The notes under the pieces are model-generated. The model worked only from the letters and a program-made list of their open reading frames with translations. It ran no database searches and had not been told where the DNA came from. A program made the position numbers and the translations under genes. From Betaproteobacteria bacterium (GTDB taxonomy: Bacteria; Pseudomonadota; Gammaproteobacteria; Burkholderiales; Thiobacillaceae), in the NCBI GenBank assembly GCA_016219425.1, contig JACRNB010000011.1:186001-250000 (forward strand): 64,000 nt of DNA. The letters are read 5' to 3'. Positions 1 through 64,000 of the stretch are shown here, one piece after another (within the stretch, counting starts at the first letter, position 1; every line of letters starts with the position of its first letter).

Positions 1-50
1 CGGTGCGCCGCGACCAATAGGCAGAAACCTTTCCTGATCTGGAGACTGCC

Positions 51-989
51 ATGCTGATCCGCCGCCCCGCCGACACCCTTCCTTCTGAAATCACCCCCCA
101 GGCGATCTACCGGGACCGCCGCGAATTCCTCCGCGCTGCGGGCGGCCTGGCGCTGGCCGGCGGTCTCGGCCTGACGAGCGATGACGTGGCGGCGGCCAAA
201 CTCGCCAACACCCGGCCCGGCCCCTACAGCACCGGCGAGGAGATGACCTCCTACAAGAACATCACCACCTACAACAACTTCTACGAATTCGGCACGGACA
301 AGGCCGACCCGGCGCGCACCGCCGGCAGCCTGCGGCAACGGCCCTGGACGGTGCAGGTGGACGGCCTGGTACGGCGTCCCGGCAGTTACGACCTCGACGC
401 CCTGCTGAAACTGGCGCCGCTGGAGGACCGCATCTACCGCATGCGTTGCGTCGAGGGCTGGTCGATGGTGATCCCCTGGGTGGGCTACCCGCTGCACGAA
501 CTGATCCGCCGGGTGGAGCCGCTGGGCAGCGCGAAATTCGTGGAGTTCACCACCCTGGCCGACCGCGCGCAGATGCCCGGCGTGCACGCCCCGGTGCTGC
601 ACTGGCCGTATACCGAAGGCCTGCGCCTGGACGAGGCGCTACACCCGCTCACCCTGCTGGCCGTCGGCCTCTATGGCGAGACCCTGCCGAACCAGAACGG
701 CGCCCCGGTGCGCATCGTGACGCCGTGGAAATACGGTTTCAAAAGCGCGAAATCCATCGTCCGCATCCGCTTTGTCGAAGCCCAGCCGGAATCGTCCTGG
801 ATGCGCGCCGCGCCGCGCGAGTACGGCTTCTATTCCAACGTCAACCCGGACGTGGAGCACCCGCGCTGGAGCCAGGCGAAGGAGCGCCGCATCGGCGAAT
901 TCACCAAGCGCAAGACCCTGATGTTCAACGGCTATGGCGAACAGGTGGCGCAGATGTACTCGGGCCTGGATCTGCGCAAGTTCTTCTGA
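51..989 (+). CDS. msrP: Protein-methionine-sulfoxide reductase, catalytic Mo subunit MsrP (YedY)
   Basis: Periplasmic molybdopterin enzyme that reduces methionine sulfoxide in oxidised envelope proteins. The 312-residue product begins with a twin-arginine export signal ([10 protein letters not shown], residues 23-32) and then has the sulfite-oxidase-type fold. Cys133 in [11 protein letters not shown] is the expected molybdenum ligand. The ATG at 51 follows a GGAG ribosome site. Its TGA overlaps the ATG of msrQ, so the two are translationally coupled; electrons should come from the haem protein MsrQ. Length is normal for the family and the identification is secure. Confidence 0.97.
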
Positions 990-1618
990 TGGCCGCACCC
1001 ATGCCTCCCCGCCCGTTCACCCTCATCAAGGCCGCCCTGTTCCTCGTCTGCCTGGGGCCGTTGCTCGACCTCACCTATGGCGTGATCGCCGACACCCTGG
1101 GGGCCAACCCGATCGAGGCGCTGACCCGCGGCCTCGGCGACTGGGCGTTGCGTTTTCTGCTGATCACCCTGGCGGTGACCCCGTTGCGCCGTCTCAGCGG
1201 TGCGGCCTGGCTGCTCAGGCTGCGCCGCATGCTGGGCCTGTACGCCTTCTTCTATGCCCTGCTGCATGTCCTGAGTTACGTCTGGCTGGACCAGTTCTTC
1301 GATGGGGCCGCGATCCTGAAGGACGTCTTCAAGCGTCCGTTCATCAGCGTCGGATTCGCCTCTTTCCTGCTGCTGATCCCCCTGGCGGCGACCTCCACCA
1401 ACACCATGATCCGGCGTCTCGGCGGAGCGCGCTGGCAGGCCCTGCACCGCACGGTCTACGCCATCGGCCTGTTCGCCGTGCTGCACTTCTGGTGGATGGT
1501 GAAGCAGGACATCACCCAGCCAGCCCTGTATGCCGCCACCCTGGCGCTGCTGCTGGGAGTTCGGGTGTATTGGGCCGTGCTGCCCGGGGTGGTGGGTAAC
1601 ATCATCCACCGTAGCTGA
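989..1618 (+). CDS. msrQ: Haem-binding membrane subunit MsrQ (YedZ)
   Basis: Integral membrane cytochrome that passes quinone-derived electrons to MsrP. The start is the ATG inside TGATG at the end of msrP; longer upstream readings in this frame run antisense-like through msrP and are not real. The 209-residue protein has about six hydrophobic segments and conserved histidines in LLHVLSYVW and in WQALHRTVYAIGLFAVLHFWW-type helices, the expected haem ligands of the ferric-reductase-like domain. It directly follows its partner and both are of normal length. Confidence 0.96.
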   Translation: MAAPMPPRPFTLIKAALFLVCLGPLLDLTYGVIADTLGANPIEALTRGLGDWALRFLLITLAVTPLRRLSGAAWLLRLRRMLGLYAFFYALLHVLSYVWLDQFFDGAAILKDVFKRPFISVGFASFLLLIPLAATSTNTMIRRLGGARWQALHRTVYAIGLFAVLHFWWMVKQDITQPALYAATLALLLGVRVYWAVLPGVVGNIIHRS

Positions 1619-1827
1619 TGCCGGTCACCCCTTGCGCCCCAGCCCCGAGCGTGGAATTCATGAAGCGCTATGACGAGGCGTTGCCCGTCAAACTGAGAAA
1701 CCAGCTGGCTGACCGGTTTCCCACAGCTACCACACCCCTCTCGGCGGACACCCCTTCATTCCCTGCTGGAGAAAACGTCAACAGTCTGGGAGAACAGGTC
1801 GGCGTACTGATCGACACATTTTCCTGA
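1618..1827 (+). CDS. Short ORF after msrQ, doubtful
   Basis: A 69-residue reading frame whose ATG overlaps the msrQ stop (TGATG), which would allow coupled translation. The middle (MKRYDEALPVKLRNQLADRF) looks protein-like, but I recognise no family, there is no signal peptide, and the tail is low in order-promoting residues. It could be a remnant of a longer gene or a chance frame. Included only because of the stop/start overlap. Confidence 0.25.
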   Translation: MPVTPCAPAPSVEFMKRYDEALPVKLRNQLADRFPTATTPLSADTPSFPAGENVNSLGEQVGVLIDTFS

Positions 1828-1959
1828 GCATCTATTGAAAGCGCCAAACATGGCTCACAAAAACACGCACCGATACCTGTTTGTCGCCTCGGCTCACAGC
1901 CCTGTCCTCACCGCGAAGACGCGAAAGATGAGGTGAGTTCGGTGCATCACAGGCGTATG

Positions 1960-1986
1960 CCTCACGGGGGGAACGCCACCGTGAGG
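1960..1986 (-). terminator. Stem-loop downstream of the HvfA-like gene
   Basis: Perfect 8-bp inverted repeat CCTCACGG / CCGTGAGG with an 11-nt loop, 13 bp past the stop of the leftward hvfA-like gene. There is no U-tract, so it may be a 3'-end stabiliser or a weak terminator. Confidence 0.4.
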
Positions 1987-1998
1987 CTCGTGGTGAAG

Positions 1999-2535
1999 TT
2001 AATGATCGGAACGGTGTTTGGCGAACTCCTCAAAACTGAAACCGCCCACCTGATCTTCATGTTTCATCCAGACGGGAACCATCATCATCTTTCCGTCCTT
2101 TTCCATGGCCTTCATCATCACAGGCACCCCCTTGGACAGTTCAGCAAAACTGAAGCCGCCCGCCTGATCCCGATTGATCAGAACAGGAACCAGGACCATC
2201 TTGCCGTCCTTCATCATCATCATGACTGGGATGCCCTGCGCCAAAGAGTCCAGACCGAACCCACCCGCCTGATCCTTGTTCAACCAGACCTCCATCATCA
2301 CCATCTTGTCCGAGACTGCCGCGTGGGCGCCGCCGCACTTGCCGTCCTTGGCCCCCTTGACGCCGCCGCACTTGCCGTCCATCGCCTTCTCATCCGCTGC
2401 GGCTACCAGATAGCCGTGGCTGAGAGACTGCATGGCGAAGGGATTGCCCGCCGCATGGGCGATGCTGGAGACCCCGGTGGCGACGCCAATGGCGGTGGTC
2501 AGGGCGAGGGTCAGGGTGGTCTTGCTTGCATTCAT
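1999..2535 (-). CDS. HvfA-like secreted metal-binding protein with methionine-rich repeats
   Basis: 178-residue exported protein. A Sec signal (residues 1-29, cleavage near AHA/AG) is followed by NPFAMQSLSHGYLVAA and two DGKCGG motifs, the signature start of HvfA/bufferin-type small cysteine proteins linked to copper or metal stress. Unlike ordinary HvfA, which goes on with many KCGG units, the rest is three imperfect repeats of about 37 residues with the core DQxGGFxxxxxxxG(I/V)PVMM and runs such as MMMMKDGKM, so methionine replaces much of the cysteine. GGAG precedes the ATG at 2535. It lies downstream of an ECF sigma/anti-sigma pair, which is the common setting for hvfA genes. HvfB/HvfC biosynthetic partners are absent here. 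Function is inferred: metal buffering in the periplasm. Confidence 0.7.
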   Translation of the reverse strand: MNASKTTLTLALTTAIGVATGVSSIAHAAGNPFAMQSLSHGYLVAAADEKAMDGKCGGVKGAKDGKCGGAHAAVSDKMVMMEVWLNKDQAGGFGLDSLAQGIPVMMMMKDGKMVLVPVLINRDQAGGFSFAELSKGVPVMMKAMEKDGKMMMVPVWMKHEDQVGGFSFEEFAKHRSDH

Positions 2536-2562
2536 GTTGATTCTCCAAAGAAGTCATGTCGT

Positions 2563-2579
2563 ATGCCCAAAACGGGCAT
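2563..2579 (-). promoter_or_regulatory. Small hairpin between anti-sigma gene and hvfA-like gene
   Basis: Inverted repeat ATGCCC/GGGCAT with a 5-nt loop in the 76-bp spacer ahead of the hvfA-like ATG. It has only a short T-run after it. It could separate expression of the regulator pair from the structural gene; this is a guess from position. Confidence 0.3.
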
Positions 2580-2611
2580 TTCAAGACGATGGTCTCGGAG
2601 AACCGGGCGAT

Positions 2612-2881
2612 TCAGTCCTCGTGGCCGCCCCGCTCGGCCAAGGCCTTGCGGATGCGCTCACGCGCCTCGGGAGTGAGGTCAACGCCTTGCGACTCCGCCT
2701 TGGCGCGACGCCCCAGCGTGCTCAGGGCCTTTCGCATCAAGTCAAGCTGCCGTTCGAATTTCCGGCAGTTGGCGCAGAGCCAGAGATGCACCCTCAGCCC
2801 CCAGCGCTCCCGAAAACCCAGCGGGCGTTCCTGGCGCTCTGAGAGCAGGTGGCTCGCATCCTTGCAGGTCAGCATCTTCAT
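2612..2881 (-). CDS. Zinc-finger anti-sigma factor (ZAS type)
   Basis: 89-residue protein beginning MKMLTCKDASHLL. It holds the ZAS motif HLWLCANC (H-x3-C-x2-C), which binds zinc and clamps ECF sigma factors until a signal releases them. The start at 2881 makes an ATGA overlap with the stop of the sigma gene; an upstream frame extension of 31 residues lies inside the sigma gene and is rejected. There is no transmembrane segment, so it should act in the cytoplasm. It is paired with the sigma factor at 2878-3483 and probably controls the hvfA-like gene downstream. Confidence 0.85.
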   Translation of the reverse strand: MKMLTCKDASHLLSERQERPLGFRERWGLRVHLWLCANCRKFERQLDLMRKALSTLGRRAKAESQGVDLTPEARERIRKALAERGGHED

Positions 2882-3483
2882 CGCTCCCGGGCGGCGGTCT
2901 TTACACCAGAACCAACCCAGCTCTTGTCGAGACACTGCCGTAGGCCCAAACGGCCCCGATGCAGCATCGTCCACAGGTTGGTCGGCGTGATCGCCAATTC
3001 CTTACAAATATCTTCGGTGTCTTCTTCCATGACTTCCCGCAGCCAGAACAAACGCGCCAATCGCGGCGGCAACCCTTCCAGGCAGCGTTGCAGGAGGACG
3101 AGAAACTGGGCATTTTCCAGAGCCCGCATCGGGTCGCCCCAATCGGCCAGTCGGGCGCTCCAGTGGCCATCTGGCGCAAAGCTGTCTTCCTCGCCATCTT
3201 CTTCCGCCGCGACCTCATCCGCTTCTTCCAGCGCCACCTCGCGGGACTCGTGGCGGAAGACGTCCATGACCTTGTGCTTGAGGATGCCCACCAGCCAGGT
3301 GCGCACCGAGGCCTCTCCGGAAAACCGCTCGCGCGCCTGAAGCGCAGCCACCAGGGTTTCCTGCACCGCCTCCTCCGCCTTGTGCTCGTCGCGCAGATGG
3401 GTCAGGGCGTAACGGTAAAGGGCATCCCCGTGCTCTTCCAGCCAGCGTTCCGGCGAGAGAGGCGGGACGGAACCGGAATTCAA
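2878..3483 (-). CDS. ECF-type RNA polymerase sigma factor
   Basis: 201-residue sigma-70 family factor with only regions 2 and 4. Region 2 is at about residues 20-85 (ALYRYALTHLRDEHKAEEAV onward), an acidic linker EEADEVAAEEDGEED follows, and region 4 is at about 135-190 (GLPPRLARLFWLREVMEEDT). It starts 28 bp after the dnaG stop on the same strand, the place where the housekeeping rpoD sits in many proteobacteria. The ATGA overlap with the anti-sigma gene shows they are made together. Likely role: stress-responsive expression of the hvfA-like gene. Confidence 0.9.
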   Translation of the reverse strand: MNSGSVPPLSPERWLEEHGDALYRYALTHLRDEHKAEEAVQETLVAALQARERFSGEASVRTWLVGILKHKVMDVFRHESREVALEEADEVAAEEDGEEDSFAPDGHWSARLADWGDPMRALENAQFLVLLQRCLEGLPPRLARLFWLREVMEEDTEDICKELAITPTNLWTMLHRGRLGLRQCLDKSWVGSGVKTAARER

Positions 3484-3511
3484 ATCGGTCTCCTGTGCAG
3501 GGCTGGAATGG

Positions 3512-5248
3512 TCATCCCGGCGTCTTGCGCGTCCGCACCGCCTCCAGCAGACGCGCCTTCTCTTCCGGCGTCATGTCGGCCAGCCGGCGGCTGGACAAAG
3601 CCTTGACGTCGCCGCGTCCGGCCTCCACCCGAATCCCCGCCAGGGCGCCCAGAAAATCCGCCTCCGCGTCGTAGTCCTCGGGCCAGCGCATCTGAGCGGC
3701 GATGGCGGCGAGGATGACGGCGCCCTCGGGACGGTCCTGAAAATGTTCGGGCAGGTCGCGCGCCTGGATCTCCGGGTGTTCCCGCAGCAGGCTGGCCAGG
3801 GCCATGAGGGCTTGGGCGTCCGGGCTGGGGTTGTCCGGCAGGTCGCCCAGACGACGCGCCCGTTTCGGGTCGTTGCACAGGGCCTGGAGCAGCACGCGCC
3901 AGGGCGGGGCCATGACCTTGGCGCGCCCCTGGGGCGGCTGGCCCTTGCCCTGCTGCGGGGTCCAGGGCCGCTGGGAAGACGGTTGCGGACGCTCGCGCGG
4001 TGCGTCCAGACCGGTCAGGGCGCCCAGACGCTGCTTCAGGGCGCGGGTCAGCAAGGGCGCCTGGGCGAGCCGGCCCAGATAAGGTTCCGCCAGCTTGGCC
4101 AGGCGTACACGGCCTTCCTGGGAACCGAGTTCGGTTTGGGCGATGAGTTCGTTGAACAGGAAATCGGACAAGGGCATGGCCCGGTCGCACAGGGCGCGGA
4201 AGGCGTCCGCCCCCTGCGCGCGCACATAGCTGTCCGGGTCTTCGCCTTCGGGCAGGAACAGGAAGGACAGGCGCTTGCCATCCGGCACTTGCGGCAGGGA
4301 GTTTTCCAGGGCGCGCCAGGCGGCCTTGCGCCCCGCGTTGTCGCCGTCGAAGGCGAACACCACCTCGTCCGCCAGACGCAGCAGGCGCGCCGCCTGGTCG
4401 GCGGTGATGGCGGTGCCCAGGGTGGCCACGGCGTTGGTGACGCCGTGCTGATCCAGCATCACCACATCCATGTAGCCCTCCACCACCACCACCCGATCCG
4501 CCTCCTGGATGGCGCGGCGGTGTTCGTGCAGGCCGTAGAGTTCACGGCCCTTGTGGAACAGGGGGGTCTCGGGGGAGTTGAGGTACTTGGGTTCGCCCTG
4601 GCCCATGACCCGCCCGCCAAAGCCGATCACCTGACCCCGTTCGTTGCGAATGGGGAACATGACGCGGTCGCGGAAGCGGTCGTAGCGTTTGCCTTCATTG
4701 CTGATGACCAGGCCCGCCTCCACCAGCAGGTCGTCCTTGTAGTCCCCCACCGCCTCCGCCAGGGGCTGCCAGCCGTCCGGCGCAAAGCCCAGACCAAAGC
4801 GGGCGGCGGTCTCGCCGGTGACGCCGCGCTCCTTGAGGTAGGCGACGGCCCGTTCGGCGGGCTTCAGGGCCTGGCGGTAGAAGCGTTCGGCGATGTCCAT
4901 GCGCTCCAGCAGACGGGCGCGGCGGTTGTCTTCGGCGGGGTCGCGCTTGCCGTCATCCGGCACTTGCATACCCGCCAGGGCGGCCAGATCTTTCACCGCG
5001 TCGATGAAGGGCGCGCCGGTGTGCTGCATGAGAAAGGTGATGGCCGTGCCATGGGCGCCGCAGCCGAAGCAGTGATAGAACTGCTTGGTGGGGCTGACGG
5101 AAAAAGAGGGGGATTTCTCGTTATGGAACGGACAGCGCGCCTGGTAGTTGGCCCCCGCCTTCTTCAGCGGCACGTACTTCTCGATCAGCGCAACGATGTC
5201 GGTGCGGTCAAGGAGTTGCTGGATGAAGTCTTCCGGGATGCGGGCCAT
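3512..5248 (-). CDS. dnaG: DNA primase
   Basis: Makes RNA primers at the replication fork and works with the DnaB helicase. The 578-residue protein has the N-terminal zinc-ribbon (CPFHNEKSPSFSVSP with HCFGCG, residues about 40-64), a catalytic core with the TOPRIM motif VVVVEGYMDVVMLDQ and the acidic pair AFDGDNAG, then a linker rich in Q and P and a DnaB-binding C-terminal domain. It follows yqeY and rpsU in the usual macromolecular-synthesis order. The start MARIPEDFIQQLL is typical. Confidence 0.98.
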   Translation of the reverse strand: MARIPEDFIQQLLDRTDIVALIEKYVPLKKAGANYQARCPFHNEKSPSFSVSPTKQFYHCFGCGAHGTAITFLMQHTGAPFIDAVKDLAALAGMQVPDDGKRDPAEDNRRARLLERMDIAERFYRQALKPAERAVAYLKERGVTGETAARFGLGFAPDGWQPLAEAVGDYKDDLLVEAGLVISNEGKRYDRFRDRVMFPIRNERGQVIGFGGRVMGQGEPKYLNSPETPLFHKGRELYGLHEHRRAIQEADRVVVVEGYMDVVMLDQHGVTNAVATLGTAITADQAARLLRLADEVVFAFDGDNAGRKAAWRALENSLPQVPDGKRLSFLFLPEGEDPDSYVRAQGADAFRALCDRAMPLSDFLFNELIAQTELGSQEGRVRLAKLAEPYLGRLAQAPLLTRALKQRLGALTGLDAPRERPQPSSQRPWTPQQGKGQPPQGRAKVMAPPWRVLLQALCNDPKRARRLGDLPDNPSPDAQALMALASLLREHPEIQARDLPEHFQDRPEGAVILAAIAAQMRWPEDYDAEADFLGALAGIRVEAGRGDVKALSSRRLADMTPEEKARLLEAVRTRKTPG

Positions 5249-5266
5249 GCCCTATGGTAAGCCCGC

Positions 5267-5710
5267 CTAGACCAGGGCCGCCTTCACCAAGCCGGATACG
5301 GCGGTCATGTCGGCGCGACCGGCCAGGCGCGGTTTGAGCAGGGCCATGACCTTGCCCATGTCCTTGGGACCGGCGGCGCCGGATTCGGCCACGGCCTGGG
5401 CTACCTGGGCGGCCACCTCTTCCGCGCTCATCTGCTGCGGCATGTAGGCGGAGAGGACGCCGATCTCGGCCTGTTCCTTGTCCGCCAGATCCTGGCGGTT
5501 GGCGGCCTGGTACTGCGTCACCGAGTCTTTGCGCTGCTTGATGAGCTTGTCGAGCACGGCAGTGAGGCCGGCCTCGTCCAGTTCCACGCGCTCGTCGATC
5601 TCCCGCTGTTTGATGGCGGACAGGGCAAGGCGGATGGCGGACAGGCGCTCGGTCTCCCGTGCGCGCATGGCGGCCTTCATGTCTTCGGTGAGGCGGGTTT
5701 TGATGGACAT
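5267..5710 (-). CDS. yqeY: GatB/YqeY domain protein
   Basis: 147-residue helical protein of the YqeY family, which resembles the tRNA-binding tail of the amidotransferase subunit GatB. It starts MSIKTRLTEDMKAAMRARE and ends with a three-helix YqeY core (DMGKVMALLKPRLAGRADM). It sits 18 bp before dnaG and after rpsU, a conserved operon order in proteobacteria. Its biochemical role is not firmly known; it is thought to touch tRNA or aminoacylation. Confidence 0.95.
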   Translation of the reverse strand: MSIKTRLTEDMKAAMRARETERLSAIRLALSAIKQREIDERVELDEAGLTAVLDKLIKQRKDSVTQYQAANRQDLADKEQAEIGVLSAYMPQQMSAEEVAAQVAQAVAESGAAGPKDMGKVMALLKPRLAGRADMTAVSGLVKAALV

Positions 5711-5736
5711 GGCGTGATCCTGAATCAGAAATGCAA

Positions 5737-5758
5737 ACGGGCCTGAGATCAGGCCCGT
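5737..5758 (-). terminator. Hairpin between rpsU and yqeY (attenuator-like)
   Basis: Near-perfect inverted repeat ACGGGCCTGA / TCAGGCCCGT separated by two bases. On the minus strand it is followed by only a broken T-run. It lies between rpsU and yqeY-dnaG, where macromolecular-synthesis operons often carry a leaky terminator that keeps primase levels below S21 levels. Confidence 0.65.
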
Positions 5759-5781
5759 GTTCGACCAAACCGCTACGCGGC

Positions 5782-5994
5782 TCAGTACATCTTGGGGGGC
5801 AGTTGCTGGCTGCGGATGCGCTTGTGGTGGCGCTTCACGGCGGCGGCCAGCTTGCGCTTGCGCTCCTGGGTGGGCTTTTCGTAGAACTCGCGAGCGCGCA
5901 GTTCGGTCAAGAGACCGGTCTTCTCGATGGAGCGCTTGAAACGGCGCATGGCGACTTCGAAGGGCTCGTTTTCCTTGAGGCGGACGCTGGGCAT
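5782..5994 (-). CDS. rpsU: 30S ribosomal protein bS21
   Basis: 70-residue basic protein starting [20 protein letters not shown], a textbook S21 sequence. It binds near the anti-Shine-Dalgarno end of 16S rRNA and helps initiation. AGGAA precedes the ATG at 5994. First gene of the rpsU-yqeY-dnaG run, divergent from tsaD. Confidence 0.98.
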
Positions 5995-6034
5995 GTCGGA
6001 ATTCCTGAATTCGGGGTCGAAAAAAAGAGCGCGG

Positions 6035-6062
6035 AGTATACCAGCGAAATTTCCGGGTTCAA
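6035..6062 (-). promoter_or_regulatory. Sigma-70-type promoter for rpsU
   Basis: On the minus strand TTGAAC (6062-6057), a 16-bp spacer and TATACT (6040-6035), about 41 bp ahead of the rpsU ATG. It lies in the 104-bp region shared with the divergent tsaD gene. Confidence 0.55.
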
Positions 6063-6098
6063 TACAATTCCGCCCTTTCCCTGGATTGGTTGCCCCCC

Positions 6099-7109
6099 AT
6101 GCGCGTGCTCGGCGTTGAATCTTCCTGCGATGAAACCGGCCTGGCGGTGTACGACACCGGGCGCGGGCTGCTCGCGCATGCGGTACATACCCAGGTGGCG
6201 ATGCACGCGGAATACGGCGGCGTGGTGCCGGAACTGGCGTCGCGCGACCACATCCGTCGCATCACGCCGCTGACGCGCACGGTGCTGGCGGAGGCGGGCC
6301 TGACCCTGGCCGATCTGGACGCCGTCGCCTACACGCAGGGGCCGGGGCTGGCCGGGGCGTTGCTGGTGGGCGCCGGGTTTGCCACTGCGCTGGCGGCGGC
6401 GCTGGGCTTGCCCGCCATCGGCGTACATCACCTGGAAGGACATCTGCTCTCGCCCCTGCTGGCCACGCCGCGACCAGCCTTTCCCTTCATCGCCCTGCTG
6501 GTCTCGGGTGGTCACACCCAGCTCATGCGGGTGGACGGCGTGGGGCGTTACCAGTTGCTGGGCGAGACCCTGGACGACGCCGCCGGAGAGGCCTTCGACA
6601 AGACCGCGCAACTGCTGGGGCTGGGCTACCCCGGCGGCCCGGCGCTGGCGGCGCTGGCGCAGACGGGGGAGGCAAAACGCTTCCGCCTGCCGCGCCCCAT
6701 GCTGCGCTCGGGTGACCTGGAGTTCAGCTTTGCCGGTCTGAAGACGGCGGTGCTGACCCTCTCGAAGAAAGAAGGGGCCGCGGCCAGGGCCGACATCGCC
6801 GCCGGGTTCCAGGCTGCGGTGGTGGATGTGCTGGCGGGCAAGTCTCTGGCGGCGCTGGAGCAGACCGGCCTGGCGCGTCTGGTGGTGGCCGGGGGCGTGG
6901 GGGCGAACCGCGCGTTGCGCGCGCGTCTGGATGCCGAGGCTGCGCTACGCGGCTACGAGGTGTTCTACCCGCCGCTGGAACTGTGCACCGACAACGGGGC
7001 CATGATCGCCTACGCCGGGGCGCTGCGTTTGCAGGCGGGGATGGCTGCGGCGGACGGACGTTTCAGCGTGCGCCCGCGCTGGGATCTGGCGGAACTGGCG
7101 GCGGTTTAG
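6099..7109 (+). CDS. tsaD: tRNA N6-threonylcarbamoyladenosine transferase TsaD
   Basis: Universal enzyme that finishes the t6A37 modification on ANN-reading tRNAs, together with TsaB, TsaC and TsaE. 336 residues starting [19 protein letters not shown]; the metal-binding histidines are in [12 protein letters not shown] chose ATG 6099 over the in-frame TTG at 6090 because the family starts with MxVLGIESSCDET. It is divergent from rpsU, another common arrangement. Its last four bases overlap the end of the convergent gene at 7106. Confidence 0.98.
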
Positions 7110-7822
7110 CCGCCCGGTCTGAGGATGGGCCGGCTGATCAGGCGCAACACCTCGTCCGGGAACAGCAGCGCCAGGGACAGGACGCCCAGCACCACCAGCA
7201 TCACCAGGGTGGCGAAGATGCTGCCGGGGCGCAGCCAGCCCCAGTAGCGCGCGGCGAGGAAGATCATGTCCTTGCGGTGTTCCGTCATGCGCAGCCAGCT
7301 GTTCATCAGGCTGGCTGCGAGCCACACGCCGTAGCCGCCGGCGAGCGAGGCCAGCACCACGCGGAACACGTTGAGCATGTCCATCTGCGCGATGCCCTTG
7401 TAGAACAGGGACACCGCGCCCACCGCGAGGGCCGCGCCGGTGGCGAGCAGGATGTTGAGGATGAGGCGGCGGCGTTCGCGCGCCAGGTCGCGCTGGCGCT
7501 GGATGAAGAAGTCGTCCACCTCGGACTTGAAGTATTCGGTCTTTTCCTCCACCAGTTCAGTGATCTCGCGGCGCATGACCACGATGCGCTCGTCCAGCAC
7601 GGCGGCGAAGCGGTCGGCGGCGTAGTCCACCAGTTCGTGCACGTCGTCCTTGGTCAGGCTGCGCTGGCTGTGGAGTTCCTGCGAGATCTTGTCCAGCTTC
7701 TCGTCGATGGTCCGGCTGGCGCCTTCCACCACCTCGGAAAGCTTGTCGCCGGCCCGGTTGATGGCGGCCTCCGAGGCGACGATGAGGCTGTCGCGGGCGT
7801 AGTCGATGGTTTTTTCGAACAT
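7106..7822 (-). CDS. Membrane protein with helical cytoplasmic N-terminus, unknown
   Basis: 238 residues. The first 115 are charged and amphipathic, probably coiled coil ([19 protein letters not shown]). Then come about four hydrophobic segments: near 118-140, 148-172, and two between 195 and 232. No catalytic motif is visible and I do not recognise a named family. It starts two bases after plsY ends, on the same strand, so it is probably co-transcribed with plsY. It overlaps the tsaD stop by four bases tail to tail. Confidence 0.75.
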
Positions 7823-7823
7823 G

Positions 7824-8426
7824 TCAGCGCCTCTTGAACGCGCTTTCCTCGCCGGAAAGTAGCTTGCGGATATTGCTGTGATGACGCGCCAGGATCAGGA
7901 CCGACAACGCGGTGAGGATGGCGGTCTCGATGCCGCTGCGGAGCAGCCACCAGCCGTAGACGGGGGCGAGGCTGGCCGCCACCAGGGCGGAGAGGGAGGA
8001 GATGCGGGTGAGGGCGAACATGGCGACCCAGGTCAGGGTGACCAGTCCGCCCAGGCGCAGGTCCAGGGCCAGCAGCACACCCACGGCGGTGGCCACGCCC
8101 TTGCCGCCCTTGAAGCCGAAAAACACCGGGAACACATGGCCGAGAAAGGCGGCCAGGGCGGCGAGGTACGGGGCGTAGGCGGGCAGGCCGTATTGGAGCG
8201 TCGCCCACTGCGCCAGCCACACCGCGACATAGCCCTTGAGCGCGTCGCCCAGCAGGGTGAGGGCGGCGGCGGACTTGCGCCCGGTGCGCAGCATGTTGGT
8301 GGCGCCGGGGTTGCCGGAGCCGTGGCTGCGGGGGTCCGGCAGGCCGTAGGCGCGGGCGATCACGATGGCGAAGGAGACCGACCCGAGCAGGTAGGCGGCG
8401 ATTAAAAGCAGCGTCAATTCAAGCAT
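7824..8426 (-). CDS. plsY: Glycerol-3-phosphate acyltransferase PlsY
   Basis: Membrane enzyme that transfers the acyl group from acyl-phosphate to glycerol-3-phosphate, the first committed step of phospholipid synthesis with PlsX. 200 residues with about five membrane segments. The three conserved loops are visible: SGNPGATNMLRTGRK, FFGFKGGKGVATAVG, and ILARHHSNIRKLL near the C-terminus. It is divergent from folB. Confidence 0.97.
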   Translation of the reverse strand: MLELTLLLIAAYLLGSVSFAIVIARAYGLPDPRSHGSGNPGATNMLRTGRKSAAALTLLGDALKGYVAVWLAQWATLQYGLPAYAPYLAALAAFLGHVFPVFFGFKGGKGVATAVGVLLALDLRLGGLVTLTWVAMFALTRISSLSALVAASLAPVYGWWLLRSGIETAILTALSVLILARHHSNIRKLLSGEESAFKRR

Positions 8427-8474
8427 TTATGGGGTGAAATTCCGTAAAATCGCGGCCTTTTCGCCGGGAACGTC

Positions 8475-8831
8475 ATGGATATCCTGTTTTTGCGAGACTT
8501 TCGTCTCGAACTGATTATCGGGCTGTACGAATGGGAGCGCAAAGCGCCCCAACCGGTGTTGATCGACCTGGAGATCGGCCTCTACGACCACAAGGCCGGG
8601 CATACCGACGATGTGGCGGACACCATCGACTACGGCAAGGTGGCGGCGCGCATCCAGGAGGTGACGGGCAGCCGCGAGATTCGCCTGGTGGAGACCCTGG
8701 GCGAACTCATCGCCGACATCGTGCGGCGCGAATTCGGCGCGCCCTGGGTGCGGGTGGCGGTGCGCAAGCTGGGCATCCTGCGCGGGGTGAAGGAGCTGGG
8801 CATCATCGTCGAGCGCGGTTCGCGGCTCTGA
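8475..8831 (+). CDS. folB: Dihydroneopterin aldolase FolB
   Basis: Folate-pathway enzyme that splits 7,8-dihydroneopterin. 118 residues starting MDILFLRDFRLELIIGLYEWE. The conserved stretch DTIDYGKVAARIQE and the glutamate in LVETLGELIADIV match the family. It is separated by 48 bp from the divergent plsY; a TAAAAT near 8445 could be its -10 element. Confidence 0.95.
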   Translation: MDILFLRDFRLELIIGLYEWERKAPQPVLIDLEIGLYDHKAGHTDDVADTIDYGKVAARIQEVTGSREIRLVETLGELIADIVRREFGAPWVRVAVRKLGILRGVKELGIIVERGSRL

Positions 8832-8856
8832 GCGCCCCCTGGGCCGGGCTACGCGC

Positions 8857-9468
8857 TCACACTCGGCGCGCGGTCATCAAGAACACCGGGTAGGACCGCA
8901 TCCCCGCCGGGGTTTCCTTCTCGATCTCGAACACGGTGGCAAAGGCCACATCCGTAAAACCGGCCCGTTCGGCGCGAAGGGCCAGTTCTTTCCGGTCGAA
9001 CCCGTGGTGCACCTCCACCTCCGGGCCATGGAACGAACCGTCTTCCTGATCCAGGTCCGCCACGCACAGGATGCCGCCTGCCTCCAGGCGGTCGTGAAAG
9101 GCGGCCAGCGCGGCGTCGGTATCCGGGATGTGGTGCAGGGCCATGGCGGTGCAGACCAGATCGAAGCGCTCATCGGCGCGCAGGGCGTTCAGGTCGCCGT
9201 GCCGCGCCTCCATGTTGGCGATACCCCGCTGCGCGATCTTTTCCCGTGCGACTTCGATCATGCCGGCGGCGCTGTCCACCAGGGTGAAACGCCCCACGCT
9301 GTCATGCAGGGGAAAGCTCAGGTGGCCGGTACCGCTGCCGTAATCCAGGGCGCGCAGATCGCCATGCAGCGCCACACGGGCGCGAATGGCTGCGGCCAAC
9401 CGACGGCCCCGCTCGATGAAGCGGGGGTCCGCATCCCACCCCCGCGCCTTGCTGTCGAAGTCAATCAC
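8857..9468 (-). CDS. Class I SAM-dependent methyltransferase
   Basis: 203 residues with the SAM-binding motif I LRALDYGSGTGHLSFPL (residues about 38-54), an acidic end of strand 2 (FTLVDSAAGMIEVAREKI) and motif IV-like FDLVCTAMALHHIPD. It resembles UbiE/Methyltransf_11 proteins, so the acceptor could be a small molecule, but the substrate cannot be read from sequence. It ends close to folB, tail to tail, and lies just downstream of a small membrane protein on the same strand. Confidence 0.85.
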   Translation of the reverse strand: MIDFDSKARGWDADPRFIERGRRLAAAIRARVALHGDLRALDYGSGTGHLSFPLHDSVGRFTLVDSAAGMIEVAREKIAQRGIANMEARHGDLNALRADERFDLVCTAMALHHIPDTDAALAAFHDRLEAGGILCVADLDQEDGSFHGPEVEVHHGFDRKELALRAERAGFTDVAFATVFEIEKETPAGMRSYPVFLMTARRV

Positions 9469-9471
9469 GGG

Positions 9472-9870
9472 TCAGCAATCCAACGCCTGCACCAGCACGA
9501 ACCCGAGAGCGACCAGCAGGAAGGTAAAGATGCCAAAGGACTTCCAGCGGCGCGGGTGTCCCTGGCGTCTGGCCTCCAGGTTTTGCCACATCTCGCTGAT
9601 GGCCCCCAGCACACTGATGCCGAAGAACGGCGCCGTGAACACGATGGTCAGGATCTTCTGATCCGAGTCATCCCCCTGACAGACCACGGAACGCAAGGCA
9701 AAGGCGGAGTCGAATCCACGCACGGCCATCCACAACAGAAACCCCAGAGCGCCCAGCAGGAGCAGGCTCCAGCCGATCAAGGCCCAGAAATTGGAGTCGC
9801 TGAGGGTGTCGTAGATCTTGTCCAGACGCTCTTCCAGGCGTTCGCTGAAAGTCAGAATCGGTTTTCCCAT
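9472..9870 (-). CDS. Small membrane protein, unknown
   Basis: 132 residues with three hydrophobic segments (about 30-50, 75-95, 112-130). The N-terminal SERLEERLDKIYDTLSDSNFW looks like a short amphipathic lead. I do not recognise a family. It is four bases from the methyltransferase and five bases after valS, all on the minus strand, so it is probably co-transcribed. Confidence 0.65.
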   Translation of the reverse strand: MGKPILTFSERLEERLDKIYDTLSDSNFWALIGWSLLLLGALGFLLWMAVRGFDSAFALRSVVCQGDDSDQKILTIVFTAPFFGISVLGAISEMWQNLEARRQGHPRRWKSFGIFTFLLVALGFVLVQALDC

Positions 9871-9875
9871 TGGGG

Positions 9876-12674
9876 TTACTCCAGTCGTTTTCGCTGCGCG
9901 CGTATTTTTTCAAGGGTGGCGGCGAATTCGGCAAGCCGTTTCTTCTCCTGTTCCACCACAGCGGCGGGAGCCTTGTCCACGAAGCTGCTGTTGTTCAGCT
10001 TGGCTTCCGCCTTCCTGATTTCGCCCTCCAGACGGGCGATCTCCTTCTCCAGCCGCGCGCCTTCTGCCACACGGTCCACTTCTATATGCAACATCAACCG
10101 CCAATCGCCCTCAATCGCCACAGGGGCGTCGGAATCGGGCAGGTGCGACATCGGTTTCACTTCCGACAGGCGCGCCATGGCGGCCATGTAGGGGGCGAAG
10201 AGCTCGGCCCGGACGGCATCGCCCTCAATGAACAACGGCGCCTTCTGGGCCGGAGACAGATTCATCTCGCCGCGCAGGTTACGCACGGCATTGATCAAGG
10301 CTTTGAGCTGGATCAAATCCGTCTGGCTTTCCGCCTGTCCGCTGGCGCGGGGATACGGCGCCAGCATGATGCTATCGCCTGACTTGGCCCCGGCCAGCGG
10401 CGCGACCGCCTGCCAAAGCTCTTCCGTAATGAAGGGGATGACGGGGTGGGCCAGACGCAACACGGTCTCCAGCACCGCGAGCAGGGTGTGGCGGGTGCTC
10501 GCGGCAACCTCGCCCCCTTGCGCAATCTGCACCTTGGCCAGTTCCAGATACCAGTCGCAATACTCGTCCCAGACGAATTCGTAGATCGCGCGCGCGGCCA
10601 TGTCGAAGCGGTACTGGTCGAACCCGGCGCGCACTTCGCGGGTGGCCTGGTCCAGGCGCGCCAGGATCCAGCGGTCCACGAAGGTGAGACTCCCCTCTCC
10701 CTCCGGGAGAGGGGCTGGGGGTGAGGGAACCCGGCTCGCGGAATCTACTGTTGCTCCCTCATCCCCGACCCTTCCCCCGGCGGGGGAAGGGAGATCGGTG
10801 CAGTTCATCAGCACGAAGCGGGTGGCGTTCCACAGCTTGTTGCAGAAGTTGCGGTAGCCCTCGCAGCGTTGCAGGTCGAACTTGATGTCGCGCCCGTGCG
10901 TGGCGAGGCTGGCGAAGGTGAAACGCAGGGCGTCCGTGCCGTAGCTCTGGATGCCGTCGGTGAATTCGCGGCGGGTGGCCTTTTCGATGGACTGGGCCTG
11001 TTTGGGGTTCATCAGGCCGGTGGTGCGCTTGGCGACCAGTGCGTCGATGCCGATGCCGTCGATCAGGTCGATGGGGTCGAGCACGTTGCCCTTGGACTTG
11101 CTCATCTTGTTGCCGTGGGAGTCGCGCACCAGGCCGGTGACGTACACCTCCTTGAACGGAACCTTGCCGGTGAAGTGCAGGGTCATCATGACCATGCGCG
11201 CGACCCAGAAGAAGATGATGTCGAAGCCCGTCACCAGCACGCTGGTGGGCAGGTAATGCTTGAGTTCCCAGGTGTCTTGCGGCCAGCCCAGGGTGGAAAA
11301 GGGCCACAGGGCGCTGGAGAACCAGGTGTCGAGCACATCGTCGTCGCGCCGCAGTGCGCGTCCGCCGGCCTGTTTCTTCGCCTCGGCCTCGCTGGCGGCG
11401 ACGTAGATGTTGCCGTCCTCGTCATACCAGGCGGGGATGCGGTGGCCCCACCAGAGTTGGCGCGAGATGCACCAGTCCTGGATGTTCTCCAGCCACTGGC
11501 GGTAGGTCGTGGTCCAGTTTTCCGGCACGAAGCGCAACTCGCCGGAATCCACCACGGAGAGCGCCCGCTTCGCCAAGTCTTCCATGCTCATGAACCACTG
11601 GTCGGTGAGCATGGGCTCGATCACCGCATGGGTGCGGTCGCCGCGCGGGATCATCAGCTTGTGCGGCTTGGCGGAGACCAGCAGGCCCTGAGCCTGAAGC
11701 TCGTCCAGGATCTTCTGGCGCGCCACATAACGGTCCAGGCCCTGATATTCCGTGGGGCCGAGGTCGTTGATCTTCGCATCCAGGGTCAGGATGTTGATCG
11801 CCACCAGCTTGTGGCGCTGCCCCACCTGCCAGTCGTTGAAATCATGCGCGGGGGTGATCTTCACCACGCCGGTGCCGAAGGCCTGGTCCACGTAGTCGTC
11901 GGCGATGACGGGGATGCTGCGCAGGGCGATGGGCAGGCGCACGGTCTTGCCCAGCAGATGGGCATAGCGTTCGTCCGCCGGGTTCACCGCCACGGCGGTG
12001 TCGCCCAGCATGGTCTCGGGGCGGGTGGTGGCCACCGTGAGGAAACCGCTGCCGTCTTCCAGCGGGTAGTTGATCTCCCAGATGAAGCCGTCTTCCTCGG
12101 TGCTCACCACTTCAAGGTCGGAAACCGCCGTACCCAGCACCGGATCCCAGTTCACCAAGCGCTTGCCGCGATAGATCAGGCCCTCGTGGTAGAGGCGCAC
12201 GAACACCTCGGTGACCGCCTTCGACAGGCCCTCGTCCATGGTGAAGCGCTCGCGCTCCCAGGCCGGCGACGTGCCCAGACGGCGCATCTGGCGCGTGATG
12301 GTGGAGCCGGAGTGCTCTTTCCACTCCCACACCTTTTCCAGAAACCGCTCCCGCCCCAGGTCGTGGCGCGAGACCTGCTGCGCATCCAACTGGCGTTCCA
12401 CCACGATCTGGGTGGCGATGCCGGCATGGTCCGTACCTGGCTGCCACAGCGTGTTGTCGCCATCCATGCGGTGATAGCGCGAGAGCGCATCCATCAGCGT
12501 GTGCTGGAAGGCGTGCCCCATGTGCAGGGTGCCGGTGACGTTGGGCGGCGGCAGCAGGATGCAATACGGCGCACGGCCCTCGTCCGCCCCCATCTGGAAA
12601 TGGCCCGCGCCTTCCCAGGCGGCGTACCAGCGTTTTTCGATGTCGTGGGGTTCGAAGGCTTTGGCGAGTTCCAT
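9876..12674 (-). CDS. valS: Valyl-tRNA synthetase with an in-frame repeat insertion
   Basis: Charges tRNA-Val and edits threonine. 932 residues from the ATG at 12674 ([17 protein letters not shown]); an in-frame GTG at 12710 would add 12 residues and has no better ribosome site. HIGH-type motif [13 protein letters not shown] near residue 40, editing CP1 domain, [14 protein letters not shown] as the KMSKS motif, the anticodon-binding domain, and the C-terminal coiled coil ([20 protein letters not shown]). At about 10690-10796 a pair of repeat hairpins is inserted in frame, adding roughly 34 residues (starting [12 protein letters not shown], ending [12 protein letters not shown]) just before [12 protein letters not shown]. 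Confidence 0.97.
10690..10796. repeat. Paired REP-like palindromes inside valS
   Basis: Two hairpins in opposite orientation. One has arms CCCCTCTCCC/GGGAGAGGGG around TCC (10692-10714); the other has arms CCCTTCCCCC/GGGGGAAGGG around GGC (10769-10791). The inner flanks GGGGGTGAGGG and CCCTCATCCCC are also inverted copies. The unit stays in the valS reading frame, without a stop. This class of repeat is common between genes in proteobacteria but rarely inside an essential gene. Confidence 0.85.
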
Positions 12675-12770
12675 GGGGGAATACAAATTGATGCCTGTGA
12701 GGAAGATCACGGATTTTAACGGGTCAGACGAGTCCTCGTCGTCCGCGCAAGGACCGCCTTCGCAGTGGAA

Positions 12771-13298
12771 TCAGGCGGGACGATCCGAATCCAGGGCGGC
12801 CTGGACAGTCCGGCGCAGGATGTCTTCGGTGCGCAGTTGCTGGCGCGTGAAGTTGTCGGCCAGACGCTTCTCCATAGCCAACAACTGGCCTTCAAGGTCC
12901 GGCGCGAACAGTGCGGCCTGGGGGGTGATGGTCTTGCGCATGGCCTCTTCCATACGCAACTGCTGGCGGATGAAAAGGTCGGCCAGACGTTGCTCCATGG
13001 CGGCGAGAAGGGCTTCCAGGTGCGGGTCCGCCGCTGTCGGGCGCGGCGAAATGGCCTGACGCGGGTCCGTCTCCCGGCGCGGGGAAAGCCGGCGATCCCC
13101 CGCCCTGCGGTCCTGCCCCCGGCGATCCGAGGCCTGCGCCGCCGAAGCGGAATCGGGATGCGGCCTGGCGGCGGGGGCATCGACGATATCCGTCATCAAG
13201 GGGAAATCTCCCGCCTCCAGCCCCTTGTCCACCAGAACATCGGGGGCGCGCTTCTCAAACAGCGCATCCATCTTGCCGAACAGGTCATCGTTACTCAT
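12771..13298 (-). CDS. Hypothetical protein beside holC
   Basis: 175 residues, no signal or membrane segment. The first third is acidic with a proline/alanine linker full of DRRGQDRRAGDRR-type charge runs. The C-terminal half has two related helices of about 30 residues (LEALLAAMEQRLADLFIRQQ and LEGQLLAMEKRLADNFTRQQ, each followed by LRxE), so it is an internal duplication. Its ATG overlaps the holC stop by four bases, so it is coupled to the polymerase III chi subunit. Function unknown; proteins of this style follow holC in some betaproteobacteria. Confidence 0.75.
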   Translation of the reverse strand: MSNDDLFGKMDALFEKRAPDVLVDKGLEAGDFPLMTDIVDAPAARPHPDSASAAQASDRRGQDRRAGDRRLSPRRETDPRQAISPRPTAADPHLEALLAAMEQRLADLFIRQQLRMEEAMRKTITPQAALFAPDLEGQLLAMEKRLADNFTRQQLRTEDILRRTVQAALDSDRPA

Positions 13299-13717
13299 CG
13301 GGCCGCCAGATCGTGGGTTTCGAGGTTGTAACCAAGGTCACGGAAATGTTTGAAGCGGGCGCGGGCGCGATCCCGGTCGGCGGGGTCCGTGCTCACCACC
13401 TCCAGCATGCGTTCGAAGCGTCCGAAAAACGCCGGCGGTTCATCCGCCAGATTGATCAACACATCAGCGCGGGCGAGCTCGTCCGCCTGTGCGCCGATAA
13501 GAATGGGCGTTTGACGCGCCAAGGGGTGCCCGCAACGCACATGAGGCAGAAAGGAAAGCTGCTGCGAAGTCCAGAAGGCGACGTCCAGCGCCTGGGCCTG
13601 GGCCGGGTCCGGGGTGTAGACCAGCGCCTGCTGCCCCGCCTGATGCGCCTTGGCGGCGAGCTTGCGCGCGGCATCGCCCTTGTCCGGAGCGTTGAAGTAG
13701 AAGGTGATGCGGGTCAC
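13295..13717 (-). CDS. holC: DNA polymerase III chi subunit HolC
   Basis: Chi bridges the clamp loader (through psi) to SSB at the fork. 140 residues starting with GTG (VTRITFYFNAPDKGDAARKL); the frame is open much further upstream but that part runs through the divergent psiF-like gene and is not coding. The core WTSQQLSFLPHVRCGHPLA and LINLADEPPAFFGRFERMLE match HolC. It is followed by the coupled hypothetical gene and then valS, a frequent holC-valS neighbourhood. Confidence 0.92.
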   Translation of the reverse strand: MTRITFYFNAPDKGDAARKLAAKAHQAGQQALVYTPDPAQAQALDVAFWTSQQLSFLPHVRCGHPLARQTPILIGAQADELARADVLINLADEPPAFFGRFERMLEVVSTDPADRDRARARFKHFRDLGYNLETHDLAAR

Positions 13718-13907
13718 GGAGGGAGCGGGCTGGGCAACGGGGCGCAAGGGTAACACGGCCCCCAGGGCAGTCTCGGGGGCCGGCTTGGTGCTATAAATCC
13801 GCACCGCCCGCCTGGGTTCGTCATCAGGGTGCAAGCATGGATTGCCACATTGCCCCCTGGCCCTGTGCGACGGGAAAAACCTCCGTACAACTGGAAAGGA
13901 GTCACCA

Positions 13908-14321
13908 ATGAAAACCCTGTCATGGATTGCCGCACTCTGTCTTGCCGCCGCCCCTCTCGCCCAGGCCGCCGACGCCCCCGCTGCCGAGAAGAAGCTCACC
14001 CCCCAGCAAAACCGCATGGCCGACTGCAACAAGCAGGCGGGCGACAAGAAGGGTGCGGATCGCCGCGACTTCATGCGCACTTGCATGCACGGCGACAAGG
14101 CCGCCGCACCGGCTGCCGCTGCCGCGAAGCCCGCCGCACCAGCGAAACCGGAAGCCGCCGCACCGGCCAAGCCCGAGGCCGCCAAGGCTGCGGATGGCGC
14201 TGAAAAGAAGCTCACCCCGCAGCAAAGCCGCATGGGTGAATGCAACAAGCAGGCCACCGCCAAGGGCGTGAAAGGCCCGGATCGTCGCGCCTTCATGAGC
14301 GATTGTCTGAAGAACAAGTAA
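13908..14321 (+). CDS. Secreted PsiF-repeat protein
   Basis: 137 residues. A signal peptide (MKTLSWIAALCLAAAPLAQA) is followed by two PsiF units, each with KKLTPQQxRMxxCNKQA and a downstream DRRxFMxxC, joined by an alanine/proline/lysine linker (AKPEAAAPAKPEAAK). Four cysteines, two per unit, probably form disulfides in the periplasm. AGGAG sits 6 bases before the ATG at 13908. The family is named from E. coli psiF, a phosphate-starvation gene; its biochemical role is unknown. Confidence 0.88.
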   Translation: MKTLSWIAALCLAAAPLAQAADAPAAEKKLTPQQNRMADCNKQAGDKKGADRRDFMRTCMHGDKAAAPAAAAAKPAAPAKPEAAAPAKPEAAKAADGAEKKLTPQQSRMGECNKQATAKGVKGPDRRAFMSDCLKNK

Positions 14322-14343
14322 GCGGGCGCTTGCCTTACAGACC

Positions 14344-14370
14344 AGGGTCGCTGCGGCGGCCCTTGTTTTT
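14344..14370 (+). terminator. Rho-independent terminator after the PsiF-like gene
   Basis: Stem AGGGTCGC / GCGGCCCT (one G-T pair), 4-base loop TGCG, then a T-rich tail TGTTTTT. It lies 23 bp beyond the stop. Confidence 0.7.
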
Positions 14371-14404
14371 GGCGCTATGCACGGCATTGCCGCACGACAC
14401 ATAA

Positions 14405-14419
14405 TGCAACTCAGTTGCA
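14405..14419. promoter_or_regulatory. Palindromic operator candidate before the zinc-type uptake operon
   Basis: Perfect inverted repeat TGCAAC-TCA-GTTGCA, 18 bp before the zrgA-like ATG and next to a CATAAT that could be a -10 box (14400-14405). The position suits repression of the operon. The gene context suggests a metal regulator such as Zur, but the motif is not the GTTATA-type Zur box, so the regulator is not identified. Confidence 0.5.
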
Positions 14420-14436
14420 ACTTATGGAGGTTCGCC

Positions 14437-14967
14437 ATGCGCCATTGCCTGTTCCCCGCCCTGCTCGCCGTCCCGCTCGCCATCCTATGGGCCGCCCCCT
14501 CGTCCGCCGGGCAGGGTCATGCCGCCCATGTGCATGGCATCGCCAAACTGGAAGTGGCGGTGGAAGCAGGCCGCATCAGCCTGCATCTCGAATCCCCCCT
14601 GGAAGCGCTGACGGGCTTTGAACACGCGCCCCGCAACGACCAGGAGCGGGCCGTCGTCCTGGCGATGCGCAAGAGCCTGGCCCAGGGGGACCGCCTGTTC
14701 ACGCCGACCCCGGCGGCCCGCTGCACCCTGGTCAGCGCCCGGCTGGAGGCCCCCGCCCTGGACGCCCCGCCCGGCAAGGGGGGCGGGCATGGCGACCTGG
14801 ACGCCGATTTTCAATTCCGTTGCGCCCAACCCGCGCTCCTCACCGGCCTGGAGGTGCGCCTGAGCGCGACCTTCCCGCGGATGCGGCGGATCGACGCCCA
14901 GGTGGTCACGGCCAAGGGCCAATTCGCCCGCCGGCTGGAGGCCGACAAGCGGCTTCTGAGTTGGTAG
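14437..14967 (+). CDS. Periplasmic zinc-binding-type protein, DUF2796 / ZrgA-like
   Basis: 176 residues with a signal peptide (RHCLFPALLAVPLAILWAAP) and a histidine-rich start of the mature part (GHAAHVHGIAKLEV), typical of DUF2796/ZrgA proteins that deliver zinc to an ABC-type importer. A second His/Gly patch GKGGGHGDLDADF lies near residue 125. GGAGG precedes the ATG at 14437. It is followed in 7 bp by an ABC ATPase and a coupled permease, the same arrangement as zrg-type zinc loci. Zinc as substrate is inferred from the family. Confidence 0.8.
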   Translation: MRHCLFPALLAVPLAILWAAPSSAGQGHAAHVHGIAKLEVAVEAGRISLHLESPLEALTGFEHAPRNDQERAVVLAMRKSLAQGDRLFTPTPAARCTLVSARLEAPALDAPPGKGGGHGDLDADFQFRCAQPALLTGLEVRLSATFPRMRRIDAQVVTAKGQFARRLEADKRLLSW

Positions 14968-14974
14968 CCGGGCG

Positions 14975-15679
14975 ATGACCGCCCTCCTCGCCCTGGAAGA
15001 CGTGCACTACCGCTGGCCGGGACAGGACGCGCCCTGCCTGGAGATCGCCCGGCTCCAGGTGGCGGCGGACGAACAGGTGTTCATCCACGGCGCAAGCGGC
15101 AGCGGCAAGAGCACCCTGCTCAATCTCCTCGCCGGGGTGCTGGTCCCGCAACGGGGACGGGTGGAGGCCCTGGGGCAGCCCCTGTCGCAGCTCACCGCTG
15201 CCGCGCGCGACCGCTTCCGGGTGGATCACGTCGGCCTCATCTTTCAGCAGTTCAACCTCATCCCCTACCTGTCGGTGCTGGACAACGTGCTGCTGCCGTG
15301 CCGCTTCTCCGCACGGCGGCGACAGCGGGCGCTGGAATCCGCCGCCAGCCTGCATGAAGCCGCCGGCGCGCTGCTCGCCCATCTCGACCTCGCCCCGGAG
15401 ATGTGGCGGCGCAACGCCACCCGGCTCTCCGTCGGCCAGCAGCAGCGCGTGGCCGCCGCCCGGGCGCTGATCGGGCGGCCCGAGATCGTGATCGCCGACG
15501 AGCCCACCTCGGCCCTGGATGCCGCGCGCCAGGACGCCTTTCTCGACCTGCTGCGGCGGGAATGCGCAGCGGCCCGCGCCGCCCTGCTCTTTGTCAGCCA
15601 CGACCAGCGGCTGGCAGCGCATTTCAGCCGCCGCCTGGACATGGCGGAACTCAACCGGGCGGCAGGGGCAACGTCATGA
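14975..15679 (+). CDS. ABC transporter ATP-binding protein (LolD/MacB type)
   Basis: 234 residues. Walker A GASGSGKSTLL, Q-loop FQQFN, signature LSVGQQQRVA, Walker B IVIADEPTSALD and the switch histidine in LFVSHDQRL are all intact. It belongs to the MacB/LolD/FtsE group that works with FtsX-type permeases. Its stop overlaps the permease ATG (ATGA). Placed between the ZrgA-like protein and the permease, so it probably powers metal uptake rather than lipoprotein export. Confidence 0.9.
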   Translation: MTALLALEDVHYRWPGQDAPCLEIARLQVAADEQVFIHGASGSGKSTLLNLLAGVLVPQRGRVEALGQPLSQLTAAARDRFRVDHVGLIFQQFNLIPYLSVLDNVLLPCRFSARRRQRALESAASLHEAAGALLAHLDLAPEMWRRNATRLSVGQQQRVAAARALIGRPEIVIADEPTSALDAARQDAFLDLLRRECAAARAALLFVSHDQRLAAHFSRRLDMAELNRAAGATS

Positions 15680-16938
15680 ACCACCTCCTCCCCCTCGCCC
15701 TGAAGAGCGCCTGGAACCGGCGCTACACCCTGAGCCTCACCCTCATCGCCATCGCCCTGTCCGTCACCCTGCTGCTGGGCATCGAGCGCCTGCGCCAGGA
15801 TGCGCGCGCGGGCTTCGCCCAGGCCATCTCCGGCACGGACCTGGTGGTGGGCGCCCGCTCCAGCCCGGTCCAGTTGATGCTCTACGCCGTGTTCCGCCTG
15901 GGCGAGGCCACCCAGAACCTGGGCTGGGACAGCGTCCAGGCCCTGGCCGCCCACCCCGCCGTGGCCTGGACCATCCCCCTCTCGCTGGGCGATTCGCACC
16001 GCGGCTACCCGGTGCTTGGGACCACCCCGGCCTATTTCAAGCATTTCCGCCACGGCGACAAACAGGCCCTGCGGCTGGCGCAGGGCAAACCGTTCGCCGG
16101 CCTGTTCGAGACGGTGCTGGGGGCGGAGGCGGCGCAACGTCTGGGATACCGGCTGGGCGACCGCATCACCCTGGCCCACGGTCTGGGCGACAGCGGCCTC
16201 ACGGAACACGGCGACAAGCCCTTTACCGTGGTCGGCATCCTCGCCCGCACCGGCACCCCGGTGGACCGCACCGTGCACATCGGCCTGGAGGCGATGGAGG
16301 CCATCCACCTCGACTGGCAGGGCGGCGCGCCCCTGCGCGGGCTGACGATCCCGCCGGAACTGGTGCGGAAATTCGACCTCACGCCCAAGGCCGTCACAGC
16401 GGTGCTGGTGGGGCTCAAGACCCGCACCGGCGTGTTCGCCATGCAGCGCTACCTCTCGAATTACCGTGGCGAACCCCTGATGGCCGTGCTGCCGGGTGTG
16501 GCGCTGTCGCAGTTGTGGGACATGCTGACGGTGGCGGAACACGCCCTGCTGGCGATCTCCGCGCTGGTGGTGGCGGTGAGCTTCGCCGGGCTGGTGGCAG
16601 TGGTGCTGGCGGGCCTGGGCGAACGCCGCCGCGAGCTGGCCATCCTGCGCGCCAACGGCGCTCGCCCGCGCGACCTGTTCACCCTGCTCGCCCTGGAAGG
16701 CAGCGCCATCACCCTGGCCGGCGCGGTCACCGGCGCCCTGCTGCTCACCGCCCTGACGGCGGCGCTGGGGCCGTGGGTGGAGGCGCACTACGGGCTGGCC
16801 CTACGGACGGCGTTGCCTTCACCGGAAGAACTTCAACTGCTCGCCTGGGTCGTGGGCGTGGGCACGCTCGCCAGCCTGTTGCCGGGCTACCGCGCCTACC
16901 GCCTGTCCCTGGCGGACGGCCTGACGCCCAGGGTTTAG
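15676..16938 (+). CDS. ABC transporter permease, FtsX/MacB type
   Basis: 420 residues from the ATG coupled to the ATPase stop. One membrane segment near residues 15-37, a large periplasmic domain, then three more segments between about 285 and 410: the MacB topology. The TM3-proximal motif GERRRELAILRANGARPRDLF is the usual cytoplasmic coupling loop. Completes the three-gene zinc-type import operon. Confidence 0.88.
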   Translation: MNHLLPLALKSAWNRRYTLSLTLIAIALSVTLLLGIERLRQDARAGFAQAISGTDLVVGARSSPVQLMLYAVFRLGEATQNLGWDSVQALAAHPAVAWTIPLSLGDSHRGYPVLGTTPAYFKHFRHGDKQALRLAQGKPFAGLFETVLGAEAAQRLGYRLGDRITLAHGLGDSGLTEHGDKPFTVVGILARTGTPVDRTVHIGLEAMEAIHLDWQGGAPLRGLTIPPELVRKFDLTPKAVTAVLVGLKTRTGVFAMQRYLSNYRGEPLMAVLPGVALSQLWDMLTVAEHALLAISALVVAVSFAGLVAVVLAGLGERRRELAILRANGARPRDLFTLLALEGSAITLAGAVTGALLLTALTAALGPWVEAHYGLALRTALPSPEELQLLAWVVGVGTLASLLPGYRAYRLSLADGLTPRV

Positions 16939-16946
16939 CGAGCCCC

Positions 16947-16971
16947 GTAGGAGCCCGGCTACGCCGGGCGA
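16947..16971. repeat. Half-copy of the GTAGGAGCC palindromic repeat
   Basis: A 25-bp sequence matching 22 of 25 positions with one arm of the 33132-33212 element. It contains a 7-bp hairpin GCCCGGC-TAC-GCCGGGC (16953-16969) between two convergent genes, so it could also end transcripts. The hipA stop codon lies inside the hairpin loop. Confidence 0.75.
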
Positions 16972-18197
16972 CCCCCCGTCACCGATCCGCCCCGGTCGCG
17001 ACAACGCCGCGCAATATCCGCAGAAAACCGTTCGATTTCCTGCGGCGGAACGCCCGCCTGCCGCGCCATCGCGCCGAAACCCTGTACCGCCTCCCTGACT
17101 TCTGCGCACAGGGCGGCGGCATGGGGAATGCCCCACTTGCGCCCCAGTTCGGCCAGTCCGGCGGGGCCGGGCGGCGTGGGGTCCAGGCCGAACAGCAGCA
17201 CATGCTCCCGCTGCCCGGCGGTATCCGGCAGCAGGTCGAAGGCGGGGGAAAGCCGCCAGCCCCGCTCGTCATGCAGCATCCAGAAATTCTTGAGGTGATC
17301 GTCGGTGTTGCCCAGCAGGGCGTTGAACACCATCTGCCGGTACAGGCGCGGCGCATCTTCCTCGGGCGCATCACCATGGCGGCGTAGGGCGGCGATGAGG
17401 TCGGCGTAGCGCAGCACGTAATGGCCGCCCGCCCCCAGCAGGGCGCGCAGGCTCAACATGTGGCGGCGACCGCCCGCCGGGTGCAGGTCGAAACGCCGCA
17501 CCAGCAGGGCGCGACGACCGCCGGGCAGGGTCTCGATGCGGAAGTCCGGCGGCTCCAGCCCCGCCTGCCGCGCCAGGGCCAGACTGGCAGCCTCCAGCCC
17601 CACCATGTCCACCTCGTCGCGGCGGCTGGCGAACTTGGCGATCCACTCCCCATCGGGCGAACGCACCAGGGCCTTGGGCCGCGCCCCGCCGGGGGAGCTG
17701 CCGGCGGCCAGCAAGGCGCGGCAGGCGGCGTCCGGCTCCTGCGGCGCGCCCGCCTCCAGTTGCCGCGCGGCCTCCGCCAGGGCGGCCAGGTCCAGCAAGG
17801 AGGCGGCGGCATCGTGGGTTTGCGGGCGTTGTCCGGGGGCAAAGAAGCCCAGCGCCCCCAGCCCCTGCCCGGCCTGGGCCTGGAGCAGAAACGGTTCCGA
17901 CTGGCGTCCGCGCGGCAAGCCGCGGCGCAGGATCAGGAGCCGCCGCCCCCAGGCGTCCGGCAGGGCGTCTTCCAGTGCCATGAGGGGGGCGTCGAGCTGT
18001 TTTGCCTGGAACTCCTCCGCGCGCAGGGGCAGGGCGGCGGGGTCCAGGGCAAAGGCGCGGGGGCGCTCCAGCCAGCCGGGGTGATAACGGAAGGCGCTGA
18101 GGTAACGCCCCTGGATGTCGGCGTCGCCGAACGCCGCCTCCCCCACCAGCACGGTTTCGCCCTCGGGCAGTGTGAGCCAGAGATCGAGACGGAGCAT
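16959..18197 (-). CDS. hipA: HipA-family serine/threonine kinase toxin
   Basis: 412 residues. N-terminal HipA domain (ALPDAWGRRLLILRR near 100), a glycine-rich loop SSPGGARPKALV, the lysine in EWIAKFASR, the catalytic region GNTDDHLKNFWML and the metal site SPAFDLLPD. These fit an active HipA-type kinase; E. coli HipA phosphorylates GltX. It follows a HipB-like antitoxin by two bases. Its C-terminal residues and stop come from a palindromic repeat at 16947-16971. The TA function is inferred from family and pairing. Confidence 0.87.
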   Translation of the reverse strand: MLRLDLWLTLPEGETVLVGEAAFGDADIQGRYLSAFRYHPGWLERPRAFALDPAALPLRAEEFQAKQLDAPLMALEDALPDAWGRRLLILRRGLPRGRQSEPFLLQAQAGQGLGALGFFAPGQRPQTHDAAASLLDLAALAEAARQLEAGAPQEPDAACRALLAAGSSPGGARPKALVRSPDGEWIAKFASRRDEVDMVGLEAASLALARQAGLEPPDFRIETLPGGRRALLVRRFDLHPAGGRRHMLSLRALLGAGGHYVLRYADLIAALRRHGDAPEEDAPRLYRQMVFNALLGNTDDHLKNFWMLHDERGWRLSPAFDLLPDTAGQREHVLLFGLDPTPPGPAGLAELGRKWGIPHAAALCAEVREAVQGFGAMARQAGVPPQEIERFSADIARRCRDRGGSVTGGRPA

Positions 18198-18199
18198 GT

Positions 18200-18493
18200 T
18201 CAGCCCTTGCGCCGTGCGCGCTGCCGCGTTTTGGGCGCGGCAGCGGCGTCGAACAGGCTGTAGCGCGGCGCCAGCAAGGCCTCGGCATCGCCAATACGCC
18301 CCAGCACCTCCAGCGCGGTGAACCAGACGCCGATCTGCGCAGCGGGGTCGCCCTGCTCCAGGCGGCGCAGGGTGGGGATGGAGACGCCCAGCCGGGCAGC
18401 GAAACGTCCTTGGGTCTCGTTGCGCGCCAGTCGCTCGGCGCGCAGGCGTGCGCCAAGCTGGGTCAGGAGGGGGGTGGAGTTATCGGTAAGCAT
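18200..18493 (-). CDS. hipB: HipB-like helix-turn-helix antitoxin
   Basis: 97 residues from ATG 18493, with an XRE-type HTH (RNETQGRFAARLGVSIPTLRRLE) that should bind the operon promoter and hold the HipA kinase. An alternative ATG at 18520 adds nine residues. The lysine/arginine tail KTRQRARRKG is short. An imperfect palindrome ATGCCGTAAACGCAT (18506-18520) lies at the start and could be its operator. Confidence 0.82.
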   Translation of the reverse strand: MLTDNSTPLLTQLGARLRAERLARNETQGRFAARLGVSIPTLRRLEQGDPAAQIGVWFTALEVLGRIGDAEALLAPRYSLFDAAAAPKTRQRARRKG

Positions 18494-18596
18494 GATTTCT
18501 TTTATATGCCGTAAACGCATTTAAAGGAAACCAAAGTTTTTGTTATATGGGGCGCTTTCCGTTACAGCGGGGCGGCAATGCGAGCTTGCAAGAGCG

Positions 18597-19493
18597 TTAC
18601 GGGTTCTTGCCTCGGGCGGGCGGCTGGGCCTCAATGGCTTTATCTCCAGGCGTCCCTTCCAGGCCCAGGAAATTGGCGCGGCTCACCACCGCTCTGCCGC
18701 TTTTGGCTTCCAGCTCCTTGCGGGCATTACCGGCCACGGTTCCGCCTTCCTTGGCCGCGTGGCGGTTCTCGTCGAAGCCCTGAGCATCCTTGCGCCGGGC
18801 GATCTCCGTAGTGCCAGCCTCGCCCAGCATGGTGAAGATCAACTCCAGGTCGGTCATGTGATCGCGCAGGTTGTTGCCGGTCCTTACCTGGTCCAGGCCC
18901 TTCAACTGGCTGTGCTCACCCGGCGTAACACCAAAGGTGGCGCGGGCAATCTCGGCAGTGAGGATGGCGTACTCCCGTCCCTCCGCCACCCCGCGCGCCT
19001 TCCATTCGTCGGTCAGTTCGCCACGCACGGCGATGGAACGCAGCCGCTTCTCGATCCAGTCCTTTGGGTAACCCTTGGCCTGATAAAGCTCCCGTGCGCG
19101 GACGCTGGCCAGCTCCGGGTCTTCGATCTCCTTCACCCGTTCATAACCCACCTGAGCCAGCCAACGCTTGAACGGCTCGGCGCGAGGCGAGGGGATGGAC
19201 TGGATGATGCGGAACAGGCCCTCGGTGTTGGCGCAGTCGGTGACGCGCAGCTTGCCGTCCGGGGCTGGCAACTTCAACCCGTGACAATTTGTCACGGCTT
19301 CGCTGCCCTCGGCGATCAACCGTTGCTTCAGCTTGCGCCAGTAAGCGCCGGGGTCGGCGCTTACTGTTAGCACACTGCAAATATCGGCGACGGAAAACCA
19401 CCATTCCTCGTTACGCCAGATGCGGCGGATGGTTTGCTCCTGAAAAACGGCAATGTGGTTTGCCGATTCAGCAGACAGATCTCTCTTACTCAT
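18597..19493 (-). CDS. BRO-N domain protein, DinD-like
   Basis: 298 residues. The N-terminal 110 form a BRO-N domain (IRRIWRNEEWWFSVADICSV and the end FRIIQSIPSPRAEPFKRWLA), found in phage antirepressors and virus-acquired regulators. The rest resembles the DNA-damage-inducible protein D tail (RELYQAKGYPKDWIEKRLRS; TGNNLRDHMTDLELIFTMLG). It stands between hipBA and a DUF4268 gene in a patch without core genes. Role not known; DinD acts on RecA filaments in E. coli. Confidence 0.8.
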   Translation of the reverse strand: MSKRDLSAESANHIAVFQEQTIRRIWRNEEWWFSVADICSVLTVSADPGAYWRKLKQRLIAEGSEAVTNCHGLKLPAPDGKLRVTDCANTEGLFRIIQSIPSPRAEPFKRWLAQVGYERVKEIEDPELASVRARELYQAKGYPKDWIEKRLRSIAVRGELTDEWKARGVAEGREYAILTAEIARATFGVTPGEHSQLKGLDQVRTGNNLRDHMTDLELIFTMLGEAGTTEIARRKDAQGFDENRHAAKEGGTVAGNARKELEAKSGRAVVSRANFLGLEGTPGDKAIEAQPPARGKNP

Positions 19494-19514
19494 ATCCCCC
19501 CCGATCCTAGAACA

Positions 19515-20510
19515 TCAGCTTGTTTGGGCCATATCCTGCCTGGCTGAATGGGAAAGCGCATCCAGGGATTTCACCCTCGGCGCAAACACACGATGAAACA
19601 AGTCGAGAGTCTGCTTCAGCCATTCATGCTGTCTTGGCCAATCCGCTCTATTTGTCGGGGCGGCATTTTCAAACTGCAATACGACATGACTTTCCTTCTT
19701 GTCCGGCAACTCGCGCCATTCAAACACCTGAAGGGCAGCACCTTCGATTTCTGCCTTTTCGGATTTGAGCAGTTTGAAATGCACTTTCGCATCTGGGCCG
19801 GATAAAACAAGGAGCACCCCAATGCGTTTCTCGCGGGTGTTCTGTACAGCGGCCAGATGAAAATGCGATCGGCCAATAGCAAAGTTGGTCCAATGCTGTG
19901 GCAAAGGTTTTTGAGAGCGCAGCTTGCTTTTTGCCTCGGTCAGGTATGTTTTCAGATCAGCCCAGTATTCCTGCTGCAATTGTTTAGTCTCGGAAACCTC
20001 TACCGACCCGATTCGCTTCGCCGCCTCGGATACAGTCTTCGACCAGTCGTTGGGCTTACTTACAATATTGAATTTCGGTGCAACGGGCGATTCACCAATA
20101 CGCCACAACTCAATTTCCAGGCCGAAGAAGTTAATACGATCCTCAGTAATCTCATTCAACCAATCGAGCGCCGCCCGGTGTTCCTCTGTAAAGACCTCTG
20201 CAATCCAGACGATGGTGACTGCACTCAAACCGGCAGCGTAGGTAAGCAATTGCCCAAGATGAGTGTGGTCAGTCCGCTCAAGCTGGTTTTCAATCAACAC
20301 CCACGAATCTGTGGTCGTGTCCTTGCACAGAATGTCGGCACGAAATGGCCCAACACTTTTTTCCTGCGCTTCCACTTCTAGATCAATGCCGATGGCGGCG
20401 CTAAGCAGTTCAATATTCTCCGCTTGAGCCAGCCAAGGCGTGAAATGGCCGGATTCGGTATCCCAGATGTTGCGTAGTTCTACTTTGTGTAGCGTGCCGA
20501 GCGTGAACAT
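19515..20510 (-). CDS. DUF4268 protein with nuclease-like N-terminus
   Basis: 331 residues from ATG 20510 ([16 protein letters not shown]), which follows GGGGGA; a longer start at 20558 is less likely. The N-terminal part has the pattern of an endonuclease-like fold ([12 protein letters not shown] then [20 protein letters not shown]), a D...ExQ-type site. The C-terminal part is DUF4268 ([20 protein letters not shown]). Such proteins appear in restriction or defence patches. Composition is more AT-rich than the flanking suc genes, which suggests transfer. Confidence 0.75.
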
Positions 20511-20597
20511 GGCGTTTCCCCCTTGTAGTTGCTCCATTAGCTGGAAATTGCGATTCACGCCGACTCCCTGTCCGCCAGGGAAAAGGGCTACCGCGTT

Positions 20598-21476
20598 TCA
20601 CCCCTTCCGCCGAATCGCCTCCGCACACGCCTGTCCCAGTTCCGCCGGGCTCTTGGCCACCACCACGCCCGCCGCTTCCAGGGCGGCGATCTTCTCCACC
20701 GCCGTGCCCTTGCCGCCGGCGATGATGGCCCCGGCGTGGCCCATGCGCTTGCCCTTGGGCGCGGTCTGGCCGGCGATATAGCCGGCAACGGGTTTGGTCA
20801 CATGGGCCTGGATGTACTCCGCCGCCTCTTCTTCCCGCGTGCCGCCGATCTCGCCCACCATGATGATGGCCTCGGTGGCCGGGTCGGCCTGGAACAGGGC
20901 CAGGCAGTCGATGAAGTCCAGGCCCTTGATGGGGTCGCCGCCGATGCCGACACAGGTGGTCTGGCCCAGGCCCAGTTTGGTGGTCTGGTACACCGCCTCG
21001 TAGGTGAGGGTGCCGGAGCGGGAGACGATGCCCACCTTGCCGGGCTGGTGGATGAAGCCGGGCATGATGCCGATCTTGCATTCGCCGGGGGTGATGACGC
21101 CGGGGCAGTTGGGGCCGATCAGCACTGCGCCGTTGGCCTTCATGGCCGCTTTCACGTTGATCATGTCCCGCACCGGGATGCCTTCGGTGATGCAGACGAT
21201 GACCCGGATGCCCGCGTCCGCCGCCTCCAGGATGCCGTCCGCGGCGAAGGCAGGGGGCACATAGATGACGCTGGCGTCGGCGCCGGTGTCCTTCACTGCG
21301 TCCTTCACGGTGTTGAACACCGGCAGGCCCAGGTGGGTCTGGCCGCCCTTGCCGGGGGTAACGCCGCCCACCATGCGGGTGCCGTAGGCAATGGCCTGTT
21401 CCGAGTGGAAGGCGCCCTGCTTGCCGGTGAAGCCCTGGCAGATGACCTTGGTTTCCTTGTTGATCAGGATGCTCAT
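20598..21476 (-). CDS. sucD: Succinyl-CoA ligase alpha subunit
   Basis: TCA-cycle enzyme subunit; binds CoA and carries the phosphohistidine. 292 residues starting [20 protein letters not shown], with the CoA-binding [13 protein letters not shown] region and the active-site histidine in [13 protein letters not shown] ([11 protein letters not shown]). Same strand as sucC, but a HicB-like gene separates the two. Confidence 0.98.
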
Positions 21477-21478
21477 GG

Positions 21479-21706
21479 TTAAACCTCAAACTCGGATTTG
21501 GCGATGCCGGATTGGGTGATGTACACCTCGCCGTGCAGGCGTTGGGCCACTTCGGCGGGGTCGGCGCATTCCAGAAAAAGTTCCACGGCCTCATGCAGGT
21601 TGTCGCGGGCTTCGGCCACGTTGCCTCCCTGGCTGGATATGTCCAACTCGGGGCAGAAAGAGACGTAGCCGTCGCCTTCCCGTTCGATGACAGCAGTGAT
21701 GCGCAT
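21479..21706 (-). CDS. Lone HicB-like antitoxin between sucC and sucD
   Basis: 75 residues: [20 protein letters not shown], then [19 protein letters not shown], the compact HicB fold. There is no C-terminal HTH domain and no HicA toxin gene next to it. It starts two bases after the sucC stop and ends two bases before the sucD start, so it is inside the suc operon. An ATG at 21706 was preferred to the longer frame that begins inside sucC. Probably a solitary HicB; what it inhibits is not known. Confidence 0.75.
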
Positions 21707-21707
21707 C

Positions 21708-22874
21708 TCAGTTCCCTCCCACAGCGGCCACCGCCTGCCGCGCTGCATCCGCCAGATCATCGGTGGCGACGATGGACAAGCCCGACTCCGCCAGCATCTT
21801 GCGCCCCAAGTCCACGTTGGTGCCTTCCAGACGCACCACCACGGGGAGGGTGACGCCCACGTCCTTCACCGCGTCGATCACGCCCTGGGCGATGACGTCG
21901 CAGCGCATGATGCCGCCGAAGATGTTGATCAGCACCGCCTTCACGTTGGGGTCGGCGAGGATGATCTTGAACGCCTGGGCCACGGTCTGGGCCGATGCGC
22001 CGCCGCCCACGTCCAGAAAGTTGGCGGGCAGGCCGCCGGAGAGCTTGATGAGATCCATGGTGGCCATGGCCAGACCCGCGCCGTTCACCATGCAGCCGAT
22101 GTTGCCGTTCAGCGCAATGTAGTTGAGGTTGTGCAGCGCAGCTTCCGCCTCCTTGGGGTCGATCTGGCTTGGGTCGGCCACGTCGGCCAGGGCCTTTTGG
22201 CGGTACAGGGCGTTGTCGTCCAGGCCCATCTTGCAGTCCAGGGGAAGCAGCTTGCCGTCGGCGGTGACGATGAGCGGGTTGATCTCCAGCAGGGCCAGAT
22301 CCTTCTCCAGAAAGATGCGGTAGAAGGCCTTGAGCATCTTCACGAAAGCGCCGATCTGCTCGCCCGCCAGCCCCAGGCCGAAGGCCAGGTTGCGGCCCTG
22401 GTAGTCCATCAGGCCGGCGGCGGGGTGGACCCACTCTTTCAAAATCTTCTCCGGCTCGGTGCGGGCCACTTCCTCGATCTCCATGCCCCCCGCCGCCGAG
22501 GCGACGATGCCGATCTTCTCCGCGCCCCGGTCCACAGTGATGGAGAGGTACAGCTCGCGCGCGATGGGCAGGGTCTCTTCGATCAGCAACTGGCTCACCG
22601 GCTGGCCGTCGGGGGCGTTCTGGTAGGTGGTGAGGCGGCTGCCCAGCAGGGTCTTGGCGGCGGCGTGCAGGTCTTCGGCGGAGCGGCACAGCTTCACGCC
22701 CCCCGCCTTGCCGCGCCCGCCGGCGTGGATCTGGGCCTTGACCACCCAGGCCTCGCCGCCGAGCTGCGTAATGGCGGCGGCGCATTCGTCCGGGGTGAAG
22801 ACCACCACTCCGCGCGGAGTGGCGACGCCGTAGTCGCGCAACACGGCTTTGGCTTGGTACTCGTGCAAGTTCAT
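21708..22874 (-). CDS. sucC: Succinyl-CoA ligase beta subunit
   Basis: 388 residues with an ATP-grasp domain ([19 protein letters not shown]) and the CoA-ligase domain containing [37 protein letters not shown] is a typical start. Catalyses substrate-level phosphorylation with SucD. Confidence 0.98.
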
Positions 22875-22886
22875 GACGGGCCTCGT

Positions 22887-23900
22887 TCAGGCGGTCTGGA
22901 AATCGAAGGAATCGGCGAAGAAGGCGTCTTCCGGCAGGCCCCGCGCCTGGAAATCGCGCCGAGCCGCCTGGATCATAGCCGGAGCGCCGCAGGCATAGAC
23001 CTCGTAACCGGAGAGGTCATCGAAATCCGCCAGGATGGCCTCGTGCACGAAGCCGGTACGGCCCGGCCAATGCTCCTCCGGCGCGGGGCTGGCGATCACC
23101 GGGATGAAGCGGAAACGGTCGCCGTGCTCCTGCTGCCATTGGGCCGGCAGTTGCGGCAGATACAGGTCGCGCACCTGTTTTGCGCCCCAGTACAGGGTCA
23201 TCTGCCGATCCACGCCGTGGTGGAGGGCATGGGCCAGGAGGGCCTTGATCGGGGCGAAGCCCGTGCCGCCTGCCAGAAAGAGGGCGGGTTTATCCGACTC
23301 CCGCAGGAAGAAACTGCCCAACGGCCCCTTGATGCGCAGGATGTCCTTCACCTTCATGCTGTTGAACACCTGATCGGTGAAGTGGCCGCCCGGCACATGG
23401 CGGATGTGGAGTTCCAGCAGGGCGTCCTCCTCCGGCGGGTTGGCCAGGGAGAAGCTGCGGCGCTGGCCGTCCTTGAGCAGAAAGTCGATGTACTGACCGG
23501 GCAGGAATTGCAGGCGCTCGTTGGAGGGCAGCTTGAGCCAGAGGGCCATCACGTCATGGGCCAGGCGCTCCATACGCTCCACCCGACAGGGCAGGGTCTT
23601 GATGGGAATATCCCTGACCGCCCCCACCTCCTTCACCTCGATGGCCACGTCACTCCGGGCGGTAGCGCAGCAGAACAGGGCCAGGCCCTTGTCCTTGTCG
23701 GCTTCCGTCAAAGCGCCGTCCTGGTATGCGCCCAGGTCCACCGCACCGCTCAGCACCTTGCCCTTGCACGCGCCGCAGGCGCCGTTGCGGCAACCGTAGG
23801 GCAGGCTGAAGCCGGCGTTGAGGGCGGCGGCGAGCAGGGTCTCGCCTTCGGCGGCGCTAAACTGGTGGCCGCTGGGTTGAATCGTGACCTGGTAGGACAT
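22887..23900 (-). CDS. 2Fe-2S ferredoxin-NAD(P)H reductase (CDP-6-deoxyglucoseen reductase type)
   Basis: 337 residues from ATG 23900. The N-terminal plant-type ferredoxin has the cluster ligands in YGCRNGACGACKGK plus a later Cys in ALFCCATA. It is followed by an FAD domain (RSFSLANPPEED) and an NAD(P)H domain (LFLAGGTGFAPIKALL, VYACGAPAMI). These single-chain reductases feed electrons to oxygenases or to iron-sulfur enzymes; the partner is not identifiable here. Next to sucC on the same strand with 13 bp between. Confidence 0.9.
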   Translation of the reverse strand: MSYQVTIQPSGHQFSAAEGETLLAAALNAGFSLPYGCRNGACGACKGKVLSGAVDLGAYQDGALTEADKDKGLALFCCATARSDVAIEVKEVGAVRDIPIKTLPCRVERMERLAHDVMALWLKLPSNERLQFLPGQYIDFLLKDGQRRSFSLANPPEEDALLELHIRHVPGGHFTDQVFNSMKVKDILRIKGPLGSFFLRESDKPALFLAGGTGFAPIKALLAHALHHGVDRQMTLYWGAKQVRDLYLPQLPAQWQQEHGDRFRFIPVIASPAPEEHWPGRTGFVHEAILADFDDLSGYEVYACGAPAMIQAARRDFQARGLPEDAFFADSFDFQTA

Positions 23901-23925
23901 TCCGAAACTCCATTTGCTGAAACAG

Positions 23926-24804
23926 ATGCGCATCCTGATCGTGGGCTGCGGCGATGTCGGGCTGCGCTGCGCCCGGCTCCTCGCCGGACGCGCCCGAATC
24001 TACGCCCTCACCCACAGCCCCGAACGCCACGCGGAACTCCGCGCCGCCGGCGTCACCCCTATTCCCGGCGACCTGGACGAACAGCGCGGACTGGCGCGCA
24101 TCGCCCGTCTGGCGGATTGCGTGCTGCACTTCGCACCGCCGCACGGAGAGGGTGAAACCGACCCGCGCACAAGGCGGCTGCTGGCCGCTCTGGGGCGAGG
24201 GAGTCTAGCCCAAAGCCTGGTCTACATCAGCACCAGCGGGGTCTATGGCGACTGCGGCGGCGCGGTGGTGGAAGAGTCCCGCCCGGCGCATCCCGACAAC
24301 GCCCGCGCCCGGCGGCGGGCGGATGCGGAACGACGTCTGCGCCGCTTCGGCAAGGCGGGGCGGCGGGTAAGCATCCTGCGCGCCCCCGGCATCTACGCGC
24401 AGGACCGCTTTCCGGCGGAACGGGTGAAGAAGGCCCTGCCGGCGATCATTGCGGCGGAGGACGTCCACACCAACCACATCCACGCCGAAGACCTCGCCCG
24501 CCTCGCCCTGGCGGCGCTGTTCCGGGGGCGTCCGCAGCGGGTCTACAACGCGGTGGACGACAGCGGCCTGAAGATGGGGGACTGGTTCGATGTGGTGGCG
24601 GACCACCTGAGCCTGCCGCGCCCGCCGCGCCTGCCGCGCGCCGAAGTGATGGCGGCGGTGACGCCCGCCATGCGCACCTTCCTCACCGAATCGCGCCGGT
24701 TGTCGAACCGGCGCATCAAGCGGGAACTGCGTTTCCGCCTGCGTTACCCGACGGTGCGGGAAGGAGCGCAGCGAACCGCATGCGGCGGGGACGCGAGGCG
24801 CTGA
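23926..24804 (+). CDS. NAD-dependent epimerase/dehydratase with altered C-terminus
   Basis: 292 residues from ATG 23926 (MRILIVGCGDVGLRCARLL), with the Rossmann glycine motif GCGDVG and a YISTSGVYGDCGG active-site segment, as in SDR-type YeeZ-like proteins. The last third (AVTPAMRTFLTESRRLSNRR) is encoded in a unit that is repeated twice more downstream. In this first unit an 18-bp loss removed the original stop, so the reading frame runs on for about 11 residues (ending TACGGDARR). The ancestral end PTVREGLRRMW-stop is still readable in the second unit at about 24970-25001. Confidence 0.85.
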   Translation: MRILIVGCGDVGLRCARLLAGRARIYALTHSPERHAELRAAGVTPIPGDLDEQRGLARIARLADCVLHFAPPHGEGETDPRTRRLLAALGRGSLAQSLVYISTSGVYGDCGGAVVEESRPAHPDNARARRRADAERRLRRFGKAGRRVSILRAPGIYAQDRFPAERVKKALPAIIAAEDVHTNHIHAEDLARLALAALFRGRPQRVYNAVDDSGLKMGDWFDVVADHLSLPRPPRLPRAEVMAAVTPAMRTFLTESRRLSNRRIKRELRFRLRYPTVREGAQRTACGGDARR

Positions 24805-25139
24805 TGATGCGGTTCGCTACGCTCACCACATCCTACAAACCCGCCGCGCCTGCCGCGCGCCGAGGTGATGGCGGCGGTGACGCCCGCCATGCGCACCTTC
24901 CTCACCGAATCGCGCCGGTTGTCGAACCGGCGCATCAAGCGGGAACTGCGTTTCCGCCTGCGTTACCCGACGGTGCGGGAAGGGCTGCGTAGGATGTGGT
25001 GAGCGCAGCGAACCGCATGCGGCGGGGACGCGAGGCGCTGATGATGCGGTTCGCTACGCTCACCACATCCTACAAACCCGCCGCGCCTGCCGCGCGCCGA
25101 GGTGATGGCAGCCATGCGCACCGTCCTCACCGCATCCTG
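24621..25139. repeat. Three-unit tandem duplication of an epimerase 3' end
   Basis: Unit A begins at 24621, unit B at 24840 and partial unit C at 25077, each with CCCGCCGCGCCTGCCGCGCG. A and B are nearly identical over about 220 bp except for an 18-bp deletion in A; C lasts about 63 bp and has its own internal deletion. The 322 bp without a gene between 24804 and 25127 is therefore duplicated coding sequence plus a palindromic element. Confidence 0.9.
24989..25073. repeat. MITE-like element with 30-bp inverted ends
   Basis: Left arm 24989-25018 and right arm 25044-25073 are inverted copies with one mismatch in 30 (GTAGGATGTGGTGAGCGCAG onward). A copy missing the outer left end lies in unit A (24763-24836). 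The inner half GGTGAGCGCAGCGAACCGCA recurs at 29017. No transposase is encoded. Confidence 0.85.
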
Positions 25140-26287
25140 CAGGCGGGGATCACCTGCACGTTTTCCGCCAGCGGGTAGGCCTCGGCCACCGGGGCCACCA
25201 CATACGCCTGCGCCAGGCCCAGGTCTTCGCAGGCATGCCAGAAACCCTTGCTCACCTTGGGCGCGTCGGAAAACTTGATCTCGTACCCGGTCAGCCGCCC
25301 GCCCGTGTTCACCACCAGGTCCAGCTCCGCCCCCGCCGCCGTGCGGTAGAAGGAGAACTCCGAGAACCCGGGTGCGGCGCCGATGATCTGCTCGATCATG
25401 AACCCCTCCCAGGAGGCCCCCAGCACCGGGTGGGCCAGCAGGTCGTCGCGGCTGCCCAGGTTGAGCAGGCAGTGCAGGATGCCGCTGTCGCGCACATAGA
25501 CCTTGGGCGATTTCACCAGCCGCTTGCCGATGTTGATGAAGTGGGGCTCCAGCCGCCGCAGCATCATGGCATCCACGAACAGGTCGAGATAACGCCCCAC
25601 GGTGGGGCTGCTCACACCGCCCAGCGAAGCGCCCAACTGGCTGGCGTTGAACAACTGCCCGTGCAGATGCGCCGTCATGCGCCAGAAGCGGCGCAGGGTC
25701 TCGGCGGGGATGGTGACGCCCAACTGGGGCAGGTCGCGGGTGAGGAAGGTCTGGATGAAGTCGCCGCGCCACAACAGCGAGTCGGCGTCGCTCTGCGCGG
25801 TGAATGACAGCGGAAAGCCGCCGCGCAGCCACAAGGCGTTCAGGGCCGCCTCATCCTGTCCGTCCCGCGCAACCTCGCGCAACGACAGGGGGGGCAATTC
25901 CAGATACGCCACCCGACCCGCCAGGGATTCCGCACTTTGCCGCAGCAGCTTGCCCGACGCCGATCCCAGTAACAGGAAGCGTCCGGGGCGGCGTTCCGCG
26001 TCGATCTCCGGACGCAGCGCGGTAAACAGTTCCGGCATGGTCTGCACCTCGTCCAGCACCACCAGCCGATGCCGGTGCTGCGCCAGGAACAGGGCGGGCT
26101 GCGCCAGACGCGCGCGATCCGACTCGCGTTCCAGGTCGAGAAACAGGGCGTCCGGGTGGGATTGGGCAAACCACCGCGCCAGCGTGGTCTTGCCCACCTG
26201 GCGCGGCCCCAGCAGCACCACAGCGGGTTGCAGCGCCATCCGTTGCTGGAGCGCGGCCTGTAGGGATCGTCCGTAATCGTCATTCAT
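25127..26287 (-). CDS. DUF4143 P-loop ATPase
   Basis: 386 residues. Walker A GPRQVGKTTLARWF near residue 30, Walker B LVVLDEVQTMPELF, and the C-terminal DUF4143 domain (GASWEGFMIEQII; ELDLVVNTGGRLTGYEIKFS), which looks like a degenerate restriction-nuclease fold. These proteins are widespread, mobile and of unknown role. The stop codon lies in the third unit of the duplicated sequence, so the last residues may have been altered by the duplication. Confidence 0.85.
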   Translation of the reverse strand: MNDDYGRSLQAALQQRMALQPAVVLLGPRQVGKTTLARWFAQSHPDALFLDLERESDRARLAQPALFLAQHRHRLVVLDEVQTMPELFTALRPEIDAERRPGRFLLLGSASGKLLRQSAESLAGRVAYLELPPLSLREVARDGQDEAALNALWLRGGFPLSFTAQSDADSLLWRGDFIQTFLTRDLPQLGVTIPAETLRRFWRMTAHLHGQLFNASQLGASLGGVSSPTVGRYLDLFVDAMMLRRLEPHFINIGKRLVKSPKVYVRDSGILHCLLNLGSRDDLLAHPVLGASWEGFMIEQIIGAAPGFSEFSFYRTAAGAELDLVVNTGGRLTGYEIKFSDAPKVSKGFWHACEDLGLAQAYVVAPVAEAYPLAENVQVIPACRMR

Positions 26288-26334
26288 GCTTGCATTTTTA
26301 ATTGTTGGTGATGGATATGCAATTATTATGCCTC

Positions 26335-27540
26335 TTAGCGGTACAGCAGCACGGCCTCCCGCTCGTCGCGCCAGGCCGCCTCGTCCGGGCAGGCCAGGGC
26401 GTCCAGGTCGTCCGGGGTGGCGGCGGGGTCGTCCACCCAGCGCCGCAGTCCTTCACCGCCGTTGATGAGGTCGATGGCCAGCCGGCCCGTCTCGTATTCG
26501 TAAGGGAAATCGCGCCACAGCGGGTAGCCCGGGTACAGGCGGCGGATCGCCTGGAACGCCAGCGCCTGGAGCCGCCAGGGGCGGAAGGCGGCATGGTCGT
26601 AGTGGCCGGATTCCACATGGATCTGCACGCCGGAACACAACTTGCCCGCGTGTTTGTGGAAGGTGGGCTCGAACCAGCACTCGCGCAACGCGCAGCCTTG
26701 CAGCCAATGCGGCGCGGCCTGCTTCATGGCGGCGATGACGGCGCGGGCGTCCATGTCCGGCGCGCCGAACAATTCCAGAGGCCGGGTAGTGCCGCGCCCT
26801 TCCGAGAGCGTGGCCCCCTCCAGCATCACCGTCCCGGCGTAGCAGCGCGCCATGGAGAGGTTGGGGGCGTTGGGGCTGGGGTTGATCCAGGTCCGCTGCG
26901 GCCAGCCGTAGCCCGGTGCGGCCTCCGGCTGCCAGCCTTGCATGGGGATCACGCGGTAATCCACGTCCAGCCGGAAATGGCGGATGAACCACGCGCCCAG
27001 TTCGCCCAGGGTGAGCCCGTGGCGCATGGGGAGGGGGCCGGCGCCCACGAAGCTCTCCCAGCCGGGGCGCAGGGTGGTCCCTTCCACCGGGCGGCCCGCC
27101 GGGTTGGGGCGGTCCAACACCCACACGGTCTTGCCCTGCCTGGCTGCCGCTTCCAGCACATAAAGCAGGGTGGTGATGAAGGTGTAGATGCGGCAACCCA
27201 GGTCTTGCAGGTCCACCAGCAGCACGTCGAAGGAGTCCAGCATGGCGGCGGCGGGGCGACGCACCGTGCCGTAGAGGCTGAACACCGGGATGCCGTGGAC
27301 CGGGTCGAGGAAGTCCGGCGACTCCATCATGTTGTCCTGCTTGTCGCCGCGCAGGCCGTGCTGGGGGCCGAAGGCGGCGCTGAGGCGCAGGTCCGGCAGC
27401 GTTGCGAGGGCGTCCAGGGCGTGGGTGAGGTCGGCGCTGACAGAGGCGGGGTGGGCCAGCAGGGCGACGCGACGGCCCTTCAGGGGCGCGCGCAGGGCGG
27501 GGTCGGCAAGCAGGCGGTCGAGGCCGGTTTGGAAGGTCAT
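26335..27540 (-). CDS. namZ: Exo-beta-N-acetylmuramidase NamZ (DUF1343)
   Basis: 401 residues from ATG 27540. The DUF1343 pattern is clear: LLAHPASVSADLTHALDAL, FGPQHGLRGDKQDNM, FDVLLVDLQDLGCRIYTFI and EGTTLRPG. NamZ removes terminal MurNAc from peptidoglycan fragments during cell-wall recycling. There is no strong signal peptide, unlike many family members that are exported. Its ATG overlaps the stop of the next upstream gene (ATGA). Confidence 0.88.
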   Translation of the reverse strand: MTFQTGLDRLLADPALRAPLKGRRVALLAHPASVSADLTHALDALATLPDLRLSAAFGPQHGLRGDKQDNMMESPDFLDPVHGIPVFSLYGTVRRPAAAMLDSFDVLLVDLQDLGCRIYTFITTLLYVLEAAARQGKTVWVLDRPNPAGRPVEGTTLRPGWESFVGAGPLPMRHGLTLGELGAWFIRHFRLDVDYRVIPMQGWQPEAAPGYGWPQRTWINPSPNAPNLSMARCYAGTVMLEGATLSEGRGTTRPLELFGAPDMDARAVIAAMKQAAPHWLQGCALRECWFEPTFHKHAGKLCSGVQIHVESGHYDHAAFRPWRLQALAFQAIRRLYPGYPLWRDFPYEYETGRLAIDLINGGEGLRRWVDDPAATPDDLDALACPDEAAWRDEREAVLLYR

Positions 27541-28118
27541 GGACGGTCGAGCTCCAGCACAAAGGCGCGAGTATCGTGGAAATCCGGTTGCCCCGGCGGG
27601 TGGCTCAGAGACCAGTAGGAGAGCGCCCCGGCGCGGGTTTCGATGACGGCGGTCAGGCCGATGCGGAGCCGATTTCCCGGCCCCAGCCAGGTCTGCGGCA
27701 AGGTGGCGCGCAGGACCAGTGCGGAGGCTTCGGACGCCACCTGAATCACGGGCGCAACGGAGGTCTCCAGCGCCCCGCCCGCGCGATAGGCGTGAAAGCG
27801 GTAGACCTGCCAGGCCAGGGAAGGCGCGAGGTTCACCTCGCCGTAACCGGGTGCATCCTCCCCCTGGAAAAAGGCCTCGAAACAGGTGTGTCGCCATAAC
27901 CCCTCCTCGCGCCGGGGCGCATCGGGGCCGGGCAGAAGCAGTCCATCCAGCGGCCCGGCGAGACGGAATTCCAGTTGCAGCCCCTCGCGCTTCCAGATGG
28001 CGAATGCCTCCAGGTTCAGGCCGGGGGGAGGGGGGGACTCGGGGTGGGGATGCAGGCGCACGGCGGCAGGGGCAAGGACGCGGGACCGGCGAAAGATACA
28101 GGGCGTACACAGCGACAT
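27537..28118 (-). CDS. DOMON-like domain protein
   Basis: 193 residues from ATG 28118; a later GTG inside the first 22 residues is possible. The core (FEAFFQGEDAPGYGEVNLAP, WQVYRFHAYRAG, SYWSLSHPPGQPDFHD) matches the DOMON-like family seen next to DUF1343 genes, a beta-sandwich that may bind sugar or haem. Coupled to namZ by ATGA. The frame continues far upstream but there it overlaps a divergent gene and is not coding. Confidence 0.8.
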   Translation of the reverse strand: MSLCTPCIFRRSRVLAPAAVRLHPHPESPPPPGLNLEAFAIWKREGLQLEFRLAGPLDGLLLPGPDAPRREEGLWRHTCFEAFFQGEDAPGYGEVNLAPSLAWQVYRFHAYRAGGALETSVAPVIQVASEASALVLRATLPQTWLGPGNRLRIGLTAVIETRAGALSYWSLSHPPGQPDFHDTRAFVLELDRP

Positions 28119-28178
28119 GGAACTCGTCGATGAATGTATTGCCCAAGACGGGTTACCCGTTCCACCGAGGAGTGCTGC

Positions 28179-29021
28179 ATGGCGGTTCGCGCCCTGTTGT
28201 TGGCCCTGCTGGGCTTGGTGTTGCATCTTGCGGGCTGCGCCGCCGGCGCTCGCGTCAGTTTTCCCAACGTGGCGCAGAGCGATGCGGTCGCCGGCAGCGC
28301 CACCCTGGTGACGCCCGAGGGGCCGGGGCCGTTTCCGGCGGTGGTGTTGCTGCATGGATGCAGCGGCGTCCGGCCCAACGCCTACCAGTGGGCGGACCTG
28401 CTCAAGGCGCACGGTTACGCCTCCCTCATCCTGGACAGCTTCGGCCCGCGCCGGGTGGGCGAGATCTGCACCAAATTCAGCCGGGTATCGGTGTCGCAAC
28501 GGGTGCTGGATGCGTATTCCGCCCTGCGCTTTCTGGGCGCGCGCCGGGATATTGATCCGACCCGCATCGCGCTCATGGGGTTTTCCCACGGCGGCGGCGC
28601 AGCCCTGGATGCGGTCGAGAGCGATTGGGTGCGGCGCATGTCCGATACCGGGCTGCGCTTTCAGGCCTCGATCGCCCTCTACCCGAGTTGCCAGGGGCGC
28701 GACGCAAGCCAGCCCAATTACCGCGCCCCGGTCATGATCCTGATCGGGGACCGGGACGACTGGACCCCGGCCTCCTCCTGCGAGCGGCTTGCCCGCGGGC
28801 TGGACGACGACAGCGCCCGGCTGGAACTGCGGGTCTATCCCGGCGCGATGCATTCCTTCGACGATCTGACGGCAGGGGGGCGACTTCCGTTTGTGCGCAA
28901 CCCCAACAGCCCGAGCGGATATGGGGCCAGCGTGGGCGGGGACGCGCGCTCCCTGGCGCGCGCCAGGGTGGAGGTGCTGGAGTTTTTGAAGCCGTTGGAA
29001 ACGGTCGGCAATATGCGGTGA
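28179..29021 (+). CDS. Dienelactone-hydrolase-family lipoprotein
   Basis: 280 residues from ATG 28179, which follows GAGGAG. Signal peptide with lipobox LAGC at about residue 19, so it is probably lipid-anchored. The alpha/beta-hydrolase core shows LLHGCSGVRPNAYQW, the nucleophile elbow MGFSHGGG and the acid/histidine pair in GDRDDWTP and YPGAMHSFDD. Substrate unknown. The stop codon TGA is part of a repeat sequence at 29017-29037. Confidence 0.85.
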   Translation: MAVRALLLALLGLVLHLAGCAAGARVSFPNVAQSDAVAGSATLVTPEGPGPFPAVVLLHGCSGVRPNAYQWADLLKAHGYASLILDSFGPRRVGEICTKFSRVSVSQRVLDAYSALRFLGARRDIDPTRIALMGFSHGGGAALDAVESDWVRRMSDTGLRFQASIALYPSCQGRDASQPNYRAPVMILIGDRDDWTPASSCERLARGLDDDSARLELRVYPGAMHSFDDLTAGGRLPFVRNPNSPSGYGASVGGDARSLARARVEVLEFLKPLETVGNMR

Positions 29022-29037
29022 GCGCAGCGAACCGCAT
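29017..29037. repeat. Half-copy of the MITE-like element
   Basis: 21 bp identical to the inner left arm of the element at 24989-25073 (GGTGAGCGCAGCGAACCGCA plus T). It supplies the TGA stop of the hydrolase gene, just as it supplied the original stop of the epimerase. Confidence 0.8.
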
Positions 29038-29046
29038 CCATCAACC

Positions 29047-29952
29047 TCAGAAGGTTTCCACGTCCCTCAGGGTCTGCCCCACGGCAAAGAACGCGCCCAG
29101 CCAGCCCAGCAGGGCGCTGACGGCAAGCAGCAACAGGGAAGAAGCCAGGTCCAGGCCGGTCAGTTCGAAATGCGCGCCATAGGCAACGGCCACCCGATTG
29201 ACGCTGCCTTGCACCAGCCATCCGCCCAGAGTCACCAGCAGCCAGCCTGCCAGACCGCCGGCCAGACCCTGGATGCCGCCGAAGTACAGGAAGGGCCGGC
29301 GGATGAAGCGATCCGTTGCGCCGATCAGGCGCGCCACCTCGATCTCATCCTTCTGGGCGTAGATCTGGAGGCGGATGGTGTTGGCCGTGATGGCGGCCAG
29401 GGCCAGACCCAGGATCACGGCCAGCATCAACACCAGTTCATGCCCCAGATTCATGAGTGCGCCCAGACGCTTGATCCAGTCGGAATCCATCAGCACCCTG
29501 TCCGTCTCCGCCATGTTTCGGAGCAGGCTGCCCAGTTTTTCCAGCGCGGCGGCGTCCTGGACTTGGGGCGTAAGGATGAAAGCGTGAGGCAAGGGGTTTT
29601 CAGGCAGGCCGGCGGCAATCTCGGCCAGGCCGGAGGCCTCCAGCCGGCGCACGCCTTCCGTCTTGGCAACGAAACGGGCGTTGTTTACATCCGGGTTGCG
29701 GCTGAGGCTGGCCAGCAGGGCGCGGCCCTGGGTCTCGCTCACCCCGTTTTTCAGAAAGACGGTGATCTCGGCCTGGGGCTTGATGCCGCCGGAGACCCGT
29801 TCCAGGTTACCCAACAGGACATAAAACGCCGCCGGCAGGGCCACGGCGACGCCGATCACCAGCATGGTGAACACCGTGGCGAGCGGGGTGTCGCGGAAGC
29901 GCTGGCCAGCGATCTTGAGGCTATGCAGGTGTTGAGCGAACCAGGATTTCAT
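29047..29952 (-). CDS. ftsX: Cell division protein FtsX
   Basis: 301 residues. One membrane segment near 22-45, a periplasmic domain, then three segments in the last 130 residues. The motif DEIEVARLIGATDRFIRRPF is the coupling loop for FtsE. With FtsE it controls peptidoglycan hydrolases at the septum. Start ATG overlaps the ftsE stop. Confidence 0.97.
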   Translation of the reverse strand: MKSWFAQHLHSLKIAGQRFRDTPLATVFTMLVIGVAVALPAAFYVLLGNLERVSGGIKPQAEITVFLKNGVSETQGRALLASLSRNPDVNNARFVAKTEGVRRLEASGLAEIAAGLPENPLPHAFILTPQVQDAAALEKLGSLLRNMAETDRVLMDSDWIKRLGALMNLGHELVLMLAVILGLALAAITANTIRLQIYAQKDEIEVARLIGATDRFIRRPFLYFGGIQGLAGGLAGWLLVTLGGWLVQGSVNRVAVAYGAHFELTGLDLASSLLLLAVSALLGWLGAFFAVGQTLRDVETF

Positions 29953-30602
29953 GTCACCTGCCTCCCCTGCGCCAGATCCACCCGGCGTCCGCCGTAGCGG
30001 GCCACCAGGGCCTGGTCATGGGTGGAGATGAGCAGGGTGACGCCGATCTGATTGAAGGCGCGGAACGTCTCCATGATGTCGTCCGCATAGGCGTCATCCA
30101 GGTTGGCGGTGGGTTCGTCCGCCAACACCAGCTTGGGGCGGGTGACGATGGCGCGAGCGATGCACAGGCGCTGCTGCTCGCCGCCGGAGAGGGTGATGGG
30201 ACGCGCCTTGTCGCGCTTCAACAAGCCGACCTTGTCGAGCGCGGCGCGCACCCGTTTGGCGGCATCGTTGCCAGTGACGCCCTGGATGTGCAGGGGCAGC
30301 AGCACGTTGTCGAACACGCTGCGGTCGTACAGCAGCTTGTGGTCCTGAAAGATGAGGCCGATGTTGCGGCGGAAATAGGGCAACACGGCGCGGCGCATGC
30401 GTCCCACGTTCTGGCCGTTCACCACCACATGCCCCGAGGTGGGCCGCTCGATCGCGGCGATGAGCTTCAACAGGGTGCTCTTGCCCGCGCCGGAATGGCC
30501 GGTGAGGAACACGATCTCGCCCTGCTGAATGGAGAGGGAAAAGTCGATCAGCGCCTCATGCCCGCCGGGGTAGCGCTTGGTAACGCTGTCGAGCTCAATC
30601 AT
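29949..30602 (-). CDS. ftsE: Cell division ATP-binding protein FtsE
   Basis: 217 residues from ATG 30602 (MIELDSVTKRYPGG). Walker A GHSGAGKSTLL, signature LSGGEQQRLC, Walker B LVLADEPTANLD. The frame extends upstream through a palindromic repeat (SPNPPYPPFAKGG), which is rejected as N-terminus. Order ftsY-ftsE-ftsX is the usual one. Confidence 0.97.
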   Translation of the reverse strand: MIELDSVTKRYPGGHEALIDFSLSIQQGEIVFLTGHSGAGKSTLLKLIAAIERPTSGHVVVNGQNVGRMRRAVLPYFRRNIGLIFQDHKLLYDRSVFDNVLLPLHIQGVTGNDAAKRVRAALDKVGLLKRDKARPITLSGGEQQRLCIARAIVTRPKLVLADEPTANLDDAYADDIMETFRAFNQIGVTLLISTHDQALVARYGGRRVDLAQGRQVT

Positions 30603-30627
30603 GCGGCACCTGTCGGGGGTGTTTCGT

Positions 30628-30648
30628 CCCCCCTTTGCAAAAGGGGGG
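30628..30648. repeat. REP-like palindrome between ftsY and ftsE
   Basis: 9-bp stem CCCCCCTTT/AAAGGGGGG with loop GCA, followed by TAGGGGGGAT. This CCCCCCTTT-type palindrome is a common intergenic repeat in proteobacteria. It may affect readthrough from ftsY into ftsEX. Confidence 0.7.
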
Positions 30649-30680
30649 TAGGGGGGATTTGGCGACAACGGCCCTGGCGC

Positions 30681-31658
30681 TCATGTGAACAACGCCTCCA
30701 CGAACTCCGCTGCGCGGAACGGTTGCAGGTCTTCGATGCCTTCCCCCACGCCGATGTAGCGCACCGGGATGGGGCGTCCCGCGTGGCGTTTGGCCAGGGC
30801 GGCGATCACGCCTCCCTTCGCGGTGCCGTCCAGTTTGGTCATCACCAGTCCGGTGAGGCCCAGGGCGTCGTCAAAGGCCTTCACCTGGGCCAGGGCGTTC
30901 TGGCCGGTATTCGCGTCCAGCACCAGCAGGACTTCATGCGGTGCGCCGGGGTCGGCCTTGGCCAGTACGCGCTTGACCTTGCGGATCTCGTCCATCAGGT
31001 GCAACTGGGTGGGCAGGCGGCCCGCCGTATCCGCCAGCACCACGTCGATACCGCGCGCCACGGCGGATTGCACGGCGTCGAAGATCACCGCCGCCGGATC
31101 GCCGGACTGGGACTGGATCACGTCCACGCCGTTGCGCTGGCCCCATTCCGTAAGCTGTTCACGGGCGGCGGCGCGGAAGGTATCGCCCGCCGCCAGCAAC
31201 ACCCGCTTGCCCTCGCTCTGAAACTGGCGCGCCAGCTTGCCGATGGTGGTGGTCTTGCCCGCCCCGTTCACCCCCGCCAGCATGATGACGAAGGGTTTGG
31301 CGCCAGCGGTATCCAGGGGCGCTTCCAGGGGGGTGAGGAGTTCCAGCAACTCCGCCTTGAGGGCGTCGCGCAGTTGGGCGGCGTCGGCGAGGCGCTCCTG
31401 TCTGACGCGGGCGCGCAGGCGGGTGAGCAGATGCTGAGTGGCCTCCACCCCCACGTCGGCGGAGAGCAGGACCGTCTCCAGTTCCTCGTACAGGTCTTCG
31501 TCGATGCGGGCGCCGACGCCGAACAGGCTGGCCAGTTGACCGGAAAAGGCGGCGCGGGTCTTGCTCAGCCCCTGTTTCAGGCGCTGCGCCCAACCTGGGC
31601 GGTTTTCCGCAGCGGGATCAGGGGTTTTTGCGGGGCCGGATTTCAGGAAACCAAACAC
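30681..31658 (-). CDS. ftsY: Signal recognition particle receptor FtsY
   Basis: 325 residues; SRP receptor GTPase that docks ribosome-nascent chains at the membrane. NG domain: GVNGAGKTTTIGKLA (G1), DTFRAAAREQL, VLADTAGRLPTQ (G3), TKLDGTAKGG (G4) and the closing GVGEGIEDLQPF. The acidic A-domain is short here. First gene of ftsYEX, divergent from the M16 peptidase pair, as in many betaproteobacteria. Confidence 0.97.
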   Translation of the reverse strand: MFGFLKSGPAKTPDPAAENRPGWAQRLKQGLSKTRAAFSGQLASLFGVGARIDEDLYEELETVLLSADVGVEATQHLLTRLRARVRQERLADAAQLRDALKAELLELLTPLEAPLDTAGAKPFVIMLAGVNGAGKTTTIGKLARQFQSEGKRVLLAAGDTFRAAAREQLTEWGQRNGVDVIQSQSGDPAAVIFDAVQSAVARGIDVVLADTAGRLPTQLHLMDEIRKVKRVLAKADPGAPHEVLLVLDANTGQNALAQVKAFDDALGLTGLVMTKLDGTAKGGVIAALAKRHAGRPIPVRYIGVGEGIEDLQPFRAAEFVEALFT

Positions 31659-31738
31659 GAGAAGGGCGGTCGGAAGCTGGGTTTGAGGATGCGACCGAGT
31701 CTATCATGCGACCCCATTTCAGCCGTTTGACCAAGCCC

Positions 31739-33118
31739 ATGAAAATCCCCCTGGCGACCCTCGCCGCCCTCACGTTGCTGGCAGCATTTGCCTCATCGGC
31801 CCGCGCCGAGATCGTGGAAAAGACCTTGGTCAACGGCCTCAAGGTCATCGTCAAGACCGACCGCCGCGCGCCGGTAGTGGTGAATCAGGTCTGGTATCGC
31901 GCCGGCAGCATGGACGAGAACTACGGCGTCACCGGCGTCGCCCATGTGCTGGAACACATGATGTTCAAGGGCACGAAGGACACGCCCTCCGGCGAGTTCT
32001 CCAAGCGCATCGCCGCCGCCGGGGGGCGCGAGAACGCCTTCACCAACCGCGACCACACCGCTTACTTCCAGACCCTGCAAAAGGACCGCCTGGAACTGGC
32101 CATGAAGCTGGAGGCGGATCGCATGGCGAATCTGATCCTCTCCGCCGATGAGTTCGCCAAGGAGATCAACGTGGTGATGGAAGAGCGGCGCATGCGCACC
32201 GAGGACAACCCGCACTCGCGCCTGTACGAGGCCATGATGGCCGCCGCCTACCAGACCCACCCCTATCACCACCCGGTAATCGGCTGGATGCAGGACTTGA
32301 AGAACATGACGGTGGACGACGCGCGCCAGTGGTATCAAAACTGGTACGCCCCCAACAACGCCACCGTGGTGATCGCCGGCGATGTGGAGCCGCAACAGGT
32401 GTTCACCTGGGCCGAGAAGTACTACGGCCCCCTGGCCGCCCGCCCCCTGCCGGTGCGCAAGGCGGTCAGCGAGGTGGCGCAGGCCGGCCTGCGCCAGTTG
32501 ATCCTGAAGGCCCCGGCCAAACTGCCGGTGCTGGCCCTGGCCTGGCAGACCCCGCGCCTGCTGGACCCGACCAGGGACAGCGATCCCTACGCCCTGGAGA
32601 TCCTGGCCGGGGTGCTGGACGGCCACGCCTCGGCCCGCTTGAACCAATCCCTGGTGCGGGAGAAGCAACTCGCCACCGAGGTGGGGGCCGGCTACGACAG
32701 CATCTCGCGCGGCCCCGCCCTGTTCATGGTGGACGCCACCCCTGCCGAAGGGCAGTCCGCGGCGGCGGTGGAAAAGGCGCTGAAAGACGAGATCGCCCGC
32801 CTAGTGAAGGAAGGCGTGAGCGAGAACGAGTTGAAGCGGGTGAAGGCCCAGGTGCTGGCGAGCCAGGTGTACCAGCAGGATTCCCTGTTCTACCAAGCCA
32901 TGCTGATCGGCGAGTGGACCACCGCCGGCATGGATTACAAGGATAGGGAGACCCGCTACGCCCGGCTCAAGGAGGTGACCGCCGAGCAGGTGCAGGCAGT
33001 GGCGAAGAAGTACCTGGTGGATGACCGCCTCACCGTGGCGGTGCTGGACCCGCAACCCCTGCCCACCGACAAGCCGAAGTTCGGCGTGAACCCGATGGGA
33101 GGCCGTCATGGTCGTTGA
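31739..33118 (+). CDS. M16 family zinc peptidase, catalytic
   Basis: 459 residues from ATG 31739, chosen because it opens a signal peptide (MKIPLATLAALTLLAAFASS, ending ARA). The inverted zinc motif HVLEH plus the downstream glutamate in EINVVMEERRM is intact, so this is the active partner of an M16 pair exported to the periplasm. It overlaps the second M16 gene by 11 bases. Likely degrades small peptides; substrate unknown. Confidence 0.92.
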   Translation: MKIPLATLAALTLLAAFASSARAEIVEKTLVNGLKVIVKTDRRAPVVVNQVWYRAGSMDENYGVTGVAHVLEHMMFKGTKDTPSGEFSKRIAAAGGRENAFTNRDHTAYFQTLQKDRLELAMKLEADRMANLILSADEFAKEINVVMEERRMRTEDNPHSRLYEAMMAAAYQTHPYHHPVIGWMQDLKNMTVDDARQWYQNWYAPNNATVVIAGDVEPQQVFTWAEKYYGPLAARPLPVRKAVSEVAQAGLRQLILKAPAKLPVLALAWQTPRLLDPTRDSDPYALEILAGVLDGHASARLNQSLVREKQLATEVGAGYDSISRGPALFMVDATPAEGQSAAAVEKALKDEIARLVKEGVSENELKRVKAQVLASQVYQQDSLFYQAMLIGEWTTAGMDYKDRETRYARLKEVTAEQVQAVAKKYLVDDRLTVAVLDPQPLPTDKPKFGVNPMGGRHGR

Positions 33119-34500
33119 CCTGCTGCACTGCGTAGGAGCCTGGCTGCGCCGGGTGATTTCCGCCGGACGACGCGCGCCGGCATCGCATCGCCCGGCGCAG
33201 CCAGGCTCCTACAGGGGCGTCCCGCTTCTCGCCCTGGTTCTCGCCCTGCCCGCCTGGGCCGGCCTCAACATCCAGCACTGGACCACGCCCCAGGGGGCAA
33301 AAGTGGTGTTCGTGGAGAACCACGACCTGCCCATGCTCGACATCAGCGTGGACTTTCCCGCCGGCAGCGCGCGGGACAGCGCCGCCAGGTCCGGCCTCGC
33401 CAGTCTCACCCGCCACGTCATGGGCCAGGGGGCCGGCCCCTGGAGCGAGCGCGACATCTCCGAGCGCTTGGCGGATGTGGGCGCGCAACTGGGCGGGCGT
33501 CTGGATGGCGACCGCGCCGGCTTCCAGCTCCGCACCCTGAGCGGCAAGGCGGAGCGGGATCAGGCGGTGGAGACCCTGGCCATGATCCTCACCCGTCCCC
33601 GCTTTGATCCGGCGGTGCTGGAGCGGGAGAAGACCCGCGCCATCGCCGGCATGAAGGAAGCCCTGACCAAGCCGGATGTGATCGGCGCCCGCGCCTTCAG
33701 CACCGCCCTCTATGGCAGCCACCCCTACGGACTGGATGACGGCGGCGAGATCGAGACCGTGGCCAAACTGAACCGCGACGATCTGTGGACCTTCCACACC
33801 GCCCACTACCGCGCCGCCGGCATGACCATCGCCCTCATGGGGGACATCCGCCGCGCCGACGCAGAGACCCTGGCCACCCAACTCGCCACCGGCCTGCCGG
33901 CAGGGGCCGCACCCGCCCCCATCCCCCCGGTGCAGGCGGCGCCCCAGGGCAGCGAGCAGGTAATCCCCCACCATGCCACCCAGAGCCACCTGTTCATGGG
34001 CCTGCCCACCTACAAGCGGGACGATCCGGACTATTTCCCGCTTTATGTGGGCAATTACATCCTGGGCGGCGGCGGCTTCGATTCGCGCCTGATGGAGACC
34101 ATCCGCCAGAAGAAAGGCCTGGCCTACAGCGTGTACAGCTACTTCTCCCCCATGCGCGAGGCGGGACCGTTCCAGATCGGCCTGCAAACCCGGCGCGAGA
34201 CCACCAAGGAGGCGGTGGATTCGGTACGCGCCGAACTCGCCCGCTTCCTGGCGGAGGGCGTAACGGACAAGGAACTGGCCCAGGCCAAGGGCAACATCAT
34301 CGGCGGCTTCCCCCTGCGCATCGACAACAACCGCAAGATCCTGGAGTACCTCGCCGTGATCGGCTTCTACGGCCTGCCCCTGGACTGGCTGGACACCTAC
34401 AGCGCCCAGGTGGAGACGGTGACGCGGGAGGCCATCCTCAAGGCCTTCCAGCGCCGCATCCGACCCGAGGCCCTGCATACCGTGATCGTGGGGGGCCAGA

Positions 34501-34520
<20 letters not shown>
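33108..34520 (+). CDS. M16 family peptidase-like, non-catalytic partner, repeat in its signal peptide
   Basis: 470 residues. ATG 33108 follows GGGAGG, so the start is well supported. Where the zinc motif HxxEH should be, the sequence reads LTRHVMGQG, so it lacks metal ligands and should be the structural partner of the upstream peptidase. An 81-bp palindromic element (33132-33212) sits in frame between the first eight residues and the hydrophobic core (GVPLLALVLALPAWA) of the signal peptide, adding about 27 mostly basic or polar residues. Confidence 0.88.
33132..33212. repeat. 81-bp palindromic (MITE-like) insertion in an M16 gene
   Basis: Arms 33132-33156 and 33188-33212 are inverted copies with one mismatch in 25 (GTAGGAGCCTGGCTGCGCCG onward). 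It stays in frame and stop-free in the host gene. A half-copy lies at 16947-16971. Confidence 0.9.
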
Positions 34521-35799
<1,279 letters not shown>

Positions 35800-35823
35800 A
35801 GACGGCCTCGCTGACCATGCAAA

Positions 35824-35848
35824 ACGGCCCCGAGCGGGGCCGTTTTTT
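35824..35848 (+). terminator. Rho-independent terminator after the ferredoxin
   Basis: 8-bp stem ACGGCCCC/GGGGCCGT, loop GAGC, followed by six T. It ends the rsmD-coaD-ferredoxin transcript just before the island boundary. Confidence 0.92.
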
Positions 35849-35872
35849 GTTGTCTGCACGACTTGGCTGAGT

Positions 35873-35915
35873 TGGCGCGCCTGACACGATTCGAACGTGC
35901 GACCCCTGCCTTCGG
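35873..35915 (-). repeat. Left attachment repeat (displaced tRNA-Arg 3' end)
   Basis: 43 bp identical to 61045-61087. It covers the encoded CCA, acceptor 3' strand, T-arm, variable loop and the 3' side of the anticodon arm, but has no 5' half, so it is not a tRNA. An 8-bp inverted repeat TTGGCTGA (35863-35870) / TCAGCCAA (35916-35923) encloses it. Confidence 0.85.
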
Positions 35916-35947
35916 TCAGCCAACTGCTTTTTCGAATGCATGCCACA

Positions 35948-37519
35948 CTAGCTCTCCCAATCGTCCGGCCACTTTTTTTTCCATTCGGTAATCCTCGTGA
36001 GTCCAAGTAGTTTTGCCGCGCCTTTGAGGTTTCCATGCGTAGCTCGCATGGCACGGTAGTAGTAATGGCGTTTAACCTCGTCGATCACTTGATCAATTTT
36101 GAATCCATCGCTCAATGACCTGTCCAGAATGCCATTCCCGGATCGGCTGACGCTCAGTAGGGAACCGGATAGAGAGGCTTCGCTGATCATTTTTTCGTCC
36201 TGTCTGATGCTTCGAAGCGTGGCGCGGCGCAGGGTACTCTCCAGTTCCCGGATATTGCCCGGCCAGGAATGCTCATGCAGTTTGCGCCAAGCCTGTGTAG
36301 ACAATTCTAGTTGCGCCGTCTTCGGGTTGGCCTCTTGGATGCGTTGCATCAGGCTTTCAACGAGTGATCGTAGATCACTGTCCCGCTCCCTCAAGGGGGG
36401 TAGTCTGATGGGGATGTCAGCGATTCGATAGAACAAATCTTCCCGGAAGCGGCCTTGCCGAACAGCTTCAAGGAGGTCGACATGGGTGGCGGAGATGATC
36501 CGACAAGCTATGTCATAGTCTTTCTTGCCCCCCACTCGCCGGGCCTTGCGTTCCTCCAGTACGCGCAACAGCTTCACCTGGTGAGACAGACTCAGATCAC
36601 CGATTTCATCCAGGAACAGAGTGCCGTCCTTGACCTGTTCGAAGTAGCCCGTGGTCTCGGTTGCACCAGTGAAGGCTCCCTTCTCATGGCCGAAGAACAG
36701 GGATTCGAGCAGCTCCGGCGGGATCGCACCGCAATTGACCGGCAAGAATGGTTTGCCAGCTCGGCTCGCTTCATGGATATGCCGGGCCATACCTTCCTTG
36801 CCCGTACCCGATTCGCCCTCGATCATTACCGTGAATTCGGTCTGGGCCGCCATCTCGGCATCTTCAATGGCCTGAAGAAACATCGGTGATTCGCTTTTCA
36901 CCATACGACCAAACGAATCCGTATTGGTGATCGCCATGGGCAGCCGGGCTTCACTTTTCTTATCTGCCGGGGGCGTGGGGAGGAATCTGTAGTACAGGTC
37001 GATGGGAAGATTGAGGGGTTTCACACCCTCCTGCCTGGAACTGCTCAGAAGTTCAGCTTCGTAGCCCTTTGTCATCGACAAAAAGGTCCACACCCAGCCC
37101 ATGGTGGGTGTTCCGGAACTTGTGAGATACATGCGGCGTGCATCCCTGGGGAGAGAGTTGGCCTCTACAGCTTTCCTCGCTACGCCATAGACCTTGGAAA
37201 AGTCGCTCGGGTTGAAGTCGGTTCCGTTCTGAGGGGCGATCACCCTGGACGTCTTGGCCAGACTCGCCAGGGACGGGTTTTTCTTAAACAGGGCATCAAG
37301 GTACAAGTTACCGTAACCGCTGTCATCGAGAAGGATCATATGGTGGGGAGCTTCCTTAGATAGAAGCACCCTGACCAGGGGGCCGATGTCGCTGGTAGGC
37401 GCTCTCTGAAGAGGGGCTCCTCCTTGCACCTGACGAGCAAGTCCCACAGCATCGAGGTCGGTATTGCCTATCCAGGCAAACAGCCAGCACTCCTTGTCAA
37501 TTTTTGCTACCCGGGCCAT
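35948..37519 (-). CDS. CARF/RtcR-type sigma-54-dependent transcriptional activator
   Basis: 523 residues. The N-terminal ~200 form a Rossmann-like sensor with CARF/RtcR features: CWLFAWIGNTDLDAV at the start, HHMILLDDSGYGNLYLDAL, and MYLTSSGTPTMGWVWTFL, the SSGTPTM turn being typical of CARF ligand pockets. A sigma-54 AAA+ domain follows: Walker A EGESGTGKEG, the sigma-54-contact loop GAFTGA (281-286) and Walker B GTLFLDEIGDL. A short HTH end (LKGAAKLLGLTRITEWKKKW) completes it. AAGGAGAT precedes ATG 37519. It closes a four-gene operon that starts at a -24/-12 promoter, so it may activate its own operon. RtcR normally controls rtcAB RNA repair genes; none are here. With an active Cas10 in the island, a cyclic oligoadenylate ligand is a reasonable inference, not shown. 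Confidence 0.85.
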   Translation of the reverse strand: MARVAKIDKECWLFAWIGNTDLDAVGLARQVQGGAPLQRAPTSDIGPLVRVLLSKEAPHHMILLDDSGYGNLYLDALFKKNPSLASLAKTSRVIAPQNGTDFNPSDFSKVYGVARKAVEANSLPRDARRMYLTSSGTPTMGWVWTFLSMTKGYEAELLSSSRQEGVKPLNLPIDLYYRFLPTPPADKKSEARLPMAITNTDSFGRMVKSESPMFLQAIEDAEMAAQTEFTVMIEGESGTGKEGMARHIHEASRAGKPFLPVNCGAIPPELLESLFFGHEKGAFTGATETTGYFEQVKDGTLFLDEIGDLSLSHQVKLLRVLEERKARRVGGKKDYDIACRIISATHVDLLEAVRQGRFREDLFYRIADIPIRLPPLRERDSDLRSLVESLMQRIQEANPKTAQLELSTQAWRKLHEHSWPGNIRELESTLRRATLRSIRQDEKMISEASLSGSLLSVSRSGNGILDRSLSDGFKIDQVIDEVKRHYYYRAMRATHGNLKGAAKLLGLTRITEWKKKWPDDWES

Positions 37520-37568
37520 CGCTGATCTCCTTGTGTGCGATTCGTTGTGTTGAATACTTGCCCGGGAG

Positions 37569-38060
37569 TTACGGCCACTTCTCCAGAAGGGCCAGTATTT
37601 CGATCAGGGCCAATCCTCGGGGCAACCGGGTTTCCACCTCCTCGCCCGGCATCAACCCGATGATAGGGGCGGCCAGGGGGGAGTTGTAGGCGAGCCGGCG
37701 CAGGTACGGCTCGTTTTCGTTATAGCCGGAGATCTCCCAGGCCTGCTCGATCTCATCGCCGGAATCAAGATCCGTGATGCGGAGTTGAACAATGGCGCCG
37801 ATGGCCACACGATCCCGCGCTCTGGACGACGGATCAATCACCACGGAAGTGCCAATCAGCCGCTGGAGTTCGGCAATTTCACGGTTTTTGTTGGCCTCTA
37901 GCTGCTGGAGACGATTGAAATGGGGGTTGTCATGCCAGCCATCGCCGGACAGGGCGTGGGCCACGGTCCTTTCAGCGCAGATTTCATCGTATTCACGCCA
38001 CTTGCGGCTCAATTCGGTTTTCAGGTTGGTCAATCCGGAATCGGAGACGTAGATGGGCAT
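37569..38060 (-). CDS. GreA/GreB-like RNA polymerase secondary-channel factor
   Basis: 163 residues. The N-terminal coiled coil carries SGDGWHDNPHFNRLQQLEAN, comparable with the GD-S-EN acidic tip of GreA that enters the polymerase channel and stimulates cleavage of backtracked RNA. The C-terminal FKBP-like domain includes ELQRLIGTSVVID, YLRRLAYNSPLAAPIIGLMP and GEEVETRLPRG. It is not the housekeeping GreA, being divergent and island-borne. TTTGGAG precedes the ATG. Third gene of the sigma-54 operon. Confidence 0.82.
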   Translation of the reverse strand: MPIYVSDSGLTNLKTELSRKWREYDEICAERTVAHALSGDGWHDNPHFNRLQQLEANKNREIAELQRLIGTSVVIDPSSRARDRVAIGAIVQLRITDLDSGDEIEQAWEISGYNENEPYLRRLAYNSPLAAPIIGLMPGEEVETRLPRGLALIEILALLEKWP

Positions 38061-38062
38061 GA

Positions 38063-38704
38063 TTACTCCAAAGCTCCAGTCAGTTGTTCAAGTATCCGTA
38101 TGCCCTGCTGGAGGACTATTGGATGGGGTTGCGTGGCATCAATGTGATGCCACGTGATGTGCTCAACACCCAAACTTCCAGCCAGATACTTCAGTTGGCG
38201 GTAGGCATTGATGCAGGCGGCCAAGCGTGACGGGGCTTCGTCTCGTAGGCCGTAATCCCTGTGGGGTCTGCCCGCGATGCGAGACAAGGCCGTGTCCACA
38301 TCCACATCCAGAAACAGGATGTGGTCAGGCAAAGGGATTCGGTGTTCCAGACGGTCCACGCGATCAAGGTGTTGTTCGGCCCCGTGATGCCCTGAGCCAG
38401 GCCAGCGTGTGGCGTAACTGGTCAGGATGGATCGGTCTCCGAGGATCAGCGGACTACGCTTAGGCACTTGTGATGCGTGCCAGTTGGAACGGAAAGCGTA
38501 GAGGTGTTCCATCATGCCGTCCCAGTGTTCAAGTCTGAGTGTCCGGTAAACCCATTCCATGACGTGCCCGGAGACCGGGGCGGTAGGGCGCAAGCAATGA
38601 TGTGGCCGTCCCTTGGACACCAGGTAGCGGGTGATAGCCTTGAACAAGGAGGACTTGCCGCACCCCTTGATGCCTTCAATGGCGATGTAGAGAGGCCTGG
38701 ACAT
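38063..38704 (-). CDS. Thymidylate-kinase-like P-loop kinase
   Basis: 213 residues. P-loop GIKGCGKSSLF (10-20), DR motif LILGDRSILTS, lid-like DVDVDTALSRIAGRPHRD. The order matches dTMP kinases, but the DRX and lid parts are divergent, so the nucleotide acceptor is uncertain. It is two bases from the GreA-like gene and four from the cupin-like gene, so co-transcribed. An extra, regulated nucleotide kinase in a CRISPR island is unusual; a role in nucleotide depletion or signal turnover is speculation. Confidence 0.8.
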   Translation of the reverse strand: MSRPLYIAIEGIKGCGKSSLFKAITRYLVSKGRPHHCLRPTAPVSGHVMEWVYRTLRLEHWDGMMEHLYAFRSNWHASQVPKRSPLILGDRSILTSYATRWPGSGHHGAEQHLDRVDRLEHRIPLPDHILFLDVDVDTALSRIAGRPHRDYGLRDEAPSRLAACINAYRQLKYLAGSLGVEHITWHHIDATQPHPIVLQQGIRILEQLTGALE

Positions 38705-38708
38705 GGCA

Positions 38709-39503
38709 TCAGACAGGGAAAGTTGAACAAGCCTGTCCGGCCAGGAGCAGGTAGCGCTTCAGCACCTCCTTCAGTTCGGATCTGGTGAGATAACGCTGCT
38801 CAACATCAGGAGTGATGTCTTTTGAAGTCAGTAAGCGGTTCCAGGCTCTGCAAGGATTGCTCTGGCACATGAGCGTAGCTGTCATGGGACCGTGGCCTAT
38901 GCCCGTGATGCGATGCAGCACGCCCGGGGGCAAGAAATACCCTTCACCGGCCCTGCGGACACTGCGCCCTGTCAGGCGCAGCCGGGAAATGCCGATCAGT
39001 TCTGCGCTAGCCGCTCTGGCTTCCTGTTTCCCCCGGTAGAAATATTCCGGGAACTGAGGGTCAGACGTGGAGAGTGAGTCCTCATAGGTTTCGCTGATCA
39101 GTTCGCCGTGGAGGATGCGGGAGGCAAACCACCAACGATGATCGTGGATGTTTTCTTCAGCGTCTGCTTCCGCGAACCAGATGTGCAGGCGGAGTTTGTA
39201 GAGGTCGCTGGCGGACAGCACGATCTTGTAGAACCCGTTGCCATGTCGATAGGAACGGGATGCCACATCCTTCAAAGCTACAGGGTCGCGCAGCAGTTGG
39301 GTCAGCCTGATGGCGAGGCCGTAGTTGGCGAAGCCATCAAGTTGTTTAACCAGGCCTGTCATGACCTGGGCGGGCTCGGCATTCAACAGAATCTGTTGAA
39401 CGATATCCTCGTCCAACCCTGCCCCCTCCTGTGCCGGAGTGGAGCGGCGCAGTGCACTTTCCGAAATGCCCAGGCGGGAGAAGACAGACTTTTGCGTTTG
39501 CAT
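38709..39503 (-). CDS. Cupin-like protein, first gene of the sigma-54 operon
   Basis: 264 residues. A helical first 90 residues precede a cupin-type barrel: HIWFAEADAEENIHDHRWWF gives the metal-binding HDH, and GEGYFLPPGVLHRITGIGHG gives the second histidine motif, as in cysteine-dioxygenase-like cupins. No signal peptide. Probably a metal enzyme or a metal-dependent binding protein; the family is not one I can name. Starts about 26 bp after the predicted sigma-54 transcription start. Confidence 0.75.
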   Translation of the reverse strand: MQTQKSVFSRLGISESALRRSTPAQEGAGLDEDIVQQILLNAEPAQVMTGLVKQLDGFANYGLAIRLTQLLRDPVALKDVASRSYRHGNGFYKIVLSASDLYKLRLHIWFAEADAEENIHDHRWWFASRILHGELISETYEDSLSTSDPQFPEYFYRGKQEARAASAELIGISRLRLTGRSVRRAGEGYFLPPGVLHRITGIGHGPMTATLMCQSNPCRAWNRLLTSKDITPDVEQRYLTRSELKEVLKRYLLLAGQACSTFPV

Positions 39504-39537
39504 GGCTTAAATCCATTGAAGAGAAGGTTCGCCCTAT

Positions 39538-39554
39538 CTGCAACGTCCGTGCCA
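39538..39554 (-). promoter_or_regulatory. Sigma-54 (-24/-12) promoter of the cupin-kinase-GreA-CARF operon
   Basis: Minus strand reads TGGCACG-GACG-TTGCAG, an exact match to the consensus TGGCACG-N4-TTGCA with GG and GC 12 bases apart. It should start transcription near 39529, 26 bp before the first ATG. I saw no second full match ahead of any other gene in the island. Confidence 0.88.
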
Positions 39555-39572
39555 TCCAACACAACTTAATAT

Positions 39573-39585
39573 AATCAATGAGTTA
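39573..39585. promoter_or_regulatory. IHF site upstream of the sigma-54 promoter
   Basis: AATCAA-TGAG-TTA fits the IHF consensus WATCAA-N4-TTR exactly. It lies about 20 bp upstream of the -24 box in an AT-rich stretch (39570-39655), the usual place for bending that brings a sigma-54 activator to the polymerase. Confidence 0.6.
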
Positions 39586-39659
39586 TATAAATTCCACAGA
39601 GCAAAATACTTGCATAAAGTGAAAATTATTTTCTTTTGTTGATAATTTATTCAATGCGT

Positions 39660-39695
39660 GATGACGTGTTCCAAGCCACTCACTTCGTCGTCATC
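39660..39695. promoter_or_regulatory. Candidate upstream activator site
   Basis: Inverted repeat GATGACG (39660-39666) / CGTCATC (39689-39695), about 110-140 bp upstream of the -24 box, which suits an enhancer for the CARF sigma-54 activator. It also lies just before the divergent DUF1232 gene. Binding is not shown. Confidence 0.35.
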
Positions 39696-39735
39696 CTAGT
39701 GGCATCTCAACCCGACATCGAAAAAGGAAGATGCC

Positions 39736-40083
39736 ATGAGCCAGCACCCCTCCACTTACTCCAGCAGCTACTCTGATCAAGGCCTGTTTGACGTCCTGAA
39801 ACGGTTTGCCAAGTCCATCGGCAGCGAGACGGTCCATAAGGCCCTCTGTCTCTGGCTGGTGATCAGGGATAGCAATGCCCCTGCCTGGGCCAAGGCGGTG
39901 GCCGTAGGCGCTTTGGGCTACCTGATTAGTCCGATCGACGCCATTCCCGACCTCATTCCCTTCATCGGGTTCACCGATGACATCGCCGTCATCGCGGCGG
40001 CAGTTGTAACCCTGTCGCTCTATATCACCGATGACATCAGCGCCAGGGCCACAGCCATGATGCCAACCTGGCTGCAGGACTAA
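39736..40083 (+). CDS. DUF1232 (YkvA-like) membrane protein
   Basis: 115 residues with AAGGA before ATG 39736. The DUF1232 core AVAVGALGYLISPIDAIPDLIPFIGFTDD is unmistakable, followed by one hydrophobic helix. Family role is unknown; members are often near stress or toxin-antitoxin genes. It is divergent from the sigma-54 operon and 73 bp before the VirD4/HerA-type ATPase gene. Confidence 0.88.
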   Translation: MSQHPSTYSSSYSDQGLFDVLKRFAKSIGSETVHKALCLWLVIRDSNAPAWAKAVAVGALGYLISPIDAIPDLIPFIGFTDDIAVIAAAVVTLSLYITDDISARATAMMPTWLQD

Positions 40084-40156
40084 CTATCCTGCATCGCTGA
40101 CTCAACGCCATGGCCCTCCATGGATCGTTGTCCGGACATCCCGCTTTTCCTGGGCA

Positions 40157-42535
40157 GTGCGACTGATGGACGCCCTGGAAAAGAGGGGACCGGACTTCTC
40201 CGACCCCGCACTGAAGGCGGCGCCAGCCGGTCCCGGCCCCGACCTTGCGCCGGCATCGAACGAGTGTCTCCGGTCGCTTTCCCCACTGCGCCCCGAGGGC
40301 GAGGATATGGAATCCTGGCCATGGGAGCGCTGCCTCTTCACCCTGGAGAGTTACGCCCTGTCTCCCCGCGCGGAAACGGGCCTCCAGGTGATCAGTGCTG
40401 GGGGCGCAACGGAGCCCGCACCCTGGTCCAAGCGCCTGGGCATCCTCTTGCGGCAGCTTCAGCCCAGCGACGCCCTGGTGGTTCGCTATGCCTGCCGTTG
40501 TGCCGACAACGGTGGCCTTGAGGTCCAGGCCGGCCTCGGCATCGAAACCCGGCGCCCCGATGCCGTGAAGGAAATGGGGGAAGAACTGGCCATCTGCCTG
40601 GGGGCGATGTCCGAGCACTACGCCTTCCGCCCCGGCGGCAATGTCTTCCCCGATGAACGGAAGTCTGGCTGGGGCCAGGAAACATGGATTCACCCCGTCG
40701 GTGTGACCTGCCAGTCCGGTACTACCGGCATTGGTTTCAACGCAACTCAGATCTCGTCCCAGATCTGGCAACTGCCGGCGTCCTTCCTTGCGTCCTCCGC
40801 CGATTCCCCGCCGGCCTGGCCCAGCAGCCTGGAGACGGTGTTCAAGGGCCTGTCGGGCTTGCGCCATGCCGTGCGCTGGGCCCTCCGCCTGGAGCGCTGT
40901 CGCCCGCCTTTGCGGGAACTGGCGGCTGGGGGTGCCTTGCTGGGAGTGCCAAGCGAAGCCCCCGGAACCCAGGCATCCCTAGTCCCCGGCCATCTGCTGG
41001 ATAGGTTGGGGAACGTCAGCGAACTCTGCCGCATCACCGTGTCCGCCCAGAAGTTAGGTCAGGGGCGTATCAACGCCAGCCTGCTGCACCTCCTGGGCGA
41101 GGAGATCTTCCCGGGCCAGGCGCTGGAGATCGTGGACACCCCTCCGGTACTCCCCGGCGATCCCCGCGACCTGCGCGCCGTCTTTCCCCTAGGCGGGGGA
41201 CTGCCGCCTTTGTTGCCGCTGCCGGAGACCCTGCGCAAGCTGGGCTTCTCCCGCCACCATACCAATCCCTCCTTGCGCCTGCCCGAACAGGGCGTACTGC
41301 TGGGGGAAGCCATCCTGGACGGTTTCCCGCGCCCTGTGCGGCTGGACCAGATGGACCGCAGTCGTCACTTGTATGTCCTGGGAGCCACCGGCACCGGAAA
41401 ATCCTCCCTGCTCTTCAACCTCATCCGTCAGGACCTGGAGGCCGGGGCCGGCGTAGCACTACTGGACCCCCACGGCGACCTGCTGGATCAACTCCTGCCC
41501 GTGATTCCGCCCGAGCGCCTTGATGATGTGGTGCTGATCAACCCGGATGACCTGTACCAGCCGTTTAGCCTGAATCCCCTGGACCCCGGCGCCTATTTCG
41601 ACCCCTACCTCATCCACCGGCAGATCAACGATCTCCTGGATATCTTCGATGAGTTGTACGACATGCGGCAGGCCGGGGGACCGGGCTTTGAGCAGTATTT
41701 CCGCAACAGCGCGCTGCTGGCCTCCACCGCCCACCCCGACCGCCTGCCGGACGATCTGCCCAAGGGCCCCCCCACACTCCTGACCCTAGTGGCCGTGCTG
41801 AGGGACAAGGAATTCCGTGACCGACTCCTGATAGATTGCGAATACAGCAACCTGGGTCTGGACATGACCCAGGAACTCCAGGCGTTTTTCAGGTCTGCGG
41901 AACAGACACGAGGGGATCATCATTTTCAAAACTGGGTACCCTATGTTTCAAACAAAATCACCCGGTTCACCAACAACCTGCGGCTGCGCCGAGTGCTCTG
42001 CTCCATCCAGCCCGCGCTCGACTTTCGATCCATCCTAGATCGACACCGCATCCTGCTGGTCCGGCTTAGCAAGGGGAGGATGGGAGAACAGGACGCCCGC
42101 ATGCTGGGAATGCTTTTTACCAAGCGCCTGCTGCAGGCCGCCCTGAGCCGTGAAAACTGCCCCAGAGAGGCCCGTTCACCCTTCAACTTCTACCTGGATG
42201 AATTCCAGAACTTCATCACCCCAGACATCCCCGAACTTCTCGCCGAAGCCCGCAAGTACGGCCTGCATCTCACCCTGGCCCACCAGAACACGGCGCAGTT
42301 GAGCGGCAATTCCGGCAGCAGGATTCTGGAAACCATACTGGGCAATGTAGGTAGTCGCATCGTGTTTCGGGTGGGTGGCGAAGACGCCCAACTGATGCAG
42401 AAAGGTTTCGCTCCCCATTTCGACCACGAAACCCTGATACAACTGCCTGACCGCTACGCCCTGGCAAGGTTGATGGTGCACAACAAACCCTCGGCGCCGT
42501 TTGTGTTCAGGACGATGGAAATGAACTCGGCATGA
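40157..42535 (+). CDS. VirD4/HerA-type P-loop ATPase
   Basis: 792 residues (GTG at 40157; an ATG at 40166 is possible). The first ~350 residues have no recognisable domain. Then LYVLGATGTGKSSLLFNLIR (Walker A, G409-S416), GVALLDPHGDLLDQLL, and FNFYLDEFQNFITPDIPELL (Walker B near 675) followed by the sensor segment LTLAHQNTAQL. This is the TraG/VirD4/HerA class that pumps DNA through a hexamer. No relaxase, VirB4 or pilus genes accompany it, so it is either a transfer remnant or a defence-type translocase. A DUF4407 membrane gene cluster lies tail to tail with it. Confidence 0.8.
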   Translation: MRLMDALEKRGPDFSDPALKAAPAGPGPDLAPASNECLRSLSPLRPEGEDMESWPWERCLFTLESYALSPRAETGLQVISAGGATEPAPWSKRLGILLRQLQPSDALVVRYACRCADNGGLEVQAGLGIETRRPDAVKEMGEELAICLGAMSEHYAFRPGGNVFPDERKSGWGQETWIHPVGVTCQSGTTGIGFNATQISSQIWQLPASFLASSADSPPAWPSSLETVFKGLSGLRHAVRWALRLERCRPPLRELAAGGALLGVPSEAPGTQASLVPGHLLDRLGNVSELCRITVSAQKLGQGRINASLLHLLGEEIFPGQALEIVDTPPVLPGDPRDLRAVFPLGGGLPPLLPLPETLRKLGFSRHHTNPSLRLPEQGVLLGEAILDGFPRPVRLDQMDRSRHLYVLGATGTGKSSLLFNLIRQDLEAGAGVALLDPHGDLLDQLLPVIPPERLDDVVLINPDDLYQPFSLNPLDPGAYFDPYLIHRQINDLLDIFDELYDMRQAGGPGFEQYFRNSALLASTAHPDRLPDDLPKGPPTLLTLVAVLRDKEFRDRLLIDCEYSNLGLDMTQELQAFFRSAEQTRGDHHFQNWVPYVSNKITRFTNNLRLRRVLCSIQPALDFRSILDRHRILLVRLSKGRMGEQDARMLGMLFTKRLLQAALSRENCPREARSPFNFYLDEFQNFITPDIPELLAEARKYGLHLTLAHQNTAQLSGNSGSRILETILGNVGSRIVFRVGGEDAQLMQKGFAPHFDHETLIQLPDRYALARLMVHNKPSAPFVFRTMEMNSA

Positions 42536-42790
42536 GCTGAAGTTGCTGCAGGCAGTTGGGGCGTATGGAAGAGACGACAGCCCCCCAAGCAAGATTGGCG
42601 ACAGGTGTGCCGGTATTCATCACCCCGCCTTACGGAGATCCCCGCCAGCTATTCGCGCGCTCCAATGGCCAGTTCGCATGACCTCTGACTCCACCCCCAG
42701 CGGCCACCCTACATCCGGGCAACGTATGAAGTGGGAGGGGCGGCCTGCATCTGATCCGCCGCGTTGTGGAGCGATCCGTGAAAGCCGGCC

Positions 42791-44131
42791 TCAGGAGCTG
42801 ACCTTTCCAAGCGCCTTCTCCACGACGCCGGAGAAGGCATCCATCACGAGCCCGGCATGACCTGGATGGCGCTGGGCGAAGGTCTTCGCCTTTTGGGCCG
42901 ACACGTCCAGATTCGCGCAGAAGGCATCAAAGGTGGACAGCGGCCCCCGCGCCTTTTGCAGGTTCAAAGACTCCTGTTGAAACACTTCACGCATGTCCAT
43001 GCCCGCCAGGGCATCCTTGAAATAGGCCTCATGAGCCTCGGCATAGGCCGTCTGCATCCGCGCCGAGGACGCCTCGGTCGCCAGTTGCGCCCTGATGGAC
43101 TGAAAGACGGGGTTATTGCTTGACCACCACTTGATCATCAGGGGCGTCACTTCAAGCAGCATCAGCACCAGCCAGATAACCATCGCCTTCCGGTTCACCT
43201 CAGGGCGCTGGGTCTTCAGTCGTTCAAAGGCCAGTTCGCGGTTGCTGCCATCCATCTGGTTACGTGTGATGGCCTCGGATTGCGGGGCGTTCTCCCGCGC
43301 CACCGCCTCCTGGGTCATACGCAGGCGGCCATCCGACTCCACTTGTCGGGCGCGCGCCTCCTGGAGGCGCTCACGCATCTCCTGGCGCCAGGCATCCCTG
43401 CGCGCCACGGCCATGCGCCACTTGTCCTTGCACTGCTGCTGGCGGATATCCAGTTGCTTGAGGCGCGCCAGATGCACAGCGGAGATCTCTTCTGGCGCAT
43501 TCCTCAGCAACAGGCCACGGGCCTTCGCCACGGCATTCAGGCAGGCCTCACCAGCGTTGAGCCCCTCACGGATTTCCGCAGGCAGACTTTGGGCCGCTGT
43601 CTCCAGCCGCGCTGTTTCACGCCCCCATTTCTCGGCGTCCTGAAGACTGGCTGACAGACCATGCAGATCACCGATCTGGCGCAAGCTGGCCGAGCGCACA
43701 TCCAGGGCCATCTGGCGCTGGGTATCGGAGATGGGGGCGCGATAGACCCAAAGCACGATCTCATCCGACACCACCCAGGAAGACCCCAGCACCAGGGCAA
43801 TACGCAGGATGGCCAAGGCATGCAGCGCCCAATTCACACTGATGGCATCACTGGCGATCAGCATCAACCGATCCAGGATCATGGAAATGCAGAGGCCCCA
43901 GCCCAACCCGAAACCGATCGCCACCACCCAACTCTCCAGCGCCGACCAAGTCTGAGGCACCAGATTCGCCTGGGCGTACAGGGCCGCTCCCAGAAAGGAG
44001 AGGGGGAAAGTCAGGAACATCAAGGCATAGCCTATGGCTGCCGTCAGCGTGAGGCTCGGCCCGGAATGACTCTCGGCCAATTCCCGCGACACCCCGACGA
44101 CCCTCAGGGCAATGCGCTTGAGCAGATGCAT
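42791..44131 (-). CDS. DUF4407 membrane protein
   Basis: 446 residues. Three membrane segments (about 26-52, 68-91, 102-130), a long charged coiled coil (about 140-310, rich in QEMRERLQEARARQVE-type heptads), a fourth membrane segment KAMVIWLVLMLLEVTPLMIKW, and a helical tail. This is the DUF4407 layout; function unknown. It is the last gene of a leftward cluster with two helical proteins and a small exported protein. The 255 bp between it and the convergent ATPase gene (42536-42790) shows no feature I can name. Confidence 0.82.
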   Translation of the reverse strand: MHLLKRIALRVVGVSRELAESHSGPSLTLTAAIGYALMFLTFPLSFLGAALYAQANLVPQTWSALESWVVAIGFGLGWGLCISMILDRLMLIASDAISVNWALHALAILRIALVLGSSWVVSDEIVLWVYRAPISDTQRQMALDVRSASLRQIGDLHGLSASLQDAEKWGRETARLETAAQSLPAEIREGLNAGEACLNAVAKARGLLLRNAPEEISAVHLARLKQLDIRQQQCKDKWRMAVARRDAWRQEMRERLQEARARQVESDGRLRMTQEAVARENAPQSEAITRNQMDGSNRELAFERLKTQRPEVNRKAMVIWLVLMLLEVTPLMIKWWSSNNPVFQSIRAQLATEASSARMQTAYAEAHEAYFKDALAGMDMREVFQQESLNLQKARGPLSTFDAFCANLDVSAQKAKTFAQRHPGHAGLVMDAFSGVVEKALGKVSS

Positions 44132-44185
44132 GTGAAGTCCTTTCGCAGTCAGGTTTCAGGTGGTCAGGGGTGGGAGACCTGGGTG

Positions 44186-44602
44186 CTAGATCCCGGCATC
44201 CACGTCCCTGCGCAAGGGCAAGGGATCGCTGGCGGCCTCAGCCCCCAGAGCCAGGGCGCGGGACACCGAATCGATGCTGGAAAGGGCCAGGCTCTGCATG
44301 GCCAGGGTGAGGCGCTGATGCAAAAAGCGCTGCCGGGCAGAAAAGTCCGACTTCAGGGCAGCACGCAGCGCCCCCAGTTCGGCCTGCTCGGTAGCGGATA
44401 AATCGCCAGTCGGCAGGGCCTGATCGAACTGGCCGGCCATACGCCGGTCGAGATGCTCGAGCATTACGCGGTGGGAACGATCCAGCCGCTCCTCCGCATC
44501 ACGGAACAGCTTGGCGGCGCTGCAGGAGTTAGCAGGAACCACCTCCCCCTCCAGGATATCCAGAGGAGAGGCCGGGGAGACATGGTCTTGGTCGTAGGTC
44601 AT
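44186..44602 (-). CDS. Helical hypothetical protein
   Basis: 138 residues from ATG 44602, which has AAGGA 6 bases upstream. Almost wholly alpha-helical, without signal or membrane segment. It contains SLALSSIDSVSRALALG, and the neighbour at 44617 contains VALSSIDQQR, so the two may be distant relatives or bind the same partner. Lies between DUF4407 and that neighbour in one transcription unit. No known family. Confidence 0.65.
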   Translation of the reverse strand: MTYDQDHVSPASPLDILEGEVVPANSCSAAKLFRDAEERLDRSHRVMLEHLDRRMAGQFDQALPTGDLSATEQAELGALRAALKSDFSARQRFLHQRLTLAMQSLALSSIDSVSRALALGAEAASDPLPLRRDVDAGI

Positions 44603-44616
44603 GGCGATTCCTTTCT

Positions 44617-45186
44617 TCATTCGGCAGTCGAGATGTGATCCGTGGCACGCTGAACAAGCGCATCCACGGCGTCCTTGGCCCGTGCCATGTTGGTGTTCAT
44701 CCGGGTGAGATCATCCTGGGCCAGGAGGTGCTGGAACTGGATCAACTCATCTGCCTCGGACTCGGTCAGCTTGCCGGAAGCGATGCGCTCACGGATTGCC
44801 TGCTCGTTCAGGTGCCGGTTATCGATGATCCGGGTCAGACCCTCGTTGTGGATCTGGCTCAACCGCTCATGGGTCACCGCAGCCCGTGCCTGGCACTCGG
44901 TAGTGATGGTCGCGTACTGCTGGATGGCCTGAGCCGCCAGACCGGTTTTGAGGATCGTGCGTTGCTGGTCAATGCTGGACAGCGCCACGTCCGTGGCAGC
45001 TTCCACGCTTTGACGGGTGATCGAGACGGCCGCTTCGCGCTTCGCCCTGGATTCCTGGCGGCGAACCAGGAAGGAACCCACAACGCCCAGATCGGAGCGG
45101 AGGTTCTGGGTCAGGGACTGCACCGACTTCTGGTTGGCCGGGGACAGGGGAGAAACCAGCGTCTGGGGGGTCTTGAGCCATTGCAT
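44617..45186 (-). CDS. Helical hypothetical protein
   Basis: 189 residues, charged and helical (REAAVSITRQSVEAATDVAL; LNEQAIRERIASGKLTESEA). No signal, membrane segment or known motif. ATG 45186 is followed 15 bp downstream of its stop by the next gene, so it is operonic with the DUF4407 group. Probably a coiled-coil partner in a membrane complex, by inference from neighbours. Confidence 0.65.
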   Translation of the reverse strand: MQWLKTPQTLVSPLSPANQKSVQSLTQNLRSDLGVVGSFLVRRQESRAKREAAVSITRQSVEAATDVALSSIDQQRTILKTGLAAQAIQQYATITTECQARAAVTHERLSQIHNEGLTRIIDNRHLNEQAIRERIASGKLTESEADELIQFQHLLAQDDLTRMNTNMARAKDAVDALVQRATDHISTAE

Positions 45187-45196
45187 GATGCTTCCT

Positions 45197-45508
45197 TTAT
45201 GGTTGACGATGGAGAAGGACCTCGGGGAGTGTGGATTCCTGGGTATCCACCACGACTACCCGATCGAACACCAGATAGACCACGGTGTAAGAGGAGAGGC
45301 CGGACCGGAAGGTCAATGTCTCCTGGGGCACACCCAGCACGATTCGTGCCTGCTTTTTTACGGGGGCAACTTGGAGCTTGGCCAGGACCACTCGGCGGGT
45401 GTCCCCCACCTCAATGCCACCGGCGCACTGGGTGGCCGCATGGCAACGACCACTCCATACGGCATACATCAAGCCCGCCATGAGGAGCAGAAACAGGGTT
45501 CGCAGCAT
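45197..45508 (-). CDS. Small exported protein of the DUF4407 cluster
   Basis: 103 residues from ATG 45508, six bases after AAAGGA. A signal peptide or membrane anchor (MLRTLFLLLMAGLMYAVWSG) ends near CHA/ATQ. The remainder has a beta-rich core (GDTRRVVLAKLQVAPVKKQA; YTVVYLVFDRVVVVDTQES) with two cysteines. It resembles SmpA/OmlA-like small folds in style only. First gene of the four-gene leftward cluster. Confidence 0.65.
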   Translation of the reverse strand: MLRTLFLLLMAGLMYAVWSGRCHAATQCAGGIEVGDTRRVVLAKLQVAPVKKQARIVLGVPQETLTFRSGLSSYTVVYLVFDRVVVVDTQESTLPEVLLHRQP

Positions 45509-45704
45509 GATCATTCCTTTCGTGCCAGGGGTTGGCGTAGCCACTGAGCGGAAGCCCGGGATACAGCCTGGCTGTGGAAGCGACGGTCGCAGAAAGCCGA
45601 AACCCGATCAAACGCCCCCGCGGGAATGAAATAAATATCCAGTAAAGGAAAATATTTACCTCTACAGGCCGTTACGGGCACTGTTCATGTGCTCAGGAGA
45701 ACCT

Positions 45705-47486
45705 TCAGGCCAGGATGATGGAGATCAGACCGTTCACCAGTTTCTGGTAATGCTGAACGGCGGATTCGATGCCGCACCGGGCTAGGATGGCCTGCACCTC
45801 CGGTTGCGCCAGGAAGCAACTCCCCGCCTCCCGGGTAGCCTCGGGCCAGATGCCGAGGCGAATGAATTCCAGATGGATTTGACCGAGATCAGCCGGGGAC
45901 AGATTACTGTGGGCCAGCATGTTGCGGATATCTTTCGGACTCACGAAACGATGCCCCAGAGTCACCCTCTTATTGTTGTCGTTGTAGGCTGGATTGAGTC
46001 TGGAAAAGTACGTACTTAAATGCTCATTCCCAATGAATTCATCACGCCAGCGGGCATCGTGCTTGGTCTGGGTCATGATTTCAAGCTGGATACTCTTGCG
46101 GTTCTCGCTCTTTTTGAGACAGGGCTCCTGGCTGGGGGCAAGGGGCTGGATAAGGGAAGAAAATTCCGCTTGAATACTGTGATACCCATTTTCAACAATC
46201 TTGTTTCTGGAAACCGGATCACGTTTAGCGGCGGGTTTCCTCAAACATCCACCCCCATTTTTCTCCGCGATCTCTATATGCCTGGTCAGATCATTGATGC
46301 GTACCCTGGCGTCTGGAAAATACTGCCGTAGCCGCAATTCCAGAAGATCACGTTGGGCGGATTCGATAAAAGAAAGGGTAAACAGGACAGCGTCGGCGAT
46401 GGCATGGCGTGCCAGGGCCGATTCCACTCGCAAGGCCTGAATGGCGCATCGGGGCAGGTGCTGATCCAGCCAGAAATGAATGAAATCCGGATTCTGGTGG
46501 ATTATCGAGGTATCCTGGGGCAAGCCTGACAACAGGGCATTCACCGCCTTGACGGCATGGCGCCAACCGGATTCATCGGGGAGGTCAGCGACGCTATCCG
46601 CCATGACGCTGGCGCCATAAAAGTCCTGCCGTTGTACCAGACCCAGAACCATCTTGCGCAGTCGCAATAAAGTGGCTGGGGGTAATTCCATGGAGGAATA
46701 GACGATCGTGGCAGGAACAGTCGTTCCCGACACGGGATCCGGCGTGCGGATTTCATACACCTCGGCAAAATGCAATTGCGCCAAAGCCACAATGTAGTCA
46801 TTCAACTGGTGAATTCCGCCGTCCATGGCCGTGGCCACCGCATCAAATTGCCCGCTGGTGGCCAAGGTTTTCAGGAACACGTCCAGACGGCCCAATACAA
46901 CAGGATTCAGCCGTCCATTGAAAAACAATGCATCCCGTCCGCTCAGATAATTGAAGCACGCAGACTGAGGCGTCTCACTCGTGGGTTGAAATGCGCCCGA
47001 CTCCACCAATTCCACCCCCAGCACATGGGCCGCAGCCAAGGCCAGTATGGGGCCAGTTGCCACCGGTTCCTGCTCCGTCTCGCGACCACCCGAATTGGCG
47101 TCACGGTGAGTATTCAGAACCAGCACACCAACGGCTTTCCAATCCTGCAACTCGGAATGGAGCAAGAACACATCCAGGGCGGAAGACAGCTTCGGGGTGC
47201 AGAGATTCAGCTTGTTCGATTCGTCATGAAACGGGGAAACCCCGGTATGACTGGATTGCCAGCCCGATCCGCTCCTGGTGATCCACACACTCCCTGATTC
47301 CAGGGGCGGGGGAGGCGCATCGACATCCAGTGCCCACTGTTGAGATTCGGACAGCAAGAACTGGTGGAACTCCCGCAGTGACGTGCCTTGAACATTCACG
47401 GGAGTTCTGCGCAAGCCCAGAGGGGCATCCACCAACAACTGGATATCCGTTCTACCGCCCGCCACCAGAAGAAGAACGCGCTTCAT
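45705..47486 (-). CDS. CARF-HEPN ancillary ribonuclease (Csm6/Csx1-like)
   Basis: 593 residues from ATG 47486; the frame runs further up into CRISPR repeats but that is not coding. The N-terminus KRVLLLVAGGRTDIQLLVD is a Rossmann strand-loop and FDAVATAMDGGIHQLNDYIV looks like the CARF ligand loop. The C-terminal helical domain carries RNMLAH (R521, H526), the R-x4-H active site of HEPN RNases. In type III systems such proteins are switched on by cyclic oligoadenylates and cut RNA non-specifically. It begins 35 bp beyond the trailer end of the array, in the same direction as array transcription, so it may be expressed from the array transcript. Confidence 0.78.
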   Translation of the reverse strand: MKRVLLLVAGGRTDIQLLVDAPLGLRRTPVNVQGTSLREFHQFLLSESQQWALDVDAPPPPLESGSVWITRSGSGWQSSHTGVSPFHDESNKLNLCTPKLSSALDVFLLHSELQDWKAVGVLVLNTHRDANSGGRETEQEPVATGPILALAAAHVLGVELVESGAFQPTSETPQSACFNYLSGRDALFFNGRLNPVVLGRLDVFLKTLATSGQFDAVATAMDGGIHQLNDYIVALAQLHFAEVYEIRTPDPVSGTTVPATIVYSSMELPPATLLRLRKMVLGLVQRQDFYGASVMADSVADLPDESGWRHAVKAVNALLSGLPQDTSIIHQNPDFIHFWLDQHLPRCAIQALRVESALARHAIADAVLFTLSFIESAQRDLLELRLRQYFPDARVRINDLTRHIEIAEKNGGGCLRKPAAKRDPVSRNKIVENGYHSIQAEFSSLIQPLAPSQEPCLKKSENRKSIQLEIMTQTKHDARWRDEFIGNEHLSTYFSRLNPAYNDNNKRVTLGHRFVSPKDIRNMLAHSNLSPADLGQIHLEFIRLGIWPEATREAGSCFLAQPEVQAILARCGIESAVQHYQKLVNGLISIILA

Positions 47487-47521
47487 ATTGATTCCAAGAA
47501 TGGATAAATGGAAGGGGGATA

Positions 47522-49112
47522 CTGCATAGCGGCATACACCGCAAATGGAATTACAACCTGTGCCACTCAACCCCGCCCGGTTGGTCCGTTTCAAGCGGCA
47601 TACACCGCAAATGGAATTACAACGAGATTTTTGTTCAACACCGGACACGAAAGTTTCAAGCGGCATACACCGCAAATGGAATTACAACTCAACTGGGATG
47701 AGTTCGATCCATTCGGAGAGTTTCAAGCAGCATACACCGCAAATGGAATTACAACCGTGTTTGCGTCTTTCGTCAGGTGAATGTTTCAAGCGGCATACAC
47801 CGCAAATGGAATTACAACAAACCAGCATGTGATTCTCGGGCCATACGGTTTCAAGCGGCATACACCGCAAATGGAATTACAACAACAAATGGCACGGCCG
47901 ATGGTTGGTCAGGTTTCAAGCGGCATACACCGCAAATGGAATTACAACAAAATAAGGGTAGTTCGTAGTTCAATTTTGTTTCAAGCGGCATACACCGCAA
48001 ATGGAATTACAACCAAAATGTCCACGAAGAATTTTGTTTTTGGTTTCAAGCGGCATACACCGCAAATGGAATTACAACCAATTTATAAACAAACCAGCGA
48101 CGCAATAGTTTCAAGCGGCATACACCGCAAATGGAATTACAACCAAAAAAATGAAAATGGCAATGAATATCATGTTTCAAGCGGCATACACCGCAAATGG
48201 AATTACAACCATGACGGTGGTGGATTACGCGTTGTCCGGTTTCAAGCGGCATACACCGCAAATGGAATTACAACCCATGCAACAGGCCCTCATGTCGGCT
48301 AAGTTTCAAGCGGCATACACCGCAAATGGAATTACAACTTAACGGAGGTGTAGTTCTAGTTGATAGAGTTTCAAGCGGCATACACCGCAAATGGAATTAC
48401 AACGCAAACTTCATCCTCGATCTGAAGAACTCGTTTCAAGCGGCATACACCGCAAATGGAATTACAACCCATTAATTTTTTTGAATCTGGATAAGCGTTT
48501 CAAGCGGCATACACCGCAAATGGAATTACAACGGAAAATCTTCCGCAGCACTATTTTTCGGTTTCAAGCGGCATACACCGCAAATGGAATTACAACCCTT
48601 CAGCCGCGACGGCGCCGGCCTTGGTTTCAAGCGGCATACACCGCAAATGGAATTACAACCGTATTTCCTCAACAAAATGTTTGATGTCGTTTCAAGCGGC
48701 ATACACCGCAAATGGAATTACAACCGCACCACGTTGTTCGTTCCTTGAGAAAGGTTTCAAGCGGCATACACCGCAAATGGAATTACAACTCAGAAAAAAC
48801 ACTCTGTCGCTTTTGGAGTTTCAAGCGGCATACACCGCAAATGGAATTACAACAAATGAACGCGCGTATCTACACAGTGAAGTTTCAAGCGGCATACACC
48901 GCAAATGGAATTACAACTAATCATGAACCAAGTCCAAACCCCCCAAAGTTTCAAGCGGCATACACCGCAAATGGAATTACAACCAAAGAAGGGTTGGTGG
49001 AAGAACAATTAGGTTTCAAGCGGCATACACCGCAAATGGAATTACAACCCGACCCCAGTTATGTCTGGCGATCATTGTTTCAAGCGGCATACACCGCAAA
49101 TGGAATTACAAC
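47522..49112 (-). CRISPR. CRISPR array, 25 repeats of 36 bp, 24 spacers
   Basis: Repeats start at 47522, 47588, 47653, 47720, 47783, 47848, 47913, 47978, 48043, 48108, 48174, 48239, 48303, 48368, 48433, 48497, 48561, 48624, 48689, 48754, 48818, 48882, 48948, 49013 and 49077. Spacers are 27-31 bp, mostly 28-29. On the minus strand the repeat begins GTTGTAATTCC, has a small hairpin GCGG-TGTATG-CCGC and ends GCTTGAAAC, the usual 3' tag of type III crRNAs, so transcription is leftward from a leader at 49113. The repeat at 47522 has lost its GCTTGAAAC end, as expected for the oldest, trailer-end repeat; that at 47720 has one change. Confidence 0.98.
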
Positions 49113-49259
49113 TCACCTGTGGATAACTTGGCCGCCAGTAGAGACCAGTTTTCGATTCGCAGGCCCATCACATCCATCTGTCCTTACCCATAGCCCCATC
49201 CCCGCATGATAGTACTGGCAGCCTGGGAAGCCCACGGGCATTCCGGGTGATGCCCAGGC
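49113..49259 (-). promoter_or_regulatory. CRISPR leader and divergent spacer to the RT gene
   Basis: 147 bp between the leader-proximal repeat and the reverse transcriptase gene. It must contain the array promoter (leftward) and the promoter of RT-cas2-cas1 (rightward). A TATCAT on the minus strand near 49205-49210 is a weak -10 candidate. No clear -35 is visible. Confidence 0.55.
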
Positions 49260-50141
49260 ATGGCTGGCACAAAAGATGCTACATGGCCGGACATGAAACC
49301 CTTCGTCACCCTTGCCACTCAACCCGGCCTCCTCGACACGGCCTGGCGGCATGTGTCCAGCCAGAAAGGCCTGTGGAGGCCCGGGGTTCCTATCTCGTGG
49401 GTACGCCTCCATGTGTTGCGCCATGTAGGTCTCCTGGCAGAGGAACTGCGCTCGGGGCGTTATGAACCAGACCCGCCAAGGCGATTCAGCATCCAGAAGG
49501 GAGATGGCTCCGAACGTCCGCTGGCGAGCTATTACCTGAGGGACCGGTTCGCCCAGCGCCTGGTCTTGCTGGCCCTGGCGCCTCGGGTGGAACCCATTCT
49601 GCATGAGTCCAGCTATGCCTACCGGCCACTTTGTTCGTCCGACATGGCCGTCTGTCGCGCCCGCGAATGGATACGCCGCGGCTATATCTGGCTGGCCACC
49701 GCAGATATCGCCCGCTGCTTCGAAAACATTCCCCACGACGGCGTGCTGAGACGAATTGCGGATGTGACGGACCTGGGTGTGCTGGAGCCAGTCTTGCGCG
49801 CATGGCTAGGCGCTCCCGAATCACACCGGGGATTGCCCCAGGGGATGGTGCTGTCTCCCTTGCTGTGCAATCTCTACCTCAACAGCATGGACTGGGCCAT
49901 GGCCGCCAGGGATGTGCCGTTTGTGCGCTACGCCGACGACATCCTGTTGTTCGCTCGTTCCCGCGGTCAGGCGCGGGGGGCCTTGCTGGCTGCCGGTGCG
50001 GAGGCGGGCAGGCTCGGCCTGGCTCTGCACCCGGATAAGACTACCCTGGCCATGAGTTCCCGCAGCCTGGTTTTCCTCGGTCGCCGCATGCCAGGACTGC
50101 TGGAGGCACACCAAGATGAAAACTGGCTGGAAGCCGCCTGA
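49260..50141 (+). CDS. CRISPR-associated reverse transcriptase (stand-alone)
   Basis: 293 residues; ATG 49260 is used, with MKPFVTLATQ at 49293 as an alternative start. Group II intron-like RT motifs: RPLASYYLRDRFAQRLVLLA, motif A WLATADIARCFENI, motif B GLPQGMVLSPLLCNLYLN and the catalytic FVRYADDILLF (motif C). No maturase or endonuclease domain, and it is not fused to Cas1. It overlaps the Cas2-like gene by 26 bp and precedes cas1, so it should act in spacer acquisition, copying RNA-derived spacers to DNA. Confidence 0.93.
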   Translation: MAGTKDATWPDMKPFVTLATQPGLLDTAWRHVSSQKGLWRPGVPISWVRLHVLRHVGLLAEELRSGRYEPDPPRRFSIQKGDGSERPLASYYLRDRFAQRLVLLALAPRVEPILHESSYAYRPLCSSDMAVCRAREWIRRGYIWLATADIARCFENIPHDGVLRRIADVTDLGVLEPVLRAWLGAPESHRGLPQGMVLSPLLCNLYLNSMDWAMAARDVPFVRYADDILLFARSRGQARGALLAAGAEAGRLGLALHPDKTTLAMSSRSLVFLGRRMPGLLEAHQDENWLEAA

Positions 50142-50775
50142 GCCTCCATTGCGGGGTGCGGCCGAGCCCTGTCTCCTGGCCTATGACATTGCCCATCGAC
50201 GGCGCCTGCAACGGGTTGGCCGGGTGCTTGCCCACTGGCGCATCGGCGGCCAGAAATCTGTCCATGAGTGCCTGCTGCGGCCCCATGAGCAGATTGACCT
50301 GCTGGCCGAGGTGGCGGAGTTGATTCAGCCCGAGCAGGACAGTGTCCTGCTGGTGCGCCTGCCCTGGGGTGAGGGTGGGCCGTCCGTCGCCGGGGTGCCC
50401 TCCTGGCGGCCAGGCCAGCCCGATCTCCTGGACTGGCGGGTCGCCGCCCCCCTGCCTTGGCCACAGACACAGGCCTGGACGCTGCTGGCCTATGACGTGC
50501 GCGATGCGCGCAGGCTGCGCCGGGCCCATGCTCTCCTGGCCGCGGTGGCTACGCCGTTGCAGCGTTCCCTGTTCCTGCACTTCGGCGCCGGCGCCGAACT
50601 GGCATCGCTACTGGTGCGGATGACAAAGATTCTGGGGGATGAGGATGACCTGCGCTTGTATAGGCTGGGCCATCCACGGCGACTCTGGTGGTTGTGCGGC
50701 GGCATCCCCCTGTCGGACGCGGAGTTGGGCCCGCCCAGGATTCCGTCCGATACCCTTATCTGGTATGGCCCTTAG
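50116..50775 (+). CDS. cas2: Tandem Cas2-Cas2 fusion protein
   Basis: 219 residues, twice the normal Cas2 length. The first half has CLLAYDIAHRRRLQRVGRVL and GGQKSVHECLL, the ferredoxin-like Cas2 pattern; the second half repeats it with TLLAYDVRDARRLRRAHALL and PLQRSLFLHFG. Both keep the aspartate after the first strand (YD). A proline/tryptophan linker (about 85-110) joins them. A single chain could replace the Cas2 homodimer in the Cas1-Cas2 integrase. GGAGG is 9 bases before ATG 50116. Confidence 0.85.
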   Translation: MKTGWKPPEPPLRGAAEPCLLAYDIAHRRRLQRVGRVLAHWRIGGQKSVHECLLRPHEQIDLLAEVAELIQPEQDSVLLVRLPWGEGGPSVAGVPSWRPGQPDLLDWRVAAPLPWPQTQAWTLLAYDVRDARRLRRAHALLAAVATPLQRSLFLHFGAGAELASLLVRMTKILGDEDDLRLYRLGHPRRLWWLCGGIPLSDAELGPPRIPSDTLIWYGP

Positions 50776-50784
50776 GAGGCAAGT

Positions 50785-51711
50785 ATGGGACACCTGCAAC
50801 TCTGGATTGACGAACCCGGGGCCAGTCTGGACCTGGTGTCAGGCGCCGCGCGTATTCGCCTGGCCTCTGGCGAGATGCGTCAGGTCGGCGTAGGCGCTCT
50901 GGCCCAGGTGACCTTGTTGCGGCCTGCCACCCTGAGCACCGATCTACTCCGGGCCTGCCACGAGAATGGTGTGGCTGTGGCTCTGCTTTCCGAGCGCTCT
51001 CCCAATGCTGCGTTCTTGTGGCCCGCGTCCCCGCGCGGGGCGCGTCTGCGTCATGCCCAGCACCGGGTGGCCGACGATGCGGCCCACAACCTGGACCTGG
51101 CCCGCTGGCTGGTGGCGGAAAAGATCCGGGAGCAGATGCGCTGGTTGACGGCCCAGGATGTGGAGCATCACCTGGAGCGTTTCCGTCTTGCCGCCCTGGC
51201 TACCAGCCAGATCGATACCCTGCGCGGCATCGAGGGGGCGAGCAGCGCGCGCTATTTCAGGCTGTGGGCGGGGCTCTGGCAGGCTCCATGGCAGTTTCCG
51301 GGACGCGACCGGTTGCCACCTGGCGACCCGGTCAACGCACTACTGTCCCTGACCTATACCCTGGCCCTGGCCATGACGGGACGCCTGGCCGGCGCAAGGG
51401 GGCTGGATCTGGCGGTGGGCAGCCTGCACCCCCTCACCGGAGATCGCCCCGCTTTGGCCATGGACCTGATGGAACCCCTGCGCCCCTGGTGCGATCAGTG
51501 GGTCTGGCAGATCTGCGAGTCGGGCAAGGTGACGCCGCAGGATTTCGAGCTGGATCCGGAACGTGGCTGCCGATTGACCCGCGACGGGCGGCGGAAATAT
51601 TACGCAGCCTGGTTTGCAGACCAGCGCCGTTGGTTTGAACCCCAGGCCCGTCGTGGACTGGCGGGCTGGCTGCGCCAGTTGCGAGTCCGTCCGGAAGGGC
51701 TTCCGGACTGA
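50785..51711 (+). CDS. cas1: CRISPR integrase Cas1
   Basis: 308 residues after a perfect TAGGAGG. The all-alpha catalytic part holds the metal ligands: E in LRGIEGASSARYF, H in AVGSLHPLTGDRPALAMDL and the acidic D/E pair in ALAMDLMEPLRPW. N-terminal beta domain is normal. Third gene of RT-cas2-cas1. Integrates spacers at the leader end of the adjacent array. Confidence 0.95.
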   Translation: MGHLQLWIDEPGASLDLVSGAARIRLASGEMRQVGVGALAQVTLLRPATLSTDLLRACHENGVAVALLSERSPNAAFLWPASPRGARLRHAQHRVADDAAHNLDLARWLVAEKIREQMRWLTAQDVEHHLERFRLAALATSQIDTLRGIEGASSARYFRLWAGLWQAPWQFPGRDRLPPGDPVNALLSLTYTLALAMTGRLAGARGLDLAVGSLHPLTGDRPALAMDLMEPLRPWCDQWVWQICESGKVTPQDFELDPERGCRLTRDGRRKYYAAWFADQRRWFEPQARRGLAGWLRQLRVRPEGLPD

Positions 51712-51755
51712 CAGTCCCTCGTGCGTCCGGCCCGCCGAGGGAGCAACGACTCCTC

Positions 51756-54038
51756 TTACGGTTTGCCTGGACGAACCTCAGGGGGGAGCAGGAAGGTGAA
51801 CTGGGAACACCGCCTGGCCGTGGCGTAATCCCTTCTCACTTTGCTGTGGAAAGTGGGAATACTGAGGGTTCCTTTTCTGTCTGCCTCCAACGGATAGCTG
51901 CGCAGGGGCCCCGTGAAGGCATGCAGGTTCAACCAGGACTGAATTACGCCCTCTGCTTCCGCCCCCAGACGATCCCGTAACGCCTGAAGGTAGGGTACCT
52001 GGGCGTCTGTCACCACGACTTGCAAAGAGGTTTCCTTTTCTGGGCGCAACCTCAGATCGTCGATGTGGAGTTCCACGCTGCCCATGCCAAGGGGCCGACC
52101 ATGACCAAGTTTGTGCGCATACCGGGTAGACCCCTGCACCGTTCCCGGTGTGGCAAGCCGACCGGGCTCCAGTACGGCCAGAAGAGCGCCCAGTTCCCAT
52201 GGCCGCAACCGGGCAAACCGCAATGTGAAGCGGAAATCGGATTCCCGGTCACAGACATAGTGGGCCCGAGCATTGAGTTCACCCGCCGGTTTGTCTCCCC
52301 GACCGGGCTGGATGCTATCCAGATTTGTTGACGGCTGATGTGGATAGACCTTGCGTCCGCCCAGGTTGCCCCCAGGATCACCGGGCAGGTCGCCATAGGT
52401 TTTGAGGGGGGGCGCGGCGGTCTGGTCCAGGTAGAACTCGACAGCACTGGGCTTGGGTGAGCCCAGGGGGCGCAGCGGGATGGGCTGCTGATCGGACACG
52501 CCGAGGAAACGAAGTTTTTGGGATAGCGCATGGTTGATGGCGATCCTGCCGGCCAGCTTGTCATAGGCCTTTTTCTTGTCCCTGATCAGATCGACGTATT
52601 CCCCATCGTTGACATAACCGAACAGCAGCCTGGCTGCCGTGAGCCGTTCAGGAGGCTTGCCATCCTGTATCTCTTCTTCCTGAAGCCCTCCCAATTCAGG
52701 ACGGAGAGCCCCGTTCCTGATGCGAATGCTGTTGCTGTAAGCCCACCGGTAGTGGAAGTGGTGCCCCAGAGAAACGATCTTGCCGGATGAGACTTCCTGC
52801 TCGATGTAGATAAGCTGCCATGGCTCAAGATTGGAAGCATTGCTGATCGCTTTTGCGATGCGTTGTTGAGGCTCTTCCGAGTTCTTGGGATCGGAGCTTC
52901 CAGCCAAGGGGGGCGCCGCGTCATTGAAGTATTTCTTCATCGGGCTTCGTTCCAGATGCTCCCCCGCAAGCAGGGACTGGGTTTCCCGGTAAGCCTTCAG
53001 AACAGTCGGTTCAATGGGCAGGGAAGTCTTGCTGATCAGACTTTCTGGGACAAGGACTTGGGAATAGACCTGTCCACCGCTGTTCTTCATTTCCAATGCA
53101 AAGGCCTTGGCCAAATAGCCCATTCCGTCGATCCCGCCTTTGTAGAGGCAGACCTTGCCTTTCAGGCGCTTATCCCCTCCCTTGTCCTTGATCCTTTTCT
53201 TGCCGTTTGCCTCCTCGACAGAAAAGTCATCCTGGATGTGGGATCCAGGTAACGCTTCTTTTGGAGAGAGCACCCCCTGGAGAATGAAGTACACAGACCT
53301 GACGTCTTGTAGAGGCCAGACCGTCACGCTGCCATCCGCAACAGTTTCAACGATGGCAGGAAGACACCTGTATTTGTCCGGAGTCCTATTCCAATCCACA
53401 AAATTGGGACGGTAGGTGAAGCGCTGATCCTTAACTCGCTCCATGGGGGCGTTGAGCAGGATGGCTAGGCTTTGCCGCAACATGCCCTTGATGGAGGAAC
53501 CGGGCACCACGACCTGGTTTCCCATCATGAGGGGGTAGAGATGGTGGCTGGACGAGGTCTCAATCTGCTGGTTTCCAATCTGCTGGTTTCCCACGAGCAG
53601 GGGGGTCAACACCGTCAGGGTGCACCGGATTTCCCCGCTCAACAGATCGCCGCCGCTGGAGCCATCGTGCCAGACCGGGGCATCGTTGATGGCGTGTTTC
53701 AGGTCGATGGGGGCAAAGCCGTAGGGGATGGGCTGATTCCTAACAGGATCGGCCTTGGTGGTGGGGTGCGCGGACGCTCCCGTGGATGGGCCGTTCTTGT
53801 GGGCGGGCGACATGGGCGCGACATCCAGAGGCCTCAGGTTATAGGCCTCCATTTCCCCATTATCCCTTCGCTTTTGATCATGGCTGGGTCTCTCTTCATA
53901 GCTGACCCACATACCCTGGGAGAGCTTATTAGCACTATCGGATGGACGAAAATAAATACTCTTACGGTCGCTCTGCTTTGGCGCAACAAAACCAAAGTTA
54001 TTCTCCAGGTTCAACTTTTGAATGAATCCCTCAGGCAT
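51756..54038 (-). CDS. Cas7-insertion RAMP subunit (TIGR03986 family) with N-terminal cold-shock-like domain
   Basis: 760 residues. Residues 1-65 (GFIQKLNLENNFGFVAP, IYFRPSD) look like a cold-shock OB fold. From about 130 comes a Cas7 RAMP: CTLTVLTPLLVG, VVVPGSSIKGMLRQ, and the glycine-rich end GHGRPLGMGSVEL, interrupted by a large insertion. At the position of the backbone-cleaving aspartate of active Cas7 subunits the sequence is SSHHLYPL, so this unit is probably not catalytic. GNQQI occurs twice because of a 15-bp tandem duplication (53561-53590). GGGAGGGG precedes the ATG, which overlaps the csx19-like stop by 8 bp. Last gene of the cas10 operon. Confidence 0.88.
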   Translation of the reverse strand: MPEGFIQKLNLENNFGFVAPKQSDRKSIYFRPSDSANKLSQGMWVSYEERPSHDQKRRDNGEMEAYNLRPLDVAPMSPAHKNGPSTGASAHPTTKADPVRNQPIPYGFAPIDLKHAINDAPVWHDGSSGGDLLSGEIRCTLTVLTPLLVGNQQIGNQQIETSSSHHLYPLMMGNQVVVPGSSIKGMLRQSLAILLNAPMERVKDQRFTYRPNFVDWNRTPDKYRCLPAIVETVADGSVTVWPLQDVRSVYFILQGVLSPKEALPGSHIQDDFSVEEANGKKRIKDKGGDKRLKGKVCLYKGGIDGMGYLAKAFALEMKNSGGQVYSQVLVPESLISKTSLPIEPTVLKAYRETQSLLAGEHLERSPMKKYFNDAAPPLAGSSDPKNSEEPQQRIAKAISNASNLEPWQLIYIEQEVSSGKIVSLGHHFHYRWAYSNSIRIRNGALRPELGGLQEEEIQDGKPPERLTAARLLFGYVNDGEYVDLIRDKKKAYDKLAGRIAINHALSQKLRFLGVSDQQPIPLRPLGSPKPSAVEFYLDQTAAPPLKTYGDLPGDPGGNLGGRKVYPHQPSTNLDSIQPGRGDKPAGELNARAHYVCDRESDFRFTLRFARLRPWELGALLAVLEPGRLATPGTVQGSTRYAHKLGHGRPLGMGSVELHIDDLRLRPEKETSLQVVVTDAQVPYLQALRDRLGAEAEGVIQSWLNLHAFTGPLRSYPLEADRKGTLSIPTFHSKVRRDYATARRCSQFTFLLPPEVRPGKP

Positions 54039-54501
54039 TTTTCCCCTCCCTGATCACCAGTCTCCAGGCCTTCAATCCACCTTCCTGGAAATACTCCAGG
54101 GCAGCCAAGTCCAGGTTGCCTGAAACATTCAGTTCGAGTCCAAAGCGGGCCTGGTCTCGCAGAAGGAACACCGTCTTTTCGGTACACAGATAGCTCTCGC
54201 CTTCGACCTCTTCCAGGTACGCCCAACGGCACCCTTTGACGGGGTCGGCGACGATATGCAGGGCACGATCCGGCCAGAACACCCTGGCCTCGGCGAGGGG
54301 AATCGCCTCCGGCCAGTTCGGGACGCCTACCACCAGAGGGGCGAAACCGGGAATACGGCCGGGGTGTCCATCCTGGCAGTAGTCTGACTCAGGTTCCGCC
54401 CAAGCCAGCATGGCCTCCGCACCCCACTCTCGGGCCAACTCACTTACGGATTTCTCCGGCTCGAACCCGTGGGTCCGGTTCAGATCAACCTGCCTGTTCA
54501 T
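54031..54501 (-). CDS. csx19: Csx19-like type III-D subunit
   Basis: 156 residues from ATG 54501 (MNRQVDLNRTHGFEPE); an upstream extension lies in the cas7-2x gene. The middle segment EARVFWPDRALHIVADP fits the Csx19 pattern of an RxF...dgElhlwR strand, and the closing ALEYFQEGGLKAWRLVI is beta-rich. Csx19 is found only in type III-D loci and sits within the complex. Identification rests partly on its place between cas7-2x and cas7-insertion. Confidence 0.7.
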   Translation of the reverse strand: MNRQVDLNRTHGFEPEKSVSELAREWGAEAMLAWAEPESDYCQDGHPGRIPGFAPLVVGVPNWPEAIPLAEARVFWPDRALHIVADPVKGCRWAYLEEVEGESYLCTEKTVFLLRDQARFGLELNVSGNLDLAALEYFQEGGLKAWRLVIREGKNA

Positions 54502-55828
54502 GTGCTGCCTCCAGATGTTTCTTCGAAGCCGAATCCATTTCCCAGTGCAGCCAGCCGTGGCCCCGCCACTGGCCGCCGCCCAACCCGATCTGGCCGGCTT
54601 CCGCCAGTTCGAACAACTCCCGCATCGCTTGCCTGGTCTCATCGTCCGGGTCTTCCAGCACCATCTTCCATTCGAAGTCCCCTTCGAAGACGGCAATCCG
54701 ATCGAACTTGGAACTGTGGAAGGGCCCCGCAGTGAATTCATCCTCGGCATGGTGCTGCAGCCAGGCAAACTTCACCTGACTGCCCTTAGGCACAAAGGCA
54801 TCCCGGATCAACAGTTTGGCGCTGGCACGGGTGGTCCCGAACAGTCTTTCCACCAGAGCTTGACTGGTTTCGCCGCGCGCCCTGCTGAGGCGGGCCAGGG
54901 CATGACGCAGCGGCCCCCTCAGTGAAGATCCCGGTATGTAAGGCATGCGCTTGTCTTGCTCCCCCGCCAGGGTTACCACGGCAAAGTCGGGATCGAAAAC
55001 CTGGCTGGCCTGCTTCTCGACGCCTGGTGGGGAAAGAAAACGCTCATCCCAGATCGTCATCAGCTTGTCACTGGCATGCCCCCCTATGGACAGGCTGTCT
55101 ATGCCATAGCCGTCATCCCGCTTTCCGGCCAGGACCCTGCCCTGCAATTCGAGCCTGCCGGGCATGGGATCCTCTGCAGGTTTCACTTCTTTCACTTCTG
55201 GGGACATCCCAGGGAAGGTCAGGCGTAGATAGTCCGAGTAATCGGCCGCCTGGAAAGCATTGGGCCAGAGCTCCGCATGTTCATGGGTGAGGGTGTACTC
55301 CTGAAGGTTGTCCAGACGCATCCAGCCCATGCCCCGGGCCACTTCCCGGCCCAGCAGACATCGGCCGGCGCGCCAATGGGCAAGCACAAGTCGTGCAAGG
55401 TCGGCTGCCAGGGGGTAAGCATGGGTATCCACTTCCAGCAGGAAGGTCCAGCATGTGCCTGGCGGCAGGGTTTCAATATTGAACAGGCCCCCATCGGCCC
55501 CCGTCCCGGTAACTGGATCAATCGCAACATGCTGCCGGAACACGGGCTTGTCGAAGTCCTCGGGATGGCTATTGAAGGTTCTCCATGCGGAAGGATGCCG
55601 GCCACCCTCCGCACCGGATATTTCCCCAGGAACCTTACCGGCATTGCACCGCGCCAGATCGGCAATCATTGCGCCGGCAATGCCTGAGCCTCGTATCGTC
55701 GGCCTCCCCTCACCATCCAGACAGAAGGGGGCGTCCACCGTGGTCCAGGGGTCGTCCGTCCCCCCCACGGACAGAAAGGATTCCTGTACCAGTGAACCGG
55801 TAAATAGGGTGCGATAAGGCCTGCTCAT
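54485..55828 (-). CDS. Cas7-2x, fused double Cas7 RAMP subunit
   Basis: 447 residues from ATG 55828, after AAGGGGGAGA. Two Cas7 domains in one chain. The first starts LFTGSLVQESFLSVGG, with VDAPFCLDGEGRPTIRGSGI (Asp32 at the expected cleavage position). The second starts GRLELQGRVLAGKRDDGYG, with DPDFAVVTL and MPYIPGSSLRGPLRHAL, and ends in a glycine loop IGLGGGQWRGHGWLHW. Both retain an aspartate before the IPGS/IRGS motif, so both could cut target RNA. ATGA overlap with cas7-5-11. Confidence 0.87.
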   Translation of the reverse strand: MSRPYRTLFTGSLVQESFLSVGGTDDPWTTVDAPFCLDGEGRPTIRGSGIAGAMIADLARCNAGKVPGEISGAEGGRHPSAWRTFNSHPEDFDKPVFRQHVAIDPVTGTGADGGLFNIETLPPGTCWTFLLEVDTHAYPLAADLARLVLAHWRAGRCLLGREVARGMGWMRLDNLQEYTLTHEHAELWPNAFQAADYSDYLRLTFPGMSPEVKEVKPAEDPMPGRLELQGRVLAGKRDDGYGIDSLSIGGHASDKLMTIWDERFLSPPGVEKQASQVFDPDFAVVTLAGEQDKRMPYIPGSSLRGPLRHALARLSRARGETSQALVERLFGTTRASAKLLIRDAFVPKGSQVKFAWLQHHAEDEFTAGPFHSSKFDRIAVFEGDFEWKMVLEDPDDETRQAMRELFELAEAGQIGLGGGQWRGHGWLHWEMDSASKKHLEAAHEQAG

Positions 55829-57831
55829 GATCTCTCCCCCTTGACCTTGTTCGACGCGATCCATTGCACCATGTAGGAGATGAGCAGGCGTTTTTCCTCC
55901 AGGGCATTCAGCTGGCTGATTGCCTTCTTGAGCTTATCCAGGGGGAATTCAAACCAAGCCTTGCCGCCCAGTTTCTTGCCTGCCCTTTCGTAGAGCCCGA
56001 ACAGGTTCTCCATATCTGCTTCATTCCGGCATGCCAGTGCGTCATTTCTCAGGGATTGCAACTGGCTCAGGCTGGGATTCGAAGCACCAGGCAGGCGAGC
56101 CAACTTCTGCGCTTTCCCCAGCAGTGCTTCCATGGTGTTGACTTGGGGGGGGGCTGTCTTGGCCTGGGGAGCCCCGATCTGGGTCATGGGTTGGGCGTCA
56201 ATGACGAATCGGCCCAGCCCTTCATGGGTACGCTCTCCCAGGGCATCTTTTTCGGCCAGGGCTGCGGCCAATACCCGGCATCCCTCCCCGCTGATCCGCC
56301 AGCATGATCCCCGGCGCAGGGCGATCGCCCCAACTCGACGCAGACCGCTGGCCGCATTGAATCCATGTAAAGCGACCGTCTCCACGTGGCCCTGGATGTT
56401 CCAGCCCTGTTGCAATGGAATTTTTGCCTGGTCGCACAGGTGCGGAATGCTCAGGTCTGTCAGGAATCCCAGGTCGTCTCCCCGAAGCAGCAGATCCGAA
56501 ACCAGGGTCAGCGTCCAGGCGTCGCCGCTCGGCCCCGCCTTCCGGGGTTCCATGAGCGTGGCCTGGACGATCTGGACAGGACGGCCTCCGCGTCCGATGG
56601 GAAGCCACTCGCCGGCCCCAAGAACGGGCTGGAACAGTTCTGCAAACCGTGCGGCATTCGGGGCGTTTTCAAACCTGATTTCCGCAAGAAAATCCGTGTC
56701 CTCGGCCAGTTCCTCGACACTGAACAGATTGGGTTCACTGTTGGCCCCAGGGCTCCCTGATGATGACCTGTCGGGAGTCTGGTGACGCATGTGAACGGCC
56801 ATGGCGGGGCTGTAGCGGTGCCAGAGGCCGTCACTCCGGTTCTGTGCCAGGTATTCCCTGGCCCCCGGACGTTTGGGTTTGTCTGATAGGTTGCAGGGCT
56901 GGGAGCCGGGAACAATATCGTCAAACGGCTGGGGTCTTGCCCCCCCCAAAGCCCACCAGGGGAGATCGTCCCGGCCTCCCTCGGGTTTCGGCGTGAGGAT
57001 GGAAAGAGGGATGGGCAAGACATCGATCTGGGTCAGCGTTTCCTCCGTCCAGCCCTCCGGCAGCGGAATGGCATCACCCACGCTGGCGGCTTGAAGCGCC
57101 TTCCTGACGTTGGCGTTCCCGTGGCCAAGCGCCCAGGCCATCAAGGCCCCCCTTAGAGCCTGGCCCCGGATGAAGGAATGGCTGGCAATCAGGTTGCCCG
57201 GATGGGCTGTGTCAGGCAGGCAGAGAGGGTCCAGGTTGCGCAAGCGAAGCCTCAACCGCTTGCCTTGCCCGTGCGGTTCGGTGGGTTCATCGGAGGATGC
57301 CTCACCCAGTTCGATTTGCACGAGGCCTCCACCCCGGTTGCGACCTCCCCCCAGCCGGTCTGTCCTGGCGACCAATTTCTTCAACAGATCATTGAGCCGG
57401 GCATCCGCCGTAAGCCGCATTTCACAGGAGAAGGTATTGCCAGCGGCGACATGTTCGACCATCCGCATGGTGTCGTTCTTGGGCGTGCGACTGCCGGGTG
57501 TGCGGGCAGAGGAAGTCCACACGATGGTGGCGCCGGAACCACCGCTCCATCTCAGGGAGGTCATCTGCAAGCGCCCCCGCTTGCCACCTTCGTCGCCCAG
57601 CAGTTCCTTGATGTCCTTTTTCAGATCTACAACGACGTGGGCCTCGACGAGTTGCAGGTATTCCTCGGCAGTCGCCAGCAGTATTCCCTTCAGATGGCTG
57701 GAACGAATGATGGGTCTGCCTCTGCGGTCCCTCATCAACAGGGCATCGATGTCCCCCGCCCCGGTACCGCTTCCTGTATGCAGGTCTTCCAGCAACCGGA
57801 CCGATAGTTTGTAGCGCCAGGTATCACTCAT
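55825..57831 (-). CDS. Cas7-Cas5-Cas11 fusion subunit (type III-Dv)
   Basis: 668 residues from ATG 57831. Residues 1-190 are a Cas7: LEDLHTGSGTGAGDIDALLM, PIIRSSHLKGILLATAEEY (candidate catalytic Asp27/Asp29) and RTDRLGGGRNRGGGLVQIEL. Residues about 205-560 match Csx10/Cas5 (LRLRNLDPLCLPD, SHSFIRGQALRGALMAWALG, GFNAASGLRRVGAIALRRGS). The last ~100 residues are helical (SQLQSLRNDALACRNEADME, PLDKLKKAISQLNALEEKRL), the place of Cas11. Overlaps the cas10 stop by 8 bp. This three-part fusion is the mark of the III-Dv complex. Confidence 0.85.
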   Translation of the reverse strand: MSDTWRYKLSVRLLEDLHTGSGTGAGDIDALLMRDRRGRPIIRSSHLKGILLATAEEYLQLVEAHVVVDLKKDIKELLGDEGGKRGRLQMTSLRWSGGSGATIVWTSSARTPGSRTPKNDTMRMVEHVAAGNTFSCEMRLTADARLNDLLKKLVARTDRLGGGRNRGGGLVQIELGEASSDEPTEPHGQGKRLRLRLRNLDPLCLPDTAHPGNLIASHSFIRGQALRGALMAWALGHGNANVRKALQAASVGDAIPLPEGWTEETLTQIDVLPIPLSILTPKPEGGRDDLPWWALGGARPQPFDDIVPGSQPCNLSDKPKRPGAREYLAQNRSDGLWHRYSPAMAVHMRHQTPDRSSSGSPGANSEPNLFSVEELAEDTDFLAEIRFENAPNAARFAELFQPVLGAGEWLPIGRGGRPVQIVQATLMEPRKAGPSGDAWTLTLVSDLLLRGDDLGFLTDLSIPHLCDQAKIPLQQGWNIQGHVETVALHGFNAASGLRRVGAIALRRGSCWRISGEGCRVLAAALAEKDALGERTHEGLGRFVIDAQPMTQIGAPQAKTAPPQVNTMEALLGKAQKLARLPGASNPSLSQLQSLRNDALACRNEADMENLFGLYERAGKKLGGKAWFEFPLDKLKKAISQLNALEEKRLLISYMVQWIASNKVKGERS

Positions 57832-59455
57832 GACTTGCACTCCCCAAACGACGGATCTCCCTCAGGCCGACTATGTCCATCACCCGTGTCAGATAGATGC
57901 CCGCTGCCGGGTTTTGCCACGGCGATCCATGCTTGTCGCCGAGCAGCACTTCCCGGGCAGGTTCGGGTAGACCTGCAAAGGCCAACTCCGCGGACAGTCG
58001 CCCCGCCTCAAAGGCCTGACGCAGGGACCGCAGGGGGGAGCGTGCAATCTGTTCGCGAGGGTCCGTGGCTTCGCCTTCCTGGAATTGCCTATCCAAGGCA
58101 GCGACGGAAGACATCAAGGCCTCCAGCGAGTCGCCCCCAGTCTGATTCAGCACCCGATAGGGGCAGGCGGACAGGACGAGTGTCTCCATCTCGTCCTCCA
58201 CCATGTATTGGCGCAATTCAGCCTTGCGGCGAGCCAGGGCGATATCGTCAAACCAGGACTGGGTAACGATCTGCCAATCCACCACGGAGCAACGTCCTTC
58301 CTCGGGCAGGCTGCGAAACAGCCTCTTGGCGCTGGCAGCGAGTGCCTCCGCCAATGCGTGCAAGCGATGCAGCGGATAGCTGGGTTTGGCAATCGCCACC
58401 CCAACTCCCACGCTGAGCGGGGACTGGTCTGCCAGGGGGTACTTGGCCAATTCCTGTGCGTAGTGGCGGACAAAATTCATGGCCAGATCCGCACGACAAG
58501 CCATCAGGAGGTCATCACCCCCAAGCATGAGTATTTCGTAGGGGCGCACCGTATTGGGTTCAACCTCTACCGTGGCCTGCAACGCGGCAACCAGGGACTT
58601 GCGAACCGCGCCCCGCATTGAACGGTAGAACTTCTCGCCATGGACTTCCCTGGCTATGACATCCTGCGGGTTCCCCGGGTAGGTTTCCATCCAGCGCTTG
58701 TAACGGGCACCGACCGAGTTGCCGTCCGCATGGATCAAGGCTAGGTATTTACCCTGGCATAGGCCTTCCAGATCCTGGGGCTGGTGCCAGCCGGAAGCCT
58801 CATCCAGCCTCAACTTATTCCGCATCAGGGTGACGATGTCATGCGTTTCGCCCTTTCTGAATCTGTTGCCGGCTTCCTTGCGAACAGCGACGGACTGGGA
58901 GATCCAGGTCTGCTTTGACGGGCCATCTTCCCGTATTGAGGCAACGTCATGGCCCGTTTCCTGACAAACCTGCAGCACCGGCAAATCCAGGAGTTGGGCT
59001 TGCTCAGGACTCGGTTTCCTGCCACCACCACGCATCGCATCTTTCTCGGCGCTCCCGTCCAATGCCGTGACCTTGATATCGAAACGCACCCCCGGCAGGG
59101 ATCGACGCAACTGTTCCCGGGCGGCACTCTCGAACCGGCTCGCCTTGGCCATGTCGTCGAATACCGCCTTGAACCGGCCCCCATCGCGAACCAGGATTCC
59201 ACGTCGATACAGGGCTAACGGATCATCATCCTGGAGGGGATCCGCCTGATCCGCTCCGATGGAAGCGGCATCCTCGCCTTCTGGAGAAAAGCCGCAAGCG
59301 CCCTTCTCCTCCGCCAGTTGAGTGAGGTCATCTCGCAGGGTTTCGCCGATCAAGGCGTTGCCGCCCAGCATGGCCTTCAGACGCGGAACGTCGAAGATGA
59401 AGGTCTGCACACGCTTCAACTCAATATCGACAAGATGTAGGGGGGCTGTGGTCAT
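57824..59455 (-). CDS. cas10: Cas10, cyclase-competent, no HD domain
   Basis: 543 residues, small for Cas10. No N-terminal HD nuclease. The first half begins LHLVDIELKRVQTFIFDVPR. Palm 1 has YLALIHADGNSVGARYK and palm 2 has the cyclase motif MLGGDDLLMAC (GGDD at 312-315), so synthesis of cyclic oligoadenylates is predicted. A helical C-terminal domain follows. First gene of the leftward effector operon and divergent from cas6. Target DNA cleavage is not expected without an HD domain. Confidence 0.92.
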   Translation of the reverse strand: MTTAPLHLVDIELKRVQTFIFDVPRLKAMLGGNALIGETLRDDLTQLAEEKGACGFSPEGEDAASIGADQADPLQDDDPLALYRRGILVRDGGRFKAVFDDMAKASRFESAAREQLRRSLPGVRFDIKVTALDGSAEKDAMRGGGRKPSPEQAQLLDLPVLQVCQETGHDVASIREDGPSKQTWISQSVAVRKEAGNRFRKGETHDIVTLMRNKLRLDEASGWHQPQDLEGLCQGKYLALIHADGNSVGARYKRWMETYPGNPQDVIAREVHGEKFYRSMRGAVRKSLVAALQATVEVEPNTVRPYEILMLGGDDLLMACRADLAMNFVRHYAQELAKYPLADQSPLSVGVGVAIAKPSYPLHRLHALAEALAASAKRLFRSLPEEGRCSVVDWQIVTQSWFDDIALARRKAELRQYMVEDEMETLVLSACPYRVLNQTGGDSLEALMSSVAALDRQFQEGEATDPREQIARSPLRSLRQAFEAGRLSAELAFAGLPEPAREVLLGDKHGSPWQNPAAGIYLTRVMDIVGLREIRRLGSASHE

Positions 59456-59668
59456 GGCGGCATCACTTTGGGGCGGCGGTCTGGCAGGATCTGCAGCACC
59501 GCTTGCGTTATGGAATGGTTAGAACGGCTCCTGAATCTGATCTTTGTGGCCTCGCAGGCAAGTATGCCCGCTTGGCAACCTCTTTCGCTGTATTCCGTTA
59601 AACCATGGCAGCATGCATGCAAATCCAAGCAACCATTTGCACGCCATGGTTTCACCTACAAACAAGTC

Positions 59669-60631
59669 ATGTCAGAAACCTTAAAAAACCTGGAGACCCT
59701 GGTGCTTGCATGCCCGGTGAGGCAGCTCCGTTGCCTGGTAAAGCTGGATCGTCCATTGCTCATGCAAGAGCAGGCTCATGCCTCCCTCACCACATCACTC
59801 ACGGGGGCGTTCAAGACAGGGCTGAAGAAGACCTGCTGTGAACGACAGCAAAGGGGGGGATGCGCGTGTTCCGTTTCCGTGAATAGTCAGTTGCAATGCT
59901 CCCACCCCGAATCCTGCTTCGCCCCTTGGTTATACAACCCGCAACATGGCACATCACTCCTGCCCAGTGTCCTCCTCTACGCCCCCGCTCCTCCCCCCGA
60001 CAGTGAGAAGCTTTGGGTAACTCTCACTCTGAGGGGCGAAATAGCGCATCACCAGCAGAACAGGGTACTGATGGCGCTGGAAGCATCCGGAAACCCCGGC
60101 ATCAAGTACAACAGCGTGAATGTCGGATTCAGGCTTATGGAAGTCCATTCGGGTGAAGCCCTGAATGCCCAGGTCTGGGCCCAGGTCTTGCGGGCCTTTC
60201 CACGAAACAGCCTCCGCATTGAATTCCTTACCCCGTTTCAACCTTCCCATGCCTCGGCTAGTGAGTCCGTGAACATAGGCACCCTTACTCGGTGGATTGT
60301 GGATGCGAGCTACAACAGCGCCCGTTTTTCTCTCGCTGACCGGGAGGTTCCAGGCGACCACCATCCATTGGCATTGGCTATGAAGGAGACGGTTGCACAG
60401 ACCCTGCAGGACTCCGTGCGATTGCTGGCCTCGCAGGTTCACGAATGCCAGCAAGGTGAGCGTCGATCGAAATCGAACGGGGGGACGTACACCCTGCTGG
60501 GCTGGGAAGGACACCTGGACCTTTCCGTGCGGGATATCGTGCTGCCTTGGATTGCGAATTTCGCCCTGTTCGGCGGCAGTCGGCACGCCCAGGGACGCAG
60601 CCGGATGAGACTGTGGGCAACCATCGACTAG
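59669..60631 (+). CDS. cas6: Cas6 pre-crRNA endoribonuclease
   Basis: 320 residues if started at ATG 59669 (MSETLKNLETLVLACPVRQL); the frame is open 200 bp further upstream but that part is not Cas6-like and there is no clear ribosome site at either place. Cysteine-rich segment CCERQQRGGCACSVSVNSQL with two later Cys, as in the PF10040-type Cas6. The RAMP C-terminus GWEGHLDLSVRDIVLPWIAN then FGGSRHAQGRSRMRLW holds the glycine-rich loop. It should cut the array transcript at the repeat hairpin. Divergent from cas10 across 213 bp. Confidence 0.85.
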   Translation: MSETLKNLETLVLACPVRQLRCLVKLDRPLLMQEQAHASLTTSLTGAFKTGLKKTCCERQQRGGCACSVSVNSQLQCSHPESCFAPWLYNPQHGTSLLPSVLLYAPAPPPDSEKLWVTLTLRGEIAHHQQNRVLMALEASGNPGIKYNSVNVGFRLMEVHSGEALNAQVWAQVLRAFPRNSLRIEFLTPFQPSHASASESVNIGTLTRWIVDASYNSARFSLADREVPGDHHPLALAMKETVAQTLQDSVRLLASQVHECQQGERRSKSNGGTYTLLGWEGHLDLSVRDIVLPWIANFALFGGSRHAQGRSRMRLWATID

Positions 60632-61044
60632 TCAAAGTTGTTGGCAACAAGAAGCTGATGCCGGAACGGGGGGCTCCAGAGTTCGGCAGCAAATCTCATA
60701 ACCAATTGATTCCATTGCACACGGAATCGAAACGCGATCCTACAAAAGCGTCAACTGCTGAGAATCGTCCGGTTTTCTCACCCGGAGGGCATTGAGAACC
60801 TCACTCTGTGCCTCGTTGATGGAAGACACCCTCGTCACCGGGGTGGATCCTTCATGGTCGTACGGTGTGAGGGAGTTACATGGGGGAAGTATTCCTTCAG
60901 GCTGCTTCTCTCCAACAAGGTGCCCCTGAGCGCTTTTGACAGCGACTCCAGGGCGATCTGGGACTGGACTCCATGCCGCTTCAGTTACTTTGGGCACGGA
61001 AAAGACGAACTTGATTGGGAGATTCCTCAGTGGAATCATATATA
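60632..61044. other. Island right margin without genes
   Basis: 413 bp between cas6 and the tRNA. Short open frames exist on both strands (for example a 99-codon one at 60740-61039, minus) but none has a ribosome site or a recognisable domain. An integrase gene would be expected here in a tRNA island and is absent. Confidence 0.6.
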
Positions 61045-61087
61045 TGGCGCGCCTGACACGATTCGAACGTGCGACCCCTGCCTTCGG
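61045..61087 (-). repeat. Right attachment repeat (within tRNA-Arg)
   Basis: 43 bp identical to 35873-35915, covering the 3' portion of the tRNA gene from the anticodon loop to the encoded CCA. Confidence 0.85.
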
Positions 61088-61121
61088 AGGGCAGTACTCT
61101 ATCCATCTGAGCTACAGGCGC
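61045..61121 (-). tRNA. tRNA-Arg (anticodon CCG)
   Basis: 77 nt on the minus strand. Acceptor GCGCCTG pairs with CAGGCGC, D-arm GCTC...GAGT, anticodon stem CTGCC/GGCAG with loop CTCCGAA, anticodon CCG (reads CGG), T-arm GCACG-TTCGAAT-CGTGT with one G-T pair, discriminator G and encoded CCA. Intact and serving as the integration site of the island on its 3' side. Confidence 0.95.
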
Positions 61122-61263
61122 TTGGTTTACCGCTTGCGGCAAGACACTTCCGCCTTGCCCGATTCGCCTTGAGATACGGTGCTATCGGGGCTCGCCCGGC
61201 CTCTCTTCAAGGGCGGCGAAGCATATCACAGGGACCACTCCCCAAGCCGGCGGTGCATACCCT

Positions 61264-61270
61264 TATAATC
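61264..61270 (+). promoter_or_regulatory. Possible -10 element of the cytochrome gene
   Basis: TTATAAT about 40 bp before the cytochrome c ATG. No convincing -35 is visible 17 bp upstream. Confidence 0.35.
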
Positions 61271-61307
61271 GCCGGGCTTTTTCAACCCAGACCTAGGGAA
61301 CCGCGCC

Positions 61308-62135
61308 ATGGCCGAGCACCATGAAATGACCAAGACCACGCTGAAGGATTTTCTCTACGCCACATTGGGCGGTTTGTTCGCCCCGCTCATCGCGATCATC
61401 CTGATCGTGATGCTGGTGATAGGGGTGCAAGGACGCATGGGGCAGGATGATTCCGCGCCCGTTTCCGACAAGGCCGTTCGAGATCGCATCAAGCCTTTCG
61501 GTCACTCCGTTGCGGTCGACCCCAACGCGCCCAAGGTGGAACGCACCGGCGAGCAGGTTTACAGCGAGGTGTGTTCCGGCTGCCACGGCTCCGGTGCGCT
61601 GGGTTCGCCCAAGTTCAAGGACGCAGGCGCCTGGGGCAAACGCAACGGCCAGGGCTACAGCACCCTGCTCGACCATGCCCTCAAAGGCTTCAACAAAATG
61701 CCCGCGCGCGGCGGCGACCCCGACCTGACCGACATGGAAGTGGCGCGCGGCATCGTGTACATGACCAATGCCGCTGGCGGCAACTTCAGTCCCGCGCTGA
61801 AGAAAGACCCCGAGCCCAGCGCCGCCGATCTGGCGCGCGGCAAGGCCGTGTATGCCGCCAACTGCGCCTCCTGCCATGACACCGGCGTCACCGGCGCGCA
61901 GAAGCTGACCGATGCCAAGGCCTGGGCGCCTCTGGTCAAGCTCGGCAAGGATGCGCTCTACGAAGCCGCCATCAAGGGCAGCTTCGGCGGCCCCGCCAGG
62001 GGTGGCAACGAGAAGCTGTCCGACGGCGATGCCAAGGCTGCGGTGGATTACATGGTGGATCAGGCCAAGGCCGCCATCAGCGCCGCGGACAAAGCGGCTG
62101 CGGCCAAGGCCCCGGCCAAACCTGCGGCCAAGTAG
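61308..62135 (+). CDS. Membrane-anchored di-haem cytochrome c (c5-like)
   Basis: 275 residues. An N-terminal membrane segment (LFAPLIAIILIVMLVIGV, about 24-41) anchors two class I cytochrome c domains in the periplasm, with haem motifs CSGCH (near 88) and CASCH (near 186) and distal methionines in NKMPARGG and the second domain. Alanine/lysine-rich tail. Typical betaproteobacterial electron carrier between the bc1 complex and terminal oxidases. Followed by a strong terminator. Confidence 0.93.
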   Translation: MAEHHEMTKTTLKDFLYATLGGLFAPLIAIILIVMLVIGVQGRMGQDDSAPVSDKAVRDRIKPFGHSVAVDPNAPKVERTGEQVYSEVCSGCHGSGALGSPKFKDAGAWGKRNGQGYSTLLDHALKGFNKMPARGGDPDLTDMEVARGIVYMTNAAGGNFSPALKKDPEPSAADLARGKAVYAANCASCHDTGVTGAQKLTDAKAWAPLVKLGKDALYEAAIKGSFGGPARGGNEKLSDGDAKAAVDYMVDQAKAAISAADKAAAAKAPAKPAAK

Positions 62136-62151
62136 ACCGTAGCGCCCCAAA

Positions 62152-62184
62152 GCAAACGGCCCGCATCGCGGGCCGTTTGCTTTT
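62152..62184 (+). terminator. Rho-independent terminator between cytochrome and metY-like genes
   Basis: 13-bp perfect stem GCAAACGGCCCGC/GCGGGCCGTTTGC with loop ATC, then TTTTCT. It lies between convergent genes and may serve both. Confidence 0.93.
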
Positions 62185-62199
62185 CTGCTGCGGCGACGC

Positions 62200-63474
62200 T
62201 TACTTCGCCGCGGCCAGGGCGCGCTCGATGTCTTCCATCAGATCGTCGATGTGCTCGATGCCGAGGGACAGCCGCACCATGTCTTCCGACACGCCGGCCT
62301 TGGCCAGTTCTTCCGGCGAGAGCTGGCGGTGGGTGGTGGAGGCGGGGTGGCAGGCCAGACTCTTGGCGTCGCCGATGTTGACCAGACGCACGATGAGCTG
62401 GAGCGCGTCGATGAACTTCGCACCCGCCTCACGCCCGCCCTTGATGCCGAAGGAGACGATGCCGGAGGCCTTGCCGCCCATGTACTTGTCGGCCAGCGCC
62501 TTGTCCGGGGAGTCCGGCAAGCCGGCGTAGTTGACCCAGGACACCTGCGGGTGGGCCTTGAGTCCCTTCGCCACGGTGAGGGCGTTGTCGCAGATGCGGT
62601 CCATGCGCAGCGGCAGGGTCTCGACGCCTTGCAGGATCAGGAAGCTGTTGAACGGCGAGATCGCCGCGCCCATGTTGCGCAGCGGCACGACGCGGGCGCG
62701 CCCGATGTAGGCCGCCGGCCCCAGGGCCTCGGTGTAGACCACGCCGTGATAGGAGGCGTCCGGCTCGTTCAGGCGGGTGAAACGGGTCTTGTGCTCGGCC
62801 CAGGGAAACTTGCCGGAGTCCACGATCATGCCGCCGATGCTGTTGCCGTGGCCGCCCAGGTATTTGGTCAGGGCGTGCACCACGATGTCGGCCCCGTGCT
62901 CGAACGGGCGGCACAGGTAGGGCGTGGGCACGGTGTTGTCGACGATCAGCGGCACGCCGTGGGCGTGCGCCAGCTTGGCCAGCTTCTCGAAGTCGGTGAC
63001 GTTGCCCAGCGGGTTGCCGACCGATTCGCAGAACAGCGCCTTGGTGCGCGAGTCGATCAGCTTCTCGAAGCTGTCGGGCTGGCGGTAGTCGGCGAAGCGC
63101 ACCTCGATGCCGTAGCGCGGCAGGGTGTGGGCGAACAGGTTGTAGGTGCCGCCGTACAGGGTGGAACTGGTGACGATGTTGTCGCCCGCCTCGGCGATGG
63201 TCATGACCGCGTAGGTGATGGCCGCCATGCCTGAGGCCAGGGCCAGGCCCGCGATGCCGCCCTCCATCTCGGCGACGCGCTTTTCCAGCACATCGGTGGT
63301 GGGGTTCATGATGCGGGTATAGATGTTGCCCGCCACCTTCAGGTCGAACAGGTCCGCGCCGTGCTGAGTGGAATCGAAGGCGTAGGACGTGGTCTGGTAC
63401 ACCGGCACCGCCACCGATTTGGTGGTGGGGTCCGGGCTATAGCCGCCATGCACGGCCATGGTTTCGATCTTCAT
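62200..63474 (-). CDS. metY: O-acetylhomoserine sulfhydrylase / aminocarboxypropyltransferase (MetY type)
   Basis: 424 residues, PLP-dependent Cys/Met metabolism enzyme. ETMAVHGGYSPDPTTKSVAVP is the typical start; the PLP lysine is in VHALTKYLGGHGNSIGG; substrate-binding YGGTYNLFAHTLPRYG and FNSFLILQGVETLPLRM are conserved. Makes homocysteine from O-acetylhomoserine and sulfide. The long form (over 420 residues) favours MetY over MetB or MetZ. Confidence 0.92.
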   Translation of the reverse strand: MKIETMAVHGGYSPDPTTKSVAVPVYQTTSYAFDSTQHGADLFDLKVAGNIYTRIMNPTTDVLEKRVAEMEGGIAGLALASGMAAITYAVMTIAEAGDNIVTSSTLYGGTYNLFAHTLPRYGIEVRFADYRQPDSFEKLIDSRTKALFCESVGNPLGNVTDFEKLAKLAHAHGVPLIVDNTVPTPYLCRPFEHGADIVVHALTKYLGGHGNSIGGMIVDSGKFPWAEHKTRFTRLNEPDASYHGVVYTEALGPAAYIGRARVVPLRNMGAAISPFNSFLILQGVETLPLRMDRICDNALTVAKGLKAHPQVSWVNYAGLPDSPDKALADKYMGGKASGIVSFGIKGGREAGAKFIDALQLIVRLVNIGDAKSLACHPASTTHRQLSPEELAKAGVSEDMVRLSLGIEHIDDLMEDIERALAAAK

Positions 63475-63516
63475 GCTGTCTCCTGTTATGTCGGGTATGC
63501 CTGGTAGGCGCGGGGA

Positions 63517-64000
63517 TTATGGCATCGAAGCCGGGGCCCGATGTTCGACCCGGCACAGCCCGCGCATCTCGCACCAGGCGCAGGCGGAGGGTGCGCCGTG
63601 GGCCGGAATGGCCGCTCCGCAGGCCATGGCGGAGAGGGTGTCGCGCAGACGTAGCGCCTCCTCCCCGGCGGCGACGGCGAGATCGCCCGGCCAGGCCAGT
63701 TCGGTCACCCGGTCGCGCTCGTCCAGGGCCACGAAGGCGGCCTCCGCCGCGCCCGCAAGCCAGGCGTAGGCGGTGAGCTGCGCGTCCTCGGCCTCGGGCG
63801 CCAGCTTCTGTTTCAGCGTCTGGCGCGACTGGGTCTTGTAGTCCAGCGCCACGAGCGCGTCCTCCCGCGCGTCGATGCGGTCGGCGCGCCCCTCCAGGCG
63901 CGTGCGCCCCGCCTCCGCCGCCGTCCCCGCCCACTCGATCTCCGCGCTCAAGGCGGTCTCTGCGGACTCGAAGCGATAGCCCCGCGCCTCCCAACCCAGC
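63517..64000 (-). CDS. RecB/AddB-type PD-(D/E)XK nuclease, C-terminal part (cut by window edge)
   Basis: About 160 residues of the C-terminus; the frame is open to base 64000. The nuclease core GRADRID (with the D), VALDYKTQSRQ (D-x-K) and QLTAYAWL is present, and CAWCEMRGLCR provides the cysteines of an AddB/Cas4-like iron-sulfur site. This matches the end of the AddB-like helicase-exonuclease of betaproteobacteria. The N-terminal part lies outside the window. Confidence 0.85.
   Translation of the reverse strand, partial: LGWEARGYRFESAETALSAEIEWAGTAAEAGRTRLEGRADRIDAREDALVALDYKTQSRQTLKQKLAPEAEDAQLTAYAWLAGAAEAAFVALDERDRVTELAWPGDLAVAAGEEALRLRDTLSAMACGAAIPAHGAPSACAWCEMRGLCRVEHRAPASMP

What the first reader, a model, noticed from the sequence alone, without database searches (positions are those of the whole stretch)
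35948..39554. A CARF-type sigma-54 activator at the end of an operon with a perfect -24/-12 promoter, inside a type III CRISPR island
Seen: the operon cupin-like / dTMP-kinase-like / GreA-like / CARF-AAA-HTH reads leftward from TGGCACG-N4-TTGCA at 39554-39538, with an IHF consensus at 39573-39585. The activator keeps Walker A, GAFTGA and Walker B. Known: CARF domains bind cyclic oligoadenylates in type III systems and RtcR is a CARF-like sigma-54 activator of RNA repair genes. Inference: the Cas10 of this island makes a ligand that switches on this operon, giving a transcriptional arm of CRISPR immunity with positive autoregulation. I know of no described system with this gene set.
Basis: partly seen in the sequence, partly recalled or inferred. 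Interest (0 to 1): 0.95.

Follow-up and report, generated by a model that had tools for sequence, protein, structure and literature searches.

The report
CARF sigma-54 operon in CRISPR island
A mobile bacterial defence island carries, beside a type III CRISPR system, a small gene set that seems to be switched on by an RtcR-like sensor protein encoded at its own end, which may give the island a gene-expression response to infection, although the link to CRISPR is not proven.

Summary
Four packed genes read leftward behind a perfect -24/-12 promoter (39554-39539), the only exact one in the window and one of six in the genome. The last gene is a CARF-AAA+-HTH enhancer-binding protein; a predicted structure supports the CARF fold, and PADLOC files it as RtcR_PspF2, a catalogued family. 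An exact 43-bp repeat of the tRNA-Arg 3' end brackets a 25.2-kb island holding both this operon and a type III system with a GGDD Cas10 and a CARF-HEPN RNase.

Of 80 relatives' loci, one showed CRISPR genes in my tests; the pocket motif is RtcR-like (SGTP, no K/R), and published RtcR is not activated by oligoadenylates. Yet two other type III loci carry relatives near the same CARF-HEPN type, one next to a T7-like RNA polymerase, so coupling is plausible.

My preferred model: infection-derived RNA ends, possibly made by the island's own HEPN RNase, release the activator, with positive feedback. New: the target set (dioxygenase-like cupin, nucleotide kinase, GreA-like) and the activator-last layout. 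A new variant of a known kind.

The parts
39539..39554 (-). -24/-12 sigma-54 promoter TGGCACG-N4-TTGCA
   Evidence: exact consensus, the only one in the window; 6 in the genome, reversed control 0
39573..39585 (+). IHF-like consensus AATCAATGAGTTA upstream of the promoter
   Evidence: exact match; 2 in window, 1.06 expected
39660..39736 (.). candidate enhancer region: inverted repeats of 7 bp (39660-39695) and 8 bp (39700-39736)
   Evidence: arms of this length are near chance by my estimate, so only a candidate
38709..39503 (-). cupin-like (cysteine-dioxygenase-like) protein, 264 aa
   Evidence: PHROG 4786 E 4.6e-11; five invariant histidines in a 9-row alignment, window included
38063..38704 (-). 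dTMP-kinase-like P-loop nucleotide kinase, 213 aa
   Evidence: Pfam PF02223 E 1.8e-9; PHROG 761 E 5.9e-13
37569..38060 (-). GreA/GreB-like protein, 163 aa
   Evidence: Pfam PF01272 E 6.6e-9; NCBIfam GreA 60.7 bits against cut-off 167
35948..37519 (-). CARF-AAA+-HTH sigma-54 activator, RtcR_PspF2 type, 523 aa
   Evidence: PADLOC PDLC01995 E 1.2e-133, residues 12-509
36995..37489 (-). CARF sensor domain (about residues 11-175), motif SSGTPTM
   Evidence: AlphaFold2 mean pLDDT 85.2; all 14 Foldseek hits with E up to 0.001 are CARF proteins
36407..36895 (-). AAA+ sigma-54 interaction domain (residues 209-371)
   Evidence: Pfam PF00158 E 1.1e-61
35987..36052 (-). Fis-type HTH without the QT[LFI] signature seen in 54 of 62 relatives checked
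35873..35915 (.). left island junction: 43-bp copy of the tRNA-Arg 3' end
61045..61087 (.). right junction within tRNA-Arg(CCG) 61045-61121
45705..47495 (-). CARF_m10-HEPN RNase of the same island (RN...H motif conserved in 3 aligned rows)
   Evidence: PADLOC PDLC01974 E 3.9e-59
47588..49112 (.). CRISPR array, 24 repeats of 36 bp, plus a degenerate copy just before it
49260..51711 (+). reverse transcriptase, Cas2, Cas1
51756..59455 (-). type III effector genes: RAMPs, Cas5-like, Cas10 (57824-59455, GGDD)

Best explanation
An infection-responsive, self-amplifying sigma-54 operon carried as cargo of a tRNA-Arg defence island. At rest the CARF domain holds the AAA+ domain inactive. A signal, most likely RNA ends (2',3'-cyclic phosphate fragments, as for RtcR), relieves this; its source could be phage damage or the island's own Cas10-activated CARF-HEPN RNase. 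The hexamer then remodels sigma-54 polymerase at 39554, and the cupin/dioxygenase-like enzyme, nucleotide kinase, GreA-like factor and the activator itself are made. Shown: gene order, promoter motif, domains, predicted CARF fold, common island. Inferred: repression and release (from RtcR), the RNA ligand, the relay from Cas10 through HEPN, the autoregulation, and the defence role of the products (perhaps nucleotide chemistry that hampers phage).
For: Operon and promoter. Full-length RtcR_PspF2 match; CARF fold. In relatives a sigma-54 consensus lies within -60 to +250 of the activator's stop in 20 of 66 loci against 0.22 expected, so this family drives its neighbours; a same-genus copy does so before type I restriction genes (L217). 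The SGTP motif, with P where other CARFs have K/R, is in the window and in four class relatives found without using the motif; PMC4012209 says RtcR mostly lacks that charge. RtcR binds 5' tRNA halves ending in cyclic phosphate (PMC7790460) and is not activated by cA4/cA6 in vitro (PMC9650030). PMC11090510 ties RtcR homologues to HEPN-bearing CoCoNuTs and proposes that HEPN products feed them. RtcR_PspF2-like proteins stand near CARF_m10-HEPN in L085 and L138.
Against: No ligand, transcript or phenotype has been measured. The operon is about 6 kb from the CARF-HEPN gene, across other cargo (DUF1232, TraD/mad8-like ATPase, DUF4407). No four-gene relative was found. The HTH differs from most relatives'. 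The trees do not firmly join window, L085 and L138.
Confidence: 0.45

Rival explanations
1. One reading: cyclic oligoadenylate from the island's Cas10 binds the CARF domain directly and switches on the operon.
For: Same integrated island; Cas10 keeps GGDD; CARF fold closest to oligoadenylate-bound receptors (where no RtcR structure appeared among the 50 rows shown); relatives inside two other type III loci.
Against: P in place of K/R after strand 4; RtcR bound cOA very weakly and was not activated; 1 of 80 activator loci (the 3.4-kb L085) had CRISPR genes by these tests; among 50 distinct regions around Cas10-model matches only L138 has this CARF type; absent from 3 of 5 window-type Cas10 loci, of which L147 and L196 meet a contig end.
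Confidence: 0.2
2. Independent island cargo: the operon answers its own signal (tRNA damage, phage nucleotides) and merely shares a mobile element with CRISPR.
For: The relatives whose partners I looked at (7 loci, 3 annotated plasmids, 2 same-genus loci) precede type I restriction genes, VWA-PP2C-kinase-AAA sets, a helicase or unassigned genes, none recognised as CRISPR; separate promoter; island carries other cargo.
Against: L085 and L138 show RtcR_PspF2-like proteins joined to type III genes.
Confidence: 0.3
3. A metabolic operon (nucleotide or thiol oxidation) with no defence role.
For: Cupin relatives also sit in metabolic-looking clusters (L019, L112).
Against: Defence-island setting and CARF sensor; the kinase has PADLOC matches (VakA 4.5e-7, candidate PDC-M51B 4.7e-5; L131 kinase to PDC-M51B 2e-9), though these are weak and kinases of this fold are widespread.
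Confidence: 0.05

Closest known systems
RtcR, activator of rtcBA (Escherichia coli, Salmonella)
   Same: CARF-AAA+-HTH; sigma-54; local operon
   Different: NCBIfam RtcR 273 bits against cut-off 650; no rtcA/rtcB in the operon (whether they lie elsewhere in the genome was not searched); activator is the last gene of its own presumed target operon
RtcR_PspF2 / R-M-linked and CoCoNuT-linked RtcR homologues (PMC4012209, PMC11090510; passages read)
   Same: PADLOC full-length match; neighbouring defence genes behind sigma-54 promoters
   Different: in relatives with a recognisable promoter it follows the activator gene, or diverges from it; here it precedes the operon and the activator comes last; different cargo; divergent HTH
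CalpL-CalpT-CalpS (type III, SAVED-Lon protease and sigma factor)
   Same: would also be a transcriptional arm of type III immunity
   Different: protease releases a sigma factor, rather than a sigma-54 enhancer-binding protein (passages read in PMC11229360 and PMC12751052)
Csa3 (CARF-wHTH)
   Same: CARF transcription factor linked to CRISPR; among the Foldseek hits
   Different: no AAA+; the studied ones are archaeal and bind cA4 (abstracts and passages)

Membership tests
CARF domain superfamily | CARF Rossmann-like fold | tested here: met
   Foldseek: all 14 hits with E up to 0.001 are CARF proteins, best 3.3e-5, prob 1.00; TM-scores by query length are modest, 0.45-0.61
CARF domain superfamily | K/R after strand 4 as in oligoadenylate-binding families | tested here: not met
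   SSGTPTM has P; same in four class relatives. The genome contigs relatives were picked by this motif and do not count
RtcR_PspF2 (PADLOC CARF_AAA_HTH) | full-length profile match | tested here: met
   E 1.2e-133, residues 12-509
RtcR_PspF2 (PADLOC CARF_AAA_HTH) | sigma-54 promoter directly after the activator gene (a trend found here, not a published definition) | tested here: not met
   promoter lies before gene 1 instead; 20 of 66 relatives have it
RtcR proper | NCBIfam equivalog cut-off and rtcBA target | tested here: not met
   272.9 of 650 bits; no rtcA/B in the operon
sigma-54 enhancer-binding protein | Walker A, Walker B, GAFTGA, AAA+ domain | tested here: met
type III CRISPR oligoadenylate effector | binds and is activated by cA2-cA6 | not testable with these tools
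   needs biochemistry
type III CRISPR oligoadenylate effector | regular co-location with Cas10 | tested here: inconclusive
   window and L138 yes, L085 beside CARF-HEPN and Cas1 (no Cas10 found in its genome); other relatives not
tRNA-integrated genomic island | direct repeat of tRNA 3' end at both ends | tested here: met
   43 bp exact; no integrase among the island proteins scanned

The most novel reading that the evidence does not exclude
A lineage of type III CRISPR systems with the CARF_m10-HEPN effector has a dedicated transcription arm built on RtcR-type CARF proteins. In the window it is a sigma-54 operon; in G068 (L138) it is a CARF-HTH protein paired with a T7-like single-subunit RNA polymerase. 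HEPN-made RNA ends or oligoadenylates are relayed into new gene expression, including nucleotide-modifying enzymes and a GreA-like polymerase factor.
Probability: 0.25. Interest if true: 0.88.

Novelty: new variant of a known kind. Interest (0 to 1): 0.6.

Why it matters
If the operon answers Cas10 or HEPN activity, type III immunity would feed into sigma-54 transcription, and a CARF-RNase-to-CARF-activator relay would join two separately studied uses of the CARF domain. I know of no measured ligand for the non-Rtc CARF activators; this operon, with one clean promoter and reporter-ready layout, makes the question directly testable.

Tried and rejected
Cas10 model PF22335 as a co-occurrence measure: it also matches E. 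coli, presumably GGDEF proteins, and the two sets differ in phylum, so 24 of 50 activator genomes against 97 of 369 class genomes over its cut-off is not usable as such; only 50 of the 80 loci were sent.

GAFTGA as a contrast between CRISPR-linked and other activators: rejected on recheck. The 56 relatives used had been chosen by G[AS]FTGA, so their 62-of-62 count (6 others included) is circular. Among the 13 loci set aside, L063 and L106 have GAFTSA like L085, L069 GSFTSA, L048 GAFTNA and L052 GAFTDA. L085's loop is therefore not special to CRISPR loci.

A CRISPR-only clade of activators: the CARF tree groups window, L028, L085 and L138 (84/88), but three of these are long branches; the full-length quick tree does not join window and L085. 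Not claimed.

Kinase as a marker: no plasmid match and no confirmed viral-contig relative. Window-type Cas10 and the L138 polymerase in viral contigs: none confirmed. The kinase HMM was built from the window's kinase and the three loci it then found, so those hits are no evidence. The CARF HMM contained the window, L085 and L138 sequences; L138's independent score is PADLOC's E 1.1e-13.

Cas10 of the L085 genome: none found in G754; the tool notes that an empty answer shows nothing. UAS: inverted repeats near chance, candidate only.
Full report
What is there. Four genes on the minus strand, separated by 4, 2 and 49 nt, run from 39503 to 35948. In order they encode a cupin-like protein (PHROG cysteine dioxygenase, E 4.6e-11), a thymidylate-kinase-like protein (PF02223, E 1.8e-9), a GreA/GreB-like protein (E 6.6e-9) and a sigma-54 activator (PF00158, E 1.1e-61). 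A perfect -24/-12 element lies at 39554-39539. It is the only exact TGGCACGNNNNTTGCW in the window and one of six in the 3.1-Mb genome, with no match to the reversed control. The IHF consensus at 39573-39585 is exact, but such sites are expected about once per window. Two inverted repeats at 39660-39736 could be the enhancer; I judge their length near chance.

The sensor. A 57-row alignment of CARF regions gave an AlphaFold2 model with mean pLDDT 85.2 and pTM 0.80. All 14 Foldseek PDB matches with E up to 0.001 are CARF proteins (Card1, Csm6, Can2, Cdn1, Cad1; best E 3.3e-5); Csa3 and Cam1 follow. TM-scores are modest, up to 0.61 by query length among those 14. PADLOC assigns the protein to RtcR_PspF2--CARF_AAA_HTH at E 1.2e-133. 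It is not RtcR proper: 273 bits against a cut-off of 650. That the PADLOC names come from a 2020 CARF classification is my recollection; the id I tried for that paper is not held.

The island. The 3' 43 nt of tRNA-Arg(CCG) (61045-61121) are repeated exactly at 35873-35915, and G+C is 0.588 inside against 0.663 and 0.670 outside. The 25.2-kb segment holds the operon at one end. It also holds a GGDD Cas10 (57824-59455), RAMP genes, reverse transcriptase, Cas2 and Cas1, 24 repeats and a degenerate one, and a CARF_m10-HEPN RNase with a conserved RN...H motif. A TraD/mad8-like ATPase, DUF4407 and DUF1232 genes lie between. No integrase was recognised among the island proteins scanned.

Relatives of the activator. 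In 369 genomes of the class, 5 including the own one had the CARF region. In 60 closer relatives, 3 had it, all among the 22 same-genus genomes, at 33% identity. A scan of genome contigs, by a pattern around GTP[AT]M, gave 369 relatives, of which the 80 best were kept; none exceeded 33% identity in the CARF region. Sixty-seven of these 80 had an ORF with both GTP[AT]M and G[AS]FTGA; one over-long ORF was dropped, leaving 66. The 13 others are truncated or have other loop letters or, in L049, were missed by my ORF choice. In 20 of the 66, a sigma-54 consensus lies from 60 bases before to 250 after the activator's stop, against 0.22 expected, and in 4 more a divergent one lies just upstream. Partners seen include type I restriction genes (L101 and same-genus L217 by Pfam; Vitreoscilla plasmid by annotation) and VWA-PP2C-kinase sets (L036 by Pfam; two plasmids by annotation). 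I did not annotate the partners of most of the 80. In L217 the promoter stands right after the activator's stop. So where a promoter is recognised, the usual order is activator, promoter, target. The window breaks it: promoter first, activator last, which implies positive autoregulation.

Link to type III CRISPR. Against: no array was found by my simple exact-repeat detector in the 80 loci, and tblastn with window Cas proteins hit only L085. Many loci are cut by contig ends. I chose 49 regions around Cas10-model matches in the class (52 fetched, three of them twice), plus L138. Of these 50, only L138 has this CARF type. None of 17 regions around Cas10-model matches in genomes of activator relatives has it at E 1e-3, one reaching 0.003. 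For: in L085 a CARF_m10-HEPN gene (E 5e-73) overlaps an activator gene (PADLOC E 6e-139) by 20 nt, followed by a Cas1 end; no window-type Cas10 was found in that genome. In L138 the Cas10 is 47% identical to the window's. The L138 genes on the minus strand run from a T7/mitochondrial-like RNA polymerase (PF00940, E 4e-60) through a CARF protein with a degenerate AAA part and an HTH (PDLC01995, E 1e-13), and a gene I read as cas6 (no Pfam hit), to CARF_m10-HEPN and cas10. They start at the edge of a CRISPR array. Window-type Cas10 occurs in five loci I saw: window, L138, L147, L196 and L214. RtcR-type CARF proteins are in two; L147 and L196 meet a contig end. CARF_m10 itself is rare: 2 of 219 class genomes including the own one at E 1e-8. 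Of the CARF_m10 loci seen (window, L138, L085, L196), three have an RtcR_PspF2-like protein; but the window is the subject and L085 came from an activator search, so the unbiased count is one of two.

A caution on function. L138 lacks GAFTGA and its AAA part looks degenerate, so it is probably no sigma-54 activator. L085 has GAFTSA, which also occurs in relatives without seen CRISPR genes (L063, L106), so it is not a mark of CRISPR copies. The HTH signature QT[LFI] is in 54 of 62 other activators (56 of them the set) and absent from window, L085 and L138 by that test. The trees do not prove one origin.

Ligand. The CARF motif is SSGTPTM; P stands where oligoadenylate-binding families have K/R. 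PMC4012209 (passages read) notes that RtcR mostly lacks this charge and may bind other ligands. PMC7790460 (passages) shows RtcR binding 5' tRNA halves with cyclic phosphate. PMC9650030 (passages) found no activation by cyclic or linear oligoadenylates. PMC11090510 (passages) ties RtcR homologues to HEPN-bearing CoCoNuTs and proposes that HEPN products feed them. Hence my preferred relay: Cas10, oligoadenylate, CARF-HEPN cleavage, RNA ends, activator. Every arrow after the gene content is inference.

The products. Relatives of the cupin-like gene were gathered in plasmids, phages and genomes. I used 14 loci besides the window: one phage of 13 near-alike phage records is taken, and the weak L018, with a stop inside, is left out. 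Three have a thymidylate-kinase-like gene close by: L112 (annotated dTMP kinase), L131 (PF02223, E 2.7e-26) and L025 (same cassette as L131 by eye). L110 has an annotated deoxynucleoside kinase about 4 kb away. In the other ten I saw none. The pair therefore recurs, in part in cassettes with an HTH and a membrane protein. A nucleotide substrate is my guess.

Literature. From the listings of my searches I found no paper on this gene set, nor on a sigma-54 CARF activator or single-subunit polymerase in a type III locus; most listed papers were not opened, and the library holds only open-licence papers. PMC11229360 set transcription factors aside and does not contain the word RtcR in its main text. 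CalpS and Csa3 are known transcriptional outputs of type III signalling.

Verdict. The activator family is known; its target set, activator-last layout and type III neighbours are new to me. CRISPR control is possible, but direct oligoadenylate control is the less likely form.

Noticed in passing
L138 (G068:C35) 6405-10946, minus strand: T7/mitochondrial-like single-subunit RNA polymerase followed after 6 nt by a CARF-degenerate AAA-HTH gene, at the head of a type III CRISPR gene run and next to its array.
   Followed up: partly
L085 36-3372: CARF_m10-HEPN gene overlapping a CARF-AAA-HTH gene (GAFTSA loop, also seen in other relatives), then a Cas1 end.
   Followed up: partly
L048, L052, L063, L069, L106: CARF-AAA-HTH relatives whose GAFTGA loop reads GAFTNA, GAFTDA, GAFTSA or GSFTSA; whether they still work with sigma-54 is open.
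   Followed up: no
window 35873-61087: 25.2-kb tRNA-Arg island with no recognised integrase; how it moved is unclear.
   Followed up: partly
L131 3207-6135 and L025 6601-9500: Recurring cassette HTH / thymidylate-kinase-like / membrane protein / cupin-like in two families; the L131 kinase matches PADLOC candidate PDC-M51B.
   Followed up: partly
window 40157-45544: TraD/mad8-like ATPase, DUF4407 protein and three small genes between operon and CRISPR; function not worked out.
   Followed up: no
window 24621-25143: Near-identical 144-bp and 112-bp direct repeats with 219-237 bp spacing, outside the island.
   Followed up: no
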